Positions 1-64,000 of a stretch of DNA of 64,000 nucleotides are shown piece by piece. Made by a program: the position numbers and the translations under genes. Numbering within the stretch: the stretch's first letter is position 1; every line of letters starts with the position of its first letter. The notes beneath the pieces were generated by a model. The model was not told the origin of the DNA. It searched no databases and worked only from the letters and a program-made list of their open reading frames with translations. The stretch comes from an uncultured Bacteroidales bacterium (lineage in GTDB: Bacteria; Bacteroidota; Bacteroidia; Bacteroidales; Paludibacteraceae): positions 82,012 through 146,011 of the forward strand of contig CACWNR010000002.1 in the NCBI GenBank assembly GCA_902762355.1, in the 5' to 3' direction.

Positions 1-3000
1 TAATATAGCCATTGAAGAAACTGTCTGCACCACCGATACGCAGACGGTAAGCACCTAACTCGGTCTCAGCCGGAATGGTGAATACGCAGCTCAGTGTGGT
101 CGGTTGGCTCTCCGAAGATTCACCACTGAATACAACCTCGGAAGCCTCGAACGCCAGGTTCTTGTTCCAGTCTACCCAGATAACCGTACCGTAGGTATAA
201 CCCGTACTATACGTGATCAGGATCGAATCAATCCCATCTGCATGAGCTACAAACTCAATAGCCTTGTTATCTGCATAGAACGGAGCTGCTGTCGGATGGA
301 TGTCGGTATAAGCATCTTCCTCGTTGAATGCGATAGCAATAATACCACTACCGTCTATCGATGTCGGAGCCGGAACGCAGTAACCTACATGAGCAGAAAC
401 CATACGGAAGTCGCTGTGATCACTCTCGCCGCAGTATGCGCGTACGTAGAAGTCGTAATCGTTGTCGATATTCAGCGTGTCGATCGTAATCGTCAGCGCC
501 TCAATCGGCTCAACGCCCTCCCAGTTCGGCTCTTCGCCGGAGAGTACACATACTACCTGGAAGAATGTCTCTTCGCCACCTGCCGTCCAGTCTAACTTAA
601 CGGAGTTAGCAGAGAGTACTTCTGCATCCAGACTTGCCGGCTTGATACAAGACGGGGTAGTTGTAAAGAATACGGACTCACTCCACTCTGTCGGATCCAC
701 ACCGCAGACGCCTTGTGCCTGAGCCTCGTACTTCGTCTCAGCTGTAAGGCCTTCGATGGTCAACTCTTTTACGAGAGAATTACCACCTTCTTGCCACTCG
801 CCGGCAGGAGTTGCAGCACCCAAGAGTACAATGTCATCAATGTAGAGATAGTATGCATTATCCGAAGTACACTTGATACTGATGTACTTGGTACCCTCAG
901 GAACCGTAACACTATATTGATGCCACTGTTGATCGTCAGCCGTTACTTCCGCTTCGAATGCAAACGAAGAAGTTGCATTGTCGGTAGAACTGAAACCAAC
1001 CTCGAATGATTCTGCATAAGAAGATGAGTAATTCTTATAGTAGAATTCCAGCGTAGCATCGGCATCAATACCGGCGATTTCAGGAGAAATCAAGTACTGC
1101 GGAGGAAGAGTAGTATAGTTGAAACGGAAGCCGTTCGAGCCGGTGTGAGCGGCGGAGCTGTTGATTCCTGTAGAAGACTGAGCATTGCTCGTAGTCCAGC
1201 CACCTATACCGTCCTCAAAGCCTTGCTCTAAGAGTACATTGTCCAAAGCTGCCGTTCTGTAACGAACATTATAGCTGTCGTTGGCGCCTACGTTCCATGC
1301 AATCTTAGCCGAGCGTGCCGCAATTTCCGAAACGCTTAATTCGCCCGGAACAGGACAGTTAGCCAAGGTCGAGAAACTGATGCTGCTTGTCCATGCGCTA
1401 TTGCCATCGGCACCGCAGTTATCACGAACCCATACATAATAGGTCGTCTCTGCCTCAAGACCCGCAAAAGCATACTCAGCCTCTGCGATATTGCTGATGA
1501 GGCTGTCACCTTCCGGAGCCTCCGGCAACTCGTTGATCTTGCTATAGAACAACTCGAAGCCTTCGTGCAACTCATTCTCTGCAGCTACCCAAGTTACGAT
1601 AGCTGCATCGCTTGCCAACGAAGCAACGTCTACAGCCAGACCGCTCGGTGCAATATTGCCGGCGATGGTAGTGAAGGTCGCTTTGTTTGTGCTCCAATAG
1701 CTTACGCTTTCCTCACCGCATTTTGCACGTACATATGCATAGTAGGTCTTATTAGCCAACAGACCATCAATGATAGCAGGATTAGACGTTACGTTATAGA
1801 TGTTTGCCACGTTGGTCACCGTATCCGGGTTGAAGGCGGCAATCGTATCTACTACGATCTGCCATTCGTTCTGACCCTCTTCGCCGTTCGTCCAGCTCAA
1901 CGTAGCCGTGTGAGCGGTCTTGGCATCACATTTCGGAGCAGCAGGTTTCAGACAGGTTGGAACCAAGCCTACGAAGACATCATCAATACTCAAGTAATAG
2001 TTGTCATACGTACCTCCTTCATACTTGAAAGCGATACGGCTACCGGCAGGTGCATCCGCAAAGAGAACATCCTTCTCTGTCAGAGCGCTTGTTTGCGGGC
2101 AATCGAGAACAGAAACGAAGGTGCTTGCATCTGCAGGGTCAGTCATATATCCTACATGCAACGTACCATTAGAAGCACCTGTTCCTTCATTGCGATAGGT
2201 GAAGGTGAGCTGCAGCGCAGAGATATTCTCAGCAAACTCCGGTAAGATTGTGTACAACGGCGTGGTCTTGCTCGACTTGAAGAACAAGCAATTGCCGGAT
2301 ACTGCATAACCACTATTGGAACTGATGAATACCTGCGGATAGCTGCTCGAAGATGCAGCACGATTCAAGAACTGCCAACAGGTCGGAAGTTGGTCATCCG
2401 GATAACCGGCAGGAACAGACGCACTGGTAGAACCGGTATATCCATTGAAGTCTTCTTTCCAACCGGAAGCTGCAGAAACAGCCTCACACTCAGTGGCGAA
2501 GATTGTGGAAATAGCGGCACTCTGCGAGAATTCGTTGTAGTACGAACGAATGTATACTACATAACTGCTACTTGCCGTAAGCTCATCCAGTGCAACCGAG
2601 GTAACATTCTCTACAAGAACTGCTTTTTTCCAATCGGCAGCAGAGCCGGCAGGCAGTACTACGTATTGATACTTCGTAATCGCCTCATCAGCCGCAGCTG
2701 TCCAAGAGAGAGTAGCCGTGGTCGTAGTGATGTCCTCTACTTGCGGAGCCGTCGGAGCCTTGCAGAACGCTGCGAAGGATTTCTTCACAGAAGCACTTCT
2801 GTCTTCTTCTCCACAGTAAGCACGTACGTAGAAGTCATAGTTGACACCGGAAGCCTTGCCGCTGATCGTAACGGTGAAGATGTTCGCATCCAGCAGCGTC
2901 CAGGCCTCTACCTCTGCGTCTTTCGCAACGCAAGCGTACTCGAATTGATTCTCAGCGCCACCTGCGGTCCAAGAGAACGTTGCACCATCCGGGAGGATAA

Positions 3001-6000
3001 CCGGTTCCGCTACCACCGGAGCCATACAAGACGGAATGGTGGTGAAGAATACAGACTCTTCGCTCCACTCGGTCGGGTTAGTACCGCAGACACCTTGTAC
3101 CTTAGCCTCATACTTCGTCTCCGGCTCAAGACCGCTGATGGTCAACTCTTTTACGAGAGAATTACCACCATCTTGCCACTCGCCGGCAGGCGTAGGAGCA
3201 CCGAAGAGCACAATGTCATCAATGTAGAGATAGTACTTATCATAAGAAGTACACATGATGCAGATGTATTTCGTACCGGCAGGAACGGTAGCACTGTATT
3301 TGTGCCACTGCTGATCACTAGCCGTTACCTCATCACCAAATGCAAACGAGGAAGTAGTTTTATCTGTAGAACTGAAACCAACTTTGAATGTTTCCTCATA
3401 TGTAGATGATTCATTATTGTAGTAGAACTCCAACGATGCATCAGCATCAAGACCGGCGATTTCCGAAGAAATCAAGTACTGATTAGAATAAGCCCAAGAG
3501 AATGTGAAGCCACTCGCACCGGAGTGAATGCCATTGGTAGAACTGCTGATTCCGGTACTGGACGCAGGATTGCTTGTAGTCCAGCCACCCATACCATCCT
3601 CAAAGCCTTGCTCTAAGAACGCATTGTCCAAAGCAGCCGTTCTATAACGAACATTGTAGCTATCGTTGGTACCTACGTTCCATGCGATCTTAGCCGAGTG
3701 TGCCGCAACTTCCGAAGCGCTCAATTCGCCCGGAACAGGACAGTTAGCCAATGTCGTGAAGCTGAAGCTTACCCAAGCGCTATAGCCATCGGCACCGCAG
3801 TTATCACGAACCCATACATAATAGGTCGTCTCAGCGTCCAAACCGGAGAGTACCTTGAAGGTATCCGCAATGTTCGTAAAGAGGCTATCGCCTTCCGGAA
3901 TCTCCGGCAACTCGTTGATCTTGCTATAGAACAAATCGAAGCTTGCGTGCAGATCATTCTTTGCAGACACCCAAGTAACGGTAGCTGCATCGCTTGCCAA
4001 CGAAGCACCGTCAACCGCCAAACCGCTCGGCACGATATTACCGGCGATAGTCGTGAAGGTTACTTTCTTCTTGCTCCATGCGCTAAAGCCATCCTCACCG
4101 CAGTTTGCGCGTACGTATGCATAGTAGGTCTTATTAGCCAACAGACCATCAATGATAGCAGGATTAGACGCTACGTCAATGATTCTTGCTGCATTAACCG
4201 TATCCGGGTTGAAGGCGGCAATCGTATCGACTACAATCTGCCATGCATTCTGGCCCTCTGCACCGTTCGCCCAGCTCAACGTAGCCGTATGAGCGGTCTT
4301 AGCGTCACATTTCGGATCAGCCGGCTTCTGACAAGTCGGAATCGGACCGACTACTACATCATCAATACTCAAGTAATAGTTGTTAGACGAACCTCCTTCA
4401 TACTTGAATGCGATATAGCTACCGGCAGGCGCGTCCGCAAAGAGCACTTCTTGCTCCGTAAGCGTAGTTGTCTGCTCACAGGTATGAACAGAAACGAAGG
4501 TGCTTGCATCAGCAGGATCAGTCAAATATCCTACATACAACGTACCATTAGAAGAACCTGTTCCTTCATTGCGATAGGTGAAGGTGAGCTGCAGCGCAGA
4601 GATATTCTCAGCAAACTCCGGTAAGATAGCATACAACGGCGTGGTACTGCTGGACTTGAAGAACAAGCAGTTACCGCTTACTGCATAGCCACTATTGGAA
4701 CTGATGAATACCTGCGGATAGATATTCGTCGTTGTCGCACGATTCAAGAACTGCCAACAGGTCGGAAGTTGGTCATCCGGATAACCGGCAGGAACAGACG
4801 CACTGGTAGAACCTGTATATCCGTTGAAGTTCTCATTCAAAGCCGAAACGGCATCACACTCGGTTTGGAAACTAATGCCACCCACCCACGGGCTTTGGTC
4901 ACTATCGCCACAATGTGCGCGCACCCATATATAGTAAGTAGAAGAGGGGTTCAAACCACTCTGAATCTCCTTATCGGAGGTTCCCTCGATAGAAGGAATA
5001 GTCTCTGCGGTCGGAGCTACATTCTCGGTCGAGTAATAGATATCCCAAGCTATTTCAGAATCACCAGCCGTCCATGTAAAGGTAGCAGAAGTCGTTGTTG
5101 CAGAGGCGAAAGCCAAGCCACTCGGCTCCAAGCATGACGGAACATCCTCTACAACGATATCGTCGATGTAAGCACCGTTGTATGTTCTGCTTGATGTAGC
5201 CGCATCAATCATAATGGCGATATAATTACCTTCGCCGGTTAAGTTGATGGTGAACTTCTGGTAAGAAGTCGTCAGTGCGATTTCTTCACCAATCTGAACA
5301 AAGGTAGAAGCATCTGCGGGATCAGTCATTCTACCAATCTTTATGGTGCTACTTTCATTATAACCACGTGCCCAGAAAACAATACGCTTATTCGTTTCAA
5401 AATTCATGACCGGCATGATCGCATACTGCGGCTGCGGATCATAACTACTACTCCAACTGCTGTAATAAGAATAGAACCTTAAGCTATTGTTTGGAGAATG
5501 CGAATAATCGGTATACGAATTATAATACATTGTCGGATACCACTTGTAATCTGAAGAAGTAGATGTGTTAATTGCACTCCAACAAACAGGAAGGACTCGT
5601 GCAGTTGGTGTATATACCGAAGCTATATCAAAACTATCGAAGTTCTCACTCAAAGCCGAAACAGCTTCGCACTTGGTTTGGAAACTAATGCCACCAATCC
5701 AGTCGCTACGATCAGTTTCATTACAATGCGCACGTACCCATACGTAATAAGTAGAAGAGGGGTTCAAACCACTCTGAATCTCCTTATCGGAGGTTCCCTC
5801 GATAGAAGGAACAGTCTCTGCGGTCGGAGCTACATTCTCGGTAGAATAGTAGATATCCCATGCGATCTCACCACTCTCGCCGGCTTCCCAGTTCAAGATA
5901 GCAGAATTCGTTTCTGAAGATACGAAAGCCAAACCGCTCGGTTTCAGACAAGCGGGGAGTTCACGAACTACCAAGTTGTCGAAGTTCGTTGATGCTCCAT

Positions 6001-7315
6001 ATTCGCTCACGCCTAAGATGAAGATACGACCTTCTCCACTGATCGGCAACGTGAAGTTGTACGTATACCAGCCATCGGCAGCTTCAGCTGCAATACCGTC
6101 CGCAGTATTGGCTACTTGGCGCTCACGAGGAATAAAGCCTAACAGCACTGTATCTGCTAACTGAGAGGTAGGACTAACATAAATTCGTAAACCTTCGTTA
6201 TTCTTCATGGTAGAATAATATTTACGATATACGTCAATCACAAACTCGTACCCATCAGGGAAAGTCATTACAGGCAGTGACAACAACGTCTTGTTACCCG
6301 AACTCATATCCGGCAATTGAACATACTTTGTGCTATTGCCACCGAGCGCTGTGGTTTCTACCTTGAACACAGAGGTACTACTACCTGCTATATGCTCGTT
6401 CTCCCAGCAAGTAATATCAAGATCGCCAGCTTCTCGTTCGTCGAAGTTCTCACTCCAACCGGAAGCGACAGAAACAGCTACACACTTAGTTTTGAAACTA
6501 AACGTAGAGCTCCACTCGCTATAATCCTCGCCTCCGCAGAATGCGCGAACGCGAACATAATAGGTAGTACCCGGAGTCAGATCTTCCAACAGTCCTGCTT
6601 CGCCTTCAATAGCAGAGGGCGCTTGCGGATCGGTGAAATCTTCACTTGTTGAATACTCCAAGTCATAACTCTCTGCACCAGCAACAGGATCCCACACAAT
6701 TAATGCCTCAGTCGGGTCTGCATCACCATCCAAGGCCAGATTTTTCGGTCTCGGGCAGGCATCCTCTTTTATAGAAACACCCGTTACATCATCCAAGTAG
6801 AGAGAGGAGCCATCGTTGTCTACTACGTGGAAAGCAACATAGATTTCTTGACCTGCGTAGGCACTCAGATCAATCACTTTCTCCACCCAGCTACTGGCAG
6901 AAGTGGTTCCAATCGTTCCACTCGAACCGGTGGTGTACGTTTCCAGCGTGGTTGTAAACGATGCAGCCTCAGCCGTTGTCGTTGAAACCTCAATGGTCAG
7001 CGTTGTTCCTGCATAACTCTGTGAAGCAACATAAAAGGACAAACTCTCGCCATCTGCCGGTAGAAGTTTCGGCGTAACGAGGTAATTCTCGTGTCCTGGC
7101 GAAGAAGCATAATTCACATAAGCACATGCAGCTCCCTCGTGATGGTACGAAGAATTACGTTCCCAACTCTTGCTACCGGAAATATGGATAGACTTCCATC
7201 CATCCGGAGCAAATGTTGCATCCTCAAAGCCTTCATTCAGTTGTTCTGCTCTAAGAGTAAACGGCAAACATAGCATCGCCGTTAAGAGCAAGAAAAGAGA
7301 ACAAATCTTTTTCAT
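1..7315 (-). CDS. Giant secreted choice-of-anchor-J / fibronectin type III surface protein (C-terminus beyond window)
   Basis: The minus-strand frame is open from the ATG at 7315 to base 2 (2,438 codons, no stop), so the C-terminus and any sorting tail lie outside the window. Residues 1-23 are a signal peptide (MKKICSLFLLLTAMLCLPFT...). Next comes a jelly-roll 'choice-of-anchor J' module opening with NEGFEDATFAPDGW and ending near LYLDDVTGVSIKEDACP, then Fn3 modules with the signature TTYYVRVRAFCGGEDYSEWS. The two types alternate, with about ten Fn3 copies. Similar modules occur in cleaved adhesins and other T9SS cargo. Two large internal duplications (periods about 2.38 kb and 813 bp) built the gene. 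Function is unproven; an adhesin or matrix protein is likely. Confidence 0.85.
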   Translation of the reverse strand, partial: MKKICSLFLLLTAMLCLPFTLRAEQLNEGFEDATFAPDGWKSIHISGSKSWERNSSYHHEGAACAYVNYASSPGHENYLVTPKLLPADGESLSFYVASQSYAGTTLTIEVSTTTAEAASFTTTLETYTTGSSGTIGTTSASSWVEKVIDLSAYAGQEIYVAFHVVDNDGSSLYLDDVTGVSIKEDACPRPKNLALDGDADPTEALIVWDPVAGAESYDLEYSTSEDFTDPQAPSAIEGEAGLLEDLTPGTTYYVRVRAFCGGEDYSEWSSTFSFKTKCVAVSVASGWSENFDEREAGDLDITCWENEHIAGSSTSVFKVETTALGGNSTKYVQLPDMSSGNKTLLSLPVMTFPDGYEFVIDVYRKYYSTMKNNEGLRIYVSPTSQLADTVLLGFIPRERQVANTADGIAAEAADGWYTYNFTLPISGEGRIFILGVSEYGASTNFDNLVVRELPACLKPSGLAFVSSETNSAILNWEAGESGEIAWDIYYSTENVAPTAETVPSIEGTSDKEIQSGLNPSSTYYVWVRAHCNETDRSDWIGGISFQTKCEAVSALSENFDSFDIASVYTPTARVLPVCWSAINTSTSSDYKWYPTMYYNSYTDYSHSPNNSLRFYSYYSSWSSSYDPQPQYAIMPVMNFETNKRIVFWARGYNESSTIKIGRMTDPADASTFVQIGEEIALTTSYQKFTINLTGEGNYIAIMIDAATSSRTYNGAYIDDIVVEDVPSCLEPSGLAFASATTTSATFTWTAGDSEIAWDIYYSTENVAPTAETIPSIEGTSDKEIQSGLNPSSTYYIWVRAHCGDSDQSPWVGGISFQTECDAVSALNENFNGYTGSTSASVPAGYPDDQLPTCWQFLNRATTTNIYPQVFISSNSGYAVSGNCLFFKSSSTTPLYAILPEFAENISALQLTFTYRNEGTGSSNGTLYVGYLTDPADASTFVSVHTCEQTTTLTEQEVLFADAPAGSYIAFKYEGGSSNNYYLSIDDVVVGPIPTCQKPADPKCDAKTAHTATLSWANGAEGQNAWQIVVDTIAAFNPDTVNAARIIDVASNPAIIDGLLANKTYYAYVRANCGEDGFSAWSKKKVTFTTIAGNIVPSGLAVDGASLASDAATVTWVSAKNDLHASFDLFYSKINELPEIPEGDSLFTNIADTFKVLSGLDAETTYYVWVRDNCGADGYSAWVSFSFTTLANCPVPGELSASEVAAHSAKIAWNVGTNDSYNVRYRTAALDNAFLEQGFEDGMGGWTTSNPASSTGISSSTNGIHSGASGFTFSWAYSNQYLISSEIAGLDADASLEFYYNNESSTYEETFKVGFSSTDKTTSSFAFGDEVTASDQQWHKYSATVPAGTKYICIMCTSYDKYYLYIDDIVLFGAPTPAGEWQDGGNSLVKELTISGLEPETKYEAKVQGVCGTNPTEWSEESVFFTTIPSCMAPVVAEPVILPDGATFSWTAGGAENQFEYACVAKDAEVEAWTLLDANIFTVTISGKASGVNYDFYVRAYCGEEDRSASVKKSFAAFCKAPTAPQVEDITTTTATLSWTAAADEAITKYQYVVLPAGSAADWKKAVLVENVTSVALDELTASSSYVVYIRSYYNEFSQSAAISTIFATECEAVSAASGWKEDFNGYTGSTSASVPAGYPDDQLPTCWQFLNRAASSSSYPQVFISSNSGYAVSGNCLFFKSSKTTPLYTILPEFAENISALQLTFTYRNEGTGASNGTLHVGYMTDPADASTFVSVLDCPQTSALTEKDVLFADAPAGSRIAFKYEGGTYDNYYLSIDDVFVGLVPTCLKPAAPKCDAKTAHTATLSWTNGEEGQNEWQIVVDTIAAFNPDTVTNVANIYNVTSNPAIIDGLLANKTYYAYVRAKCGEESVSYWSTNKATFTTIAGNIAPSGLAVDVASLASDAAIVTWVAAENELHEGFELFYSKINELPEAPEGDSLISNIAEAEYAFAGLEAETTYYVWVRDNCGADGNSAWTSSISFSTLANCPVPGELSVSEIAARSAKIAWNVGANDSYNVRYRTAALDNVLLEQGFEDGIGGWTTSNAQSSTGINSSAAHTGSNGFRFNYTTLPPQYLISPEIAGIDADATLEFYYKNYSSSYAESFEVGFSSTDNATSSFAFEAEVTADDQQWHQYSVTVPEGTKYISIKCTSDNAYYLYIDDIVLLGAATPAGEWQEGGNSLVKELTIEGLTAETKYEAQAQGVCGVDPTEWSESVFFTTTPSCIKPASLDAEVLSANSVKLDWTAGGEETFFQVVCVLSGEEPNWEGVEPIEALTITIDTLNIDNDYDFYVRAYCGESDHSDFRMVSAHVGYCVPAPTSIDGSGIIAIAFNEEDAYTDIHPTAAPFYADNKAIEFVAHADGIDSILITYSTGYTYGTVIWVDWNKNLAFEASEVVFSGESSESQPTTLSCVFTIPAETELGAYRLRIGGADSFFNGYI
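645..2440 (-). repeat. Intragenic segmental duplication, copy 1
   Basis: This part of the giant surface gene recurs at about 3025-4823 in the same frame. The offset is 2,379-2,385 bp (about 795 codons). Anchor pairs are 1261 with 3646 and 2371 with 4750. It covers several anchor-J and Fn3 modules. Confidence 0.8.
3025..4823 (-). repeat. Intragenic segmental duplication, copy 2
   Basis: Second copy of the block at 645-2440. Divergence is mostly scattered substitutions, and the frame is preserved throughout. A smaller duplication follows (about 4830-5150 against 5643-5960, offset 813 bp or 271 codons). Confidence 0.8.
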
Positions 7316-7434
7316 AAGCTTTAATTTTTTGTTAATAAATATTGTTAATTAAGTATATGCTAATATACATAGTCACCGAGCGTGGTGGGCACTCGATAGA
7401 CTAGGTAGAAGCTTAATACCGTTCTATTCGGCCG

Positions 7435-7465
7435 CAAAATTACAAATAATTTCTTAATTACGCAA
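7435..7465 (-). promoter_or_regulatory. Vegetative (sigma-ABfr type) promoter of the giant surface gene
   Basis: On the minus strand the -7 element is TAATTTTG (7442-7435). A TTG at 7465-7463 sits exactly 20 nt upstream, as in the other promoters of this window. The predicted leader to the ATG at 7315 is about 115 nt. Confidence 0.75.
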
Positions 7466-7552
7466 GGATTTTGTCATTTTTTCGCAAAAAATTGCCAAAT
7501 ATGCGCAAAAATCTACATTTTGCTATATTGAGTTGACAAAATGACACTTTGC

Positions 7553-7581
7553 AAAAAAAAAGAGCCGCCATGGGGCGACTC
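7553..7581 (-). terminator. Rho-independent terminator after gcvH
   Basis: The minus strand shows GAGTCGCC-CCAT-GGCGGCTC followed by a run of nine T. It lies 23 nt beyond the gcvH stop. Confidence 0.85.
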
Positions 7582-7603
7582 CTTATATATATACGCGCGT
7601 GCG

Positions 7604-7978
7604 TTAGAGGCTTGCCTCGTATGCCGCTGCGTCCATGAGTTTGTCGAGCTCAGCCGGATCCTTCACGCTGATGCGGATGATCCAACCCTCGCCGTACGGG
7701 TCGTTGTTGACCAATTCCGGCTGTGCATCGAGTGCGCCGTTGATCTCCAGCACCTCGCCTGTAACCGGCATATTGAGGTCACTGACGGTCTTCACGGCTT
7801 CGATCGAACCGAATACCTCGCCTTGACCTACGGTCTCGCCCTCGGTCGGCACGTCGATGAAGACGATCTCGCCCAACTCCGATTGCGCATAGTCCGTGAT
7901 GCCTACATAAGCCTCATCGCCCTCTACGCGAATCCATTCATGCTCGCTTGTATAGCGAATATCTCCAGGAAAGTTCAT
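7604..7978 (-). CDS. gcvH: Glycine cleavage system H protein
   Basis: Lipoyl carrier protein that shuttles the methylamine intermediate between the P, T and L proteins of the cytoplasmic glycine cleavage complex. The family signature is complete: it opens [14 protein letters not shown], carries the lipoylation site in [13 protein letters not shown] (the Lys), and ends with [14 protein letters not shown] place the start at 7978 (MNFPGDIRY...), which matches the usual N-terminus; an in-frame ATG at 7990 would add four residues. It lies 36 nt downstream of gldJ on the same strand with no promoter between, so co-transcription is likely. No gcvP or gcvT is in the window. Confidence 0.95.
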
Positions 7979-8014
7979 GTATGATTTCAAATTTATGATT
8001 TATGATTTTTGATT

Positions 8015-9607
8015 TTAGCGCAATACCGGCGTTCCCGGGATCTGGTCACCCAGCGTACTCATAGCGCAACGGAAACCGATCTTGGACGAAGCACGATCCT
8101 GATCCATGTAACGACGGGTAGAGGGGTTCAACCAGTAGATGCGGTCTGCCCACGAACCACCTTTGTATACGCGGCTCTTCTTCGATACAAGCGGAGCCAG
8201 CACATCGGTCGGGTCGGTCTTGATCTCGCTCAGGTTAGCTACACCGATGGTATCCAGCGGATAATCGGTCTGCAGCAGGCTGGCGAAATCGCCATCCAGT
8301 ACATCACGCTTATCATCCTCTTTACCCCAAGTAATCATGATGCAACCTACGGAGTCCATCTGGAACTTACCGTTCTCATCCAGTACCGGACGGCTGTAGA
8401 TATTACCACGATAGGAGTTATACTCGCTCGTCTCTTGGAAGGTAGTCTCACGATATACATCCATTACCCACTCGTTCACGTTTCCGGCCATGTTATACAG
8501 ACCGAAATCATTCGGAGCGAACTCATCCACCGGGTTGGTGATCACACGACGGTCGTTCAGCGCACCGCTGACACCCATCATATCGCCACGACCACGAACG
8601 AAGTTAGCCTGCATCATACCCAGGTTCTTTTTCGTCATGTCACGCGGGTGATAACCGGACCACGGATAAACCTTACCCTCGATGGTCAAACCGTCCTCAC
8701 CGGCAACCGGAGCATAAGCGGCAAACTCCCACTCAGCCTCGGTCGGCAGACGATAACCCGTCACGAAGATACCATCGGCGATGTTCACTTTACGCTCAGC
8801 GCCGTAGCTATCCAGTTTCGGATGACGACCGTACTCAGGTACATAACTATCATCCATGAGATATTTCTCGGTATTGAAAACGAACTTGTCGCGGATCCAC
8901 TCGTAGCTCGGACGATACATCGTAACGGTCTGCTCCGGATCCTCCGGGCTTACCTCCTCATACGAGTACATCTCGTAACCTGTCTCTTGCTCCCACTCGT
9001 CCTTGTAACCCTCATCGTCAGTCGGCTGCAGGTCAGCGAACGGAGGAATAACAATCGCACCGGCATTGATCAGCGCCATCTCGTTCACACGGTCAGTACG
9101 CCAAGTACAATAAGCCATAGCCTGCTCCCACGTTACACCTACGATCGGATAGAACGAGAAAGCCGGGTGCTCGAAGTAGTTATCCTCATACGGATCGTTG
9201 TAAGCCAAGTCCTCACGCCAAACCTTATGATCCGGACGCGCTTGGTCTACCAACTCCGGAGCTACTGCGCCGAACACGAACTCCAACCAGTGCAGATACT
9301 CGTTCCAGTTCAGGTTGGTAATCTCGTATTTGTCCATGTAGAACGAACTAACCGTCAGGGTACGGGTCTCGTTGTTACGCGGAGCGGTCAGGAACTCATC
9401 CTTCTCACCAACCGTGAACGAACCACCCTGAATAGGCACCATACCTACCGGGTTCACGTTGCCCACACCTTCATTGGCCTCGAAATTCGTTGTCCTCTGG
9501 TCGAAATAATTCCAACCGGTGGTGTTACTAACACGGGTATTCAGCTCGCGTTGATTACAAGCTACTGCCGTCATGGCCACCAATACAAACAGAAAATACT
9601 TTTTCAT
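8015..9607 (-). CDS. gldJ: T9SS/gliding lipoprotein GldJ
   Basis: Outer-membrane lipoprotein with a formylglycine-generating-enzyme-like (FGE-sulfatase) fold, needed for type IX secretion. The signal peptide ends in a lipobox before Cys17 (TAVACNQR). The FGE fold covers about residues 50-520. I call GldJ rather than GldK because of the N-terminal NTTGWNYFDQRTTNFE, WRTDRVNEMAL, GLYNMAGNVNEWVMDVYR, and the C-terminal RVYKGGSWADRIYWLNPSTR ... GFRCAMSTLG, which follow GldJ; also no gldLMN genes follow. Its length (530 aa) suits GldJ. It heads a two-gene unit with gcvH. Its presence supports an active T9SS, consistent with the sorting-tail proteins elsewhere in the window. Confidence 0.87.
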   Translation of the reverse strand: MKKYFLFVLVAMTAVACNQRELNTRVSNTTGWNYFDQRTTNFEANEGVGNVNPVGMVPIQGGSFTVGEKDEFLTAPRNNETRTLTVSSFYMDKYEITNLNWNEYLHWLEFVFGAVAPELVDQARPDHKVWREDLAYNDPYEDNYFEHPAFSFYPIVGVTWEQAMAYCTWRTDRVNEMALINAGAIVIPPFADLQPTDDEGYKDEWEQETGYEMYSYEEVSPEDPEQTVTMYRPSYEWIRDKFVFNTEKYLMDDSYVPEYGRHPKLDSYGAERKVNIADGIFVTGYRLPTEAEWEFAAYAPVAGEDGLTIEGKVYPWSGYHPRDMTKKNLGMMQANFVRGRGDMMGVSGALNDRRVITNPVDEFAPNDFGLYNMAGNVNEWVMDVYRETTFQETSEYNSYRGNIYSRPVLDENGKFQMDSVGCIMITWGKEDDKRDVLDGDFASLLQTDYPLDTIGVANLSEIKTDPTDVLAPLVSKKSRVYKGGSWADRIYWLNPSTRRYMDQDRASSKIGFRCAMSTLGDQIPGTPVLR

Positions 9608-9673
9608 ACTTTTTATATTAATTTTCTTTCAAGTTTCGACTCTATTTTATGCACGCATACATAAATCAGCCTG

Positions 9674-9705
9674 CAAATGTACTGCTTTTTTTGCATATAC
9701 GCAAA
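9674..9705 (-). promoter_or_regulatory. gldJ-gcvH promoter
   Basis: Minus strand: TTTG (9705-9702), a 20-nt spacer, then TACATTTG (9681-9674). It lies 67 bp upstream of the gldJ start. Confidence 0.85.
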
Positions 9706-9757
9706 TTTTTATTAAAATTTTTTGCTATTTTACGCATATTTCGGCAATTTTTACTAT

Positions 9758-10032
9758 TTCGGACGCCGCCTTCCTTCGGAATTCCCCCGAAATTACGTTC
9801 GCGTCCTGCGGTACATATACCTCATAACGAGCTCTTTTTTCTGCATATTACTCCTTCCGTCGTGTATGATTATAGACAGCCTTCGCGTCAGCGGGATAGC
9901 ATGTACTCTCTCGGGGGCCTGTTTTGACGAAGGGGTACGTCAAAACTCGTAGGCAGGGGGCCGGTACCCCGAAGAGTAGCATGCGCTATCCGCATGTTCT
10001 AAGGCTGTCTATAATCGCGGTGTAGACACCGC
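9758..10032 (+). ncRNA. Candidate structured noncoding element, copy A
   Basis: There is no reading frame worth calling here. The element has three parts. (1) A core at 9758-9811 opens TTCGGACGCCGCC, continues ATTCCCCCGAAA, and can pair TTTCGG with CCGAAA. (2) A long imperfect hairpin spans 9868-10016: its outer stem is a perfect 16 bp (GATTATAGACAGCCTT with its complement), its middle helix joins 9890-9916 with 9968-9994, and its tip is GTTTTGACG/CGTCAAAAC. (3) A terminal hairpin GCGGTGT-AG-ACACCGC (10017-10032) is followed by an A-rich stretch. The same plan with different stem sequences occurs at 21849-22189 (minus), and a core alone occurs at 29288. Direction of transcription is inferred from that copy. 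Confidence 0.55.
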
Positions 10033-10056
10033 CTTGCAAAAAAAAGTGCTCAAAAC

Positions 10057-10087
10057 TTGCATATGTGCAATTTTTGTAGTAACTTTG
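10057..10087 (+). promoter_or_regulatory. folP-cdaA promoter
   Basis: Plus strand: TTG (10057-10059), a 20-nt spacer, then TAACTTTG (10080-10087). The leader before the folP ATG is about 20 nt. Confidence 0.85.
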
Positions 10088-10113
10088 CACCGAAAATTTA
10101 ACATTCTTGCCGA

Positions 10114-10854
10114 ATGAATGTGCAAATTATGGCGATTGGCAACGTGACGCCGGACAGTTTTTATGCCGCGTCCCGACTGGCGGATACCGATAAGGTAGTC
10201 GCTTGGGCGAGACAGGCGCTGGCGGATGGAGCAGACATCCTCGATATCGGCGGATGCTCGACCCGTCCGGGCAGTACACCTGCCTCCGAAGCAGAAGAAT
10301 GGGCACGGCTCGAACCGGCGTTGGCGGCCATCCGGCAGCACTTCCCCGATACGCCCCTTTCGCTCGATACCTTCCGTCCGGAGATTGCTCGCCGTGCGCT
10401 GGAGCAGTTCGGCCCGATGACGATCAACGACATTTCCGGCGGATGCGAAGCGATGTATGAGGTGGTGCGCGCGTTCAAGGTACCGTATATTTGGACTCTC
10501 CGCGGCGATCTGGATTTGCCCAAAAAGATGCCGCATGTATGCAATATCGAAGGGCTGATCCTCGATCCGGGATTCGGCTTCATCGGCAGTACGGAAGCGG
10601 ATTATGAGTGCATGCGGAAGATGGACTGCCTTCGCGCCTATAACAAGCCCATCCTCGTGGGCGTGAGCCGCAAATCGATTGTATGGCGACCACTCGGGTT
10701 GACGCCGGAGACCTGTTTGAGCGCCACCCAAGCGCTGCAGTTATACGCCATCGAGCACGGTGCAACAATTATTCGCACACATGATATCAAAGAAACTAAA
10801 CAAACAATAGCGATATGCAATTATTGGCTTTTAACTTCGGATTCAAAGATGTGA
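10114..10854 (+). CDS. folP: Dihydropteroate synthase
   Basis: Condenses p-aminobenzoate with 6-hydroxymethyl-dihydropterin pyrophosphate in folate synthesis (cytoplasm). All family landmarks are present in order: NVTPDSF (loop 1), DIGGCSTRPGS (loop 2, with Cys where Glu is common), SLDTFRPEIA, INDISGG, DPGFGF, KPILVGVSRKS and IIRTHDI. At 246 aa it is somewhat short for the family (about 270-280), mainly because the N-terminus starts directly before the first strand. Its 3' end overlaps the start of cdaA by 40 bp, so the two genes are co-transcribed and probably translationally coupled; folP next to cdaA is a common arrangement in Bacteroidota. Confidence 0.93.
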   Translation: MNVQIMAIGNVTPDSFYAASRLADTDKVVAWARQALADGADILDIGGCSTRPGSTPASEAEEWARLEPALAAIRQHFPDTPLSLDTFRPEIARRALEQFGPMTINDISGGCEAMYEVVRAFKVPYIWTLRGDLDLPKKMPHVCNIEGLILDPGFGFIGSTEADYECMRKMDCLRAYNKPILVGVSRKSIVWRPLGLTPETCLSATQALQLYAIEHGATIIRTHDIKETKQTIAICNYWLLTSDSKM

Positions 10855-11597
10855 TCGATATCCTGCTGGTAGCGGTCATCTTGTTCTATACCTACCGCTT
10901 GCTTCGCAAGACGGGTGCGTCCAACCTCTTCTGGGGTATCTTGGCATTTATCATCGTATGGTTCCTCGTGCGGTTTGTGTTCCAACTGGATCTGACCGGT
11001 GCGCTCTTCGACCAGATCATGTCCGTCGGTGCGATTGCGCTGATTGTTATCTTCCAGGAAGAGATCCGTATGTTCTTCTACCGCGTCGGTTCGCGTTTCT
11101 CGTCGTGGAAGATCTTCCGTCCGCGCGTATCCGATGAAGACCCGCGTGCCCGCCAGCAGATTCTGGAGATTACGCAGGCCTGCCGTCATATGGCGTCCAC
11201 CAAGACCGGTGCACTCATCGTGCTGGCCGGAGCAGGTAGCCTCAAGGAGATCGTGGATACGGGCGAGCGCCTGGACGCGCAGGTGTCCGCGCGTCTAATA
11301 GAGAATATATTCTTTAAGAACACACCATTACATGATGGTGCACTCGTTATACGTGACGGCAAGATGTTAGCCGCAGCCTGTATCCTGCCGGTTTCGAAAA
11401 ACCAGGATATCCCCCTGCATTATGGTTTGCGTCACCGCGCAGCACTGGGCTTAACAGAAAAATCCGACGCCACATGTATTGTAGTATCGGAAGAGACAGG
11501 CCATATATCCGTGGCCGAAGACGGTCAGATTCGGGAAGTGAAAGAAGACGATTTATTCCTCGTACTTCATTCCTCCGCCACGACCGCTGCGAACTGA
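10815..11597 (+). CDS. cdaA: Membrane diadenylate cyclase CdaA
   Basis: Makes the second messenger c-di-AMP from two ATP at the inner membrane. Three hydrophobic segments fill residues 1-95 and end in FQEEIRMFFYRVG, followed by the DAC domain. The catalytic motifs are intact: DGA in PLHDGALVI (about residue 173) and RHR in GLRHRAALGL (about residue 206). Its length (260 aa) is normal. The start at 10815 overlaps the end of folP. Its 3' end overlaps the convergent outer-membrane gene by 45 bp, so the two transcripts are antisense to each other at their tails. I see no GlmM or CdaR gene nearby. Confidence 0.95.
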   Translation: MQLLAFNFGFKDVIDILLVAVILFYTYRLLRKTGASNLFWGILAFIIVWFLVRFVFQLDLTGALFDQIMSVGAIALIVIFQEEIRMFFYRVGSRFSSWKIFRPRVSDEDPRARQQILEITQACRHMASTKTGALIVLAGAGSLKEIVDTGERLDAQVSARLIENIFFKNTPLHDGALVIRDGKMLAAACILPVSKNQDIPLHYGLRHRAALGLTEKSDATCIVVSEETGHISVAEDGQIREVKEDDLFLVLHSSATTAAN

Positions 11598-12548
11598 GCT
11601 ACGATATGCATCGCGACAGATCACGCACTTGCCGGGTTCCGGCAACTGGAACAGCACGGTAAACTTAAGACCTACCACCAGATTTTTCACCGCAGCGGCA
11701 AAACCGGAGGTGGACATCAAATCATTCATCTCCAGGCCCTCCACCATCGTGGTCGTCTTGTAGGCTTCCTCGGCGTTATAATGATCCGGCGCAGTGAAGA
11801 AACTCAGACCGCGATCCTTATGGATATCCAGCAAACCGTAATCTACAAAGCCCGCTAAACGATATTCGATCTTACGTTTCGGTACGTCGTAGCCTACAGC
11901 ATCCGTCACCAAACCGAAGCGACCACCAACCTCCAGGCTCACGTCCACATTGAGGTTCAGCGAAGCATCCGCTTTCTTCTTGATCGGCAGATCATTAAAG
12001 AACTGATACTCCGGCATGTTATAGTGGGGATCGAATTGTACGTAGTCTCCGTACGTAGTGACATTGGCTTTAGTATGCGCCTTCGTCAGCAAATTGGCCG
12101 TCACCTTGGCACCCGCCAGCATGTAGAATTTCTTATGCTGCACACCAATCATCAGCGGCACTTGCACCGCCAGGTTGGTATATTGATCTTTACGATCCTT
12201 GATCTCATAGACATAGTAGAACTCATCACCATCCAAATCGTGCTGGATTTTTTCGATAGGCATTTTCGCGCTGCTGCTTTGGTTGAACGACGTCCATCCG
12301 CCGTGAACACCTACTCCGACATCGAGAAGAAAACGCGTCTGACTGTAGGTAGGACCGGCCTGCATCTCATACAAAAATCCCAAACCTCCGGCTACACCGA
12401 AACTTGCGCTGTACTTACTCTGCGAGGGTAACAAACTCCAGTCGCCTACATTGGCATAAGCACCCACATAACTATTCACCTTCGCATTCGCCATGCTGCT
12501 AATGAGCAACGCGAATAGCAAAACCCAATATGATTGATGTTTTTTCAC
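11553..12548 (-). CDS. Outer-membrane beta-barrel protein, function unknown
   Basis: The frame encodes a signal peptide (KKHQSYWVLLFALLISSMANA) followed by a glycine- and aromatic-rich sequence of alternating polar and hydrophobic residues (VGAYANVGDWSLL, ASFGVAGGLGFLYEM, VGVHGGWTSF), as in porin-like or OmpW/PorT-type Bacteroidota barrels. I place the start at the GTG at 12548: the longer in-frame start at 12698 would put the gene's own promoter inside the coding region and destroy the signal peptide. There is a late Cys pair (CVICRD) near the C-terminus. The protein is 331 aa. It is not recognisable as a named family. Confidence 0.7.
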   Translation of the reverse strand: MKKHQSYWVLLFALLISSMANAKVNSYVGAYANVGDWSLLPSQSKYSASFGVAGGLGFLYEMQAGPTYSQTRFLLDVGVGVHGGWTSFNQSSSAKMPIEKIQHDLDGDEFYYVYEIKDRKDQYTNLAVQVPLMIGVQHKKFYMLAGAKVTANLLTKAHTKANVTTYGDYVQFDPHYNMPEYQFFNDLPIKKKADASLNLNVDVSLEVGGRFGLVTDAVGYDVPKRKIEYRLAGFVDYGLLDIHKDRGLSFFTAPDHYNAEEAYKTTTMVEGLEMNDLMSTSGFAAAVKNLVVGLKFTVLFQLPEPGKCVICRDAYRSSVRSGRGGGMKYEE

Positions 12549-12554
12549 GATTTT

Positions 12555-12586
12555 CTTGCGTATTCGGATTTTTTGTAGTACCTTTG
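12555..12586 (+). promoter_or_regulatory. metG promoter
   Basis: Plus strand: CTTG (12555-12558), a 20-nt spacer, then TACCTTTG (12579-12586). The leader is about 110 nt. It lies inside the 5' leader of the opposing outer-membrane gene. Confidence 0.85.
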
Positions 12587-12623
12587 CAGCCGATTTCGGC
12601 GGCGAGTATCCAAAATGCGGTCG

Positions 12624-12655
12624 CAAAAGTACAACTTTTTTTTGATATACGCAAG
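12624..12655 (-). promoter_or_regulatory. Promoter of the outer-membrane barrel gene
   Basis: Minus strand: CTTG (12655-12652), a 20-nt spacer, then TACTTTTG (12631-12624). It faces the metG promoter, so the two transcripts should overlap by about 25 nt at their 5' ends. Confidence 0.85.
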
Positions 12656-12701
12656 AAAAATCACTGATTTTTTTACATTTAGTATAAAAAATACACAAAA
12701 T

Positions 12702-14777
12702 ATGGCATTTAATCGCACTTTAATCACAGCAGCACTCCCCTATGCGAACGGTCCGGTGCATATCGGTCACCTCGCCGGAGTGTATGTTCCCGCGGACATC
12801 TATGCCCGCTATCTGCGCCTCAAAGGCAAAGAGGTTATGTTTGTCTGCGGTTCGGACGAACACGGTGTACCCGTTACCATCCGTGCCCGCAAAGAGGGGA
12901 TCACAACCCAGGAGGTAGTTGATCGCTATCATTCGCTGATCAAGCGTTCGTTTGAGGATTTCGGCGTATCGTTCGATATCTATTCGCGTACGACCTCGGA
13001 CATCCATCACCGATTCGCGGCAGATTATTTCCGCAAGATGTATGACGCCGGTCAGTTCGTAGAGGAGACCTCCGAACAGTTCTACGACCCGCAGACCGGT
13101 CACTTCCTGACCGACCGTAATATCCGCGGCGAGTGTCCGCGTTGTCATTCGCTCGGCGCCTACGGTGACCAGTGCGAGAAATGCGGTGCCACCCTCTCCC
13201 CGGACGAACTGATCAATCCGTATAATGCCGAGACCGGTAATGCGCTGGCCAAGAAAGAGACCAAGCACTGGTATCTGCCGCTGGATAAGTATCAGGCATG
13301 GCTCGAGGACTGGATTCTCAACAACCATAAGGAATGGCGCTCGAACGTCTATGGTCAGTGTAAGAGTTGGCTCGACAGCGGACTCAAACCGCGTGCCGTG
13401 ACCCGTGACCTCGAGTGGGGTATCCCCGTGCCGGTAGAGGGCGCAGAAGGAAAGGTGCTCTACGTATGGTTTGATGCGCCGATCGGCTATATATCCAATA
13501 CGATTGAGCTCTGCGAGAAAGAGCCGGCCAAATACGGCGATTGGCAGAAATGGTGGAAGCAGGAAGATACAAGAATGATCCATTTCATCGGAAAAGATAA
13601 CATTGTTTTCCACTGCATCGTCTTCCCCGCTATGCTCAAAGCGCAGGGATATAACCTGCCGGATAATGTACCGTCGAACGAGTTCCTCAACCTCGAGGGC
13701 GATAAGATCTCCACGAGTCGTAACTGGGCGGTGTGGTTGAACGAGTACCTCGATGATTTCCCGGGGAAGCAAGACGTGCTGCGCTATGTGCTGACCGCCA
13801 ATGCACCGGAGACCAAAGATAATGACTTCACTTGGGCAGACTTCCAAGCGCGTAATAATAATGAGTTAGTAGCTATCTACGGTAACTTCGTTAACCGCGC
13901 ACTCGTGCTCACAAACAAGTATTTCGAGGGCAAAGTACCGGCTTGCGGTGAACTGACCGAGTATGATAAGCAGACGATTGAGGAGTTCAAGAACGTCAAG
14001 GCTACGCTGGAGCAGCTGCTGGAGAACTTCCGTTTCCGCGATGCACAGAAAGAGGCAATGAACCTTGCCCGCATCGGTAATAAGTACCTCGCCGATACCG
14101 AGCCTTGGAAACTCGCCAAGACCGATATGGAGCGTACGGCTACCGTGCTGCATCTGGCACTGCAGATTGCCGCTAATCTGGCGATTGCTTTTGAGCCATT
14201 CCTGCCGTTTTCATCGGAGAAATTACGCGCGATGTTGCAACTCGACAAAACCTTCGGTTGGGAAGATCTCGGACGTATCGACATGCTTCAAGAGGGTCAG
14301 GCACTCGGCGAGGTATCGCTGTTGTTCGAGAAGATCGAGGATGCCGCTATTCAGGGTCAGTTAGACCGTCTGGAGCGCATCAAGAAAGAGAACGAAGAGG
14401 CAGCCAAAGCCGAAGCGCTCAAGAACTGGCGTCCGGAACCGATCAAAGAGGCCACTACTATCGATGAATTCGACAAGAATGACATCCGCGTGGCTACCGT
14501 GCTCGAGTGCACGAACGTCAAGAAGAGTGATCGTCTGCTGCAGTTCAAACTGGACGATGGTATGGGTGGACGTACGATCCTGAGCGGTATCGCGCAGAGC
14601 TACCCCGATCCGTCGGTGCTCGTTGGCAAACAAGTGCTGTTTATCGCCAACTTCCCGCCGCGTAAGATGATGGGTATCGAAAGTCAGGGCATGATCCTCT
14701 CGGCTGTCGATGCAGACGGCAAACTGGTAGTCACCACCGTCTCTGCACCGGTCCACAACGGCGTCAAAGTGGGGTGA
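12702..14777 (+). CDS. metG: Methionyl-tRNA synthetase
   Basis: Charges tRNA-Met in the cytoplasm. The start is set at 12702 ([17 protein letters not shown]), because the longer frame from 12615 begins within the promoter region. Class I signatures: HIGH in PVHIGHLAG (about residue 20) and KISTS in [11 protein letters not shown] (about residue 335). A zinc knuckle CPRCHS...CEKC lies near residues 145-167. From about residue 586 to the end is an EMAP-II/Trbp111-like tRNA-binding domain ([14 protein letters not shown] ... [17 protein letters not shown]), which makes the protein a dimeric long-form MetG (691 aa). A terminator follows directly, then a tRNA-Met on the opposite strand. Confidence 0.97.
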
Positions 14778-14811
14778 TAAAGGTTATAGGCTACAGGTTA
14801 TAGGTTAAAGG

Positions 14812-14841
14812 AAAAAAGACGCCCGGAAGGACGTCTTTTTT
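14812..14841 (+). terminator. Bidirectional terminator between metG and tRNA-Met
   Basis: AAAAAAGACG-CCCGGAAGGA-CGTCTTTTTT is symmetric, so it can end metG (plus) and the tRNA transcript (minus). Confidence 0.85.
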
Positions 14842-14842
14842 G

Positions 14843-14916
14843 TAGCGGGACCCAGGATTGAACTGGGGACCTCATGATTATGAATCATGCGCTCTAACCA
14901 GCTGAGCTATCCCGCC
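14843..14916 (-). tRNA. tRNA-Met (CAT)
   Basis: The 74-nt cloverleaf reads on the minus strand: acceptor GGCGGGA with TCCCGCT (a G-U first pair), D arm GCTCAGCTGGTTAGAGC, anticodon arm CATGA-TTCATAA-TCATG with anticodon CAT, and T arm CCCAG-TTCAATC-CTGGG, then discriminator A. CCA is not encoded. By sequence it is an elongator-type tRNA-Met; a CAT tRNA could also be the lysidine-modified Ile2, but the body fits Met better. It sits next to metG on the other strand. Confidence 0.93.
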
Positions 14917-14947
14917 TCGCGAATGCCCTTTCGAGCAAAAGCGGGTG

Positions 14948-14979
14948 CAAAAGTACTGCTTTTTTTTGAATTGACCAAA
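14948..14979 (-). promoter_or_regulatory. tRNA-Met promoter
   Basis: Minus strand: TTTG (14979-14976), a 20-nt spacer, then TACTTTTG (14955-14948). The predicted start is about 25 nt before the mature tRNA. Confidence 0.85.
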
Positions 14980-15021
14980 TTTTTTTGCATTTTTTTTGCT
15001 TTTTTGGCCAAATTACGTCGT

Positions 15022-16014
15022 TTATAGCTTGGACAACAGTGCTTTTTTCAGTGATTCGGGGGCAAAAGAGGCCTCGATGCTATAGCGCACGATCCGGCGG
15101 ATCTCCTCGTCCGTGAGGGCGAAGGTATCGATCATATGTTGCCATTCCTCGTGCAGGGTCGTGTTGCTCACCGTCATGTTATCCGTATTGAGACACACGC
15201 GTACGCCGGCATCCAGCAATTTCCGCAAGGGGTATTGATCATAACTCGGGTAGATAGCGGTATGCAGATTGCTGGTCGGGCATAGTTCGAGCGTGATCGC
15301 ATGCTCTTTGAGTAGCTCTATCACCTCCGGATCCTCCAGCGAACGTACGCCGTGACCTATACGGGACGCACCGGCTTCTATGGCCTCGCGTACGCTCTCC
15401 GGTCCTGCTGCTTCACCGGCATGGACGATCAACGGGATGTCTGCCTGACGCACCATGGCGAACTCCTCCCGGAACAAGTGGGTCGGATAGAGGGCTTCCG
15501 CACCCGCCAGATCCACCGCCACGACGCCTTTGCCTATGAACTGACGCGCCACTTCGATCGTTTCTCTGTTCTCAGCCCGGTTATCATCGCCGCGCATCAT
15601 ACTCAGGATCAGTCCGCAAGGAAGCGGTGCATCGGCGATGGCACGCAAGACGATCTCCACCGCCTGATGCTGCGTCAAACCGTCCGCACAGGATTTCTGC
15701 GGCGCAAAACGGATCTCTGCATATTGAAGTCCCTGGTTATACAATTCCTCCAGCAACTCATACGTACACAGGTACAGCGCTTCGCGGATATGCAGCAGGG
15801 AACACGGTAACTGAAAACGCTCCAGATACTCATTCAGACTGCAGCAGTCCGAGTGAACGGACATAATCTGCTTGAGTTCGTCATCCGAATAGGCGAACGG
15901 AATACCCTGCATACCTGCCAGTTTGCGGGTGGTTTTGAGCGAGAGGGAACCGTCCAGATGTAAATGCAAATCTATCCACGCGGGATAGGAAGAGGTGTTT
16001 TTCATATCGTTCAT
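15022..16014 (-). CDS. add: Adenosine deaminase
   Basis: Deaminates (deoxy)adenosine to (deoxy)inosine in purine salvage. The metal-dependent TIM-barrel signatures are intact: HLHLDGS near residue 17, the second metal His and catalytic Glu in IVHAGEAAG (about residue 198), SRIGHG (about 222) and LNTDNMTVS (about 280). Its length (330 aa) is usual. It is the last gene of the tdk-priA-kinase-add operon and starts 6 nt after the kinase stop. An in-frame Met at residue 4 is an alternative start. Its position behind a nucleoside kinase suggests shared use in nucleoside salvage. Confidence 0.93.
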   Translation of the reverse strand: MNDMKNTSSYPAWIDLHLHLDGSLSLKTTRKLAGMQGIPFAYSDDELKQIMSVHSDCCSLNEYLERFQLPCSLLHIREALYLCTYELLEELYNQGLQYAEIRFAPQKSCADGLTQHQAVEIVLRAIADAPLPCGLILSMMRGDDNRAENRETIEVARQFIGKGVVAVDLAGAEALYPTHLFREEFAMVRQADIPLIVHAGEAAGPESVREAIEAGASRIGHGVRSLEDPEVIELLKEHAITLELCPTSNLHTAIYPSYDQYPLRKLLDAGVRVCLNTDNMTVSNTTLHEEWQHMIDTFALTDEEIRRIVRYSIEASFAPESLKKALLSKL

Positions 16015-16020
16015 TATTTA

Positions 16021-16968
16021 TTATCCTACATTAAATTGACTTCCGCCGATGAATTCACGCAAAATGGAGGTTCGGGGGATATACGATGCTTCGAGGCCCT
16101 CGAAGAAACTCAGATAAAAGAGCAGTTGTTTAGCTACTTCGTATTCTTTGGAAGCAGCGGGCACGGTCTGCAAGGCCGTCTCTACAGCGTAGCGGATAGC
16201 CGGCAGTTCATACACCATCGAGGTGTCAAACCGGGCATCGGCCTCTTTGCGGAAGGGTTCTATCCATTTCTTCTCTCCGGCACGTACAGAAGGCCAATTG
16301 GCGATGGTCTGCAGCGGACTCTTTCCGCGCGTACGCAGGTCACGACTCATACGACGCAGCAGACGATGCACGTGGGTCGGTACCCATTTATGTCCGTCCA
16401 AGGTCACCGGACTCATCGGGGCGGCAAAGATCTTATACTTACATGCCGGATCGATATGCGCTGTCAGCAGGGGATTGAGCGCATGTATACCCTCGATCAC
16501 CAGAATCGAATCGGGTTCCAGTTGGAGCGTATCACCCAAATACTCGCGCCGTTCTTCGGTAAAATTGAAGGTCGGCAGGGCAATCTCTTTGCCTGCAATG
16601 AGCGCATTGAGATCCTCCTCGAGTTGCTTGATATCGAGTGCATAAATCGACTCGTCATCGCGTTTGCCATGTTCGTCCAGCGGAATCATATCGCCGTTCA
16701 AATACCAGTTATCGAGCGACAGCGCCACGGGTTGTTTGCCTTGTGCCAGCAACTCCAGACACAGCCTATGGCTTGTGGTGGTCTTTCCACTCGAACTCGG
16801 TCCGGCAATCAACACCACGCGCACACTCGGGCGACGGCATATATCTTTCGCGATACGCGTAAGCTGGCGCGCATGATACCGCTCTCCCATCGCCACCAGT
16901 TCGGGGGCATGATGGGACTCAATCATCTCATTGATGTACGCCACACGGCGTTTTTCTCTCTCAATCAT
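16021..16968 (-). CDS. Uridine kinase-like nucleoside kinase (short form without N-terminal domain)
   Basis: P-loop kinase of the phosphoribulokinase/uridine kinase family, expected to phosphorylate a nucleoside with ATP or GTP. The P-loop is GPSSSGKTT (residues 56-64), followed by SLDNWYLNGDMIP, LPTFNFTEERREY, VIEGIHALNP and RLLRRMSRDLRTRG. It aligns with the C-terminal half of the Bacteroidota nucleoside kinases, including the final TSILREFIGGSQF, but those are about 550 aa with an N-terminal TGS/threonyl-tRNA-synthetase-like part. Here the gene starts just ahead of the kinase domain (a HARQLTRIA remnant is kept), and its ATG overlaps the priA stop by 4 bp, so the missing part is not simply unannotated. 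Confidence 0.88.
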   Translation of the reverse strand: MIEREKRRVAYINEMIESHHAPELVAMGERYHARQLTRIAKDICRRPSVRVVLIAGPSSSGKTTTSHRLCLELLAQGKQPVALSLDNWYLNGDMIPLDEHGKRDDESIYALDIKQLEEDLNALIAGKEIALPTFNFTEERREYLGDTLQLEPDSILVIEGIHALNPLLTAHIDPACKYKIFAAPMSPVTLDGHKWVPTHVHRLLRRMSRDLRTRGKSPLQTIANWPSVRAGEKKWIEPFRKEADARFDTSMVYELPAIRYAVETALQTVPAASKEYEVAKQLLFYLSFFEGLEASYIPRTSILREFIGGSQFNVG

Positions 16969-18980
16969 AACGGGTCAATATCTATGATTAGTTTCGTGTT
17001 TTTATTCGATGAAATCGACCAAACTTGGTCGATGGACTCGCGGAGTCTTCGTTTCGCTTCCGCGATATTGGCGGTGCTTTCTATGCGAAGCGTCAGTTCG
17101 CGAATCGTATAAGCCTGCACGCGCTCGACGGACGGGATGATCACGCCGGAGACACGGTGGGCGAAGATACGCGCGAGGTAGGTCTGCAGTTCGGTAGCCA
17201 CCCGATGAACGCGCATGCTGTTATGGTCGCGCAGTTGCAAGCGAATCACCCGATAAAACGGGGGATAATTGAATAGTTTGCGTTCGGCTATCTGATGGTC
17301 GTAGAGCGCTTTATAGTCATGCGCCTGCACCATGCCCAGCACTACGTTCTTCGGATCAAAAGTCTGAATCCACACCTCGCCCTTCGTTCCTTTTCTTCCT
17401 GCCCGACCTGCCACCTGCTCCAGCATCTGATAGGCGCGCTCGTAGGCGCGGAAATCGGGTTGGTTAAAGAGCGGATCGGCATTGAGTACGGCTACCAGAC
17501 GCACGTCATCGAAATGGAGACCTTTGGTCACCATCTGCGTGCCGACGAGGATATCGCACTCGTGGTTGGCGAACGCATTGATGATATCCTGATAGGACGA
17601 GCGGTTACGGGTGGTATCCAGATCCATACGCAGCACGCGAGCTTCCGGGAAGAGTGCCTGTATCTCATCTTCGATACGCTCGGTACCGAAACCGATGGCT
17701 TTCAGTTCGCCGCCGCATTGCGGACAAACGGCCGGTATAGGAGCATGGTACCCGCAGTAATGACAGCGCAACTCATGCTCGCGCATATGCAGCGTCATCG
17801 GCACATCGCATTGCACGCAGCGCGGCGGTTGACCGCAGTTGACACATTGGAGTTGCGGCGCATAACCGCGACGGTTCTGGAAGAGGATGACCTGCTTATG
17901 ATCGGCCAGACACTGACGGATACGCTCCACGAGCGGATCACTGAAATGACCGTACATCTCCTTGCGCAGGTACTGCTGCTGCAAGTCAACGAGTCGAATC
18001 TCCGGCAACTCAACCCCGCCAAATCGTTCGGTGAGCGTCACCAGTCCATACACTCCTTTCTGCGCCAGATAGTACGATTCCAACGAAGGTGTAGCCGTTC
18101 CCAACAGCACTTTAGCCTGATGCTGCTGCGCCAGTACGATAGCGGCTGCACGCGCATGATAACGCGGGTTGGGTTCCGCCTGCTTATAACTCGGTTCGTG
18201 CTCCTCATCTACGATGACAAGACCGATATTGGGGATCGGCAGGAAGACGGAACTTCGTGGTCCGAGAACGACGAAGTTATTGGTGATTTGTGATTTGTGA
18301 TTGGTGATTTGTAGATATCGCTCCTCGCGCTCGGCATCAGTGAAGCGGCTGTGATAGACCAGTAGTTTATCACCGAAGATACGCTGGAGACGACTCGTCA
18401 GTTGGGTCGTGAGGGCAATCTCCGGTACGAGATAAAGCACGTTCTTACCCGCCCTCAGTTGCTTGCCTATCAGATGAATATAGAGGTCGGTTTTCCCGCT
18501 GGAGGTGACACCGTGCAGGAGCACTATATCCTTGCCGGACGCCCAAAAAGTCTCGATGGAATCGACACTTTTCGCTTGCGCGGGCGACAGATCGTGCATC
18601 GGTTCGATAGGACCGGTATAAGGCGCTATATGCGCGCGACGACGTTTGGGTGGGTTCAGTAAGCGTTTATCCAGACCGCTCGGTAAGGCGGCGGACATCA
18701 CTTCGCCGAGCGTACACATGTAATAGCCGCTCATCCACTGCCATAACGCCAATTGCTCGGGCGACACCACCGGCGCGGTCTCACTGACCTCGAGGATGGG
18801 TTTGATCTTCGATGCTAAAGCAGGGTCGATCGGTTCGGTATGCTCACGCAGCACGATACCGCGTATCTCTTTTTTCATCAGCGGTACCACCACACGCGCA
18901 CCCGCCTGCGGTATAGACAAACCATCCGGGACGCTATACGTATAACAATCCCGGATGGCTAATGGTAATATGACGTCAAT
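16965..18980 (-). CDS. priA: Primosomal replication-restart helicase PriA
   Basis: DEAH-type 3'-5' helicase that reloads the replisome at stalled forks. Landmarks: Walker [12 protein letters not shown], Walker [17 protein letters not shown], the zinc cysteines [13 protein letters not shown] and CHYCGYH...[18 protein letters not shown], and EQVAGRAGR. The nearest ordinary start codon is a TTG at 18920, but the same frame continues upstream with [19 protein letters not shown], which is clearly the conserved PriA N-terminus. A stop blocks the frame just above 18989. The start must therefore be a rare codon, most simply ATT at 18980, overlapping the tdk stop. [10 protein letters not shown] (about residue 225) is a tandem-repeat insertion. 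Confidence 0.92.
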
Positions 18981-19566
18981 TGTTCTCAGCGGCTATCGCT
19001 TTGTTATAGCACTCGCGGCAGAGGGGTTCATAACTGTCCGTCTCACCGAGGAGCACACGTTTATCGGAAGCTACGAGACGATGGCTCACGTAGGCCAGAT
19101 CACCGCAGTTGACGCAGATGGCGTGGGTCTTATACACATCGTCCGCGATGGCCATCAGCGCCGGCATCGGACCGAAGGGCACGCCTCGGAAGTCCATATC
19201 CAGACCGGCACATATCACGCGGATACCGCGATCGGCCAACTGCTTGCATACATCGACGATACCCATGTCGAAGAACTGCGCCTCGTCGATACCTACTACA
19301 TCGATGTCATCCACCATGAGGAGGATATTCTGACTGCTATCCACCGGCGTGGACTGAATGACATTACGGTCGTGACTCACAACGTCCTCCTCGCTGTAGC
19401 GCACATCGATGGCTGGCTTGTAGATCTCCACACGCAACTTGGCGAACTTAGCGCGTTTCATACGGCGAATGAGTTCCTCGGTCTTACCGCTGAACATCGA
19501 TCCGCATACTACTTCAATCGAACCCTTTCTCAAACTCGGGCCTTTGGTGTCTCTTTCCGAAAACAT
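18976..19566 (-). CDS. tdk: Thymidine kinase, type II
   Basis: Phosphorylates thymidine to dTMP in salvage. P-loop [12 protein letters not shown] (residues 21-32), Walker B/DEAQFF in [11 protein letters not shown], lasso-region [15 protein letters not shown], and four zinc cysteines (CVNCG...CREC). At 196 aa it is a typical bacterial TK of the human-TK1-like type. It is the first gene of the operon with its own consensus promoter; the stop codon overlaps the start region of priA. Confidence 0.95.
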
Positions 19567-19588
19567 AGTATCATTTATTTTGCGAGCG

Positions 19589-19620
19589 CAAAATTACAAC
19601 AAAAAAATGACATACGCAAG
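19589..19620 (-). promoter_or_regulatory. tdk operon promoter
   Basis: Minus strand: CTTG (19620-19617), a 20-nt spacer, then TAATTTTG (19596-19589). It lies between the tdk start and the 3' end of the upstream dehydrogenase. Confidence 0.88.
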
Positions 19621-19634
19621 TTTTTGTGTATTTT

Positions 19635-20546
19635 TTATAGAACAAGATTCATCTTGTCCGGTTGGTTGGCGATGAAAGCCAGGATGTTATCGCATACATT
19701 CTCGCACATCGCGATGCGCCCTTCCATTGTTCCGGTACCCGTATGCGGGGAGAGCACGACGTTCGGAAGAGTCAATAAAGCCTCGCTGATCTTGGGTTCG
19801 AACTCATACACATCCAATGCTGCACCGGCGATGATACCGCTTCGGAGTGCCTCCACTAAAGCTGCTTCGTCCACATGCGCTCCGCGCGCGGTGTTGATCA
19901 GGTACGCTGTCCGCTTCATCATGCCCAACTCCGGCTTACCGATGATATGATGCACCTGAGGCGTATAGGGCAAGTTCAGACTGAGGAAATCGCTGTCCTG
20001 CAAGAGTGTCTGAAAATCCACGTACTTGGCATCGTACAAAGCTTCTATATCCGCGGATAGTTGATGACGATTACAATACAGGATCTTCATTCCTGAAGCC
20101 TTTGCACGTCTTGCCAGCGCCTGACCGATGCGACCCATACCTAAGATGCCGAGCGTCTTGCCGTACAGCGAGTGGCTGAGGTTGTTCATCACTGCCATCG
20201 GTTGACAGGTGCCTTGACGGATAGCGCGGTCAAACTCCGAGACCCGTCGCGCGACGTCTATCATCAATGCAAACGCCAACTCCGCCGTCGGTTCGATCAC
20301 CGGTTGGGGGGTGTTCGTCACGCGGATACCCCGCTCGCGGCATGCCTCCAGATCGATATTATTGAACCCCGCACCTAAATTAGTGATGAGACGCAGATGA
20401 GGCATCGACGCTATCATCTCGCGCGACACCGGTTTGTCGAACGTGCTCACCAACACTTCCGCTTCTTCGAGCGGAGCGTACAGTGTGTTTCCCGCCAGCC
20501 GCCTAAAACCCTCCTGCGGCAATTGAGTAACCAAAGCAATCTTCAT
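19635..20546 (-). CDS. D-2-hydroxyacid dehydrogenase (NAD-dependent)
   Basis: Oxidoreductase of the D-isomer-specific 2-hydroxyacid dehydrogenase family (glyoxylate/hydroxypyruvate reductase-like). It has substrate-loop sequence NLGAGFNNIDLEAC, NAD-binding GILGMGRIGQALARRA (about residue 140), the catalytic Arg in NTARGAHVDE, Glu in ALDVYEFEP, and His in LSPHTGTGT. Its length (303 aa) is on the short side of the family. The substrate cannot be read from sequence. Its start is 15 nt downstream of the AAA ATPase gene, so it is probably co-transcribed with it although no functional link is obvious. Confidence 0.88.
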   Translation of the reverse strand: MKIALVTQLPQEGFRRLAGNTLYAPLEEAEVLVSTFDKPVSREMIASMPHLRLITNLGAGFNNIDLEACRERGIRVTNTPQPVIEPTAELAFALMIDVARRVSEFDRAIRQGTCQPMAVMNNLSHSLYGKTLGILGMGRIGQALARRAKASGMKILYCNRHQLSADIEALYDAKYVDFQTLLQDSDFLSLNLPYTPQVHHIIGKPELGMMKRTAYLINTARGAHVDEAALVEALRSGIIAGAALDVYEFEPKISEALLTLPNVVLSPHTGTGTMEGRIAMCENVCDNILAFIANQPDKMNLVL

Positions 20547-20561
20547 AAATCGAATTAGAGT

Positions 20562-21701
20562 TTAAAATAATTCGCCACTCCAAAGCATTTTGAGGAAATC
20601 AAAAAGATAAATCACTTCGATGTTACCTACGCGACGCGTGATCGGATCGCGGGACACGACGATACAACGACTACTCGGAAACTCTTCACCATACTCTTTA
20701 AAATTACTCATATGCTTGCTTTGCACCTCTTCGGTTGATTTGATCTCGATACCGATTTCAGCATCTCCAATAACGGCATCTACTTCTTTTCCATTATAGG
20801 TATGCCAATAACTCAGTTTTTTGCGGTTATGCGAATAACCTATATACGCTATCAGTTCTTGTATCACGAAGTGCTCAAAGCAATGTCCGTATTCCGATGT
20901 ACCGGGAGCCAAAGATGTACGGTTTAGCAGATGGTTATAGACTCCCACGTCGAAGTAATAGAACTTCGGTGCTTGTACCACCTTGCGTTTTACGACCTTC
21001 GTATAGGCAGGAATAGTGTAGCCGATTAATGTATCTGCTAAAATAGAAAAGTATTCCTTCACTGTCTTGGCTGAGACTTGACAATCATTGGCGATTTTTT
21101 CGTAGTTCACGATGTCTCCGTCGCAGGTGGCCGCCACTTCCATAAATCGCTCGAAAGCGTCTAAATTGCGCACCAGCGACTCCTCTTTGATCTCTTCGCG
21201 CAGATAGACGTCAATATATCCGTCCAAAAGTCGTTCCGGCTTCTTTGCCAAATAATGAGGCGGCAATAGACCATACAACAAGGCCTTGTCCAAATCCAAG
21301 TCCGCTATCTCGGCACTGACAAAAGGATAGAAATAACATGGAAGAGCTCTCCCACCTAAGGTATTATGCCCCTTTCGTTTGAGCTTGCGTGCACTACTTC
21401 CGCATAACACAAACCGCAATCCTTTCTTCTGGATAAGACGATGTACCTCATTCAATAACTCCGGCACGAAGGGAATCTCATCTATCACCACAATACTGCC
21501 TTCCGGCTTATCTTGCAGCATCTCATACAGCAATTCAGGCTTCGCGCTAAAACGACGTCGCAACTTGGCATCCAACAAGTCGATATACACGGCATCAGGA
21601 AACTGCGCCTCAAGGAACGTACTTTTGCCTGTCTGACGCGCACCGAACAGGAATACACTTCCATCTAACTCGTTGTTTAACTGACAAATACGATTAATCA
21701 T
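20562..21701 (-). CDS. AAA ATPase with DUF4143 (AAA_14 family)
   Basis: Predicted P-loop ATPase of the AAA_14/DUF4143 family, widespread and expanded in gut Bacteroidales, with no established function. Walker A is FGARQTGKSTF (about residue 20) and Walker B is SIVVIDEIPF, followed by VLCGSSARKL. A winged-helix stretch (NYEKIANDCQVSAKTVKEYF) comes next. The C-terminal half keeps a PD-(D/E)XK nuclease-like signature, EVDAVIGD...GIEIKST. I use the Met at 21701 (MINRICQLNNELDG); the longer frame from 21728 runs back into the leader repeats. Two more complete members and one stump are in the window. Confidence 0.8.
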   Translation of the reverse strand: MINRICQLNNELDGSVFLFGARQTGKSTFLEAQFPDAVYIDLLDAKLRRRFSAKPELLYEMLQDKPEGSIVVIDEIPFVPELLNEVHRLIQKKGLRFVLCGSSARKLKRKGHNTLGGRALPCYFYPFVSAEIADLDLDKALLYGLLPPHYLAKKPERLLDGYIDVYLREEIKEESLVRNLDAFERFMEVAATCDGDIVNYEKIANDCQVSAKTVKEYFSILADTLIGYTIPAYTKVVKRKVVQAPKFYYFDVGVYNHLLNRTSLAPGTSEYGHCFEHFVIQELIAYIGYSHNRKKLSYWHTYNGKEVDAVIGDAEIGIEIKSTEEVQSKHMSNFKEYGEEFPSSRCIVVSRDPITRRVGNIEVIYLFDFLKMLWSGELF

Positions 21702-21720
21702 ATTATATGTTTTGCAATAA

Positions 21721-21790
21721 AAATCCAAAGTTCTACTCCTGATATTTCATAAAAATCCGAAGTACTACTTCCGATATTTCTTTAAAATCC
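21721..21790 (-). repeat. Tandem 32-bp repeats in the ATPase leader, with a palindrome
   Basis: Two 32-bp units (21721-21752 and 21753-21784) and the first six bases of a third lie between promoter and start codon. The second unit carries the perfect palindrome GAAGTA-C-TACTTC (21759-21771), which looks like an operator; the first unit has a degenerate version. Confidence 0.6.
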
Positions 21791-21794
21791 GCTG

Positions 21795-21826
21795 CAAAGA
21801 TACTACAAAAATTGCATATATGCAAG
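21795..21826 (-). promoter_or_regulatory. Promoter of the AAA ATPase / dehydrogenase unit
   Basis: Minus strand: CTTG (21826-21823), a 20-nt spacer, then TATCTTTG (21802-21795). Confidence 0.85.
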
Positions 21827-21848
21827 TTTTTGTGTATTTTTTTGACGG

Positions 21849-22189
21849 GCGAAATATAATTTCGCGATTGTTAAAGAGCCTAAGGCCATTCGGATAGGTG
21901 TGTTCGTGTATGCAACTCTTCAGGGACAACTCACCCCCTGTTCGACGACTCTCGCGTTCCCCATCCGCTCGAGACGGTCCCTAAAGAGTTCATACACTCA
22001 CAGGGGAAGAAGGGAACATACCTATACGTCGGGGACGAGGCTCTTTAATAATCACACAGCTGAGTGTAACGAAGCGGACGGCAAAAAATGCACCCCTTGC
22101 ATATATCCCGCAGGATGCGAACGTATTTTCGGGGGAATTGGTGAGCGAGGAGAGAAACGACGAGCGAACCAAGGCGGCGTCCGAAGGTA
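21849..22189 (-). ncRNA. Candidate structured noncoding element, copy C
   Basis: Reads on the minus strand with the same plan as copy A at 9758. The core (22189-22108) opens TACCTTCGGACGCCGCC and later has ATTCCCCCGAAA, with a longer insert (about 34 nt) between. A spacer follows, then a 188-nt imperfect hairpin (22053-21866): outer stem ATTATTAAAGAGCCT against AGGCTCTTTAACAAT, middle helices 22018-22032 with 21892-21906, and an inner helix GTGTATGAACTCTTTAGGGAC against its near-complement. A terminal hairpin GCGAAAT-TAT-ATTTCGC (21865-21849) and an A-rich tract close it. Stem sequences differ from copy A while pairing is kept. A near-consensus promoter overlaps the 5' end. Confidence 0.58.
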
Positions 22190-22213
22190 CAACAAAAAAA
22201 TGACATACACAAG
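22182..22213 (-). promoter_or_regulatory. Near-consensus promoter at the head of noncoding element C
   Basis: Minus strand: CTTG (22213-22210), a 20-nt spacer, then TACCTTCG (22189-22182), one base off TAnnTTTG. The 20-nt spacer closely resembles those of the tdk promoter and the small-gene promoter at 22506. Confidence 0.55.
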
Positions 22214-22264
22214 AAATTTCGCTGAATTTTCGATTAGAGATTAGGGATTAGGGAATTAGGGATA

Positions 22265-22290
22265 CAAAAAAGCGCCCCGAAGGACGCTTC
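22265..22290 (-). terminator. Terminator after the 47-aa gene
   Basis: On the minus strand AAGCGTCC-TTC-GGGGCGCTT is followed by a T run. It lies 40 nt beyond the stop at 22330. Confidence 0.8.
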
Positions 22291-22329
22291 ATTTGATTTT
22301 CTGAGGTTCTGGACTACCAACAACTTCTT

Positions 22330-22473
22330 TCATAGGAACATAGCGCGAATGCGCGGTTCAAGGAAAGCGATTGCTTCATCGGCAGTATAGTACTTTTTCT
22401 GCACATTTCCGGTACCTATTGCATCAGTTGTAATAGGTGCTTCTTGGGGTTGATTTTTAACGTCTGTTTGCAT
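22330..22473 (-). CDS. Small protein, 47 aa, unknown function
   Basis: An ATG at 22473 opens a 47-codon frame with the sequence theme KKYYTADEAIAFLEPRIRAM near the C-terminus; the first 20 residues are Gln/Thr-rich and probably disordered. It is called a real gene because a perfect vegetative promoter lies 33 bp upstream and a strong terminator 40 bp downstream, making a single-gene transcription unit. I do not recognise a characterised family; the YTxDEAxxFLEPRI pattern suggests a short helical DNA- or protein-binding peptide, but that is speculation. It is the last gene of the small-gene islet. Confidence 0.65.
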   Translation of the reverse strand: MQTDVKNQPQEAPITTDAIGTGNVQKKYYTADEAIAFLEPRIRAMFL

Positions 22474-22505
22474 AGTCGTTCTTGTTTTCTAAACCTTTGC
22501 GGCTG

Positions 22506-22537
22506 CAAAGGTACAACAAAAAAATGACATACACAAG
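22506..22537 (-). promoter_or_regulatory. Promoter of the 47-aa gene
   Basis: Minus strand: CTTG (22537-22534), a 20-nt spacer, then TACCTTTG (22513-22506). Confidence 0.85.
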
Positions 22538-22560
22538 AGTGTATGCCACTTTTTGAAATT

Positions 22561-22710
22561 TTTAGCCGTTGTGCGCGGTGTCGTACGCGTCGCCGCAAAC
22601 CTTCCTCGCGGGCAAACCCCTCGTACATGTACCTAAACTACGTTCAGGTAGGAAGTACTCGGGGCAGCTCCGCTCTCCCCAAAAATCAACAGATTTCTGG
22701 GGACCCCGGT
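22561..22710. other. Palindrome-rich intergenic element
   Basis: Noncoding GC-rich stretch with several nested inverted repeats (ACCTAAACTACGTTCAGGT; CTCGGGG...CCCC; CTGGGGACCCC). Short blocks ACTACGTT, GCTCTCCCC and GGGGACCCC recur in another order in the element at 50907-51171. Confidence 0.4.
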
Positions 22711-22713
22711 ATG

Positions 22714-23094
22714 TTAACTGTGTTGCTGATCATACTCAGCACCACAAACATACCATAAATAGGCCTTCATGGTCTTTTTGCCACCGGCGGTGTCCTTCTG
22801 TGCGAGGAAGGCTGCGCGGTCGGCTGCGATCTTCGAGAGGTCTTTGACACGCTCGTTGACAGCTGCCTGTACCTCGGAGAAGCGCGTACGCGCTGCGAGT
22901 TCCCTCGAGGTGACAGCGGTTGAGCGTTTTACCTTTTTGCGGAGGTACAAGCGGTTACAGTTGGGGTTCTCGGTAGCCGCTACGCGGTGGGTTCCGAGGA
23001 GCATTTTGTTACAACTGTGTTGGGGATTCGATCCCGGTTTGCTGAGTGCGCCGGATACGGTGTCGATACCGGCACTCCATTCTACTTTTGCCAT
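22714..23094 (-). CDS. Small paralogous protein of the islet, 126 aa (type GIDxVxG)
   Basis: Unknown function. It opens MAKVEWSAGIDTVSGALSK, which matches the opening of the 95-aa gene at 24227 (MGKVFFDPGIDSVRG) and loosely that of the 54-aa and 105-aa genes. The middle is basic with an Arg/Leu/Tyr-rich core (NCNRLYLRKKVKRS). The C-terminal half is helical (SRELAARTRFSEVQAAV, DRAAFLAQKDT, MKAYLWYVCG), and this part resembles the C-terminus of the 105-aa protein (AAFKAQSKYTSLFAYTV). There is no signal peptide or membrane segment. The compact basic core and helical tail would suit nucleic-acid or virion binding, but nothing proves it. Confidence 0.72.
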   Translation of the reverse strand: MAKVEWSAGIDTVSGALSKPGSNPQHSCNKMLLGTHRVAATENPNCNRLYLRKKVKRSTAVTSRELAARTRFSEVQAAVNERVKDLSKIAADRAAFLAQKDTAGGKKTMKAYLWYVCGAEYDQQHS

Positions 23095-23313
23095 AATGTT
23101 AAGGTTTTTAAGTTAAACAAAAATAATAAAAATAATTCAAAAATAACGAAAATAAACATAGATAAACCCCTTCGGCGGCATTACGCCTATACAGCGTCTG
23201 CAATGTATCCCCAATGACTACCCTTACAAATAAATTTGACGGTAGCCCTTGCGGCTACACCGCACCTCCAAAGGAGGTAACTGCCGCCAAAGGTGATAAA
23301 CCTAAATAAATTT

Positions 23314-23511
23314 TCATTTCTTTGACGCATCGTAGGTCTCGATGGTTTTGGTGACGATGGTGCAGGTAGTGTCTCCTTTTTGGAAATACTGGCTCTGCGT
23401 TGTAATCGACCGCGTGACGTTACAACTCGTCAGTCCGAACGCGGTGCCCAATGCCGTCAGCGCTGCGATCAGCACGCTAATAATGATCTTGATAATCTGT
23501 TGCCTGGTCAT
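23314..23511 (-). CDS. Small 'smalltalk'-like membrane lipoprotein, 65 aa
   Basis: The N-terminus (KIIISVLIAALTALGTAFGLTSCN) is a hydrophobic signal ending in a plausible lipobox, LTSC, with Cys30 as the lipid site. The mature part is about 35 residues, Thr-rich and polar (TIVTKTIETYDASKK). The first 30 residues strongly recall the tiny 'smalltalk' proteins of Bacteroides, which often sit beside phage-like amidases and HU-like proteins; no such neighbours are here. It lies 5 nt downstream of the 105-aa gene and should be translated from the same mRNA. Confidence 0.75.
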   Translation of the reverse strand: MTRQQIIKIIISVLIAALTALGTAFGLTSCNVTRSITTQSQYFQKGDTTCTIVTKTIETYDASKK

Positions 23512-23516
23512 AGCGC

Positions 23517-23834
23517 TTAGTTGAACGTAGGTTTGACATACTTTTGCGCTACCGTGTACGCGAACAGACTCGTGTACTTACTCTGCGCTTTGAAAGCCGC
23601 TTCGAGCGTTGCGCGCTCCGACGGATCGGCAAGTGCCGTCTTGGCTGCTTGCGCTGCGGTCTTGAGGGCGTTCTGGCAAGTAACGTTCTTGCTTCCGTTC
23701 GCTTTGCTGGGGTTCAGCAGATCGACACCCAATTGCTCTTTGCCGCACTGGCAGCGCTTGAAATACAGCGTCTCGGAGCGATTGAATTTGCCCATCACGC
23801 GGGCAAACATACCATGTAATGTGATTTTTGCCAT
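23517..23834 (-). CDS. Small paralogous protein of the islet, 105 aa
   Basis: Opens MAKITLHGMFARVMGKFNR, with the family-like N-terminal strand and Gly, then a CxCG pair (FKRCQCGKEQLG), and ends in helices TAAQAAKTALADPSERATLE and AAFKAQSKYTSLFAYTVAQK. The last helix pair aligns by eye with the C-terminus of the 126-aa gene at 22714. Function unknown. It is first in a short unit with its own perfect promoter (23972) and a roughly 130-nt leader that folds into a hairpin; the smalltalk-like gene follows after 5 nt. Confidence 0.72.
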   Translation of the reverse strand: MAKITLHGMFARVMGKFNRSETLYFKRCQCGKEQLGVDLLNPSKANGSKNVTCQNALKTAAQAAKTALADPSERATLEAAFKAQSKYTSLFAYTVAQKYVKPTFN

Positions 23835-23878
23835 CTTGCTAAGGTTGGTTTAATGGTTTATAGTGATTTAAGCCGGCT

Positions 23879-23967
23879 GTCTTTCGGTTTATCCCTTTAT
23901 GACCCGCCGAGACTGAGGATAGGCGATAGACGCCCCGATGAGTCATTATCCTATCTGACCGAAAGAC
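23879..23967 (-). other. Hairpin leader of the 105-aa gene
   Basis: GTCTTTCGGT (23879-23888) pairs perfectly with ACCGAAAGAC (23958-23967), with a further GGATAG/CTATCC pairing inside. It starts at the predicted transcription start, so it would form the 5' end of the mRNA. Confidence 0.55.
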
Positions 23968-23971
23968 GATG

Positions 23972-24003
23972 CAAAAGTACTACCTTTTTATCAGATGCGC
24001 AAA
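23972..24003 (-). promoter_or_regulatory. Promoter inside the small-gene islet
   Basis: Minus strand: TTTG (24003-24000), a 20-nt spacer, then TACTTTTG (23979-23972). It serves the 105-aa gene and those downstream. Confidence 0.85.
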
Positions 24004-24030
24004 TTTCCGCCTCTGCACCATTCAAAAAAC

Positions 24031-24249
24031 TTAATAATCTCGGAGCAAGTCATATCCCACGTAGTCGGAGAACGATTTGGCATCGTCTATCGACAGCCAT
24101 CCCTTGGCTCCAGTGTACCAGGATTTATGCGCATACTCGCGCCATGCACCAAGCAGTTCACCGAACGCAGAGTCCGGATCGTCGTAGTGCTCAATAGCCT
24201 GCAGGCGGTCACACAAGGTCGTTAGTTCAATCTTGTTGTTCTGTTTCAT
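24031..24249 (-). CDS. Small acidic protein, 72 aa, unknown function
   Basis: A compact soluble protein rich in acidic and aromatic residues (DDPDSAFGELLGAWREYAHK, WYTGAKGWLSIDDA, DYVGYDLLRDY). It has no signal peptide, Cys or recognisable motif. Its start overlaps the end of the 95-aa gene by 23 bp, which argues for coupled translation and for a real gene. Acidic composition next to basic partners would suit a binding partner or DNA-mimic role, but this is only a guess. Confidence 0.62.
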   Translation of the reverse strand: MKQNNKIELTTLCDRLQAIEHYDDPDSAFGELLGAWREYAHKSWYTGAKGWLSIDDAKSFSDYVGYDLLRDY

Positions 24250-24514
24250 TGTCTAAAAACTCTATTTGCAATTGTCCTTTCATCGTGCGAGCGATAAACT
24301 CCCGATGGCGCTCCTTGCCGAACACTACACCGAAGGCTACGCGGTTGGCGGCTTCGGCAGGTGTCGCTTGATGATTAGAGCGATCCGGACGAGCCTGAAC
24401 GATATGCATGATTTCACCTCCGCGCCCCGGGTAGCGCCGGATGTAAAACGGATCGGTGCCAATCAGGATACCTCGTACGGAGTCAATACCCGGATCAAAA
24501 AATACTTTTCCCAT
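24227..24514 (-). CDS. Small paralogous protein of the islet, 95 aa (type GIDxVxG)
   Basis: Opens MGKVFFDPGIDSVRGILIG, the best match to the 126-aa gene's opening (GIDTVSG). A basic middle (DPFYIRRYPGRGGEIMHIVQ) is followed by RSNHQATPAEAANRVAFG, which lines up with RSTAVTSRELAARTRFSE of the 126-aa protein, and then a strand-rich end (KGQLQIEFLDNE). The two proteins therefore look homologous along their length, although divergent. Function unknown. It overlaps the 72-aa gene downstream; an 85-nt hairpin separates it from the 54-aa gene upstream. Confidence 0.68.
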   Translation of the reverse strand: MGKVFFDPGIDSVRGILIGTDPFYIRRYPGRGGEIMHIVQARPDRSNHQATPAEAANRVAFGVVFGKERHREFIARTMKGQLQIEFLDNETEQQD

Positions 24515-24539
24515 GTGGTGTTTGGATGTTGAGGATTCT

Positions 24540-24624
24540 GTTCTCAGAACATGATCCCGTGATGCTCGCGTCCTAATCTGGTCGAACCAAGCACATGACC
24601 ATCACGCGACCATCACCTGAGAAC
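24540..24624 (-). other. Long hairpin between islet genes
   Basis: GTTCTCAG (24540-24547) pairs with CTGAGAAC (24617-24624), and inside it GTGATGCTCGCG (24559-24570) pairs with CGCGACCATCAC (24605-24616) with one mismatch. There is no T run, so it is not a simple terminator. It begins 26 bp upstream of the 95-aa start. Confidence 0.55.
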
Positions 24625-24627
24625 GAC

Positions 24628-24792
24628 TTAACCGCGACGAGGGATCGTCCTCTTCGGGGTGGTCGTGCGTTTGTAAATCGTGCCGCGTTTGGTAGCAACA
24701 ATTGACTCGACGCGCCCGTCGGGCAGACGCCTGCGGCTTACTACCCCTGACATAGATTCAAACAGGGGATTTAAAGTAAAATGCAAAGCCAT
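24628..24792 (-). CDS. Small basic protein of the islet, 54 aa
   Basis: Read from the ATG at 24792 (MALHFTLNPLFESMSGVVSR) because that start gives the same kind of opening as its islet neighbours (strand, then an S-x-x-G turn); a further in-frame start at 24819 adds nine residues. The rest is very basic and Arg/Thr/Lys-rich (IVATKRGTIYKRTTTPKRTI) with no acidic cluster. It looks like an N-terminal domain plus a nucleic-acid-binding tail. Function unknown. Confidence 0.58.
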   Translation of the reverse strand: MALHFTLNPLFESMSGVVSRRRLPDGRVESIVATKRGTIYKRTTTPKRTIPRRG

Positions 24793-24799
24793 AATGAAT

Positions 24800-25126
24800 T
24801 TAGTTAATTTGTTTAACATAGATTACTTTGTTTCCCGTAGGGTTAGCCATCTGCCACCCGTCACGGGGCTCGGTAGTGTGATAGCGGGCATAGTACTCCG
24901 CGTAGGAGAGGGTTTGGGAGCGAAGTGCCCGAACATTCTCTTGGAAAGCACGCAATGGATCATAATGCACAAACTTGTGCTGCTCTAATTTCTTGCGAAT
25001 GGTCTCATAGAGCAAATCTTGCAACTCGGGCGAATAACTATCCCATATCTGCGCACATTCAGCCTCCCGCTTGTTACTGGAACCATGTTGGCGGAGTAAG
25101 AGCCATAGTTCATCAAAATGATGCAT
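24800..25126 (-). CDS. Islet protein, 108 aa, helical, unknown function
   Basis: Opens MHHFDELWLLLRQHGSSNKR and continues with amphipathic helices (ECAQIWDSYSPELQDLLYET, RKKLEQHKFVHYDPLRAFQE), ending in a Trp/Tyr-containing tail. It is soluble with no signal. Similar small helical proteins turn up among accessory genes of gut Bacteroidales, but I know no assigned function. It is the first intact gene of the islet; a -7 promoter element lies 127 bp upstream. The stop lies 7 nt before the 54-aa start. Confidence 0.68.
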   Translation of the reverse strand: MHHFDELWLLLRQHGSSNKREAECAQIWDSYSPELQDLLYETIRKKLEQHKFVHYDPLRAFQENVRALRSQTLSYAEYYARYHTTEPRDGWQMANPTGNKVIYVKQIN

Positions 25127-25252
25127 ATATAAAACTTTTAAAAAAATTACAGGTGTTACAAAAGGTGTTACGTACGTACTTTAGTACCACCTTCTCTTTC
25201 TAATTTTCTTTGCTTACTTTCTTTTATCGGTTTTCTTTTTCAATTCCGGCGA

Positions 25253-25260
25253 CAAAGGTA
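25253..25260 (-). promoter_or_regulatory. Probable -7 element upstream of the 108-aa gene
   Basis: TACCTTTG on the minus strand matches the consensus, but no TTTG/TTG lies at the usual 20-nt spacing, so the promoter is weak or activator-dependent. Confidence 0.5.
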
Positions 25261-25285
25261 CTGCTTTTTTGTGGTTTTGTTGTGC

Positions 25286-25500
25286 TCAATTTGCGCACTT
25301 TTTATTCATTGTTGCCAAAAGACGACGGATTGTAGTTGCTGACTCGTAGAATTGATACCCTACTGCTTCGTAGGCGTCCATAAACGAAAAGCCCTCTTCG
25401 ACTGTCAGATGCAGGAAGAGAGCCTTGATGTCCCGGTTACGTCGCGCACGGCGTTCTGCCGTGCTTTCTAAAAGATAGAAGATTTCTTTTTTTTGTTCAT
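25286..25500 (-). pseudogene. Frame-shifted small gene (about 71 aa if one A is restored)
   Basis: From the ATG at 25500 the frame stops after ten codons. The next frame is open to 25286 and reads like a genuine protein (EIFYLLESTAERRARRNRDI, KALFLHLTVEEGFSFMDAYE, AVGYQFYESATTIRRLL). The two frames meet in a run of eight A (coding strand), and a ninth A would join them as MNKKKEIFYLL. The length (215 nt, one short of 72 codons) fits. The predicted product is a basic, helix-turn-helix-like small protein. This may be a sequencing error, slippage-dependent expression or a recent loss of function. There is no promoter between it and the terminator at 25527. Confidence 0.6.
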
Positions 25501-25526
25501 AATGTTGATTGTTTTATTGGGTAAAA

Positions 25527-25565
25527 AAAGACAGACCTACATTTTTTATTTGTAAGTCTGTCTTT
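25527..25565 (-). terminator. Terminator after the BspA-like gene
   Basis: AAAGACAGAC...GTCTGTCTTT inverted repeat; on the minus strand it ends in a seven-T run. It lies 24 nt beyond the stop at 25589. Confidence 0.88.
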
Positions 25566-25588
25566 CAACAATTTAACGGTTTAACAGC

Positions 25589-28500
25589 TTAACGCACCTC
25601 TGCGCCTTGGGCGGTATATACCTTGCCATCCGGACGGATGATGTAGAGCACACCGTCGATCAGGACCTTTGTACTTTGTACATTGCCGCCCAGTATATCC
25701 TCAAGGCCTGCTGCTTGTTCGTATTGCGCCTTGATGGTCATGTCTTCCGTGACAGCGGAGAAGTCCTTGTCCCATCCGGTGAAGGTATAGCCTTCGCGTA
25801 CAGGGTCTGCCGGAGCGATAGCGGCTTCACCATAGTTGACGGTCTGTGCTTCTTTGAGGACAGAGTCATCCCAGTCCACAAAGACTACTTGGAGCGTGCG
25901 CACTTTGAACAACGCGGACAAGGTGATGTCTCCGGTGACGGTGATGTGTCGGGTGTTTTCCGCGTGAGCATCACTCCATTGGTCAAAGACAAAGCCCTCG
26001 TCAGCGGTTGCCACCAACGTAAGGACGGTACCGTACTCTACAGGCTGAGAGAGGTCTACAGGGTTGCTACTCTCGTCGGTTACGGCAATCGAACCGTTCT
26101 CGGCGGAGAGGGAAACGGTGTATTTCTCCAAAACACATTCTGCATATACATACAGGTCGCTCTGTACGTTGGTAAAGTCTTTATCCCAACCGGTTATGAT
26201 GGAGCCCGCTTGCTGCGACTCGGTCGGTGCCACAGCATCCTGACCTTCTTCCACATATCCTTTCTGAAGTTCGGTGATACCATCGCAGTCATAGAAGATT
26301 ACGAAATGGCGTGCCACCTCGGAGAAACGGGCGTAATAGAACTGCTCGCCGGTGACAGCGTGAAGTTCAGGAGTCCAACCTACGTGGTTGTACTTAACGC
26401 CTTCGGCGGTATAAGTAAGGTCTTCACCTTTGTATTCCGGCATGGTGCCGTATTCCAGTTGCTCGTCTTGCAGCAGTTGCTCGCCGTTGAAGAAAGCAAT
26501 ACGGTATTTGCGGAGCGTCTTGTCAAAGACAGCGGTGTAGGTAGTGCCTGTAGTAGCAGGGCTGATGGTGGGCCACTCGCTGAAGGTATAGGTATACTGC
26601 GCATCTGCATCTTTATATGGCGTTTCGCCGGAATAAACAGGAGTAGCGCCAAGCTCCCAGAGGCTGTTTTGCCATTCGTGTCCCCATTCGTCATTAAAGA
26701 TAATGCGTGCGCGGAAGACAGGTGTGTAAGTAGCATCTGCTGTGGCAGGCTGCAATTCAGGTGACCAACCGTAAAACTCTAATCCTTCCTTGGCCGGTGT
26801 TTCACCCGAGTAGACAGGCACCACATTCTTCTGCCAATCGCTCTGTTGCAGCACATTGCCGTTGCTGTCCTCAAACGTGATAGTGTATTGGCGGTCCACT
26901 TGCGAATAGACAGCAGTATAGGTAACATTTCCGGTCACTTCCGGCAATACTTGTACTGTTTGAGCGGTTGCGGAACTAAACCAGCCAACGAAAATATAGG
27001 AGAATTCTGCATCGGTGGCGCGATGCGGCGTACCTTTGCTGTAGAATGGAACGGTGCCATACTCGAAGAGCACTTCCTCCAGAACGGTGTCATTGTAGTT
27101 TTTGAAGGTAACGGTATATGGATTAGCCACATAACGCGTATGGATTTTCATATTGCCCGTTACGTGTGAGAAATCCTCTTCCCAACCGGCGTAGGAATAG
27201 CCGGTAGGTATAGGTCCCCATGGATAATTGGCATGCGCAGCCGGATAAAGCGGTTCCGGCTCGATGGCAGGCTGACCTGCTACCACTTTTTGTGTAAAAT
27301 AGCCTTCACACAGGGAGCTGAAGCGAATTTCGTTGCCGTCTCCGGTATAGTCGGTGCCATAATCCTGACTACGATGGTAGAAGGTAACGGTGAAAAGCTC
27401 TACATCCTCAATCGGACGGATTTTGTCTTCTACAATGGTTTTTGCCACCCAATAGGTGCTCTGTTTGTAGGAATTGAAGTGTGCGGCGGGTACATAGAAG
27501 GTTGGGTTGCTCGTTCCGTCGAAATGCTCTGTATATCCGTTGTCATCTTTCAAAATAGCCGGATGGTCAGCAAGCATCGTGATCTTATAGAGGTTGCCGC
27601 AGTTTTTGAAGCATCGTGCATAGAGTGTATCAATGGATGCGGGTAGGGTTATTTCCGTCATTGCGGTACACCCGAGTAAAGCCGCATTGCCAATAGCATT
27701 CACCGTGTATGGTACACCGCTGATGTTCAGATTCTCTGGAACGTTGAGAATGCCGGATACGTAGCTGGCTTGCTCTACATTGGATGTAGAGAGGTAGTTC
27801 AACTGAGCAGTCTTAGCGGTGCTATTCAGTTTATAATATAGGCCGTTGGTGTAATACCCTTCTTTGAAATAGCTGACTTTACCGCTCCAATAGTCCGCTG
27901 TGCTATATGCACTCCATGCTCCGAAAGGAATCATAAACTTAACTCTATTCGGCCAGAATCCGGCTTCTCCTTCTTCCACTTTGGCAGGAGTGGGACTCAA
28001 GATGTTGGCATGTTTGAGTTTTACGGTGTTGGTGAAGGCGCCATAAGCAATAGAATCCAGCGTTGTCGGCAAGGTCACAGCGGTCACTTCTGCGCAATCA
28101 TGCAATGCTCCGCGATTAATAACCCGGATACCCTCCGGAATGCAGAATTCTCCTACATAGGACACCGGCAGTTTAACGAATAGGTGACTATTGAAAATCG
28201 GTGTCGTCAAGCCGGGGCATTCACTGAAGGTGGCGCCATTCACTTTCGTCAAACTTTCCGGCACGTTAACAGTGGTCAGCGTGCTACAACGATTGAACGT
28301 GTAGTTGCCGAGCGTTTCGAGTCCATCAGGCAGCGTAACGGATGTCAGGCTGATACAAGTACTGAATGTATAATCGCCAATTGTTTTGAGATTAGCCGGC
28401 CATTTGATGGTGGTGAGGCTGGAGTCGAGTTGGAAAGTGTATTGCTTGATTTCCGTCAGTCCATCCGGCAACGATATAGACTCGAGTTGACGCATCTGAC

Positions 28501-29098
28501 GGAAGGCGCTATGCCCAATTGTAGTGACGCTCTCGGGAACAATGATAGATTTCAATGAACTACATTTGTAGAATGCATACGAAGAGATGGTCGTAAGGCC
28601 CTCAGGCAATGTAACGGATTTCAGACCGGTGCAACTTCCGAAAATATAAGTTGGTAAAACGGTTATATTCCCCGGAATAACAATAGTATCCATCGCATAG
28701 CAATACATAAAAACGCTCGAACCTAATGCATGAAGATTGCTTGGCAGAACAATAGAAGGCAGCACTTCGCAATGGTAGAAGGCATATTTGCCAATCGTGT
28801 CCACACTCGCCGGAATGTTAATAGAAGAGAGATGCTTGCAGTTACGAAAAGCTCTATCACCGATAGTGAGCAATCCGTTAGGCAGCGAAACGGTTTCAAT
28901 TTCCTCGCGCACATTAACCCAAGGTACTACGGAATCGGATGCGTAAGAATTCATGGCTCCTGATCCGGTGATGGTCAGAGTTTTCGTGGTCTCGTTGTAC
29001 GACCAGTTGAGGTTGTCGCCGCATGTGCCGCTCGTCTGAGCTAGCAGACCGATTGCCGCGAAAACCGCAATGAGTAATGTAAATAATTTTTGTTTCAT
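25589..29098 (-). CDS. BspA-like leucine-rich repeat / InlB-repeat surface protein
   Basis: Secreted cell-surface protein of 1,169 aa. A signal peptide covers residues 1-20 (KQKLFTLLIAVFAAIGLLAQ). LRR_5/BspA repeats cover about 40-330 and 450-520, each like LPDGLTEIKQYTFQLDSSLT. Eight or so InlB B-type (Listeria-Bacteroides) repeats follow, of the kind YTVTFKNYNDTVLEEVLFEY ... FVGWF. The end is a short tail, GVLYIIRPDGKVYTAQGAEV, shared with the next gene. It is probably an adhesin exported by T9SS, with the tail as a sorting or anchoring candidate. Its leader contains a 43-bp block almost identical to that of the 29593 gene. Confidence 0.85.
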   Translation of the reverse strand: MKQKLFTLLIAVFAAIGLLAQTSGTCGDNLNWSYNETTKTLTITGSGAMNSYASDSVVPWVNVREEIETVSLPNGLLTIGDRAFRNCKHLSSINIPASVDTIGKYAFYHCEVLPSIVLPSNLHALGSSVFMYCYAMDTIVIPGNITVLPTYIFGSCTGLKSVTLPEGLTTISSYAFYKCSSLKSIIVPESVTTIGHSAFRQMRQLESISLPDGLTEIKQYTFQLDSSLTTIKWPANLKTIGDYTFSTCISLTSVTLPDGLETLGNYTFNRCSTLTTVNVPESLTKVNGATFSECPGLTTPIFNSHLFVKLPVSYVGEFCIPEGIRVINRGALHDCAEVTAVTLPTTLDSIAYGAFTNTVKLKHANILSPTPAKVEEGEAGFWPNRVKFMIPFGAWSAYSTADYWSGKVSYFKEGYYTNGLYYKLNSTAKTAQLNYLSTSNVEQASYVSGILNVPENLNISGVPYTVNAIGNAALLGCTAMTEITLPASIDTLYARCFKNCGNLYKITMLADHPAILKDDNGYTEHFDGTSNPTFYVPAAHFNSYKQSTYWVAKTIVEDKIRPIEDVELFTVTFYHRSQDYGTDYTGDGNEIRFSSLCEGYFTQKVVAGQPAIEPEPLYPAAHANYPWGPIPTGYSYAGWEEDFSHVTGNMKIHTRYVANPYTVTFKNYNDTVLEEVLFEYGTVPFYSKGTPHRATDAEFSYIFVGWFSSATAQTVQVLPEVTGNVTYTAVYSQVDRQYTITFEDSNGNVLQQSDWQKNVVPVYSGETPAKEGLEFYGWSPELQPATADATYTPVFRARIIFNDEWGHEWQNSLWELGATPVYSGETPYKDADAQYTYTFSEWPTISPATTGTTYTAVFDKTLRKYRIAFFNGEQLLQDEQLEYGTMPEYKGEDLTYTAEGVKYNHVGWTPELHAVTGEQFYYARFSEVARHFVIFYDCDGITELQKGYVEEGQDAVAPTESQQAGSIITGWDKDFTNVQSDLYVYAECVLEKYTVSLSAENGSIAVTDESSNPVDLSQPVEYGTVLTLVATADEGFVFDQWSDAHAENTRHITVTGDITLSALFKVRTLQVVFVDWDDSVLKEAQTVNYGEAAIAPADPVREGYTFTGWDKDFSAVTEDMTIKAQYEQAAGLEDILGGNVQSTKVLIDGVLYIIRPDGKVYTAQGAEVR

Positions 29099-29134
29099 AA
29101 GCTTTGTTGGCTGTGTTATCCTGTTGCCTCTTCA

Positions 29135-29177
29135 GTTTTAAAGATTGTTTGTTAATATGGTTGGTTAGTTGTTGTTT
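29135..29177 (-). repeat. Leader repeat shared by the two BspA-like genes, copy 1
   Basis: A 43-bp block just upstream of the 29098 start is identical or nearly so to 32080-32122, which lies at the same distance before the other BspA-like gene. Confidence 0.75.
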
Positions 29178-29287
29178 TGTTAGTATTGTTTGTTCACAAA
29201 GTGTATAAATAAGCTTCATTATCTGACAAAAATGCGTATTTACGCAAAAATATCACATAAATTCTTGCGTATTCCAAATATTTGTTG

Positions 29288-29338
29288 TACCTTCGGACGC
29301 CGCCTGCCTTTGGCATTCCCCCGAAAGTACGTTCGCAC
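29288..29338 (+). repeat. Noncoding element core, solo copy B
   Basis: Carries TACCTTCGGACGCCGCC and ATTCCCCCGAAAGTACGTTC as in elements A and C, preceded by CTTG with a 20-nt spacer (29264-29287), but no long hairpin follows. The rest of the gap 29178-29556 holds nothing else that I can name, except ACAAAGTGTAT at 29198, which is shared with the upstream blocks at 49378 and 62621. Confidence 0.6.
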
Positions 29339-29556
29339 GTTTGTGCGCTGAAAGTACAAAATATTTGTAGTTACGGCTCTCATATGGAAATACTGAATAC
29401 AATTTTGACCAGTCCAAGGACGGTAATTACACCTCAATGGTTAACGCTGATTGCCGGAACACAGGCATAACCCTTCCTCTCCGGATTCGCACTTGCGCAA
29501 CTGAAGCTTATTTATCACAATATGTCAAAGAGCATTCAGCTTTTCAGCTTTTGTAA

Positions 29557-29583
29557 CCATGCAGGGTAATCAGCCCTGCATGG
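29557..29583 (-). terminator. Hairpin after the second BspA-like gene
   Basis: CCATGCAGGG-TAATCAG-CCCTGCATGG is a perfect 10-bp stem 10 nt beyond the stop. No T run follows, so it may act as an mRNA 3' end stabiliser or factor-dependent terminator. Confidence 0.5.
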
Positions 29584-29592
29584 CTTAAGGGC

Positions 29593-32049
29593 TTAGCGCA
29601 CTCGTGTGCCAAGGATGTTATAAATCTTTCCGTCACGGAGGATGTAGAGGACACCATTATCAATGACTTTGGTACAAGGTACATTATTCCATTGTACATT
29701 GTCAATGCCTTCGCTAATTGGATTAGCCGGATCTTGGAAGAGTGCCTTCAGATAGGTATCTCCGGTAACCTGGATGGTACGGGTAGCATTTTTATCTCCG
29801 TCAGACCAACGAACGAACTCAAATCCTTCTTTTGCAATAGCGGCAATCTGTGTAGATGGGTCTGCGCAATCAGGGATTCTGGTCATCATCGTTGTACCCA
29901 TGTTATAGTCATTGGGTTCTATCTTGAACAAGTATCCGAGTACACCGTCGTTTGGGCAACTATGATCTTTCTCTTTGAACATAGCGCTGATGTTCACATC
30001 TTTGTTTACCTCGCTCCAATTGCGCGGGTTCTCTGTCTTACCATCACTCCAGATCACAAACTCGTAGCCGGTATTCGGACGGGCGTAGGCGCGTGCAGAG
30101 GGATTGTCACACGTCGGTATAGTAACCTCAACCGAGCCGAAAACCTCATTATCCGGAACGGCGCTGAACATATAGGGGAAGATACCATCCTTGTCGCATC
30201 CATGTTCGCCTTGTGTAAAGAGTGCGGAAATATTCACGTCCTCCGTCACTTCACTCCATACACGCGGGTTCTCGGTTTCTCCGTCACTCCAGATCATAAA
30301 GACATATCCTGAAGCGGTATTGGCACGGGCAAAAACACGTGCAGAAGGATTCTCGCAATCAGGGGCTTTGGTTATCTCCACCGTACCGGTTATTTTGCTG
30401 GTGCTAATCACATTGAACTGATAGGGGAAAACGCCATTAGTAGCGCAGTCAGCCGCTACGAAGTGGGCTTGCAGGTTCATGTTCCGATCCACGTTGGCGA
30501 TAGAAGTAACCGCTTGATACGAATAGACTACACTATTATCCATATCATACCATGCCTCGAACGCATATCCGGCGTACGGATAGGCTGCTATCTGAGCAGA
30601 CGCATCATCGCAACTCGGGGCTTTCAGCACGTCTACAGAACCAGCCTCCGGCATATTGGCTGTTATGTTCAACTGATAAGGGAAAACACCATTGGTACCG
30701 CAGTCTGCCGCTTCCCAATTGGCAACCAAGTGCATATCTTCAGTAACAGCCGGAATATTGGCAGTTGCTTGCAGCGAATAAAGCACATTACCATTATTGG
30801 CATCGGTCCATCCCGCAAAAGTATATCCAGCGTATGGATAGGCGGCAATAGACGCAGAGGCGTCACTACAATCAGGGGTTTTGGTAATCGATATGGAGCC
30901 TTTGTTCTCGTCTGCGTTCTCAATCTTAAATAAATAAGGGAACTTACCATTGACCGAACAATCATTTGCCACGAACAGCGCGGAGAGGTGAATCTTTGTA
31001 TTGGTATTGATTTCTCCTTCACTCCACGTACGAGGGTTCTGCTGATTTCCGTCTGACCACTGATAGAACGAATATTTCTCATTAGGATATGCCGCGATTG
31101 TAGCTGTCATATCGTTGCAATCGGGTGCTTTGACGATAACAACGGAGCCCATCGTCTCATCCGCACTAACTACCCGGAACTCGTTATCCCACTCTTCCTC
31201 AATAGTTACATTTGCCCAATAACCTCCTGCACCTGTAATAACCGTCGAATAGCCACACGGCATGATGAACTTGGCGGTAGAAGGCATGTTATTGAAAGTT
31301 GTAGCAGTTACGGTAGGTGCAATACCGGACCATCCGTGCAGATATACTTTCTCAAGGTTAGTACAATTAGCAAATACCTCGTTACCAAAATTTTTAATAG
31401 AACGCGTAGCCTGATAAGGCATACCGAAATGAATCTCTTTGAGTGCGCTACAATTCAAGAAGAAATGATCCGGCAATTTCTCGATGGTTCGCGGCAGAAC
31501 AATGAGTTGCAAACCAGAACAGTCCATGAAAGCACCGATTGCAGTGGAGAAATTACATTGTGTGGCGTCGTATTGAGTAAACTCTACCGTCGCCAACCGG
31601 CCGTTGTTGCTGAAGATATATTCTCCGACCAATGTCACTGTGGAAGAACTGAACGAGATTTTCGCCAGATATGGGCAATGGGAGAAGGCATAACGGTTAA
31701 TCGTAATATCATCGCTTGCCAATGTTACTTGCTGTAAGTTGGCACACCCATAGAATGCATGGTGCTCAATAGTGGTGACGTTGTAATCATTACCGCCGTA
31801 CGAGACAGTAGCAGGAATAGTAATACTGCCAGATACATAGTCTGCATTACCGGAAGCGCCATCTGCTACTTTCGGCAATACAACTGCGCTACGCATGTCT
31901 ATACCTAATGATGGATAGGTGTCATGCGTGAGTTGATAATACAACCCACCAATTTGTGTTTTCTCGGCAATTACTTCGCTGCCGGCAAACGCCATTATGC
32001 ATGTCATGAGGCAAGCACAGAAGGATAATAAAAATTTTCTCATAAGCAT
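29593..32049 (-). CDS. BspA-like leucine-rich repeat / divergent InlB-repeat surface protein
   Basis: 818-aa secreted protein. A signal peptide (MRKFLLSFCACLMTCIMAFA) starts at residue 3; the Met at 32043 is an equally good start. LRR_5-like repeats cover about 70-240 (HHAFYGCANLQQVTLASDDI). Six to seven repeats of about 75 aa follow, each with the turn IAAYPYAGYTFAGWTD and a conserved Cys-Asp-x-P-Ser start (PDCSDASASIAAY). It closes with the short shared tail GVLYILRDGKIYNILGTRV. The function is likely surface adhesion. The paralogue upstream has the same layout but a different repeat type. Confidence 0.83.
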   Translation of the reverse strand: MLMRKFLLSFCACLMTCIMAFAGSEVIAEKTQIGGLYYQLTHDTYPSLGIDMRSAVVLPKVADGASGNADYVSGSITIPATVSYGGNDYNVTTIEHHAFYGCANLQQVTLASDDITINRYAFSHCPYLAKISFSSSTVTLVGEYIFSNNGRLATVEFTQYDATQCNFSTAIGAFMDCSGLQLIVLPRTIEKLPDHFFLNCSALKEIHFGMPYQATRSIKNFGNEVFANCTNLEKVYLHGWSGIAPTVTATTFNNMPSTAKFIMPCGYSTVITGAGGYWANVTIEEEWDNEFRVVSADETMGSVVIVKAPDCNDMTATIAAYPNEKYSFYQWSDGNQQNPRTWSEGEINTNTKIHLSALFVANDCSVNGKFPYLFKIENADENKGSISITKTPDCSDASASIAAYPYAGYTFAGWTDANNGNVLYSLQATANIPAVTEDMHLVANWEAADCGTNGVFPYQLNITANMPEAGSVDVLKAPSCDDASAQIAAYPYAGYAFEAWYDMDNSVVYSYQAVTSIANVDRNMNLQAHFVAADCATNGVFPYQFNVISTSKITGTVEITKAPDCENPSARVFARANTASGYVFMIWSDGETENPRVWSEVTEDVNISALFTQGEHGCDKDGIFPYMFSAVPDNEVFGSVEVTIPTCDNPSARAYARPNTGYEFVIWSDGKTENPRNWSEVNKDVNISAMFKEKDHSCPNDGVLGYLFKIEPNDYNMGTTMMTRIPDCADPSTQIAAIAKEGFEFVRWSDGDKNATRTIQVTGDTYLKALFQDPANPISEGIDNVQWNNVPCTKVIDNGVLYILRDGKIYNILGTRVR

Positions 32050-32079
32050 TGTTGGCGGTTATATCCCATCGCCCCATCG

Positions 32080-32122
32080 GTTTTAAAGATTGTTTGTTAA
32101 TATGGTTGGTTAGTTGTTGTTT
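32080..32122 (-). repeat. Leader repeat shared by the two BspA-like genes, copy 2
   Basis: Matches 29135-29177 over 43 bp; the sequences diverge on both sides. Confidence 0.75.
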
Positions 32123-32260
32123 GTAATTGCTTCAATATATATCAGCATATCGGATTACCTATCTGCACTAAAAAAGTGCATATTTTGCCAAGAACATCCC
32201 TTATTAAGTGCTCGTTTTTTGCAAAAATCTCCCTCATTGAGTGATTTTTCTCAAGAAATA

Positions 32261-32292
32261 TTTGTTTATATGCAAAAAAAGTACTAACTTTG
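32261..32292 (+). promoter_or_regulatory. Promoter of the second AAA ATPase
   Basis: Plus strand: TTTG (32261-32264), a 20-nt spacer, then TAACTTTG (32285-32292), 21 bp before the ATG. Confidence 0.85.
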
Positions 32293-32313
32293 CACGCAAA
32301 TTCCAAAACATAG

Positions 32314-33498
32314 ATGCATATGGTAACGATTGACGATTCATTAGTAGCGTATCAAAACGATCAGCTGCAGCGTGTCCCGAATTCCTTTCACCGGTATATG
32401 TATGACCGTCTGCCTTGGGAAGGACGTATGGTAGGGCTGGTAGGTCCGCGCGGTGTAGGCAAATCAACACTCTTATTGCAACACATGGCAGAGAGCAGTG
32501 ACAGGGAGCAGAGTTTGTATGTCTCGGCTGACTCGCTGTATCTGGCTACCCACACGCTGGTTGATCTGACGGACAGCTTTGTCAAGTACGGCGGAAAACA
32601 TCTGTATATAGACGAGGTGCATAAATACAAGAACTGGTCGCGCGAACTGAAACAGATATACGACACGCACCCCGATTTGAAAGTCTCCTTTACCGGTTCC
32701 TCCATTCTGGACATCATAGACGGCGAAGCGGATTTGAGCCGTCGGGCGGTGATATACACCATACAGGGACTGAGTTTCCGCGAGTACCTTGCGCTGTTCC
32801 ATGACATCCATACGCCGGCATACTCGTTGGAGCAGATACTGGCTCATGAGGTATCCAAACCGGTGGAACACCCGCTTGCCTTTTTCAAAGACTATCTGCA
32901 GCGCGGCTATTACCCGTTCAGCGGTGCAGAAGATTTCCCGCTGCGTATCGAGCAGATTGTACGACAGACCATTGAATCCGATATTGCCCAATACGCCGAC
33001 CTCAAAGCTTCCACGGCACGCAAGTTGATCCAACTGTTAGGCGTCATATCCGGTATAGCACCGATGAAACCCAACGCGGACAGTTTGTCGCAAGAGGTAG
33101 GAGTAAGCAAAAACAATATCTCCGATTACTTGGTCTATCTCGAAAAAGCCGGTATGATCGGTTTGCTGCGCGACAACACGGGCGGCTTGCGCGGGCTGGG
33201 GAAAGTTGAGAAAGTGTATCTCGACAATCCCAGTCTGATGACCGTTCTGGCTTTCGGCAAACCCGATACCGGCAGCCTGCGGGAGACGTTCTTTTATAAC
33301 CAAATGCGTGTGCAGAACCATGTGCTGGCTTCCCGCGTCTCGGATTTCACGATAGGCGAATATACCTTTGAAATCGGAGGCCGCAAGAAAGGCAAACAAC
33401 AGATTGAGGATGTACCGAACGGATTTATTGTAAAAGACGATATCGAGTACGGTCACCACAATGTCGTTCCGCTGTGGGCATTCGGTCTGAACTACTGA
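32314..33498 (+). CDS. AAA ATPase with DUF4143 (AAA_14 family)
   Basis: 394-aa predicted ATPase. Walker A is GLVGPRGVGKSTLLLQH (about residue 44), Walker B LYIDEVHKYKNW and sensor-like VSFTGSSILDI. A winged-helix region near 270 (LSQEVGVSKNNISDYLVYLE) is followed by the DUF4143 C-terminal domain, where the nuclease-like positions seen in the 20562 gene are not evident. The alternative start at codon 3 (32320) is equally near the promoter. It stands alone on the plus strand, and an inverted repeat and a shared 29-bp block follow the stop. Function unknown; family members are often thought to be accessory or defence-related. Confidence 0.8.
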   Translation: MHMVTIDDSLVAYQNDQLQRVPNSFHRYMYDRLPWEGRMVGLVGPRGVGKSTLLLQHMAESSDREQSLYVSADSLYLATHTLVDLTDSFVKYGGKHLYIDEVHKYKNWSRELKQIYDTHPDLKVSFTGSSILDIIDGEADLSRRAVIYTIQGLSFREYLALFHDIHTPAYSLEQILAHEVSKPVEHPLAFFKDYLQRGYYPFSGAEDFPLRIEQIVRQTIESDIAQYADLKASTARKLIQLLGVISGIAPMKPNADSLSQEVGVSKNNISDYLVYLEKAGMIGLLRDNTGGLRGLGKVEKVYLDNPSLMTVLAFGKPDTGSLRETFFYNQMRVQNHVLASRVSDFTIGEYTFEIGGRKKGKQQIEDVPNGFIVKDDIEYGHHNVVPLWAFGLNY

Positions 33499-33517
33499 TA
33501 CCATTGTTATAGTACAT

Positions 33518-33567
33518 GTACGCGGACACTCCCCGCGTACGGTAATCCATTATGTCAAAGATCGTAG
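33518..33567 (+). repeat. Hairpin plus 29-bp block also found in the element at 50907
   Basis: GTACGCGG-ACACTCCC-CGCGTAC hairpin (33518-33540), then a 29-bp block 33539-33567 (starts ACGGTAATCCA, ends AAGATCGTAG) that matches 50907-50935 at 28 of 29 positions. Confidence 0.6.
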
Positions 33568-33609
33568 ATATATACGCCAAAAGGCGGGCGCATTAATCAT
33601 GCGCACCGT

Positions 33610-35364
33610 CTATTGGGTTTGCGAAGGTTTGTTCTCGCCCGTTATGCCGCCCTTCGCTGGGGGGGGGGTAAATTCCGTATCCGGTTTTTGCAACCTCACT
33701 TCACTCGGCTTGATACCATAATAACGTGCAAAAGCACGGGTGAAATTGGTCATCAATGTGTAGCCGCATTTCTCCGCCACCTCGGATATCGTAATATCCC
33801 GGTAGTTGAGAAGCAGATATTTCGCCTTCTTCATCCTCACCTGCGTGAAATAAACCTGCGGGGTGACGCCCAGCGTCTTGGCCAGCCTGCGGCGAAGCGT
33901 CTGCTCCGTGGTATGCATACGGCTTGACACTGACTTGAGGTCCGTGTTACCATTCTCCATCTCCTCGTCGATAGCACGAGTCAGCTCTTCCATGAAAGTA
34001 CGGTCGTCATCCGTGAGCACATTCAGATTCGGAACACTCTCAATAGCGATATTTCTGTAGAGGCGGTTCATCTCGTTGTAACGGGTCTGAAGAGAATGGA
34101 TATCCTGCTCGTAGCTCTGCTTCTTGCGTCTGCTTATGAGATACGTGATCCATGCGCCGATCAAGAACAACACCACTAATCCCGACAAGCACAGAACTAT
34201 CATCAAAATGACATGCCGTTTCTTCTCGGCCCTTTCCGCCTCTTTCTGCAAGAGGTCGTTATGGTACAAAGCATTATACCGGCTGATAGTCTCACTTGTC
34301 TGCTGCTGATAGACGGAGTCACGCAGTTGTTTGGCACGCTCCAGATGCAACATCGCCTCATCCGGAGCACTATGTTTGAGCGTCTTGTACATCCCTTCAC
34401 GCGCGTGCGATTCATTATACATATCGCCTTGCGAGAAGAATAATGCGGCGGCTTCACGGTAGTATTCCGCCGCCTCGCTGTCCTTTCCCCTGGAAGCAAG
34501 GATGTCGCCCATCTGGTTCATGCAAATGCCTAACGAGTGCTTGTTGCCGGCAGCCTCCAGAAGCGGCATGGCCTCTTCGAGAGACCGCTGTGCATCGTCT
34601 ATCCGTGACAGACCCAGTTCGGCATTCGCCACCTGCGAGAGACGCACACCGATCTTGGCGCTGTCGCCACGCTCACGCTCTATCTCCAATGCCCGACGTG
34701 CATAGGACAGCGACTGCTCCTCATCGCCCATACCGCGGTACATCTCCGATGCTGTGCCGAACAACACCGCCCTGCGAGCCATGTTCTGCGTCAGGCTGTT
34801 GGCGGCAATTGCTTCTAAGATATATTTCTCAGCTTCTTGCGGTTTTCCCGCCGCAACAAAGATACTGGCTATATTATTCAGCGTCGAACTCAGCTGGTCA
34901 TAGTCACCTCCTTTGCTGTCTATCTCGTAGCAGATATGTAACGCATCAGCCGCCTTGTCAAACTCCCCTAAACGGAAATACGCCGCGCCAAGCAGACTAT
35001 AGACATCCCCCTTGGAGTTGACGTCCACCTTCTCCGAACATGCTTCAGCCGCACGGGAGCAATACGCGGTTGCTTGGCTGTATTGCCCGTCGCCGTAGTA
35101 CCACTCCGCGATATAGTAATAGACGTTCACATCCACGGAATCGATATGCGCATCATTCGGAAAGACAACCGATTCGTCCAAATAGTCTATCTTCTGCAAA
35201 TAAGAAAAGAAATCATTTGCCAACCGGATCCGTTTTTGCGCATCCGGAGTCCCGGAATACCTCTCGGCGTAGTACCTCAACTGCGTAGCAACAGCCTCTT
35301 GACCCACCAATGGAAGTACCATCCACAACACCCAAAACAAAGCTATGATTCGTGTTTTTCTCAT
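33610..35364 (-). CDS. AraC-type regulator with TPR repeats and a membrane segment
   Basis: Start at 35364 (MRKTRIIALFWVLWMVLPLV), because the longer frame from 35406 reads through the -7 element. Signal/anchor at residues 1-20; then about seven TPR units (GDVYSLLGAAYFRLGEFDKA, LNNIASIFVAAGKPQEAEKY) that face the periplasm; one membrane helix (HVILMIVLCLSGLVVLFLIG) near residue 388; a short coiled coil; and a cytoplasmic AraC HTH at about 480-580 (ISEVAEKCGYTLMTNFTRAF, RYYGIKPSEVR). This is a one-protein sensor-regulator layout typical of Bacteroidota. The target is unknown; the surface genes around it are candidates. A C10 tract encodes PPP near the C-terminus. Confidence 0.88.
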   Translation of the reverse strand: MRKTRIIALFWVLWMVLPLVGQEAVATQLRYYAERYSGTPDAQKRIRLANDFFSYLQKIDYLDESVVFPNDAHIDSVDVNVYYYIAEWYYGDGQYSQATAYCSRAAEACSEKVDVNSKGDVYSLLGAAYFRLGEFDKAADALHICYEIDSKGGDYDQLSSTLNNIASIFVAAGKPQEAEKYILEAIAANSLTQNMARRAVLFGTASEMYRGMGDEEQSLSYARRALEIERERGDSAKIGVRLSQVANAELGLSRIDDAQRSLEEAMPLLEAAGNKHSLGICMNQMGDILASRGKDSEAAEYYREAAALFFSQGDMYNESHAREGMYKTLKHSAPDEAMLHLERAKQLRDSVYQQQTSETISRYNALYHNDLLQKEAERAEKKRHVILMIVLCLSGLVVLFLIGAWITYLISRRKKQSYEQDIHSLQTRYNEMNRLYRNIAIESVPNLNVLTDDDRTFMEELTRAIDEEMENGNTDLKSVSSRMHTTEQTLRRRLAKTLGVTPQVYFTQVRMKKAKYLLLNYRDITISEVAEKCGYTLMTNFTRAFARYYGIKPSEVRLQKPDTEFTPPPAKGGITGENKPSQTQ

Positions 35365-35383
35365 ACTCATTAGAAATTTGGCG

Positions 35384-35391
35384 CAAAGGTA
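35384..35391 (-). promoter_or_regulatory. -7 element of the AraC/TPR regulator promoter
   Basis: TACCTTTG on the minus strand, 19 bp before the chosen start; the -33 region lacks TTTG at the standard spacing. It overlaps the longer reading frame and therefore decides the start. Confidence 0.65.
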
Positions 35392-35519
35392 CTGCTTTTT
35401 TTTCAATAATCACTAATCATTTTTTGCGAAAAAGTAATCATTTTCTTACATTCTGCATTTTTCAGTCGATATATCGTATGTTTTCACATACAAATTTTCT
35501 TGTCTATTTGCCATATCAT

Positions 35520-35738
35520 TTACGATGTCAGACCGACAAGCGAGACAGAGCGGATAGCCCTGCCGGCAAGGTCATAGATAGTCATAGAAGCCGCAGCTAT
35601 GTCAGTAGGCACCGAGAATCGTACGATACGCTCGGAAGAGGAGTTACCAAGCATGATAGCAATATCTCCCTTATGCTCGGGAGCCGCAATCTGCTGAATA
35701 GCAGAGGGTTCATCGCCTTCCTGGAAGAGCTCGAGCAC
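35520..35738 (-). pseudogene. Orphan T9SS type-A sorting-tail fragment
   Basis: A 72-codon frame (GTG at 35738, with a stop just upstream) contains the first two thirds of a T9SS C-terminal domain: ERIVRFSVPTDIAAASMTIY then DLAGRAIRSVSL. It stops at VGLTS, short of the usual L-x-x-G-x-Y-x-V-x-V and Lys-rich end, and nothing upstream supplies a cargo domain or signal peptide. I read it as a gene remnant truncated at both ends. Confidence 0.65.
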
Positions 35739-35834
35739 GTGCTCGCATTACAATATTAGACAAATGGATAATTGGTGAAAATACTTTCTACAAAATTCAT
35801 CAATTATTACGAGATTTATGCGAGGATGTGACAT

Positions 35835-35866
35835 AAAAAACTCCCACGGCATCACTGCCACGGGAG
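35835..35866 (-). terminator. Terminator after the OmpA-family gene
   Basis: Minus strand CTCCCGTGGC-AGTGAT-GCCGTGGGAG followed by TTTTTT; 40 nt beyond the stop at 35906. Confidence 0.9.
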
Positions 35867-35905
35867 CCCAAAATGAACAAATCTTATTTTTAAAGATGAG
35901 TTTTC

Positions 35906-37339
35906 TTACAAGATCGTGATATGTGCACGGCGGTTGAGTGCGCGGTTGGCACGAGTGTCATTCGGAGCTATCGGTTCCGTCTGTCCTTTGGACTCGCACT
36001 TGATCTGCGCGGCATCAACGCCCTGACTTACCATGTAATCACGCAGTGCCTCTGCACGTTTCATACCGTAGTACTCCAGGTTTTGACGAGGATCGCCGTA
36101 GTTATCGGTATGTCCCGTAATAAGGATGCGGATGGATGTATCCTCTTTCATGAGTTGGCAGAGGTCGTCGATCGCCTGCTGCTCACCCTCTTTGAACTCG
36201 AACTTACGTCCCTCGGAGTTGAAGTGAACGTCCATCGCCTCAGCGTTCCGTTTGACAGCCTCGATGCGTGCTTGCTCAGCGGCTTCGGCGGCAGCGATGG
36301 AGTCGGCAATTGCTTTCTCGCGAGCGAGCCGTGCGGCCTCTTGAGCAGCGAGTTGCGCTTGACGTGCAGCCTCAACAGCTGCGATTGAGTCAGCAGCAGC
36401 CTGTTCCGCAGCAAGTCGTTCTGCTTCTTTGTCGATGGTCGACAGTTGTTCCTCCACCGGAGCCTCTTTGGCGGCTTTCGTCCATCCGAAGTCGATCGCA
36501 ATCTTCACGCCGGCTTTGAGGAGGTTGGCTTTCGCCGTCTCGTTAGAATCGAACGTACCGCGGTAGTCGATGACAGCCGGGTTGGTGGCGTTAACCATGA
36601 TCATCTCGTCGGTTTTCGCCTCCGCTAAGAGGTTGGTGAAACCATAGCCGGCATAGACACCGAAGAACATACCCCAGTTATCATTGAGAGCAACGCGGAA
36701 GCCGAGGTCAGCCAGTACACTACCTCCCACTTTAGCGCGGTTGTTGATCTTCGCGTCCTGGGTAGTGGTATAGGTGCTGAAGCCATGCTCCGGCATGTCG
36801 GTCACTACGTAGTTACCCAAAGCGGGGAAGACACCCGTCGTGCTGTAGCTGCCGCCCTTGGCGTAATAAGCACCATGGATGGGGAAGTCCACCGACAGGC
36901 CGACGCCGGCAATGAACGCAGCGCGGTCGTTAAGCGCTTTGCGGAACAGCACCTCGACAGGAATACTCAGCACGCCTATGTTCTGACGCTCCTTGAAGTC
37001 CTGGAAGCCCGTAGTGAGGTTATAGGTCACGTTCGGGTTGCTGGCGTGCGTCAGACCGGTTGTTACCTCATTCCAGTTATAGGTTGCATACGCATTCGCC
37101 CAGGAGTAGTTGAGTCCGAATCCGAGACCGACGGTCTTGTTAAAGAAACGGGCGTAGAAGAGCTGTGCATCGAAGCCGCAGCCTACTTGCTGTTGACCGT
37201 TCGCCGGTTTGTACAACATCGTGTTAAGGCCGCCGCCGAAGGATACACCGATATAGTTATCGTGCGCGCTCTGCTGTGCACTGACCGAGATGGCCAGTGC
37301 TGCAGCAGCGATAATGGTAAGAAAATGTTTGTTTTTCAT
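35906..37339 (-). CDS. OmpA-family outer-membrane protein
   Basis: 477 aa. Signal peptide 1-21 (KNKHFLTIIAAAALAISVSA). A predicted beta-barrel fills about 25-280 (NYIGVSFGGGLNTM, FKERQNIGVLSIPVEVLFRK). An Ala/Glu-rich coiled linker, about 300-365, repeats AAADSIAAVEAARQAQ. The C-terminal OmpA/MotB peptidoglycan-binding domain starts about 366 and has ITGHTDNYGDPRQNLEYYGM with KRAEALRDYMV and the final NRALNRRAHITIL. It tethers the outer membrane to the cell wall. A roughly 230-nt leader precedes it, and I found no standard promoter there. Confidence 0.92.
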   Translation of the reverse strand: MKNKHFLTIIAAAALAISVSAQQSAHDNYIGVSFGGGLNTMLYKPANGQQQVGCGFDAQLFYARFFNKTVGLGFGLNYSWANAYATYNWNEVTTGLTHASNPNVTYNLTTGFQDFKERQNIGVLSIPVEVLFRKALNDRAAFIAGVGLSVDFPIHGAYYAKGGSYSTTGVFPALGNYVVTDMPEHGFSTYTTTQDAKINNRAKVGGSVLADLGFRVALNDNWGMFFGVYAGYGFTNLLAEAKTDEMIMVNATNPAVIDYRGTFDSNETAKANLLKAGVKIAIDFGWTKAAKEAPVEEQLSTIDKEAERLAAEQAAADSIAAVEAARQAQLAAQEAARLAREKAIADSIAAAEAAEQARIEAVKRNAEAMDVHFNSEGRKFEFKEGEQQAIDDLCQLMKEDTSIRILITGHTDNYGDPRQNLEYYGMKRAEALRDYMVSQGVDAAQIKCESKGQTEPIAPNDTRANRALNRRAHITIL

Positions 37340-37572
37340 ATCTGTAGTTCTTTAATATTTCAATTTTTAACAAAAACCTTAAAAACCCCTTGCCGTTTGT
37401 AGTCCCTTGGGCTGATGTGTCTTAGTTCGCTTGAGCGTCTTTGCAAGCAAGCTTCCATGCCACTCCATCGCCCTATGCCACACTCCTTACGGAGTACAAA
37501 CGCCTTCGGACATAAACCTAAAAAACAATAGATTAATCAAATTAAACAAATAATTGTTTTTTGTGTTTATCT

Positions 37573-37694
37573 CCTTTGAATCCTTTTACCCGTTAGGGTC
37601 GTGGATTAGGGATTAAAACTATCCGAAAGCTTGCTTGCGAGGAGTTTTAAGCGCTAATACGCGTCGGAAGCTATGCTTCAAAAGGATTCAAAGG
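37573..37694. other. Long inverted repeat between the OmpA gene and the giant adhesin
   Basis: CCTTTGAATCCTTTT (37573-37587) and AAAAGGATTCAAAGG (37680-37694) are perfectly complementary; TTAAAACT/AGTTTTAA pairs inside. GCAAGCAAGCTT further left also has its complement inside the loop, so alternative folds exist. It is the only structure in the roughly 380-bp gap. Confidence 0.55.
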
Positions 37695-37720
37695 GGTTTT
37701 TATTGTTTTTTTCTAACACA

Positions 37721-40700
37721 TTATTGTTTCATAACCTTAACTACGATGCCATCCACAGAGATCATGTAGTTACCTTGCGGATAACCGCTCATCTCCACGC
37801 TTGTCTCGTTGCCCTCGAAGGTCGTGTTCATTACTTCAACGCCCATGAGGTTGACGATACGCAGGTTGTGATTCCATTCGAGCGAATTTTCGATAGCAAC
37901 GGTTGTGGTATTGACAACCGGGTTCGGGTAAGCACGAACGACAGGAGTCTGTGCTTGCTGACCTGCACCATAGAGGGTCTCCATGTCGGATTGACCGCAG
38001 GTATAGGTCGGTTCGCCGTTCATGTTCGCTTTAACGAAGTATTCACCGGTCAGTTTACCATCCGTGTGGTAGTAGTAGCCGGTTGCACCCGGTATCGGCT
38101 CCCACGGGTCGGAACTGTTAGCACGCCAGTACCACTGGATATCGGTCAGACAGTTGCAGGTATCAACCAATGCGATCACGTTGTCGAACAGCGGACGAAC
38201 AAAGGTCTCCGGCAAGTTGACATGGAAGGTGACGTTGAACTGCTGTGATTCAAGCCAATCGAAGCGGCTGTCACGGAAGTAAACGGTCATCGTGTAATCG
38301 CCTGTCGGCAGATCCACCGGAATATCGATATCGATCGTTCCGTCCTTACCGGTCGTCACGAGGTTAGTCCAATCGACGTCTGTGAAGCGGCTGTCGGCGA
38401 AGTCAATCTTATACTGATCCGGGTTACCGCTATTGAGATGGTACTTGAGGCTGTAGCCGCTACCGTCGCAATAACCGTACGCATAGACATCGATACCTTC
38501 CTTAACCTCTACTTGCTCTTCCTCTCCCGGTTGGTGCTCGTTGTCCGGGATGAACGGTTCGATGATCACACCTTCGGTGGTGAAGATCTCGGATGTCGGA
38601 TCGAGGTTGTAGTTATTGAGCAGAGCGTCATCGCCGGTCAGTTCGTAGAACAGGGTGATGGTCAGGTGCTCTGCTACGTCTGCACTGCTGAAGGCAGCGG
38701 TGGTGACGTGCGCAATCGGATCGTTCAGTTTGATACCGTTGAGGACACCTTGGTTGGTGACATCCGCAATAGCGTGTCCGTCTGCGAACTTAGCGTTATG
38801 AGCCTCTGCACCGGAAACATAGACGTGTGCTTTGTTAACCGTCAGTGTACCATCGACGAAGGTGATCTCGTAGTCGTATGCATCGACACCCTTCGGCGTG
38901 ATGACGTACGTACCGATCGGGCTACCCGGCGCATAAACGCAGTCGTAAGCCTGTGTGCCGAGCAGTACGCTCTTGTCGTCGTTACCGAACCATCCGGCGT
39001 ACGAAACGGTGAACTCAGGATGTTCATCGCCGTAGATCATCTCTTTGTCCTCTGCGGTGATGGTGAGCGGAGCCTTGTTGATCGTGAAGTCAACCGTCAG
39101 CGTGTCGATATAGTTACCGATGAAGGCTACGATCGCGGTGTAGTTACCTACGTGCGTCGGAGCGGTCTCGGACTCAGCATAGATGCTTTGATCAGCTGCA
39201 ACGCCCTTGAAGGTCAGTACGTAGTCTTGTGCTTCCGTCAGCACGAGCGTCGTATCCTTGACGATGATCGTCGGGCGGTTCACCTCAGCATCGTAAACGA
39301 GAACCTCGTTATCTGCCTGTTTCGCCGCGATGTCTGCATCCTTAGCGGACTTGCGGTTGACAGTCAGCGTACCGTTGACGAAGGTGATCGCGTAGTCGTG
39401 TGCATCCACACCGCTCGGGATGATGGTGTAGTCACCTACGTTGTTACCGCGAACGTATGCGCAAGCATAAGCTTGAACACCGGTCAGTACGGTAGCCGTG
39501 TCAGTACCTTGCCAGCCTTCGTACGAAACAGTGAACTCAGGAGCATACTCACCGAAGGTGATGGCTTTGTCCTCAGCCGTGATGGTGAGAGGTGCTTTGT
39601 TGATCACGAAGTCAACCGTCAGCGTATCCTTGTAGTTACCGATGAAGGCTACGATAGCGGTGTACTCGCCTACGTGCGTCGGAGCGGTTGCGCTCTCGGC
39701 GTACTCGGTGTTACCGCGACCGATGAAGGTCAGCTTGTAATCCGTGTTCTCGGTCAGCACGAGCGTCGTATCCTTCACGATGATGGTCGGCTTGTTCGCC
39801 TCTGCATCGTAAACGAGTATCTCGTCATCTGCCTGTTTAGCTGTGATGTCATCGCTCTTAGCGGACTTGCGGTTAACGGTGAGTGTACCGTTGACGAAGG
39901 TGATCGCGTAGTCAGCAGCATCGACACCACTCGGGGCGATCACATACTCGCCAACAGGGCTACCCTTCACATAATCGCAAGCGAAGGCGATCGTGCCGGT
40001 GAGAACCGATGCACCATCCTCGCCGAGCCAGCCAGTATAGGTAACGGTGTACGTCGGGATGTTCTCGCCGAAGATCACGGTCTTGTTATCTGCGGTAGCG
40101 GTCAACTCAGCCTTGGCGATCGATACCGTCACCGGAGTAGCGATGATCGAGTCGAGGTGGTTGCCGTCACCCAATACCTTATAATATACCTCGTACGTGC
40201 CTACGTGTGTAGCCTGCGGCAGTTCGCCGTCGTACTCACCTTGCACGCCGAGTCTGTAAACGAACTGACCGTCGTTGGTCGTACCGGCAGTGATCAGGGT
40301 CTGATCCGCTGCGGTATAGGTCAACTCGTTCGCTACCGGAGCAACGTATGCTACTTTCGCTTTGTTGACGGTGAGGGTACCTTTGATGAACTGGATCGCG
40401 TAGTTAGCCGCATCCACACCACTCGGAACGATGTCATAAGGGCCTACATTGCTCAGCGGAGCGTAGGTACAAGCGTAAGCGATCGTGCCGGTGAGAACCG
40501 ATGCATCGTCGGTGCCATGCCAGCCTGCGTAAGTCACGCTGTAAGCCGGGATCGGGTCGCCGTAGATGACGGTCTTGTCATCGGCGGTAGCGGTGAGCGC
40601 AGCCTTGGCGATCGTTACTGCTACCGGTTGGTCATAATCGTGGTCGTTATGGTTGCCGTCACCCTTGACGCGGTAATATACATTGTATATACCGGCTTCT

Positions 40701-42481
40701 TTAGCCTCCGGCAGAGCGGTTTGCCAACTCTCGGCAGCACCGGTCAGGCTGTAGTACATCGTACCGCCCATCGGTTGACCGGCAATGATCAGGGTCTGGT
40801 TAGCACCGTTGTAAACGAGGGTGTCGAATGCAACCGGAGCGATACAACCGGACTCAGCCTTAGCAACAGTTACCTTACCGTTAACGAAGGTGATGGTATA
40901 GTTAGCAGCACTTACACCACTCGGAGTGATGGTGTACTCGCCTACGTTGCTCGTCGGAGCATACGTGCAAGCGAATGCGATGTCACCGGTCAGCACTGTT
41001 GCATCGTCGTCGCCTTGCCAGCCGGCATAGGTAACGGTGTATGCAGGTACAGCGTCGCCGTAAATAACATTCTTATCATCCGCAGTAGCGGTCAACTCTT
41101 CCTTGGCGATCGTCACAGCAACCTGAGTAGCTGCAACGGAATCGAGGTGGTTGAGGTCACCCTGTACGCGGTAGTAAACACTATACGTGCCGGCATCTTT
41201 TGCCTGCGGCAGTTCAGCCTTCCAGCTATCCAACAGGGTCGGATCGAGACTATACTCGAAGGTACCATCGTTGGTCTGACCGGCAGCGATGAGGGTCTGG
41301 TTAGATGCGTTATAAACGAGGTTTTCAACAGCCGTCGGAGCGGTGTAAGCAACCGGAGCCTTGGCGATCGTCACATTGATCGGATCCGCGATGTAGTCCG
41401 CGTGTCCCTCGCGCACGAGCTTATAATATACTACGTACGCGGCCGCGAAGGTAGCCTTCGGCAGTTCGGTACTCCATTCGCCGTCGTTGAGACGATACTC
41501 GATATGACCTTCCTTGGCCACACCGGCGGTAATCAGAGTCTGCGCCGTTCCGTTATACATGAGCGAATCGTATGCCACCGGATTGGTGGTGATGATCGGT
41601 GTATAAATAGCCTTGATGCGGAGACCTTCTTCAAGGAAGTCGCCTGCTTTGACATCCCAGCGAACGAACTCGTAACCGTTGAAGTCAGGAGCCGGATTCG
41701 GGATATGGAGCAGGGCTACTTTCTCGTTCTTGAGTTCGCCGTCCTTACCGATATACGATACGTTGTGCTCAATCAGCGCTACGAGATCTGCCCAAGCCTG
41801 CTCGGCGTTGGTGAGTTTTGCTACAACTTCGGCATCTACCAATGCTTTGGAAGCATCGATCAGTGCGTCGTATTTCTCGCGAGCGGTCTCGATAGCAGCT
41901 TTGACAGCCGGGTCATAAACAATCTCAGCCGGAATTGCCTCAATTGCTGCGATAGCATCCAGTGCTGCGTATTGTGCCGCAGCGTCGGTCATTTTCTGTA
42001 CGTCAGCGTCATCCAGTGCACCCTTGGCTGCATCGCTCAATTGTTGGTATGCCACGAGAGCTGCTGCGATAGCTGCGCCGCTCGTCGGATACTCAACCGG
42101 AGTCGGGATTGCATCAATCAGGTCTTTGACAGCCTGTGCCGAATCCAGCGGAGTAGCAGAAGTACCGTTAACGGTGAACGTAATCATATCTGCAACCCAG
42201 TAGTTGGTAAAGGACTGACCCTTCCAAATCGATACGGAATCTGCATTACCTGTCCACGTAGCGGTTTTATTTCCATTGCTGATTACCCATCCGCTACCCA
42301 TTCTATCTACCTCTGTCATAGTAGAAGTAAGCGCAGTAGTGGATTCGATGACAACTTTCGTAATATTGGTGCCATTCTCATTCGCAAAGATATAACCACC
42401 ATTGGGCTGACTGTAGAAGGTGAAGTACAATCGATTTTGATACGTCGAGAACGAACTACCGTTACCAACGGTGACGGTCAT
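37721..42481 (-). CDS. C-terminal part of a giant T9SS-exported adhesin (MBG/Ig-like repeats)
   Basis: 1,586 codons with no signal peptide: it continues the frame broken at 42509-42512. The first ~100 residues are a beta-rich module (TVTVGNGSSFSTYQ), then helical AxxAYDAL modules (about 110-240), then alternating Ig-like units (VYNGANQTLIIAGQPMGGTM) and MBG/YDG units (LTATADDKTVIYGDPIPAYS) to about residue 1330. After a PKD/fibronectin-like part, the last 75 residues are a textbook T9SS type-A sorting domain (YPNPVVNTTTVAI, LRIVNLMGVEVM, MSGYPQGNYMISV, VVKVMKQ). The chain is thus a cell-surface or secreted product. Confidence 0.85.
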   Translation of the reverse strand: MTVTVGNGSSFSTYQNRLYFTFYSQPNGGYIFANENGTNITKVVIESTTALTSTMTEVDRMGSGWVISNGNKTATWTGNADSVSIWKGQSFTNYWVADMITFTVNGTSATPLDSAQAVKDLIDAIPTPVEYPTSGAAIAAALVAYQQLSDAAKGALDDADVQKMTDAAAQYAALDAIAAIEAIPAEIVYDPAVKAAIETAREKYDALIDASKALVDAEVVAKLTNAEQAWADLVALIEHNVSYIGKDGELKNEKVALLHIPNPAPDFNGYEFVRWDVKAGDFLEEGLRIKAIYTPIITTNPVAYDSLMYNGTAQTLITAGVAKEGHIEYRLNDGEWSTELPKATFAAAYVVYYKLVREGHADYIADPINVTIAKAPVAYTAPTAVENLVYNASNQTLIAAGQTNDGTFEYSLDPTLLDSWKAELPQAKDAGTYSVYYRVQGDLNHLDSVAATQVAVTIAKEELTATADDKNVIYGDAVPAYTVTYAGWQGDDDATVLTGDIAFACTYAPTSNVGEYTITPSGVSAANYTITFVNGKVTVAKAESGCIAPVAFDTLVYNGANQTLIIAGQPMGGTMYYSLTGAAESWQTALPEAKEAGIYNVYYRVKGDGNHNDHDYDQPVAVTIAKAALTATADDKTVIYGDPIPAYSVTYAGWHGTDDASVLTGTIAYACTYAPLSNVGPYDIVPSGVDAANYAIQFIKGTLTVNKAKVAYVAPVANELTYTAADQTLITAGTTNDGQFVYRLGVQGEYDGELPQATHVGTYEVYYKVLGDGNHLDSIIATPVTVSIAKAELTATADNKTVIFGENIPTYTVTYTGWLGEDGASVLTGTIAFACDYVKGSPVGEYVIAPSGVDAADYAITFVNGTLTVNRKSAKSDDITAKQADDEILVYDAEANKPTIIVKDTTLVLTENTDYKLTFIGRGNTEYAESATAPTHVGEYTAIVAFIGNYKDTLTVDFVINKAPLTITAEDKAITFGEYAPEFTVSYEGWQGTDTATVLTGVQAYACAYVRGNNVGDYTIIPSGVDAHDYAITFVNGTLTVNRKSAKDADIAAKQADNEVLVYDAEVNRPTIIVKDTTLVLTEAQDYVLTFKGVAADQSIYAESETAPTHVGNYTAIVAFIGNYIDTLTVDFTINKAPLTITAEDKEMIYGDEHPEFTVSYAGWFGNDDKSVLLGTQAYDCVYAPGSPIGTYVITPKGVDAYDYEITFVDGTLTVNKAHVYVSGAEAHNAKFADGHAIADVTNQGVLNGIKLNDPIAHVTTAAFSSADVAEHLTITLFYELTGDDALLNNYNLDPTSEIFTTEGVIIEPFIPDNEHQPGEEEQVEVKEGIDVYAYGYCDGSGYSLKYHLNSGNPDQYKIDFADSRFTDVDWTNLVTTGKDGTIDIDIPVDLPTGDYTMTVYFRDSRFDWLESQQFNVTFHVNLPETFVRPLFDNVIALVDTCNCLTDIQWYWRANSSDPWEPIPGATGYYYHTDGKLTGEYFVKANMNGEPTYTCGQSDMETLYGAGQQAQTPVVRAYPNPVVNTTTVAIENSLEWNHNLRIVNLMGVEVMNTTFEGNETSVEMSGYPQGNYMISVDGIVVKVMKQ

Positions 42482-43071
42482 ACCTTCGTATGCAGGACTG
42501 GTAGTATTGGGGTTACCATTGGTTTCTGGTATGCGTTCAGAGCGTCGTATGCCGCGCGTGCGTTCTGTATCGAATCGCGCGTAGCGAGCTTCAGCGTAAC
42601 CGGCTGCGGGATAGCAGCAATCTTAGCGGTTACTGCGTCTGCGCCGGCTTGGATCAATGCCGTGTAATCAGTGATAGTCTGATTCAGTTTATTAACGGTA
42701 GCTTCATCAAGGGCACCCTGAGTAGCTTCGCTCAGTGCGTCATAAGCAGCACGGGCATCCTCAATCGCCTTTACGCAAGCAGCATCAAGCGTTACAGGAA
42801 CAGGAATAGCCTCAATCAGGTCTTTGACAGCCTGTGCCGAATCCAGCGGAGCAGCACCTCCACCTTCAGTTACCAGACGGACCATGCAACCATACGCGCG
42901 ATTGGTGCCGGTACAAGCGCTTTGAGACTGATTGTAGTAAATTGTGAATACATACGAAGTATCATTATTCAACGAGGTGGAACTGCTATATTTAGCATCA
43001 TTTGCTATCAATGCATATATGCCATTGCGAGCAGGGCCAGAAGGCAGGAACACCGCACCGGCGTTCTCCAT
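42478..43071 (-). CDS. Middle fragment of the same giant adhesin
   Basis: The frame begins inside a FISUMP-type lectin-like module (MENAGAVFLPSGPARNG ... GCMVRLVTEGGG), with no signal peptide, and continues into two helical modules (LIEAIPVPVTLDAACVKAIE; ARAAYDALSEATQGALDEAT). It then runs out of frame at NAYQKPMVTP. The frame is open upstream to the C4 tract at 43124-43127, and adding one C there joins it to the previous fragment (FLPPDPDNFTTNVYSGDDW). One C added at 42509-42512 joins it to the next (MVTPNTTSPAYEGMTV). It is not an independent gene. Confidence 0.8.
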   Translation of the reverse strand: MENAGAVFLPSGPARNGIYALIANDAKYSSSTSLNNDTSYVFTIYYNQSQSACTGTNRAYGCMVRLVTEGGGAAPLDSAQAVKDLIEAIPVPVTLDAACVKAIEDARAAYDALSEATQGALDEATVNKLNQTITDYTALIQAGADAVTAKIAAIPQPVTLKLATRDSIQNARAAYDALNAYQKPMVTPILPVLHTKV

Positions 43072-46000
43072 TGCGGTCCAGTCGTCGCCGGAATAGACAT
43101 TCGTTGTAAAGTTGTCCGGATCAGGGGAAGGAAGATATAGCCGTTCTTGTCGTTTACGGTAGCCCTACCCTTGGTATTATTTTCAATCAGATAATTCCAT
43201 TCATCTTTCGTGAGTGTACGCCAACCGGCACCCATGTTGGATCCCCAATCGACAAAATCTCCGCTATAATCGACGGCCTTATAGCTATTATTGATACCAT
43301 AGTAGGTAGCGGCCGTACTCCAACCGAACAGATCCACCGTACCATTCTCAGAAACGGTTCCGTTGCCGTCGATCTTGTTATTCGCTACGGCAATACCAAG
43401 GTAATTCCATTGGTTAGCAGCAAAGCCCCAGGTCCAGTGGGCACCGAGGTCGGTAGTCGTAGCCTGCAGGTTACCTTTTGCGAAGGAGATTTGGTCACCG
43501 CCGGCATTAATCGTGAACTTACCGTTCAGAGCATCGGCAGGCATTCCGCCGCCCGGGTTGAGAGTAGCCATCGTAGCCTCAGCAGCGGTCAGCACATCAT
43601 AGTTGCTTACCAGCAGTTTCTGGTCAGCGGTCAGAGCGTCGTACGCAGCGCGCGCGCTTTCTATGGAATCGCGCGTAGCGAGTTTGAGCGTAACCGGCTG
43701 CGGGATAGCAGCAATCTTAGCGGTTACTGCGTCTGCTTCGGCTTGGATCAATGCCGTGTAATCAGTGATAGCCTGATTCAGTTTATCTACGGTAGCTGCA
43801 TCAAGGGCGCCCTTGGTAGCTTCAGCCAAAGCGTTGTAAGCGTCGCGTGCTGCCTGAATAGCGTTCACACATGCGTCTTCCAAGGTTACAGGAACAGGAA
43901 TAGCCTCAATCAGGTCTTTGACAGCCTGTGCCGAATCCAGCGGAGTAGCACCTCCAGCATGTGCCGTTACCAGACGGACAGACTGACCGGGGACGCGGTC
44001 GCCATAGTCCGGACTGAGGTCCGGAACGAACCTGACTCGGTACGCCCACTTCTCACCATACGTCGTAGACGTCCAGTAAAAAGCGTACTCACCGACATTG
44101 TTCACACTCGTGGCGAGGCGACTACCCGCTGCAGGCAAAAAGGCTACGCCATTAGCTTCGTATGCCGCCCAATCCTCGGCACTGATGATATTGTTGCTCC
44201 AATCACTGTGGTCCGCGTTGATAGCAGTTCCTTTATAGGAATCTGGTAGTACAATGATACCATGAATACCGGCAACCGTTGCATGTCCATACTTGCTGGC
44301 TGCATCGGTACGAGTTTCAAACAGATAGTTCCATTCATCTCGCGTAAGCGTACGCCAACCTTCAGCTATTGTCTCTCCCCAATCGATAAAATCGCCGGGA
44401 TGCTTACCGCTAACATTGGAGTTGTTGATGCCGTAATAGGTTGCAGCAGTACTCCAACCGAAGAGATCAATGGTTCCGTTAGTAGATACAGTCTTATTTC
44501 CGGTGATGGCAGTATTGGCTACTGCATTGCCGACGTAATCATATTGGTGAGCAGCAAACGCCCAAGTCCAAGTTTCACCAAGGTTAGCAGTCGTAGCCTG
44601 CAGGTTACCCTTCGAGAAGGCAATCTTGTCGCCGTCGGCATTGATCGAGAACGCGCCAGTCAGGGCTCCTTCCGGCAGCGGTGCTCCGCCGCCCGGGTTC
44701 AGAGTAGCCATCGTAGCCTCAGCAGCCTCCAGCACATCATAGTTGGTTACCAGCAGTTTCTGGTCATCAGTCAGAGCATCGTACGCAGCGCGCGCGCTTT
44801 CTATGGAATCGCGCGTAGCGAGTTTCAGCGTAACCGGCTGCGGGATAGCAGCAATCTTAGCGGTTACTGCGTCTGCTTCGGCTTGGATTAATGCCGTATA
44901 GTCAGTGATAGCCTGATTCAGTTTATTAACGGTAGCATCATCGAGTGCACCCTTGGTAGCTTCAGTCAAAGCGTTGTAAGCGTCGCGTGCTGCCTGAATA
45001 GCGTTCACACATGCGGCATCCAATGTGATTTCAGCCGGAATAGCCTCAATCAGGTCTTTGACTGCCTGTGCGGAATCCAGCGGAGCAGGACTTCCTGCAT
45101 TTTCTGTTACCAGACGGACAGGGAAACCGCGGCCGCAAGGGTAGTTGTCTTGCGGATAAATGTTGCCCGCTTCGATGCCGAGGTCGTACGCATTACCATC
45201 CATGTAAAACGTAGACGACCAGTAGTTAGCGCGCGTGTCAACACCGTTCACAGTCGTACCGTAGCGGTAGCCTGTAGTAGGCAAAAAGACTGCGCCTTTC
45301 GCTTCATAGGCGGCCCAATCTTCAGCACTGATGGTATTCTTGTCCCATGAACCGGAACCCGTACTGATAGCTGTTCCTGCATAATCATCAGGCAAGATGA
45401 TAAGACCATGTACATCGGCAACCGTTGCAATACCGTACTTGCTGGCGGCGTCGGTACGTGTCTGGAACAGATATTTCCATTCGTTATTAGTCAGCGTACG
45501 CCACAAATTAGCTTCATTGCCGCCATTGCTGATGGCATTATTGCCCCAATCAACAAATATGGTGTAATCATCGTTATTTGTGCTTGTAATAGTCGGGTTG
45601 CTACCCGTACCCCAACCGAAGAGGTCAATCCAACCGGTGTACGTGGGAGAGATATTGGAGTTATCGCTACCTATTGCATCGTACTGGTTAGCGGCAAACC
45701 GCCAAGTGCCGGTTGATGCTTGGTACTGCAAGTTACCCTTCGAGAAGGCAATCTGGTTGCCGTTACTAATCGAGAACTTACCGTTCACTGCGCCTGTCTG
45801 TGCACCACCCGGGTTCAGAGCTGCCATCGTAGTCTCAGCATCGGTCAGTTTCTGCAAGTCAGCAGCCGGAACCAATGCTTTCTGCTCAGCAGTCAGAGCG
45901 TCGTACGCAGCGCGTGCGCTTTCAATAGCATCGCGCGTAGCGAGTTTGAGCGTAACCGGCTGCGGGATAGCAGCAATCTTAGCAATCACCTTGTCAGCTT

Positions 46001-47297
46001 CGGCTTGGTTCAATGCCGTGTACGCAGCCTCAGCCTGAGTCAGCGTAGCGATATTGGTTACTTGTGCTTTGTCACCGTCGCTCAGCGCGTCGTATGCCGC
46101 ACGAGCAGCATCAATCTTCGCTTTGCACTCTGCGGTGAGAACCACCGGATTCGGAATCTCGTTAATGAGGTTAATAGCAGCCTCATAAGGAGGAATCGGA
46201 GCTTCTGTTACCAGACGGACAGATTTCGATTTCCAACGATAGTATTCGGTAACGCCTTGACTTGACTTATCGAACCATAAGTAGTACGCTTTTCCTCCAT
46301 CTTCATCATTCGGAGTAGAAGCCCAATACCAGCCGTAGAGATTCACTTGATATATATCCGTTCCCTCACGAACTCCGGCAGCAGGTAAGAAGACTGCACC
46401 GGCGCTCTCCATAGCGGTCCAATCGGCTCCGTCGTATTGGTTTGTGGTATAATTACCGGCATTGTATGTAAAACTCAAACCGCTCGGGAGAGTCCATGCG
46501 TCCGGCAAGAGTACATAACCCGGCACGCCGTTCACCGTAGCCTGACCGCGTTTTTTGTACGCATCCGTTCGGCTATAAACAATGTAATAAAACTCGGCTC
46601 TACTCAGCGTACGCCATTCTGTGCCCATAAGTGCGCCCCAGTCAACGAAGTCTCCGGCATAATCGTCGACATTCCAGCTATTATTGATACCATAGTAGGT
46701 AGCCGCGGTACTCCAACCAAAGAGATCTACCGTACCATTTGCAGAAACTTTTTTGTTTCCATTGATGGCAGTGTTAGCAACAGCATTGCCGATAAGACTC
46801 CATTGGTTAGGAGCAAAATCCCACGTCCAGGTAGAACCAAGGTTGGTGGTTGTTGCCTGTAAGTTACCTTTGGAGAAGACGATTTGGTCTCCGTCCGCAT
46901 TGATAGTAAATGCACCCGGTAACTTCGCCGGAGCGGCTTCTCCAAAATAGATTCTTACTTCTTTAATACAGATCGAAACGGAACAGGATAACGTCACCTC
47001 ATTGGAATTGACATTCAAGAAGGTGATTAACTCTTCACTGGACCATCCAGGAACCAACTCAATCTTGGAAATAGTAGAAGATCCTGAATTACTGATAGAT
47101 GCAGAATTGTCATCGTTCAAACGAAATCCATCACTGTCTCCCACATAATTTACGGAGACCGTTATAGAGCCTTGCGTATAACTGGATTGCTCAGTGTTGG
47201 TTGCAATGACGATTGGGTCAGTTGCCCAGCTCATCCCTACGCTTGCTACTATAGCAAGAAGTAGGATAAAAAATCTCTTTATCATAGTATATATCAT
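43008..47297 (-). CDS. N-terminal part of the giant adhesin (FISUMP and helical repeats)
   Basis: 1,429 codons. A signal peptide at about residues 5-25 (KRFFILLLAIVASVGMSWAT) is followed by a short beta domain and four FISUMP-like modules of about 180 aa (FSKGNLQATTTNLGSTWTWD ... DLFGWSTAATYYGINN ... VRLVTE). The modules alternate with paired helical units (AVTAKIAAIPQPVTLKLATR; ARAAYDALTADQKLLVSNYD). The end (LPLIRTTLQRMS...) is out-of-frame read-through past the C4 tract at 43124. The ATG overlaps the stop of the upstream gene by 4 bp. With the next two fragments it would make one protein of about 3,190 aa. Confidence 0.83.
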   Translation of the reverse strand: MIYTMIKRFFILLLAIVASVGMSWATDPIVIATNTEQSSYTQGSITVSVNYVGDSDGFRLNDDNSASISNSGSSTISKIELVPGWSSEELITFLNVNSNEVTLSCSVSICIKEVRIYFGEAAPAKLPGAFTINADGDQIVFSKGNLQATTTNLGSTWTWDFAPNQWSLIGNAVANTAINGNKKVSANGTVDLFGWSTAATYYGINNSWNVDDYAGDFVDWGALMGTEWRTLSRAEFYYIVYSRTDAYKKRGQATVNGVPGYVLLPDAWTLPSGLSFTYNAGNYTTNQYDGADWTAMESAGAVFLPAAGVREGTDIYQVNLYGWYWASTPNDEDGGKAYYLWFDKSSQGVTEYYRWKSKSVRLVTEAPIPPYEAAINLINEIPNPVVLTAECKAKIDAARAAYDALSDGDKAQVTNIATLTQAEAAYTALNQAEADKVIAKIAAIPQPVTLKLATRDAIESARAAYDALTAEQKALVPAADLQKLTDAETTMAALNPGGAQTGAVNGKFSISNGNQIAFSKGNLQYQASTGTWRFAANQYDAIGSDNSNISPTYTGWIDLFGWGTGSNPTITSTNNDDYTIFVDWGNNAISNGGNEANLWRTLTNNEWKYLFQTRTDAASKYGIATVADVHGLIILPDDYAGTAISTGSGSWDKNTISAEDWAAYEAKGAVFLPTTGYRYGTTVNGVDTRANYWSSTFYMDGNAYDLGIEAGNIYPQDNYPCGRGFPVRLVTENAGSPAPLDSAQAVKDLIEAIPAEITLDAACVNAIQAARDAYNALTEATKGALDDATVNKLNQAITDYTALIQAEADAVTAKIAAIPQPVTLKLATRDSIESARAAYDALTDDQKLLVTNYDVLEAAEATMATLNPGGGAPLPEGALTGAFSINADGDKIAFSKGNLQATTANLGETWTWAFAAHQYDYVGNAVANTAITGNKTVSTNGTIDLFGWSTAATYYGINNSNVSGKHPGDFIDWGETIAEGWRTLTRDEWNYLFETRTDAASKYGHATVAGIHGIIVLPDSYKGTAINADHSDWSNNIISAEDWAAYEANGVAFLPAAGSRLATSVNNVGEYAFYWTSTTYGEKWAYRVRFVPDLSPDYGDRVPGQSVRLVTAHAGGATPLDSAQAVKDLIEAIPVPVTLEDACVNAIQAARDAYNALAEATKGALDAATVDKLNQAITDYTALIQAEADAVTAKIAAIPQPVTLKLATRDSIESARAAYDALTADQKLLVSNYDVLTAAEATMATLNPGGGMPADALNGKFTINAGGDQISFAKGNLQATTTDLGAHWTWGFAANQWNYLGIAVANNKIDGNGTVSENGTVDLFGWSTAATYYGINNSYKAVDYSGDFVDWGSNMGAGWRTLTKDEWNYLIENNTKGRATVNDKNGYIFLPLIRTTLQRMSIPATTGPQWRTPVRCSCLLALLAMAYMH

Positions 47298-49246
47298 TTA
47301 TCAGTTTGAAGAATATACTCGTTCTTATCGCCCTTGCGGATAAGTGTGAACTTACCTACTTGTCTCTTGGGCGCACCCGAAGGTTCGTTCTCGGCATAGA
47401 TAGCCTGGAGCTTGATACCTTCGCTCAGCGGGCCTTCTTTTACCTCCCAGGTAACGAACGTGAAGCCCGCTATCTCCGGAGCCTCCGGACGGTTGAAAGC
47501 AACGGTCTCTTGAGCTACCGTATTATCAAGGCTGTCCTTATAAGCCACTGTTGTGCTCGGGTTGATTGCCCAATTAGCCGTATAGTTGCGATCACCCGTA
47601 GAGCCTTTCGCAATCTCCACAACGGTTTGCGGAGTCTCGCCGTTCGAGCCGGTCCAACCAAGGAAATTATAACCCGGGCGTTGGGGAGCTGCCAGTTGGA
47701 AGGTTTCCGATAGCTGGCTATAGGTAGCCGGGTTAGAGCCCTGACCGCCCGCTAAGTCGTAGGTGATGTTATAAATCGGTCCCCAATTGGCGGTATAAGA
47801 TTTATTACCCGTCGAACCCTGGGCAATCGTGACAGTCATCTGCGGAGTTGTTCCGTTCGAGCCTGTCCAGCCGAGGAAAACATAGCCCGTACGGGTCGGG
47901 TTATTCAGGGTGATGGCATTGGTTGTTACATCGTAACTTTCCGGGTTGCCGGTCACCGTACCGTCCTTGAGGTCGTAGCTGATGGTATAAGTCACTATGC
48001 TCCATTGTGCATAGAGGTTAGCCGCTGCGGTCTTGTCCCAGTTCTTGGCAGAAGAACCGTTGGCTTTATAGTACTGCGTACCACCGGAGGCTGCATCGAA
48101 ATAACCCTGGAAGGTATAACCCGTGCGGGTCGGCATCGTAGCCGAAGGCATTGCCGAACCGTAAGTAGCCTGCACAGAAGACGAACCGCCGGTACCGCTC
48201 TGTTGATTGAGCGTTACGGTGTACTTGTTCGCGGTCCATTTCGCATAAAGGGTCACATTGGCATTGGCGGTGTAATTGGCTCCGGCTGCATAGCTGGTAC
48301 CTGTTCCGCTATTATTCGTGTTCCAGCCGTTGAAGGTATAACCCGTGCGGGTCGGCGTGGTAGTGCTCAGTTTGAGCGTTACATCCTGCGCCTTTTTCTG
48401 ACTACCCGGAGCACCGCTACCACCGTTGGCGTTGTAGCTAACGGTGTACGGAGCACTAACGGTAACCGCCTTCACTTGACCGCTTGCGTCCGAATACCCT
48501 ATATTAGGGTTGCTAATGCCTTGTTTGTCCAAGGCAAACACGCGAACGTAATAGGTACCCGGATTGAGGTCGGTGATGCCTATATTAAAATCGAAACCGT
48601 GCATCGTGCCGTGGCCTATCGACGCCAGATCGGGACGACTGATGTTCGCATTACCAGCATCGATACCCTTGATGGCTTTTCCCAAATCGGTCTCGGTAGA
48701 AGAAGTGAAAAGATACACGTGAATTCTCACAGCATAACTGTCTTCAGCATCCGGGTCGAGGGCCCATCCCCAGACACGGAACGAACCGTTCTTTCCGGTG
48801 AGACCGTCAACCGAACCCATCGGTTCTTCAACCTTGTAGTTCACCTCTATCCGTTCAATCCTGTACTCACCATCGGTGGTGCTCAATGTGACAGAAGTGC
48901 TGTTAACATTTTCGACGTAAGCGCTAGCATCAGTTTGAGGCCTGTTGGTACTTAACGTTCCTTTCGTAGTACTGATGATCTCTCTCTCGACAGCTCTAGC
49001 CACAACAAACCTTATAGAGGTAATCGAATATCCCGCCGATACGGAAATAGTCAAATTTTTACCACCATACCTCAAGAGGGCATAATCATTGTAGATTGCC
49101 CCGCAATTCACAGTAACCGGACTCTTGACATTATTGCCTTGATTGAAGTAGGTAAAAGCCACTTGGTCTGCCCGGATTTGCCCGGTCGAGGCGAGCATCA
49201 TCGCCGCCAGGGCAAAGAATAGTGTAAAAAACTTTCTTTTTTGCAT
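47294..49246 (-). CDS. InlB/Listeria-Bacteroides repeat surface protein
   Basis: 650 aa. Signal peptide at residues 1-26 (FFTLFFALAAMMLASTGQIR). An N-terminal beta domain reaches about 130, then a domain with RVWGWALDPDAEDSYAVRIH (about 150-255), then five InlB B-type repeats of about 70 aa (VSYNANGGSGAPGSQKKAQD, TRTGYTFNGWNTNN). The end (KFTLIRKGDKNEYILQTDK) only weakly resembles the short tail of the BspA genes. It is the first gene of the operon: its stop overlaps the next ATG. It has its own promoter and an upstream block shared with the 62508 operon. Confidence 0.83.
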   Translation of the reverse strand: MQKRKFFTLFFALAAMMLASTGQIRADQVAFTYFNQGNNVKSPVTVNCGAIYNDYALLRYGGKNLTISVSAGYSITSIRFVVARAVEREIISTTKGTLSTNRPQTDASAYVENVNSTSVTLSTTDGEYRIERIEVNYKVEEPMGSVDGLTGKNGSFRVWGWALDPDAEDSYAVRIHVYLFTSSTETDLGKAIKGIDAGNANISRPDLASIGHGTMHGFDFNIGITDLNPGTYYVRVFALDKQGISNPNIGYSDASGQVKAVTVSAPYTVSYNANGGSGAPGSQKKAQDVTLKLSTTTPTRTGYTFNGWNTNNSGTGTSYAAGANYTANANVTLYAKWTANKYTVTLNQQSGTGGSSSVQATYGSAMPSATMPTRTGYTFQGYFDAASGGTQYYKANGSSAKNWDKTAAANLYAQWSIVTYTISYDLKDGTVTGNPESYDVTTNAITLNNPTRTGYVFLGWTGSNGTTPQMTVTIAQGSTGNKSYTANWGPIYNITYDLAGGQGSNPATYSQLSETFQLAAPQRPGYNFLGWTGSNGETPQTVVEIAKGSTGDRNYTANWAINPSTTVAYKDSLDNTVAQETVAFNRPEAPEIAGFTFVTWEVKEGPLSEGIKLQAIYAENEPSGAPKRQVGKFTLIRKGDKNEYILQTDK

Positions 49247-49327
49247 AATTGTTTTGATTTTAGTTAATATTTTTATTTTTGTTAGTTGATTTTGCTAACT
49301 TTACTTTACAAAATTCAATATCGGGCA

Positions 49328-49359
49328 CAAAATTATATAAATAAAAGCACGTACGCAAT
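49328..49359 (-). promoter_or_regulatory. Promoter of the 49246 surface-protein operon
   Basis: Minus strand: ATTG (49359-49356), a 20-nt spacer, then TAATTTTG (49335-49328). Same architecture, including a CGTACGC-like -33 flank, as the promoter at 62571. Confidence 0.8.
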
Positions 49360-49377
49360 GCGCACGTGCATATATTT

Positions 49378-49431
49378 ACAAAGTGTATCCTAAAAAGGGT
49401 TAGAAATTTACGAATTGTTTCCTAAATAAGG
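49378..49431 (-). promoter_or_regulatory. Shared upstream block, copy 1
   Basis: 54 bp directly upstream of the promoter, from ACAAAGTGTATCC to CCTAAATAAGG (plus-strand reading), nearly identical to 62621-62673. Its place next to the -33 element suggests an activator or UP-like site. Confidence 0.65.
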
Positions 49432-49468
49432 ATTACCGCTTAAAAAATAGTAGTTGTTTTTATGACTA

Positions 49469-50788
49469 TTATATCAATGCCCTATCTATGCCGAGTAAGA
49501 ATGGTATCACTCCCATAAAGGTTACTCCTTCGTCATTCATCCATGGATGCGTATTGCCATCCAGAATCACAATCTTGCGGAAAGAGTCGCGTATGTTACG
49601 CAGCGAGAATGTTTCCTGCTCCATTTTTTCCTTCGTATCCACATTCAATGCAGACTGAATATATAGTTGCTCGGAACCTGTATTGACGATAAAATCAATC
49701 TCGTATTGCGACTGTTGGCGTTTGCCGTCCACCACTCTTTCCACTTCCACCACGCCGACATCTACCCGGTAGCCTCTTCGTATCAACTCATTGTATATCA
49801 TGTTTTCCATCAGATGGCTGCGCTCTTGCTGGCGGAAATTAAGCCGTGCATTGCGAAGCCCCAGATCCATCGCATAATACTTCTTGATATTCTCGAAATA
49901 GCGTTTCCCTTTTACATCGTAGCGTTCTGCGTGAGAAATGAGATAGGCATCTTCCAAATACTCCAAATAGCCTTTGATGGTTTTATCCGTAGTCTTATGT
50001 GCCATAACGGATGTTATTGTGTTGGCAAACTTATAGGGGTTGGATAGCGAACCGATTGATGAATACACAGCATCCGTCAACGCATCAATAATAACATCGT
50101 CCTTTAGTTTGTGGCGCTCTACAATATCCTTCATATACACATTCTTGTGCAGCCCCGCCAGATAATTGCGTTTCTCCTGCTCATTGGGCTCAAGTACAGC
50201 TAATGGCATGCCGCCGAACTCCAGATACTGGTCCAATGCATCCCGTTTGTCCATTCCGGCATGAGCATAATACTCTGCGAAGGAAAGCGGGTAAACCTTG
50301 ATTTCACTACCACGGTCACGGAAATAAGTTACGATATCCGATGACAGCATCTTGCTATTACTGCCGGTAACATATACATCTATATTCGGTTGTTTACGCA
50401 AGCCGTTTAAGATGTCATAGAACGTAATATATAGCAGCTCTCTGTCTTCTTCAGGCACTTGTGACCAATCTACGCCGGGAGCCTTTACTTTGGTGCACAA
50501 TTGGATTTCATCTATAAAGACATAGTATTTACGCCGTTTGTTTGCGCATTTTGCCATTACATACTCATATAACGTATTAGGGTTACGATATTTAGTATTA
50601 GCCGTATCTTCCAAATCTATTTCCACGAAACAATCATTCTTAACGCCTTTATTGATAAGAAATTGCTTGTACAGATGGGATAGAAGGAACGACTTGCCGG
50701 AACGTCTTATACCGGTAATTATCTTCACTTTACCATTCCAACTTTTGGCGAAAAGCCGCTCTACATACTCGTTTCTTTGTATATCCAT
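49469..50788 (-). CDS. AAA ATPase with DUF4143 (AAA_14 family)
   Basis: 439 aa. Walker A is ITGIRRSGKSFLLSHL (about residue 24), Walker B YYVFIDEIQL, followed by VYVTGSNSKML. The DUF4143 domain contains YLEFGGMPLAVLE and GYLEYLEDAYLISHAERYDV, and its C-terminal end has EIDFIVNTGSEQLYIQSALN. The end, SLRNIRDSFRKIVILDGNTH, is the part still recognisable in the stump at 51207. It has its own promoter. The gene is preceded by an inverted-repeat element and followed by GGATTACCGC, a motif repeated beside the other family members. Confidence 0.85.
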   Translation of the reverse strand: MDIQRNEYVERLFAKSWNGKVKIITGIRRSGKSFLLSHLYKQFLINKGVKNDCFVEIDLEDTANTKYRNPNTLYEYVMAKCANKRRKYYVFIDEIQLCTKVKAPGVDWSQVPEEDRELLYITFYDILNGLRKQPNIDVYVTGSNSKMLSSDIVTYFRDRGSEIKVYPLSFAEYYAHAGMDKRDALDQYLEFGGMPLAVLEPNEQEKRNYLAGLHKNVYMKDIVERHKLKDDVIIDALTDAVYSSIGSLSNPYKFANTITSVMAHKTTDKTIKGYLEYLEDAYLISHAERYDVKGKRYFENIKKYYAMDLGLRNARLNFRQQERSHLMENMIYNELIRRGYRVDVGVVEVERVVDGKRQQSQYEIDFIVNTGSEQLYIQSALNVDTKEKMEQETFSLRNIRDSFRKIVILDGNTHPWMNDEGVTFMGVIPFLLGIDRALI

Positions 50789-50848
50789 AATGTGTTTATA
50801 TTACGAATTATGTCGCAATTACGACCATTTTCGGATTAAAATTCGCTG

Positions 50849-50880
50849 CAAAGGTACAACAAATTTTGCACATACGCAAG
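50849..50880 (-). promoter_or_regulatory. Promoter of the third AAA ATPase
   Basis: Minus strand: CTTG (50880-50877), a 20-nt spacer, then TACCTTTG (50856-50849). Confidence 0.87.
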
Positions 50881-50906
50881 AGTTTTGGTAAAAAACTTGA
50901 TTTTTT

Positions 50907-51171
50907 ACGGTAATCCAATATGTCAAAGATCGTAGCGGGCCGTCGCGCCCGCATTTTTTATAGACCGCTACGCTATCCCGGATAAACCAGGCGAGCATAA
51001 AAAAGCGGTAGTCCTCGCTTAAGCTAAGGCTCGTTACGACTCGCGGCAATGCCGCTCAATGGAAACTCGCCTTGCTCTACGCTCTCCCCGTAGCAAACAC
51101 TACGTTGGTTTACTCCGGGGACCCCAGAATAAAAAGGAAAGCGGTAAACCGCTTTGGATTACCGCTTAAAA
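50907..51171. other. Inverted-repeat bounded noncoding element
   Basis: 265 bp with no reading frame. The outer arms CGGTAATCCAA (50908-50918) and TTGGATTACCG (51155-51165) pair. Inside, CCCGGATAAACCA (50977-50989) pairs with TGGTTTACTCCGGG (51109-51122), and CAGGCGAG with CTCGCCTTG. The left 29 bp also occur alone at 33539. The last 16 bp (GGATTACCGCTTAAAA) also occur at 49430, giving a direct repeat around the ATPase gene. No T run, transposase or target-site duplication is obvious. Confidence 0.55.
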
Positions 51172-51206
51172 TTTGTAAAATATGACTATAACTATGATAG
51201 TTGCGA

Positions 51207-51365
51207 TTAGGCTGTTTCTATAGCATGTACATCTGTAAGAAACTGCTTCAACCCCATCGTTACTATTCCTTTTTCATCTCTGCGAGGTAAGATGTCTTCA
51301 TGCACCAAGATGATTTTTCGGAACGAATCACCCACCAGCTTTAGAGAATGTTCTTCTTGCGCCAT
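51207..51365 (-). pseudogene. C-terminal stump of a DUF4143 ATPase
   Basis: 52 codons from 51365 read MAQEEHSLKLVGDSFRKIIL and VTMGLKQFLTDV, matching the last 50 residues of the ATPase at 49469 (MEQETFSLRNIRDSFRKIVI; VTFMGVIPFLL). Everything upstream (Walker motifs included) is gone, yet an intact promoter remains at 51492. This is a deletion remnant rather than a functional small gene. Confidence 0.75.
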
Positions 51366-51491
51366 TTTAGTAGAACTTGGCTATTTTAACCATTCCGTTG
51401 CCTCTTCCCGCGAGAAGTTGTTGTAAGTACTTCGAACGTAAAAAACGCATATTTACAAGGATTTTTTGTGATTAGTAACATTTTTTCGCTG

Positions 51492-51523
51492 CAAAGGTAC
51501 TGCTTTTTTTTGAATTGCGCAAG
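51492..51523 (-). promoter_or_regulatory. Promoter left in front of the ATPase stump
   Basis: Minus strand: CTTG (51523-51520), a 20-nt spacer, then TACCTTTG (51499-51492). The only coding sequence downstream is the stump. Confidence 0.8.
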
Positions 51524-51532
51524 AGTTGGTGC

Positions 51533-51562
51533 AAAAAAAATCGCCCGTATGAGCGATTTTTC
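51533..51562 (-). terminator. Terminator of the 62508-51606 operon
   Basis: AAAATCGC-TCATACGG-GCGATTTT followed by T's on the minus strand; 43 nt beyond the last stop. Confidence 0.8.
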
Positions 51563-51605
51563 TTTAAGCAATTTCCTTAAGCATTCAGCATTCGGTCTTC
51601 AGCGA

Positions 51606-51731
51606 TTACCACTGCTCGGGAGCTATGTCTTCAAACAGCCCAACTTTGTTAAACGAGCTACAGAGGGTCGTCAACATAAGGGCTTGCTCCGATGATAGAG
51701 GAGTGGTGTATATTTTTTTAGTTTCCATCAT
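51606..51731 (-). CDS. Small protein, 41 aa, at the end of the surface operon
   Basis: MMETKKIYTTPLSSEQALML... ends GLFEDIAPEQW. The ATG at 51731 overlaps the stop of the preceding frame (ATGA), and a terminator follows 43 nt after its stop, which supports a real coupled gene. It is soluble with no motif. Unknown function. Confidence 0.5.
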   Translation of the reverse strand: MMETKKIYTTPLSSEQALMLTTLCSSFNKVGLFEDIAPEQW

Positions 51732-52213
51732 AGTCCTCTCCCTTCTTGTTGTAATTGTCCTTGTGCGTTATACTCCCTGCCGTCACGGAGAATAATCAGA
51801 TGCCCGTTTCTAACAGTTTTCCCGGATCCGCCAAGTTCGGCAGATACCTTCTCCACTCCTGTTGTCTGCCCGGAATGGTTAAAGTTGAGTGAGAAACGAG
51901 CCGGGGCATTATTAGCAGAGACAGGATGATAGAACGCGCGGAAAGCCTGATACTTTGCGCCATCAAACCGATAGAACCCTACACCATGGTTTTTGTTTCC
52001 ATACAAGACATAGGATGGGTCTAACACTGTTACATTATTATTCTCATAGCCTCTGAAGACATTGCCTGCCATGTGCTCGGACTCTGACTTCTGGGTCGGA
52101 GTAAGAAGGATAAAACTGATATTATCCTCTTCGTTCGCTCTTTCACGACGGAGTACCACGCCATTGTCAGCAGGGATAGTGAGCACCTCTCCTACGCGTG
52201 GAATAGCGTTCAT
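51728..52213 (-). CDS. C-terminal part of a small BspA-like surface protein (frame-shifted)
   Basis: 161 codons without a signal peptide. It contains the common Bacteroidales domain with VGEVLTIPADNGVVLRRE and SYVLYGNKNHGVGFYRFDGA, then the linker GVEKVSAELGGSGK and the short tail NGHLIILRDGREYNAQGQ. The frame is open upstream of its first Met as ATAEGNSLN, which directly continues TIYFAT, the end of the 52240 frame. The two are therefore one gene, split by about 8 extra bases. Confidence 0.72.
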   Translation of the reverse strand: MNAIPRVGEVLTIPADNGVVLRRERANEEDNISFILLTPTQKSESEHMAGNVFRGYENNNVTVLDPSYVLYGNKNHGVGFYRFDGAKYQAFRAFYHPVSANNAPARFSLNFNHSGQTTGVEKVSAELGGSGKTVRNGHLIILRDGREYNAQGQLQQEGRGL

Positions 52214-52239
52214 ATTCAGGCTGTTTCCTTCTGCTGTAG

Positions 52240-52830
52240 CTAGGTAGCGAAATAAATCGTACCGTAGAACGCATCCTGGGTCTTAGGATCTATATTCACC
52301 GCCGCGTAGGGGTGGATATTCGCATCGGCAAAATAGTCCAGCCATTCGCCAAAGTCAAGTCCGATTATCGCTCCGCTGGTACTCAGTTTGACTGCTCCCC
52401 AATACTGGTCGTGGAGGTATAGCAATGTGGATCCGGAACGGAAATCAGGGAAAGCCGATGTACCTATTGATACATTATTCTTAGGGTCGGTATTCCTTAC
52501 AACCACCCATTCCAGATTGCTACAGTCTGAGAATGCTCTCTCACCAATATTCGTCACAAATGTCGGGATAGCAACGGCTTTCAAGGCAGCCTTGCCGTTA
52601 AAAGCGCCATCTCCGATAGCGGTGACGGTATATTTGGTGTCTTCTACCCGGAATGTATCGGGGATTATCAGGATTCCGTCTTCCGGGAGAGCGGTAGCAC
52701 CGGTGATCGTAACTTTATGCTCTGCATCCGCAGTATAGTTCAGCGTAGCTCCATTCGCGTCAATAGTCTCGGCGAATGAACACAGGCTACTTGCTGCAAA
52801 CAAGCAGCTTATCAATACAATTTTTTTCAT
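52240..52830 (-). CDS. N-terminal part of a small BspA-like surface protein (frame-shifted)
   Basis: Start at the ATG 52830 (MKKIVLISCLFAASSLCSFA, signal peptide). A single BspA/LRR_5 array of about three repeats covers 60-135 (IGDGAFNGKAALKAVAIPTF, GERAFSDCSNLEWVVV). The frame ends at YGTIYFAT* inside the next domain. Near 52227-52243 the coding strand reads GCTACCTAGCTACAGCA, in which GCTAC occurs twice; removing GCTACCTA restores one frame (YFATAEGNSL). This is an 8-bp imperfect duplication. Confidence 0.75.
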   Translation of the reverse strand: MKKIVLISCLFAASSLCSFAETIDANGATLNYTADAEHKVTITGATALPEDGILIIPDTFRVEDTKYTVTAIGDGAFNGKAALKAVAIPTFVTNIGERAFSDCSNLEWVVVRNTDPKNNVSIGTSAFPDFRSGSTLLYLHDQYWGAVKLSTSGAIIGLDFGEWLDYFADANIHPYAAVNIDPKTQDAFYGTIYFAT

Positions 52831-52835
52831 AATTC

Positions 52836-53306
52836 TCAATTCTCAATTCTCAACACAAACGGCTGATCCATCGTACCTTGACGGGCATCCGTTGCAAAGA
52901 CGAAGGCATCGGTATGGGTAAAAATATTGGTCCAATATGCAGACCAGTACTGCAAGGAAATGCTGTTATCCGCCTCGTTTGCGGGTGCAGTGATATAGAG
53001 GAAGAACAAGCCTTTCTCTCCGCCGCTCTTTGTTGAAAGCGAAGCGACACCGAGACAATTTCCTGCTGCGTCGAACGCTGCCAACAGGTCCTCCGCCTTC
53101 TGTGTAGCCTGTAGCGCATCCGGCAGCCGAATAATAGCCGTCATGGAAGACGAGTAATCGTAATCTGTCGGTGCTACCCAATTCGTTGGACGGGGCACAC
53201 TACCCTTCATGTTCTCCGGCTCGTCGCTTTTTCCCTTGCACCCTGCTGCACCGAGTAGCAGGAGGCAGGGAAGAGCCATTAACAATAATTTTCTCATTGT
53301 TCTCAT
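52836..53306 (-). CDS. Small lipoprotein of the surface operon
   Basis: 156 aa. Lipoprotein signal LLLMALPCLLLLGAAGCKGK with the lipid Cys at residue 23 (or 20 if the second Met at 53297 is used). The mature part is one compact beta domain (MTAIIRLPDALQATQKAEDL, LFFLYITAPANEADNSISLQ, FTHTDAFVFATDARQG). The family is not recognised. It resembles, by phrase, the last beta domains of the giant protein upstream (DIVAAFVNNECVGKVNI), suggesting it could be a related carbohydrate- or protein-binding fold. It lies 22 nt after the 53329 gene, in the same operon. Confidence 0.72.
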   Translation of the reverse strand: MRTMRKLLLMALPCLLLLGAAGCKGKSDEPENMKGSVPRPTNWVAPTDYDYSSSMTAIIRLPDALQATQKAEDLLAAFDAAGNCLGVASLSTKSGGEKGLFFLYITAPANEADNSISLQYWSAYWTNIFTHTDAFVFATDARQGTMDQPFVLRIEN

Positions 53307-53328
53307 TGTTGTATTTAATTAAGATGGA

Positions 53329-56300
53329 TCACTTGTTTATTTCTTGTCCTATAATACTATAGGTCTTGCCGTCACGGCGGATGAAGACATGATCGTTAAT
53401 CAGGATCTTCTCTGCCCTATCGGATGCTTTCCGTAGGGTGAGTTCAAGCGGTTGCTGAATCGTGCCCACGATCTTGTTAGGCTCATATCCAACGGTCTGT
53501 TCCGCCGACTCGCCATCGAGTGTGAATGTCACTTCTGCGGCATCCTCTCCGCCAATGAGGAAGAGGTATTGTCCGTCCTCTATCTCCGTCGGCGTGTAGT
53601 CGATACCGTTCGCGTGTGCCACCGGCATCACTTCTGCGGTAGCGAATACGACCATGTTCGTGGCGTAGGGATGAGCAGTCATTTTCTTTTCTGCTTTCGC
53701 CTCGACCGGCAGCGGCTTGTTCTCCGGATAAACCATATTCACGGTTTCCTTACCAACGCGGTAGAAGAGGTATCCTTCCCCCGGTTTGAGGGTCTGGAGC
53801 GAACCTTTCCATTTGCCGCTCTCTGTGAACACGGCTATAGCGGTACGGTTCTTGATCACATCACCTACGGAAGCGTTGTCGTAGTAGTCAGCGAAAGCGT
53901 CCGTGATGGTTCTCGTGGAGTTCATCATGTACGGCACGCTGTTCCATCCATTACGCAAGGAGATGGTGCGTTGCTGCATTGTCGGTTCGTCACCGATGAG
54001 GTACCAGTCGGTTACATCTTCGTGGCAATAAAGCATATACATATACTGCCAGCTCCAAGTATCCATTGTACCATACCACTCATAATGGGAGGTGTCGTCG
54101 GACGCGCGGTTATATTCGCTGAAGGAGAGTGCCACGGTTGATTTGACTTGGTCGTGGCGGTTCCACGAAACATAAGACGGGAGTACATCGTCGATCGCCA
54201 TCGAAGCAGGAATCTTATAGAGCGATACCCAGTTCCAGCCTTTGGAGAGTTGGATATTCATCATCTCCTTGGAGGAGGTGCTGAGCAGCATCGGCTCCTG
54301 AGGCGAGTAACCTTTAGCGGTGTTCGCCTTGTAGGATATAGCAGCGGAGGGGATCAGCGGCAGGATCTTTCCTGTCGATGCCTGCCAGAGACGGAACGCC
54401 ACATTCTCGCCAGTCAAGCTGTCCGAGCCATGGATCGTGAGATAGACAAACGCCTCGTTCAGGGCTTTGTCCACATCGATGTTAACCTTACCCACACATT
54501 CGTTGTTCACAAACGCAGCTACTATATCGTCCGCATCGGTGTCTATTTTCTCATCCACATATACCTGTGCGCGGATGTTCATCGTCGTCGGGTACTCGGA
54601 GAAATCAGCGTTCTGCCACGGGTCTTGCGCTTCAATAGAGATGTCCACCATGAGCGGCTCGGACAGATCGTTCATATCCGTGAGATAAATGAGTTCCGAG
54701 TAATCGCCTACGTTCATGTTCGGTGCATCTACGGTGAAGGTCAGCGTCCGCTCCTCCTCGGGATCCAGTGTGCCGCGTGCCTCGCTGCAGCTGAGCCATG
54801 CCGGCAGACCGTCAATCGTGAACTGGTAACGCTCGCCGGAGGTGTTGATGATCTTCGTCTTGAAGGTGAAGACATCCTCGCTGTATTCGTCGCGGTCAAG
54901 GATATATTCGATGTTCTTCTCAACCCATTTGAGACGGTTTTTATTCACAAACACAGACCATGTGACGGGGTTCTCCATCGGGTTGCCGTTTAGATCCTCT
55001 ACGTCGCGGACGGTGATTTGGATATTCTGTTTGTTGATCTCGTAGTCGAACATATTGAGGTTGATCATCAGCTCGTCGTTGTTGTACGCCCAGTCGAAGT
55101 TCATCTTGCTCAGCGTAGCTTTCTCGCGTGCCGGAGGGAGATTCAGGTAGTCGGCTTGCGCTTTAGCTTGTTCGATATATGCCGAGTCGATCAGCGGTTG
55201 CACTTTGCCTTCCACAACCACACCTTCGGAGGTCTTGAAGACACGCTGGTCATTCGGAGAGAAGACTTTGCGGATGATACCACTGCTGTTCTCTTGGTCA
55301 TCTGAGAAGGTGAGTAGCGCCATCAATCCCATCTCATCACCGGATGGCGATATATTGTCGTACTGCTCAATGAGGTTCTGCGGCAATGCTTGCTCGAACA
55401 GCACGAGATTATCGATGTTACCTATTAATCCTTTGCTACCGAGGTACATCGTTCCGCTGAACGCACCCACCTCGTCCGAAAGGATGGAGGAGATGAGGTT
55501 GCCGTCTATGTAGATAGCCGTAGCGTTATAGGTACGGTTGATTGTCAGTACGAACGAGTGCCATGCACCATCGTTGAATGAACCGGCAAGCCGCTGATTC
55601 AGTTGGTCATTGCTGTAGTAGAGTTCGCCGTTTCGGAAACCGATGAAGGAACCAAGCGCTTCGCCTGTAGTGGCATCCTGATTGCCGGCTGTGAGCAGTG
55701 CTACCGTATCTCCTTGCAACGACTCGGCGCGGAACCAGAACATAAGGGTCATATCCTTCGCTGACGAACGGGAGAGCAGTTCGTCTTTCAGCCGGATTCC
55801 CTCCTGCGTACCATCGAAAGCAAGGGAGATACCATCCGGAGTTGTCCAACTGCCGTTGTGCATCAGGAGGTGTGCGCCGTTCGCTTTATCATTGATGATA
55901 TATCCCTTTCCTTCATTCATGGGATAATAGTCGGCTAACTTACGCTCGTAACCGGTCATCTGCACCATGTAGGTATCGCTGATCTCCTCCTGGGTGAGGG
56001 CTTTGGTCCAGATGCGAGCCTCCAGCATGTTGCCTCTAAAACCACGACCGAATATAAGCGGTGCCTTGACATTGTACTGAGGAGCATCAGAGCCGTTGAG
56101 ATCAAGGCTCACATTCTCCGTTCCGATATAGAAGAGTACTTTCTGACTCTCGTAGTTATAGACAGCCGCTACACGGGTGAAACCGCTGATCACTTTGCTG
56201 ACAGGCTTGGAGCTAATCACCTTGTCTCCAAACTGCAGATACAGCGTTGTTCCCTCTTTGATACCGAACTTCAGTCCCTCGTCACCATGCTCAAAGAGTA

Positions 56301-59300
56301 CTGCGCTCGAACCATCCTCTGCCGGTTTGATCATCAGGTCTATTGTGAAGGACTTGGCAGACAGATTGCGCATGATTGGCGACAAAGCATACGAGCTCTC
56401 TGCTTCCGCAAAGAAGACGGAAGTCGAAGCTAACAATCCTGTGGTATTGGTATAACCGGTCACTTGGAAGTTATTGTCCTTATCCAGATAATTGCCGGCT
56501 ATCGGTTCGTTGAAGCGAAGCAATATCTGGTTATCGCCGGTGAGAATACTATTCGTCGGATTGGGTTTGCCAAATACGCGCGGCACGCGTGTATCCTTTA
56601 TACCGCGCATGACTGCAGATGGACGTGTGATGAATCCGTTTCCGTGGCGGCAGAAAGCTACGGCGCGCAGGTCATACTGCTGCTCCATCGGATCACGCTC
56701 GCCGTAGAAATGGATATTCTCGATACGACCCGAACTGATCATCGCCTTGTTGCCCGAAGCAGCATGATAGAGGCTGTCGTCCGCGTAGTACGAGCAGAGG
56801 TTCACCCATCCGTCGTCGCTATGCGTGGACAACTTGTATTGGAACTCGATGTGATCGAAGTTCTTGTAGTTAACATCAAATCCGTCAATGACAACCGGTA
56901 GATACCATCCCGTCGAGTCTTGCGGAGAGAGAGTATTCATGATCCAGTTGCTATGCGGCGCGGAGATATTTATAGGGCATGCTACCGGCATATAGTGAAC
57001 CGAGAACGTACATCGCGCGAACTCCGTGAGACTGCAACTGGAGACTAACGACAGCGTGATATCATCAAAATCATATCCTTCGCCCGCATAGACCTCTACG
57101 CGCTTGAACTGAATATCATTGCGGCTCAGTAACATCTCCCGCCCTTGCTCCAACAACGCCTCGCCGTCAATCATGATCTTCGCACCCTTGGGGTTAGTGC
57201 CTTGTTGCACTTTGAGCGTAAACGGTATAGGCATGTTATCCACGCTCTGGTACGGCACTTCGCTCTCGTTGGTGAGATGGAGATTGAAGACTGCCGGCTG
57301 ATCTACGGGCACATTGCTGCGCTCGTGTACATCGATATCTAATTTTGGGTTCTCTAATTTGAGTGTCCCGGCCGAGAGCGGAGTCTTAGGCGTATAGAAA
57401 CGGGTCGAGTCCGGTCCTTCCCACGGACAGCGGGTTGCACCTCCGTTGAGGAAATAGACATACGAACCGTAGAGATAGTCGTCGGCCTCCGTGAAATCGC
57501 GGTTGTCCCCGGTCTCGTCGTTGAATCCGCTCTTCTTATCCACTACGCGATAGACGCTGACATTCAGATACTCCAGCGACAGATTGTCTCCACTGAGGGT
57601 AAATCCGGTGGATTTGGAGGTTGTACTGCTGCTTGTAGCGGGACTCATGTTCCAATCCATATTGAGGATAGGGGTGAACTCGAATTTCCACGTAGCAGCC
57701 GCTGTCTTACCTACCACCTCTAATGGTTTGTCGTCCGCGGAGCCCAACTGTTGGAAGGCGGTTTCTAGCAACTTGGTAATGCTTGTACTGGCGCCCTGGA
57801 CCATTTTCAAATCCTTACCGGGCAGCGCACTATTCAGAGACAAGCCCGGGTAGGTCACTTTCGTAAAGACAGAACTGGTGGAGTTATAACTCTCGCTATG
57901 GGATACAGAGGTAGCGCCGCCTACTGACCACGTGCCTACCAACTCGCTATTCGAGCCGCGGAGGGCGTCAATCTTCTCGCGTTCGTTCTTCACCAGAAGC
58001 GAGAACCAGTTGACATATTGGCGGTTATAGGATGCTACTTCGTCGTCATAGAGATTGTCATCCGGCGTAATCTGAACGTAATAGCCGTCCAAACCGAAGT
58101 TCTCATCGGAGGGAGCCACTTTGCTCCAATAAACGGGTTTGCCGGTAGAGGTAGCAATTGCTGCGACCGTAGCACTATCGCCCGTCATGAGGAGCGCGTC
58201 ACGCTGCTGTACCAACTGCGAGAGCAGCGTGTTCTCAATATAATCCTGCGTATAGACGAAGGTGGAGTTGATATACGATGTAGCGCCTAACTCGGTACCG
58301 ATGACGAGATAGTATTTCTCTCCCTTGGCGTCTCTACCTTCGGCGATAGTACGCATCGTACCGTTGGCAGCCTGCGCCGAGAGCGTGACATAGGTCAGCG
58401 AGTCGAGGGGCTGTACGGCGTCCATTATTCCGTAGAGCACATTCTGGGTCGCGCCGATGAATACATCCGCCGGAGCACCTACCGAAAGCGGGTCGCCGGC
58501 CGTGGAAATACGATCAGAAGTGGTGAAGGTATAAGTGCCACTATGCTTATAGAGGAAACTGCTGGTAATAGGCAGGGTCAAGGAATAGTTGGAGGTCGCC
58601 TCTGTCGGCGTTCCTGTCCATATACCGCCGCCCATTCCTGCAAAAGCACCCATATAGATATTGGCGCCTGCTCCATATTTGAGCGTGATTCCCAAACCGA
58701 ACGTCAGTTGGAAATCCGTATTGCAGGAATAACTATAGGACGTACCTGCATCGAGGTAGGCGGAACTACCTGATCCCGGAGGATCGCGCAGGACATCCAG
58801 CAGGATTACTTCTCCATGCGTGGAAGCCGTGAAGTCGTTGCCTTTCAGTTTGTCACCCGCTACAAAGGCACGTATAGCCTGGGTCTCCACATAGGCACCC
58901 TGGTATTCAACCGAGAGGTCGAGTACACGCAGTGCATCCTCGCCCGTCTTGATGAACGATACATAGTCCACCGGCACTACAATCTGCGCCTGTCCGTTCG
59001 CATCCAGTTGATGGGTTTGAATCTCGGTATTGATAGCGTCGTGCATACCGTTATAGACCTTGAGTGTACCGCCCTGGAGCCGTACTTCTTCATGCTGCAG
59101 AGAAGTAGGATCATTATTGTAATAGTAATCCTCATGGGCGGTAACGCAGAACTGGTATTTCTCGGAGTTGAATACCGGTGCGCCGAAAAGATAGGTATAA
59201 CTGCCGTCTTCTTGTTCCTCCACTACAGGCACCTCGATATTTTGGTTTTGAATATTCCGGCGCGTAATGGTTTTCTCGCCATAATAATCCACCGGCATAC

Positions 59301-62300
59301 CGAACTGCAACTGGGTGCAAGATACCGTGATTGGACTATGATAGGTGATGCTGTACGCCTCGTTGTAATCCACCTCTTTGCCTTCTTCCGTATTGGTACG
59401 ATATTGCAGCGGTGCGTTCGTCAGATCCAGTGTCTCACTGGTCTTACCCTCCGCATAGAGCGTAGCGTAGCCGCGAGCGGTCGCCTGTGTGATCTTGTAC
59501 TTGACAGGGAAGAGATCGACATAATACTCACCCGTGTTCACATCCGGATAGATGATGATGCGTTTCTTGTAGTATTCCGTGCGGGTAGCACCTACCGTGT
59601 CCACAGCCTCTCCGTTGCGCACCTCGTGAGGCCGGTTGATAATGACGCTATCGCGCGTCAAATCATCCTTATAATGAATGATTTGCGAGATATTGTCGCC
59701 TTCGAGTTCGAAGACCATCTTGAGGTCATCGCCGAGGTTGTTCCGGCTAAGGCCAAAGCCTAAGGGTTTCTCCGCCTGGGTACGACCACCGGCGAGACGA
59801 CCGATAAGGCGCACTTTCGTCAGATCCGTAATACGTACATCGTCCAGCGCTTTGACAAGCAAGAGGGTGCTGTCTTCGCTCTCATCGTCCATCTTCACAA
59901 AACCATTATTGAGGAAGGTATGCCCTTCTTTGTATGCCTGGAGGGTAAAGCGGTCGTTCTCCGGCACGCGGAGTTCGAAATTACCCGAAGCATCTGTCTT
60001 GTAGAGCGCGGAGCCGTTCATGACAGGAATATCATTCAGCTTGAAGTTCACATCCCTTGCCGGAACGGTACTGTTCTCATAGAGCACGCGTCCTGTCAGG
60101 CGGACGGAGGAGATATTGGCGAAATTGATATTCTCCTTGATACAATCATCCAGCCCGAGAGTCACCGACGCATTATTCGCAGAGGTGTTGTTATAGGTGA
60201 ACTGCGCCTTGGTCGAAGTAGGAGTGATCGCATAGGGATAGCCTTCGCCGTAGATCAGGCTGTCCAGCAGGTAGTAACCGTTCTCGTCCGTTTCGACCGT
60301 CTGTACAATCGTGCCGTCGGAGGTGCGTGAACCTACTACCGTGATACCCGGACAAGCGGTGCCGTCCTCGTAACGGACATAACCGCTCACCTTGCCGTAC
60401 GGGTTACGCGAACCTACCGCCGTAGCATCTACGGACTTCACATTGCCGTTGCACTCGTACGTCATTGTCAGGCGATATTCCCATTCGGGAGATACGAACG
60501 GATTAGCTGTACGGTCTTTGTACCAACTGCCTGTATAGTTCTCCACCAATACCGTCCAAGCGGTGTCGCTGCCTGCCGGGCGTGTCTCAATCTTGTAGGA
60601 ACCCACATTGCCATCCGTTGTTTCCCAGCGCAGCAGCACTCCGTCGGAGTACTCCAGTTGGGTAGCAGCGAAGGTATTGAGGTTTGCCGCCTCGGTGAAA
60701 TAGACAATCGAATCTTTGTCGCGTGCCGGTGAAACAGGCTTTGGATCGTAGTTGAGGCTGTCGTTATGTACGGTCACATCCGTGGTATCCACATACACCT
60801 CGTATCGATAGTGAACACAAGGCGTTGACGCTATGTCGGAGAAGCGCACTAACGGCATAATACCGGTATATGTATTATCATTCTGGTGATACTTGATCCT
60901 ATTGATGGCAGCCTGCACACTATCCCGTGGAATCTCCATATCTACCGTATCTCCCAGCTCTGTAAAGATCTTACGGAGCATGAAGCGCTGCTTGGGATCC
61001 AGATAGTAATGGCTGTAGCCCGGCGCCTCTTCGCTACGGGCGCGGTTGCGGTTCGTATTTTGGATATTCAGAGAGAAATTCACACGATGGCTGGTCTCGA
61101 AATCATCCGCCAAGCGGTAAGTCAGATGCTTGGAAAGCGGCCACGGACTATAAGTGTAGAGAGGCTCGTACGCCATTTTCACAGCAAAGTCATGCCCATC
61201 CCATCCCCATTGGGAGGAAGACACACGGCGAACGCGATAGTAAACAGTGTGGCTCTTCTCCACGGGATTCCACCATGCGGCTTCCACCGTATCCTGATAG
61301 GTATAGGTCTGGTGGTCGAGTGTATCCGTCATCAGCGAGTCGTACGCCATCTGTATCAGTTCGATCGTCGTGGCGTCCGAGAAATCCGAGCGGTACGCAC
61401 GCTGGATTTCGAACATGTCGTTCTCCATCAGTTCATCCTCCGCCGGATGGTAGATTTTCCAGGTCAGTTGCTTCTTGCGGTAATCGATAAACCACTTGCC
61501 GGAAGCCTTGTCCTGCGTCTTGAGACCGGAGATTGCAAAATCATGGATCTTGTGGTATGCCGGTATATTGACCGAATTGGAGTTCAGCACTTGCGTTTGC
61601 GTGCTATCCATCGAACGCTGGATCTCCATCGTGATATATAGGCTGCGGACTACATCGTCGCTGTTCACAAAAATCATATCCGCTCTCGCGTCACAAGGGA
61701 TAGGATCTCCCGTACCGTTGAGCCAATACCGATACGGTTGTTGTACCGAAACGTATGGAACAGCAATCTTACCATAACCGGCTGTTCCGTTTTCATTTAG
61801 GACATATAGGAACGGAGTTTGTAACTGCGGTGCGGGATCGGGATCACCACCTGTTATTTTCGCTAATGTGCGTTGTTGGCTTTGTCGTGCCTGGTCGGAC
61901 GGATCTCCTCCCTCACGACGGAAATGCACCGTGTTACCCACCCAATATGTCTTGTTGGCAAACTCGGTGGGTTCGATAAAGTCGAACTCTAAATAGGTCA
62001 ACCAGTCAGCTGTTCCTTGGCGTTTGAGCCAGAACTCATGCCACTGACCGTCGGCAGACACATGTACAGGCTCTCCATCGTAGGTATTGGTCACAATGAT
62101 GGCACCGGATAGCAATTTCAAACGCACCCACCCTCGATCACTGGGGTTTGTACAGTCTTCACAGTCATCTGCGGCTGGCCTGTTATGCCCGGCGTTGTCC
62201 GCCTCGTAAATCATAAAGTTCGGGTAGTCGGTATCGGCTGCTCCTTCCAAATGGGTCCAGCAACGAGAGCCTTGAGTCACATTCGACTCATCTGCATACG

Positions 62301-62508
62301 CCCAGAAATTTCGGCTCGTACCGCAGGCAAACACGAGAATCTTGTAATGCACTTTCCCGTTTCCGGCTGCATAAGCCGAATAATGGGTTCCACCCACCTC
62401 TTCACGGAAATACCAATCTCCGTGACTCGCGCGAGCGAAAAGGTTTGTCACAGGCACCGATGCCAGCGTCAAAACTGCTAACAAATAAAGAATAGTCTTT
62501 TTCATCAT
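53329..62508 (-). CDS. Giant LamG/BACON multidomain surface protein
   Basis: 3,059 aa. Signal peptide 1-25 (KKTILYLLAVLTLASVPVTN). An N-terminal half of Fn3-like and CarboxypepD-regulatory-like units includes KVSGYVRYEDGTACPGITVV at about 706. Two LamG/concanavalin-like domains lie at about 2030-2190 (KSFTIDLMIKPAEDGSSAVL) and 2235-2380 (DMTLMFWFRAESLQ), an Ig-like border at 2500, and a BACON-type module near 2570-2640 (GLPAWLSCSEARGTLDPEEE). The short tail DHVFIRRDGKTYSIIGQEIN ends the chain. It is first in its operon, with a consensus promoter and the block shared with 49378. A likely T9SS-exported giant adhesin or glycan-binding protein. Confidence 0.85.
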   Translation of the reverse strand: MMKKTILYLLAVLTLASVPVTNLFARASHGDWYFREEVGGTHYSAYAAGNGKVHYKILVFACGTSRNFWAYADESNVTQGSRCWTHLEGAADTDYPNFMIYEADNAGHNRPAADDCEDCTNPSDRGWVRLKLLSGAIIVTNTYDGEPVHVSADGQWHEFWLKRQGTADWLTYLEFDFIEPTEFANKTYWVGNTVHFRREGGDPSDQARQSQQRTLAKITGGDPDPAPQLQTPFLYVLNENGTAGYGKIAVPYVSVQQPYRYWLNGTGDPIPCDARADMIFVNSDDVVRSLYITMEIQRSMDSTQTQVLNSNSVNIPAYHKIHDFAISGLKTQDKASGKWFIDYRKKQLTWKIYHPAEDELMENDMFEIQRAYRSDFSDATTIELIQMAYDSLMTDTLDHQTYTYQDTVEAAWWNPVEKSHTVYYRVRRVSSSQWGWDGHDFAVKMAYEPLYTYSPWPLSKHLTYRLADDFETSHRVNFSLNIQNTNRNRARSEEAPGYSHYYLDPKQRFMLRKIFTELGDTVDMEIPRDSVQAAINRIKYHQNDNTYTGIMPLVRFSDIASTPCVHYRYEVYVDTTDVTVHNDSLNYDPKPVSPARDKDSIVYFTEAANLNTFAATQLEYSDGVLLRWETTDGNVGSYKIETRPAGSDTAWTVLVENYTGSWYKDRTANPFVSPEWEYRLTMTYECNGNVKSVDATAVGSRNPYGKVSGYVRYEDGTACPGITVVGSRTSDGTIVQTVETDENGYYLLDSLIYGEGYPYAITPTSTKAQFTYNNTSANNASVTLGLDDCIKENINFANISSVRLTGRVLYENSTVPARDVNFKLNDIPVMNGSALYKTDASGNFELRVPENDRFTLQAYKEGHTFLNNGFVKMDDESEDSTLLLVKALDDVRITDLTKVRLIGRLAGGRTQAEKPLGFGLSRNNLGDDLKMVFELEGDNISQIIHYKDDLTRDSVIINRPHEVRNGEAVDTVGATRTEYYKKRIIIYPDVNTGEYYVDLFPVKYKITQATARGYATLYAEGKTSETLDLTNAPLQYRTNTEEGKEVDYNEAYSITYHSPITVSCTQLQFGMPVDYYGEKTITRRNIQNQNIEVPVVEEQEDGSYTYLFGAPVFNSEKYQFCVTAHEDYYYNNDPTSLQHEEVRLQGGTLKVYNGMHDAINTEIQTHQLDANGQAQIVVPVDYVSFIKTGEDALRVLDLSVEYQGAYVETQAIRAFVAGDKLKGNDFTASTHGEVILLDVLRDPPGSGSSAYLDAGTSYSYSCNTDFQLTFGLGITLKYGAGANIYMGAFAGMGGGIWTGTPTEATSNYSLTLPITSSFLYKHSGTYTFTTSDRISTAGDPLSVGAPADVFIGATQNVLYGIMDAVQPLDSLTYVTLSAQAANGTMRTIAEGRDAKGEKYYLVIGTELGATSYINSTFVYTQDYIENTLLSQLVQQRDALLMTGDSATVAAIATSTGKPVYWSKVAPSDENFGLDGYYVQITPDDNLYDDEVASYNRQYVNWFSLLVKNEREKIDALRGSNSELVGTWSVGGATSVSHSESYNSTSSVFTKVTYPGLSLNSALPGKDLKMVQGASTSITKLLETAFQQLGSADDKPLEVVGKTAAATWKFEFTPILNMDWNMSPATSSSTTSKSTGFTLSGDNLSLEYLNVSVYRVVDKKSGFNDETGDNRDFTEADDYLYGSYVYFLNGGATRCPWEGPDSTRFYTPKTPLSAGTLKLENPKLDIDVHERSNVPVDQPAVFNLHLTNESEVPYQSVDNMPIPFTLKVQQGTNPKGAKIMIDGEALLEQGREMLLSRNDIQFKRVEVYAGEGYDFDDITLSLVSSCSLTEFARCTFSVHYMPVACPINISAPHSNWIMNTLSPQDSTGWYLPVVIDGFDVNYKNFDHIEFQYKLSTHSDDGWVNLCSYYADDSLYHAASGNKAMISSGRIENIHFYGERDPMEQQYDLRAVAFCRHGNGFITRPSAVMRGIKDTRVPRVFGKPNPTNSILTGDNQILLRFNEPIAGNYLDKDNNFQVTGYTNTTGLLASTSVFFAEAESSYALSPIMRNLSAKSFTIDLMIKPAEDGSSAVLFEHGDEGLKFGIKEGTTLYLQFGDKVISSKPVSKVISGFTRVAAVYNYESQKVLFYIGTENVSLDLNGSDAPQYNVKAPLIFGRGFRGNMLEARIWTKALTQEEISDTYMVQMTGYERKLADYYPMNEGKGYIINDKANGAHLLMHNGSWTTPDGISLAFDGTQEGIRLKDELLSRSSAKDMTLMFWFRAESLQGDTVALLTAGNQDATTGEALGSFIGFRNGELYYSNDQLNQRLAGSFNDGAWHSFVLTINRTYNATAIYIDGNLISSILSDEVGAFSGTMYLGSKGLIGNIDNLVLFEQALPQNLIEQYDNISPSGDEMGLMALLTFSDDQENSSGIIRKVFSPNDQRVFKTSEGVVVEGKVQPLIDSAYIEQAKAQADYLNLPPAREKATLSKMNFDWAYNNDELMINLNMFDYEINKQNIQITVRDVEDLNGNPMENPVTWSVFVNKNRLKWVEKNIEYILDRDEYSEDVFTFKTKIINTSGERYQFTIDGLPAWLSCSEARGTLDPEEERTLTFTVDAPNMNVGDYSELIYLTDMNDLSEPLMVDISIEAQDPWQNADFSEYPTTMNIRAQVYVDEKIDTDADDIVAAFVNNECVGKVNIDVDKALNEAFVYLTIHGSDSLTGENVAFRLWQASTGKILPLIPSAAISYKANTAKGYSPQEPMLLSTSSKEMMNIQLSKGWNWVSLYKIPASMAIDDVLPSYVSWNRHDQVKSTVALSFSEYNRASDDTSHYEWYGTMDTWSWQYMYMLYCHEDVTDWYLIGDEPTMQQRTISLRNGWNSVPYMMNSTRTITDAFADYYDNASVGDVIKNRTAIAVFTESGKWKGSLQTLKPGEGYLFYRVGKETVNMVYPENKPLPVEAKAEKKMTAHPYATNMVVFATAEVMPVAHANGIDYTPTEIEDGQYLFLIGGEDAAEVTFTLDGESAEQTVGYEPNKIVGTIQQPLELTLRKASDRAEKILINDHVFIRRDGKTYSIIGQEINK

Positions 62509-62570
62509 TGTGTTAGATTTATTAAGTATAAAATTTTTGTGATTTTTTCACAACATAAACCACGTCGGCG

Positions 62571-62602
62571 CAAAATTACAAAAAAAAATGCACATACGCA
62601 AT
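62571..62602 (-). promoter_or_regulatory. Promoter of the 62508 operon
   Basis: Minus strand: ATTG (62602-62599), a 20-nt spacer, then TAATTTTG (62578-62571). Confidence 0.82.
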
Positions 62603-62620
62603 GCGCACGCGCATTTTTTT

Positions 62621-62673
62621 ACAAAGTGTATCCTAAAAGGGTCAGAAATTTACGAATTGTTTCCTAAATAAGG
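62621..62673 (-). promoter_or_regulatory. Shared upstream block, copy 2
   Basis: 53 bp that match 49378-49431, at the same distance (18 bp) from the -33 element. Confidence 0.65.
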
Positions 62674-62726
62674 GGATTAATACAAAAAGCCAATGATCCA
62701 CAATGGAAGTTTATGACCATACGGAT

Positions 62727-63761
62727 TTAGAAGTATTCTCTTACAGCAAATTCATATTGATCAATGAAAATCTTTTTGAAAGCGTGCAGATTATTCTGTT
62801 CATAGAAAATCAGCATCGCTTTCTTATAATCAATAGAATCAACCGTGCGGAATGATAATGGGCAGTAGCCATTTGCTATTAGCATTGCATTGCTTGTGAT
62901 ACGTGCTGTTCGTTTGTTTCCATCCATAAATGGCTGAATATAACTTAATAACAAAAGTACCAACAATGCCTTTTCAAACACATTCGTGTGACTGTTGATT
63001 AACGCACAAGTATCACGCATGGCCTCGCGAATCTGGAATTCATTATCTAACGGCCTGTATTGAGTCCCCGTTATACCCACACGTCGATGACGCAGACCCG
63101 TATCAACCGACAATTCCTTGGTAAGCAATTGATGGATGTCCTCGATATGGCTGATGCTCAACTCTTGTAAATAGTCAGGATTGTCCAATATAAACCGTAA
63201 CGCGTCTTTGTGATTCAGCAGCATTACAGCCTCTTCCTTGGTCTTGCCTTCTGCTGTCTTACTTTCACGCAACAACCGCTCTGTCTCAAGAAGCGAATAC
63301 GTGTTACCCTCTATCTGTGATGATTTCCAACTTAAATCAATACCCAACCGCTCCATCTCTTTACGATACTCATTCTCACTCATATCTGATAAGTGGGCAC
63401 GAAAATCCGCTTGTAAAGTATTTAGATGTTTCAACTCATCCTCCGTAAACAAAGCAACTTGCGGCAACTGCTCATTAATAAGCGCGAAGTTAAAACTTGT
63501 TTGGACTTGCCGGTCGTCTGCTTCTTGTGCAAAGTAGGTGTCCAAATCTAAAGGCATTAATAAATGAGCACGATTGGATAAGGAATACCTCGTTGCGCGC
63601 GCTTTTCCCTCTACGATGATATCGCCAATCTCAACTCCCGACGCTATAAACCTTTTTAGTGTGGCGTCACTTTCTTTAAAACCGATACCTGCGCGAATTT
63701 CCTCACGCGATGAGAGAGGGTGATAGTGCAAAAACTGCAATATTTCACGAGCTGTTTCCAT
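62727..63761 (-). CDS. Fic-domain protein with altered catalytic motif
   Basis: 344 aa. N-terminal winged-helix-like region (about 1-70: SSREEIRAGIGFKESDATLK), then the Fic fold from about 130. It has an inhibitory-helix-like motif SSQIEGN (about 147; S-x-x-x-E-G) and a core YIQPFMDGNKRTAR (about 285) that corresponds to HPFxxGNxRxxR but with Gln in place of the catalytic His. The remaining phosphate-binding residues (DGN, R...R) are kept. Normal Fic enzymes AMPylate or otherwise modify targets; this one may be inactive or use another chemistry. It is a single gene. Confidence 0.85.
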   Translation of the reverse strand: METAREILQFLHYHPLSSREEIRAGIGFKESDATLKRFIASGVEIGDIIVEGKARATRYSLSNRAHLLMPLDLDTYFAQEADDRQVQTSFNFALINEQLPQVALFTEDELKHLNTLQADFRAHLSDMSENEYRKEMERLGIDLSWKSSQIEGNTYSLLETERLLRESKTAEGKTKEEAVMLLNHKDALRFILDNPDYLQELSISHIEDIHQLLTKELSVDTGLRHRRVGITGTQYRPLDNEFQIREAMRDTCALINSHTNVFEKALLVLLLLSYIQPFMDGNKRTARITSNAMLIANGYCPLSFRTVDSIDYKKAMLIFYEQNNLHAFKKIFIDQYEFAVREYF

Positions 63762-63783
63762 AAGCTAATTTTAAAAATCGGTG

Positions 63784-63791
63784 CAAAATTA
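63784..63791 (-). promoter_or_regulatory. -7 element of the Fic gene promoter
   Basis: TAATTTTG on the minus strand, 23 bp before the start. The nearest TTTG is 24 nt upstream instead of 20, so the match is partial. Confidence 0.55.
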
Positions 63792-63927
63792 CAAAAAATA
63801 TTTGAATAATCGGCTCAAATAGAGCAAAAAAATGCAAAAAATCTTATATTTTTGAGCCGATTCGGAGTTTTTGGGAGAAAACCAGGCTGTATATACAAGG
63901 ATTTGCACAAAAAAAACGCACCCGAAG

Positions 63928-64000
63928 TGTAATGAACCCCAAAAGTTGAACACAAAACTTTTGGGGTTTGTTATATGTATAAGAAACATCCTTATGAAGA
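63928..64000 (+). mobile_element. Left end of a probable IS3-type insertion sequence (cut by window end)
   Basis: The end starts TGTAATGAACCCCAAAAGTT, which resembles IS3/IS150-group terminal repeats. It holds an inverted repeat AACCCCAAAAGTT ... AACTTTTGGGGTT (63935-63968), and an ATG opens at 63975. The remainder lies beyond the window, so this rests on end sequence only. Confidence 0.55.
63975..64000 (+). CDS. Start of probable transposase (partial)
   Basis: Eight complete codons (MYKKHPYE) are visible after the putative IS left end, and the window then stops. The assignment rests on position behind the terminal repeat, not on the residues. Confidence 0.4.

Follow-up and report, generated by a model that had tools for sequence, protein, structure and literature searches.

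Two places in the genome of an uncultured Bacteroidales bacterium fold into long hairpins whose stems differ in sequence and keep their pairing, which raises the question of whether they are genes for a structured RNA or something else. The window analysed, 64,000 nucleotides in full, belongs to a metagenome-assembled genome (MAG) of 1.94 Mb in 36 contigs that is 75.9% complete. The initial annotation had described copy A as a core, a 149-nt hairpin and a terminal hairpin, and had proposed "a new Bacteroidales ncRNA family or a protein-less mobile element". All of the described parts are present in A, with the core starting at 9758, a perfect 16-bp outer stem (9868-9883 with 10001-10016) closing the long hairpin, and the terminal hairpin directly after it. 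In the second copy, B, which lies on the minus strand, the parts follow one another in the same order, and the stem-base differences quoted between the two copies are correct. The fold of A is better than that of shuffled sequences (z = -5.07; 0 of 200 shuffles as good), and the signal is weaker for B (z = -1.77; 3 of 100). A truncated third copy at 29292 amends the count of two; the limits given for the unit are also too narrow, since the right-end rule extends A to 10087 and B to 21795. The features are as follows.

9758-10087, plus strand: complete element A, 330 bp, within the folP promoter, delimited by the left-end/right-end rule and absent from 23 other loci
9732-9757, plus strand: remnant of the old folP promoter left of A, resembling the promoter at the empty orthologous site L103
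9758-9791, plus strand: left-end hairpin TTCGG..CCGAA with a C-rich internal loop and a variable tip
9792-9796, plus strand: guide-like motif nnTAC (ATTAC), with family-wide covariation with the right-end GTAnn
9868-10016, plus strand: long body hairpin with the 16-bp outer stem, showing paired changes relative to the orthologous copy L169
9899-9995, plus strand: module H of copy A, the inner hairpin, also dispersed alone (model R1, 96.3 bits; this copy is in the model's alignment)
10017-10032, plus strand: terminal hairpin GCGGTGT-AG-ACACCGC; by reading, other large copies have different yet paired bases
10057-10087, plus strand: predicted right-end promoter of A, TTGCATATGTGCAATTTTTGTAGTAACTTTG, from the right-end rule
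10114-10854, plus strand: folP-like gene downstream of A (open reading frame; Pfam PF00809, E = 1.5e-49)
21795-22185, minus strand: element B, complete at 391 bp and preceding the ATPase-like gene at 20562-21728 (left-end/right-end rule)
21902-21995, minus strand: module H in B (model R1, 59.5 bits; this copy is in the model's alignment)
21795-21825, minus strand: predicted right-end promoter of B (right-end rule)
29292-29335, plus strand: third copy, left end only; L195, which occupies the same site, has the body and right end that this copy lacks

Open reading frames called mechanically across A and B are small (84, 92 and 114 aa) or part of neighbouring genes. A search of the window with the covariance models of Rfam 15 returned a tRNA only and no family for A or B; permissive settings added one chance-level match near A (best E = 0.79) and none near B. 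On the absence of an Rfam match and on the empty folP sites, 6S or another known RNA was rejected; the initial annotation had already argued against a housekeeping RNA such as 6S. Of its two proposals, the protein-less mobile element is borne out by empty orthologous sites, near-identical copies in unrelated places, the number of copies and the lack of an Rfam family, whereas the case for an ncRNA family is not made, the downstream genes being functionally mixed. We put at roughly 0.8 the probability that A and B are non-autonomous mobile elements, that A splits a promoter which its right end rebuilds, and that movement follows a guided single-stranded route. The long hairpins first seen look like the interior of mobile elements rather than stand-alone RNA genes.

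Reading of the loci revealed a common order: a left hairpin TTCGG..CCGAAnnTAC comes first, then a body that is structured but varies, and last a right end with the sequence of a Bacteroidetes promoter (TTG..GTAnnTTTG). The left hairpin has the family form TTCGG..CCGAAnnTACGTTCGC, and the core usually begins this arrangement. A fixed extraction rule yielded 121 sequence-distinct elements, orthologous copies included, a lower bound because the rule was tuned to the main left-hairpin variants and other variants exist. Right ends were assigned to 116 elements, 114 of them 111-391 bp long and two at 523 and 673 bp; the right end of L041 is false by reading, and tandem copies share one right end. 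Sizes cluster near 112 bp and at 133-169, 183-280 and 306-391 bp, with bodies that differ between classes. A and B are large forms, and their long hairpin contains the separately dispersed palindrome H. The element is short, multi-copy and non-coding, as MITEs are, and has no terminal inverted repeats; its ends share only the 5-bp complement GTAnn/nnTAC. Judged from its sequence, it is a small piece of mobile DNA that encodes no protein, occurs in bacteria of the rumen and gut, and has a putative replacement promoter on its far end. We call it undescribed because no description was found in the open-licence literature searched and Rfam gave no match, which is the whole basis for the word.

The distribution of the element is narrow at the level of strong matches. 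A DNA search with copy A gave matches in 34 of 61 genus genomes at E 0.01, in which the core and the inner hairpin often occur separately. The exact core pattern was found in 107 stretches of GTDB species genomes, and the 80 of the 107 that were examined are all assigned to Paludibacteraceae, Candidatus Colicola or Bacteroidales. A model search of 200 family genomes, which scored at most 14 candidates per genome, matched 36 genomes at E 0.001, of which 32 are of the same genus, and strong matches were confined to one Paludibacteraceae genus. Four other genera gave one marginal match each (E = 6.1e-4 to 9.5e-4), as did the same-genus genomes G010 and G037, and at least three same-genus genomes gave no match. 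Weak matches to model R2 are mostly plain promoters, because that model contains a promoter. No match to the exact core pattern was found in viral contigs, nor to copy A by blastn in phage or plasmid records.

Comparison of orthologous loci indicates where A was inserted. We read 24 folP loci, the window's included, of 30 taken from 59 genomes with a folP match. All 23 other genus loci (L100-L122; L104 is partly masked) have a short promoter and no element, and a contig of an uncultured Bacteroidales MAG of a further species (L169) has an element at the same site. The empty-site promoter at L103 reads GCATATTTCGGCAAATTTTACTACCTTTGCACCG, the flank left of A reads GCATATTTCGGCAATTTTTACTA and the right-end sequence reads ACTTTGCACCG; the old folP promoter was therefore split at its -7 box, and a new -33 region came with the element, as did the first bases of a -7 box. 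The aligned loci show A interrupting the predicted folP -7 box (empty site GTAnnTTTGC or like), with the old promoter staying on the left, and they show a putative -33/-7 region at A's right end joined to the old downstream DNA, so that the split promoter is rebuilt in sequence. The sigma-ABfr consensus is TAnnTTTG at -7 and TTTG at -33 in the part of its description consulted (PMC7366714). At a second site, a NifU-like gene on contig C5, none of 17 relatives (L316-L332) has a complete element directly upstream; L318 has the same upstream gene end and a plain promoter, and L316 has a left-end fragment further upstream. The empty-site comparison covers these two sites, folP (copy A) and the NifU-like gene.

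Similar copies in dissimilar surroundings indicate movement between sites. Two elements of genome G003, L030 and L065, have unrelated flanks and share 96% identity across a 353-bp stretch that includes module H. Between genomes, 112-bp elements that stand in different contexts reach 98% identity (L144/L153 and L045/L146). Tandem arrangements with two left ends and one common right end occur at L033, L129, L168 and L217. By reading, several copies per genome carry the same right-end variant (G003, G021, G042), and the right end therefore seems to travel with the element. The left flank equals the right end over 28-32 bases in three of 116 copies; nine of the 116 agree at 27 or more of 32 bases (1.1 expected), and 14 share at least the last 10 (4.0 expected; maximum 11 in 2000 shuffles). 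Such long identities would not by themselves be predicted by an element-borne right end, and they count against it. One of the three sites with 28-32 identical bases is common to two species (L195 and the window). L195 is a complete orthologue of the third copy in the window, whose body and right end were apparently lost between two copies of TTTGTGCG. The truncated element lies at 29292-29420, with the ends of the deletion inside the repeat TTTGTGCG.

Right ends lie close to the starts of genes. Of 112 elements, 109 have an open reading frame that starts within 300 nt of the right end, at a median distance of 32 nt, compared with 61 of 103 and 62 of 112 in controls; frames of 80 aa or more were counted, as were those of 40 codons or more when open at the end. 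In 12 of 116 elements, several of which are orthologous pairs, a tRNA gene is found no further than 200 nt from the right end. Elements stand directly before tRNA genes (Lys, Gln, Pro, Arg, Met) at L147, L148, L154, L164, L191, L194 and L198; at those loci the right end of the element would serve as promoter of the tRNA gene. A Pfam scan covering 70 of 99 downstream proteins (10 were omitted by hand) returned 89 families, none of them dominant, and on this mixture a leader of one regulon was rejected. The commonest family, AAA_14, occurs in four of the 70, perhaps by chance; an ATPase-like gene follows B.

At E 1e-4, 18 of the 61 genus genomes contain module H, both within large elements and alone, and G003 has similar large elements with H (L064, L065) and without it (L084). 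At 15 places chosen for having H but no core, a simple ORF caller placed a gene downstream in 13, in 12 of which this gene runs in the opposite direction, and H lies within 20 nt of that gene's end in 8 of 15, a placement that we take to be REP/ERIC-like. Other small repeats were seen in and around the elements. A third palindromic repeat of about 60 nt (CTCGGTYGGC..GAAGCCAAAAGTCAATTGGCTTC) occurs at L006:211-437, L011:1392-1615, L092:1210-1604, L316 and L317, and in L006, L011 and L092 it sits in the loops of element hairpins, as palindromes nested in palindromes. The H copy at L096:1550-1670 (G025:C17) has an additional hairpin inserted in its apical part. At about 405-487 of L135 (G021:C38), tandem 30-bp units TTCGGACGCCTTGCAAAAATTTGTAGTAAC consist of the first bases of the left end and a right-end-like promoter.

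The covariation noticed between two copies is strong when more are compared, above all in the inner hairpin. Across 25 copies of module H, both partners have changed in 18 of 20 pairs, where shuffles give 11.0 (0 of 500). A covariation score of 0.561 compares with 0.231 (sd 0.017; 0 of 500), although related rows inflate scores of this kind, and there is no excess of further pair types (27 against 27.3; 335 of 500). For the left hairpin and hairpin 2 the score is 0.199 against 0.058 (0 of 500), with no excess of pairs changed on both sides (7 against 6.7) or of pair types (16 against 14.6). Between A and its orthologue L169, three outer-stem pairs and one inner-stem pair have changed on both sides, and stem 1 has changed at further pairs. 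G-T and A-C mismatches were compared as a sign of which strand is folded, and whether as RNA or DNA. A first count was mixed (25/15 in H, 13/17 in the left hairpin, 8/52 in hairpin 2 and 180/265 in the body). A second gave 15/32 in 57 elements, 8/2 in a tRNA control and 20/23 in shuffled sequences, and a third 6/2 in H and 10/25 in the short class; one conserved C-A position in hairpin 2 accounts for much of the mismatch result.

The paired changes are real, but selection on an RNA is not their only possible source: selection on single-stranded DNA and templated repair between the arms could each produce them. That such repair of long palindromes explains the changes with no selection for structure is somewhat improbable. 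It would account for changes in H that are mostly double Watson-Crick replacements (six G-T cells of 498), and for paired changes between A and L169 despite 59 of 60 identical columns at window positions 9693-9752, beyond which the next bases differ more and the folP coding part much more; it sits poorly with loops and single-stranded motifs that are largely conserved (the GGGG loop of H, the TTATGCRAGCATAA tip and TACGTTCGC). Covarying stems would also suit a structured ncRNA that acts in trans and is transcribed from the left promoter that the element has captured, with dispersal secondary, and a transcript is possible because the left end completes a -7 box (TAnnTTCG). We nevertheless think such an RNA very unlikely, given that TTG occurs at promoter spacing in only 30 of 77 left flanks, that the size classes have different bodies, that an A-run rather than a T-run follows A's terminal hairpin, and that Rfam gave no match. 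More improbable still, to the point that we would hardly expect it, is a cis-acting, riboswitch-like mRNA leader regulating the downstream gene: elements do lie directly upstream of genes on the same strand, but the folP copy has no counterpart at 23 other loci, the downstream genes are mixed and include tRNAs, and the promoter sequence lies after the element body.

How a mobile element of this kind might recognise its ends is suggested by the junctions. Junction statistics were computed first on 96 rows and then on 116 rows grouped to 77 sites. Across the 77 sites, 85 of 154 positions allow the nn of the right end to pair with that of the guide (nnTAC), against an expectation of 48.4 that none of 4000 permutations raised so far; for the left nn the count is 65 of 154 (48.0 expected; 2 of 4000). 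Left and right nn, compared with a target-site duplication in mind, are the same at 32 sites (17.7 expected; 0 of 4000) and differ at 45, and GTA directly precedes the left nn at 61. An independent count on 48 aligned short elements found 25 cells of the guide/right-end helix changed on both sides, against 9.5 (0 of 500). The helix has a covariation score, which kinship among copies can inflate, of 0.183 against 0.060 (0 of 500), and lower scores were obtained in all six slid versions; its pairs changed on both sides (2 against 2.0) and pair types (5 against 4.6) show no excess over shuffles. The motif beside the left hairpin covaries with the last bases of the right end, a pattern that a guide for recognising ends and target would produce. 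Guides of this kind are described for IS200/IS605 and REP elements in the part of PMC6006769 consulted.

We propose that the element moves as a folded single strand, in which nnTAC beside the left hairpin would pair with GTAnn at the ends and in the target, like the guides of IS200/IS605-type (HUH) transposition. Points that weigh against this reading are the 45 sites with unlike left and right nn, TTG at promoter spacing in only 30 of 77 left flanks, the lack of terminal inverted repeats, the mixed mismatch counts and the incompleteness of the genomes, which are MAGs. The enzyme would act in trans or would have been lost. Copies would persist because the downstream gene keeps a promoter, and the old left promoter may transcribe the element or decay. 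Searches of the genus genomes for Y1 enzymes and tyrosine recombinases tied no enzyme to the elements. PF01797 (Y1) matches occur in 22 of 61 genomes (18 over the cut-off) and elements in 34, with both in 12 against 12.3 expected, an insensitive comparison, as the model search finds elements missed by the DNA search in G006, G043 and G037. Element-bearing genomes include G003, G005, G025, G032, G035, G042 and G045, which have no PF01797 match, and G000, G017, G021 and G026, which have one. Within these 61 genomes and seven Y1 loci, a Y1/RAYT mobiliser was rejected. The seven Y1 loci, when searched for element ends, gave a single loose hairpin match, in L258. Among the Y1 and integrase loci that were scanned there were six weak motif matches, no clear left end and no autonomous transposon with the same ends.

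Tyrosine recombinases were sought in eight genomes and numbered two each in G003, G021 and G032, one in G042, five each in G000 and G005, four in G045 and 14 in G026. Seven recombinase sequences, two of them fragments, are XerC/XerD-like and mostly below NCBIfam cut-offs; three element-bearing genomes have XerC/XerD-like recombinases only, and the recombinases classified include no integron integrase above its cut-off. An integrase and transfer genes on the element itself are excluded by its size. Integration of a circular form at GTAnnTTTGC could instead be the work of a tyrosine recombinase, either XerC/XerD of the host or an integrase of the CTnDOT type acting in trans; the junctions would then be att sites and nn a tolerated overlap. 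We regard this as possible rather than probable. It agrees with the junctions GTAnnTTCGG and GTAnnTTTG and an empty site of the same kind, with the agreement of left and right nn above chance, and with the XerC/XerD-like proteins of element-bearing G003, G021 and G032. The insertion site also fits GTAnnTTTGC, which we take to be the CTnDOT target consensus; the string itself was not found in the open-licence literature searched. However, the integrase loci examined have no adjoining element end, and a plain att site would not predict pairing with the hairpin-foot motif. HUH-type guided movement and tyrosine-recombinase integration both remain candidates, and because of the guide pairing we lean toward guided movement. 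A particular form of it, in which nnTAC picks promoters via GTAnn, the element needs no enzymes but those of the host (such as XerC/XerD or a replication-linked nuclease) to move, and rebuilt promoters allow it to invade essential and tRNA genes while the host survives, is distinctly unlikely as a whole.

Several known systems share some of these properties. BOX and Correia elements are modular, structured, protein-free repeats near genes, and Correia repeats can create promoters; their ends and target are unrelated to those found here, and they belong to other phyla. Integron attC sites are long imperfect hairpins kept in fold rather than sequence, but our elements have a different target and no gene cassette, and they come with no integron integrase above its cut-off. 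In IS200/IS605 elements a guide pairs with an end/target tetranucleotide (PMC6006769, in part), as we propose for ours, whereas our element has its terminal hairpin at the left end only and no associated Y1 gene in the genomes and loci scanned. REP/RAYT systems, which in the same part of that source include a Bacteroidetes subclass 2.6 with atypical flanking structures, resemble it in their dispersed hairpins, in the short guide, in our elements a putative one, beside the hairpin foot and in the frequent position of H alone just past a stop codon. Our elements differ in having no adjoining RAYT gene at the loci scanned, units of 111-391 bp and a promoter end, and in them the guide-like motif comes 3' of the hairpin when read on the strand given here, and 5' of it on the opposite strand. 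The BrickBuilt MITE of Porphyromonas gingivalis, with 19 copies in one strain, is likewise an intergenic Bacteroidales element with no protein, and has promoter activity inside the element; it differs in being built of 23-nt tandem repeats with a leader and a tail, and the part of its description consulted makes no mention of insertion into a -7 box with promoter replacement (PMC4596501).

The element lands in the promoter core, also before housekeeping genes and those for tRNAs, and a promoter sequence is nonetheless left in place. Confirmation of this would explain the spread of a gene-less parasite through promoters, make promoter turnover in the lineage traceable, and provide a natural system for testing end recognition by base pairing in something other than the known HUH transposases. 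A further lesson is that an ncRNA gene need not lie behind covariation among hairpins dispersed between genes. Elsewhere in the window, positions 1-6600 and 38800-47000 hold long repeat arrays with spacings of about 2.38 kb and 1.1 kb, possibly encoding large repetitive surface proteins.
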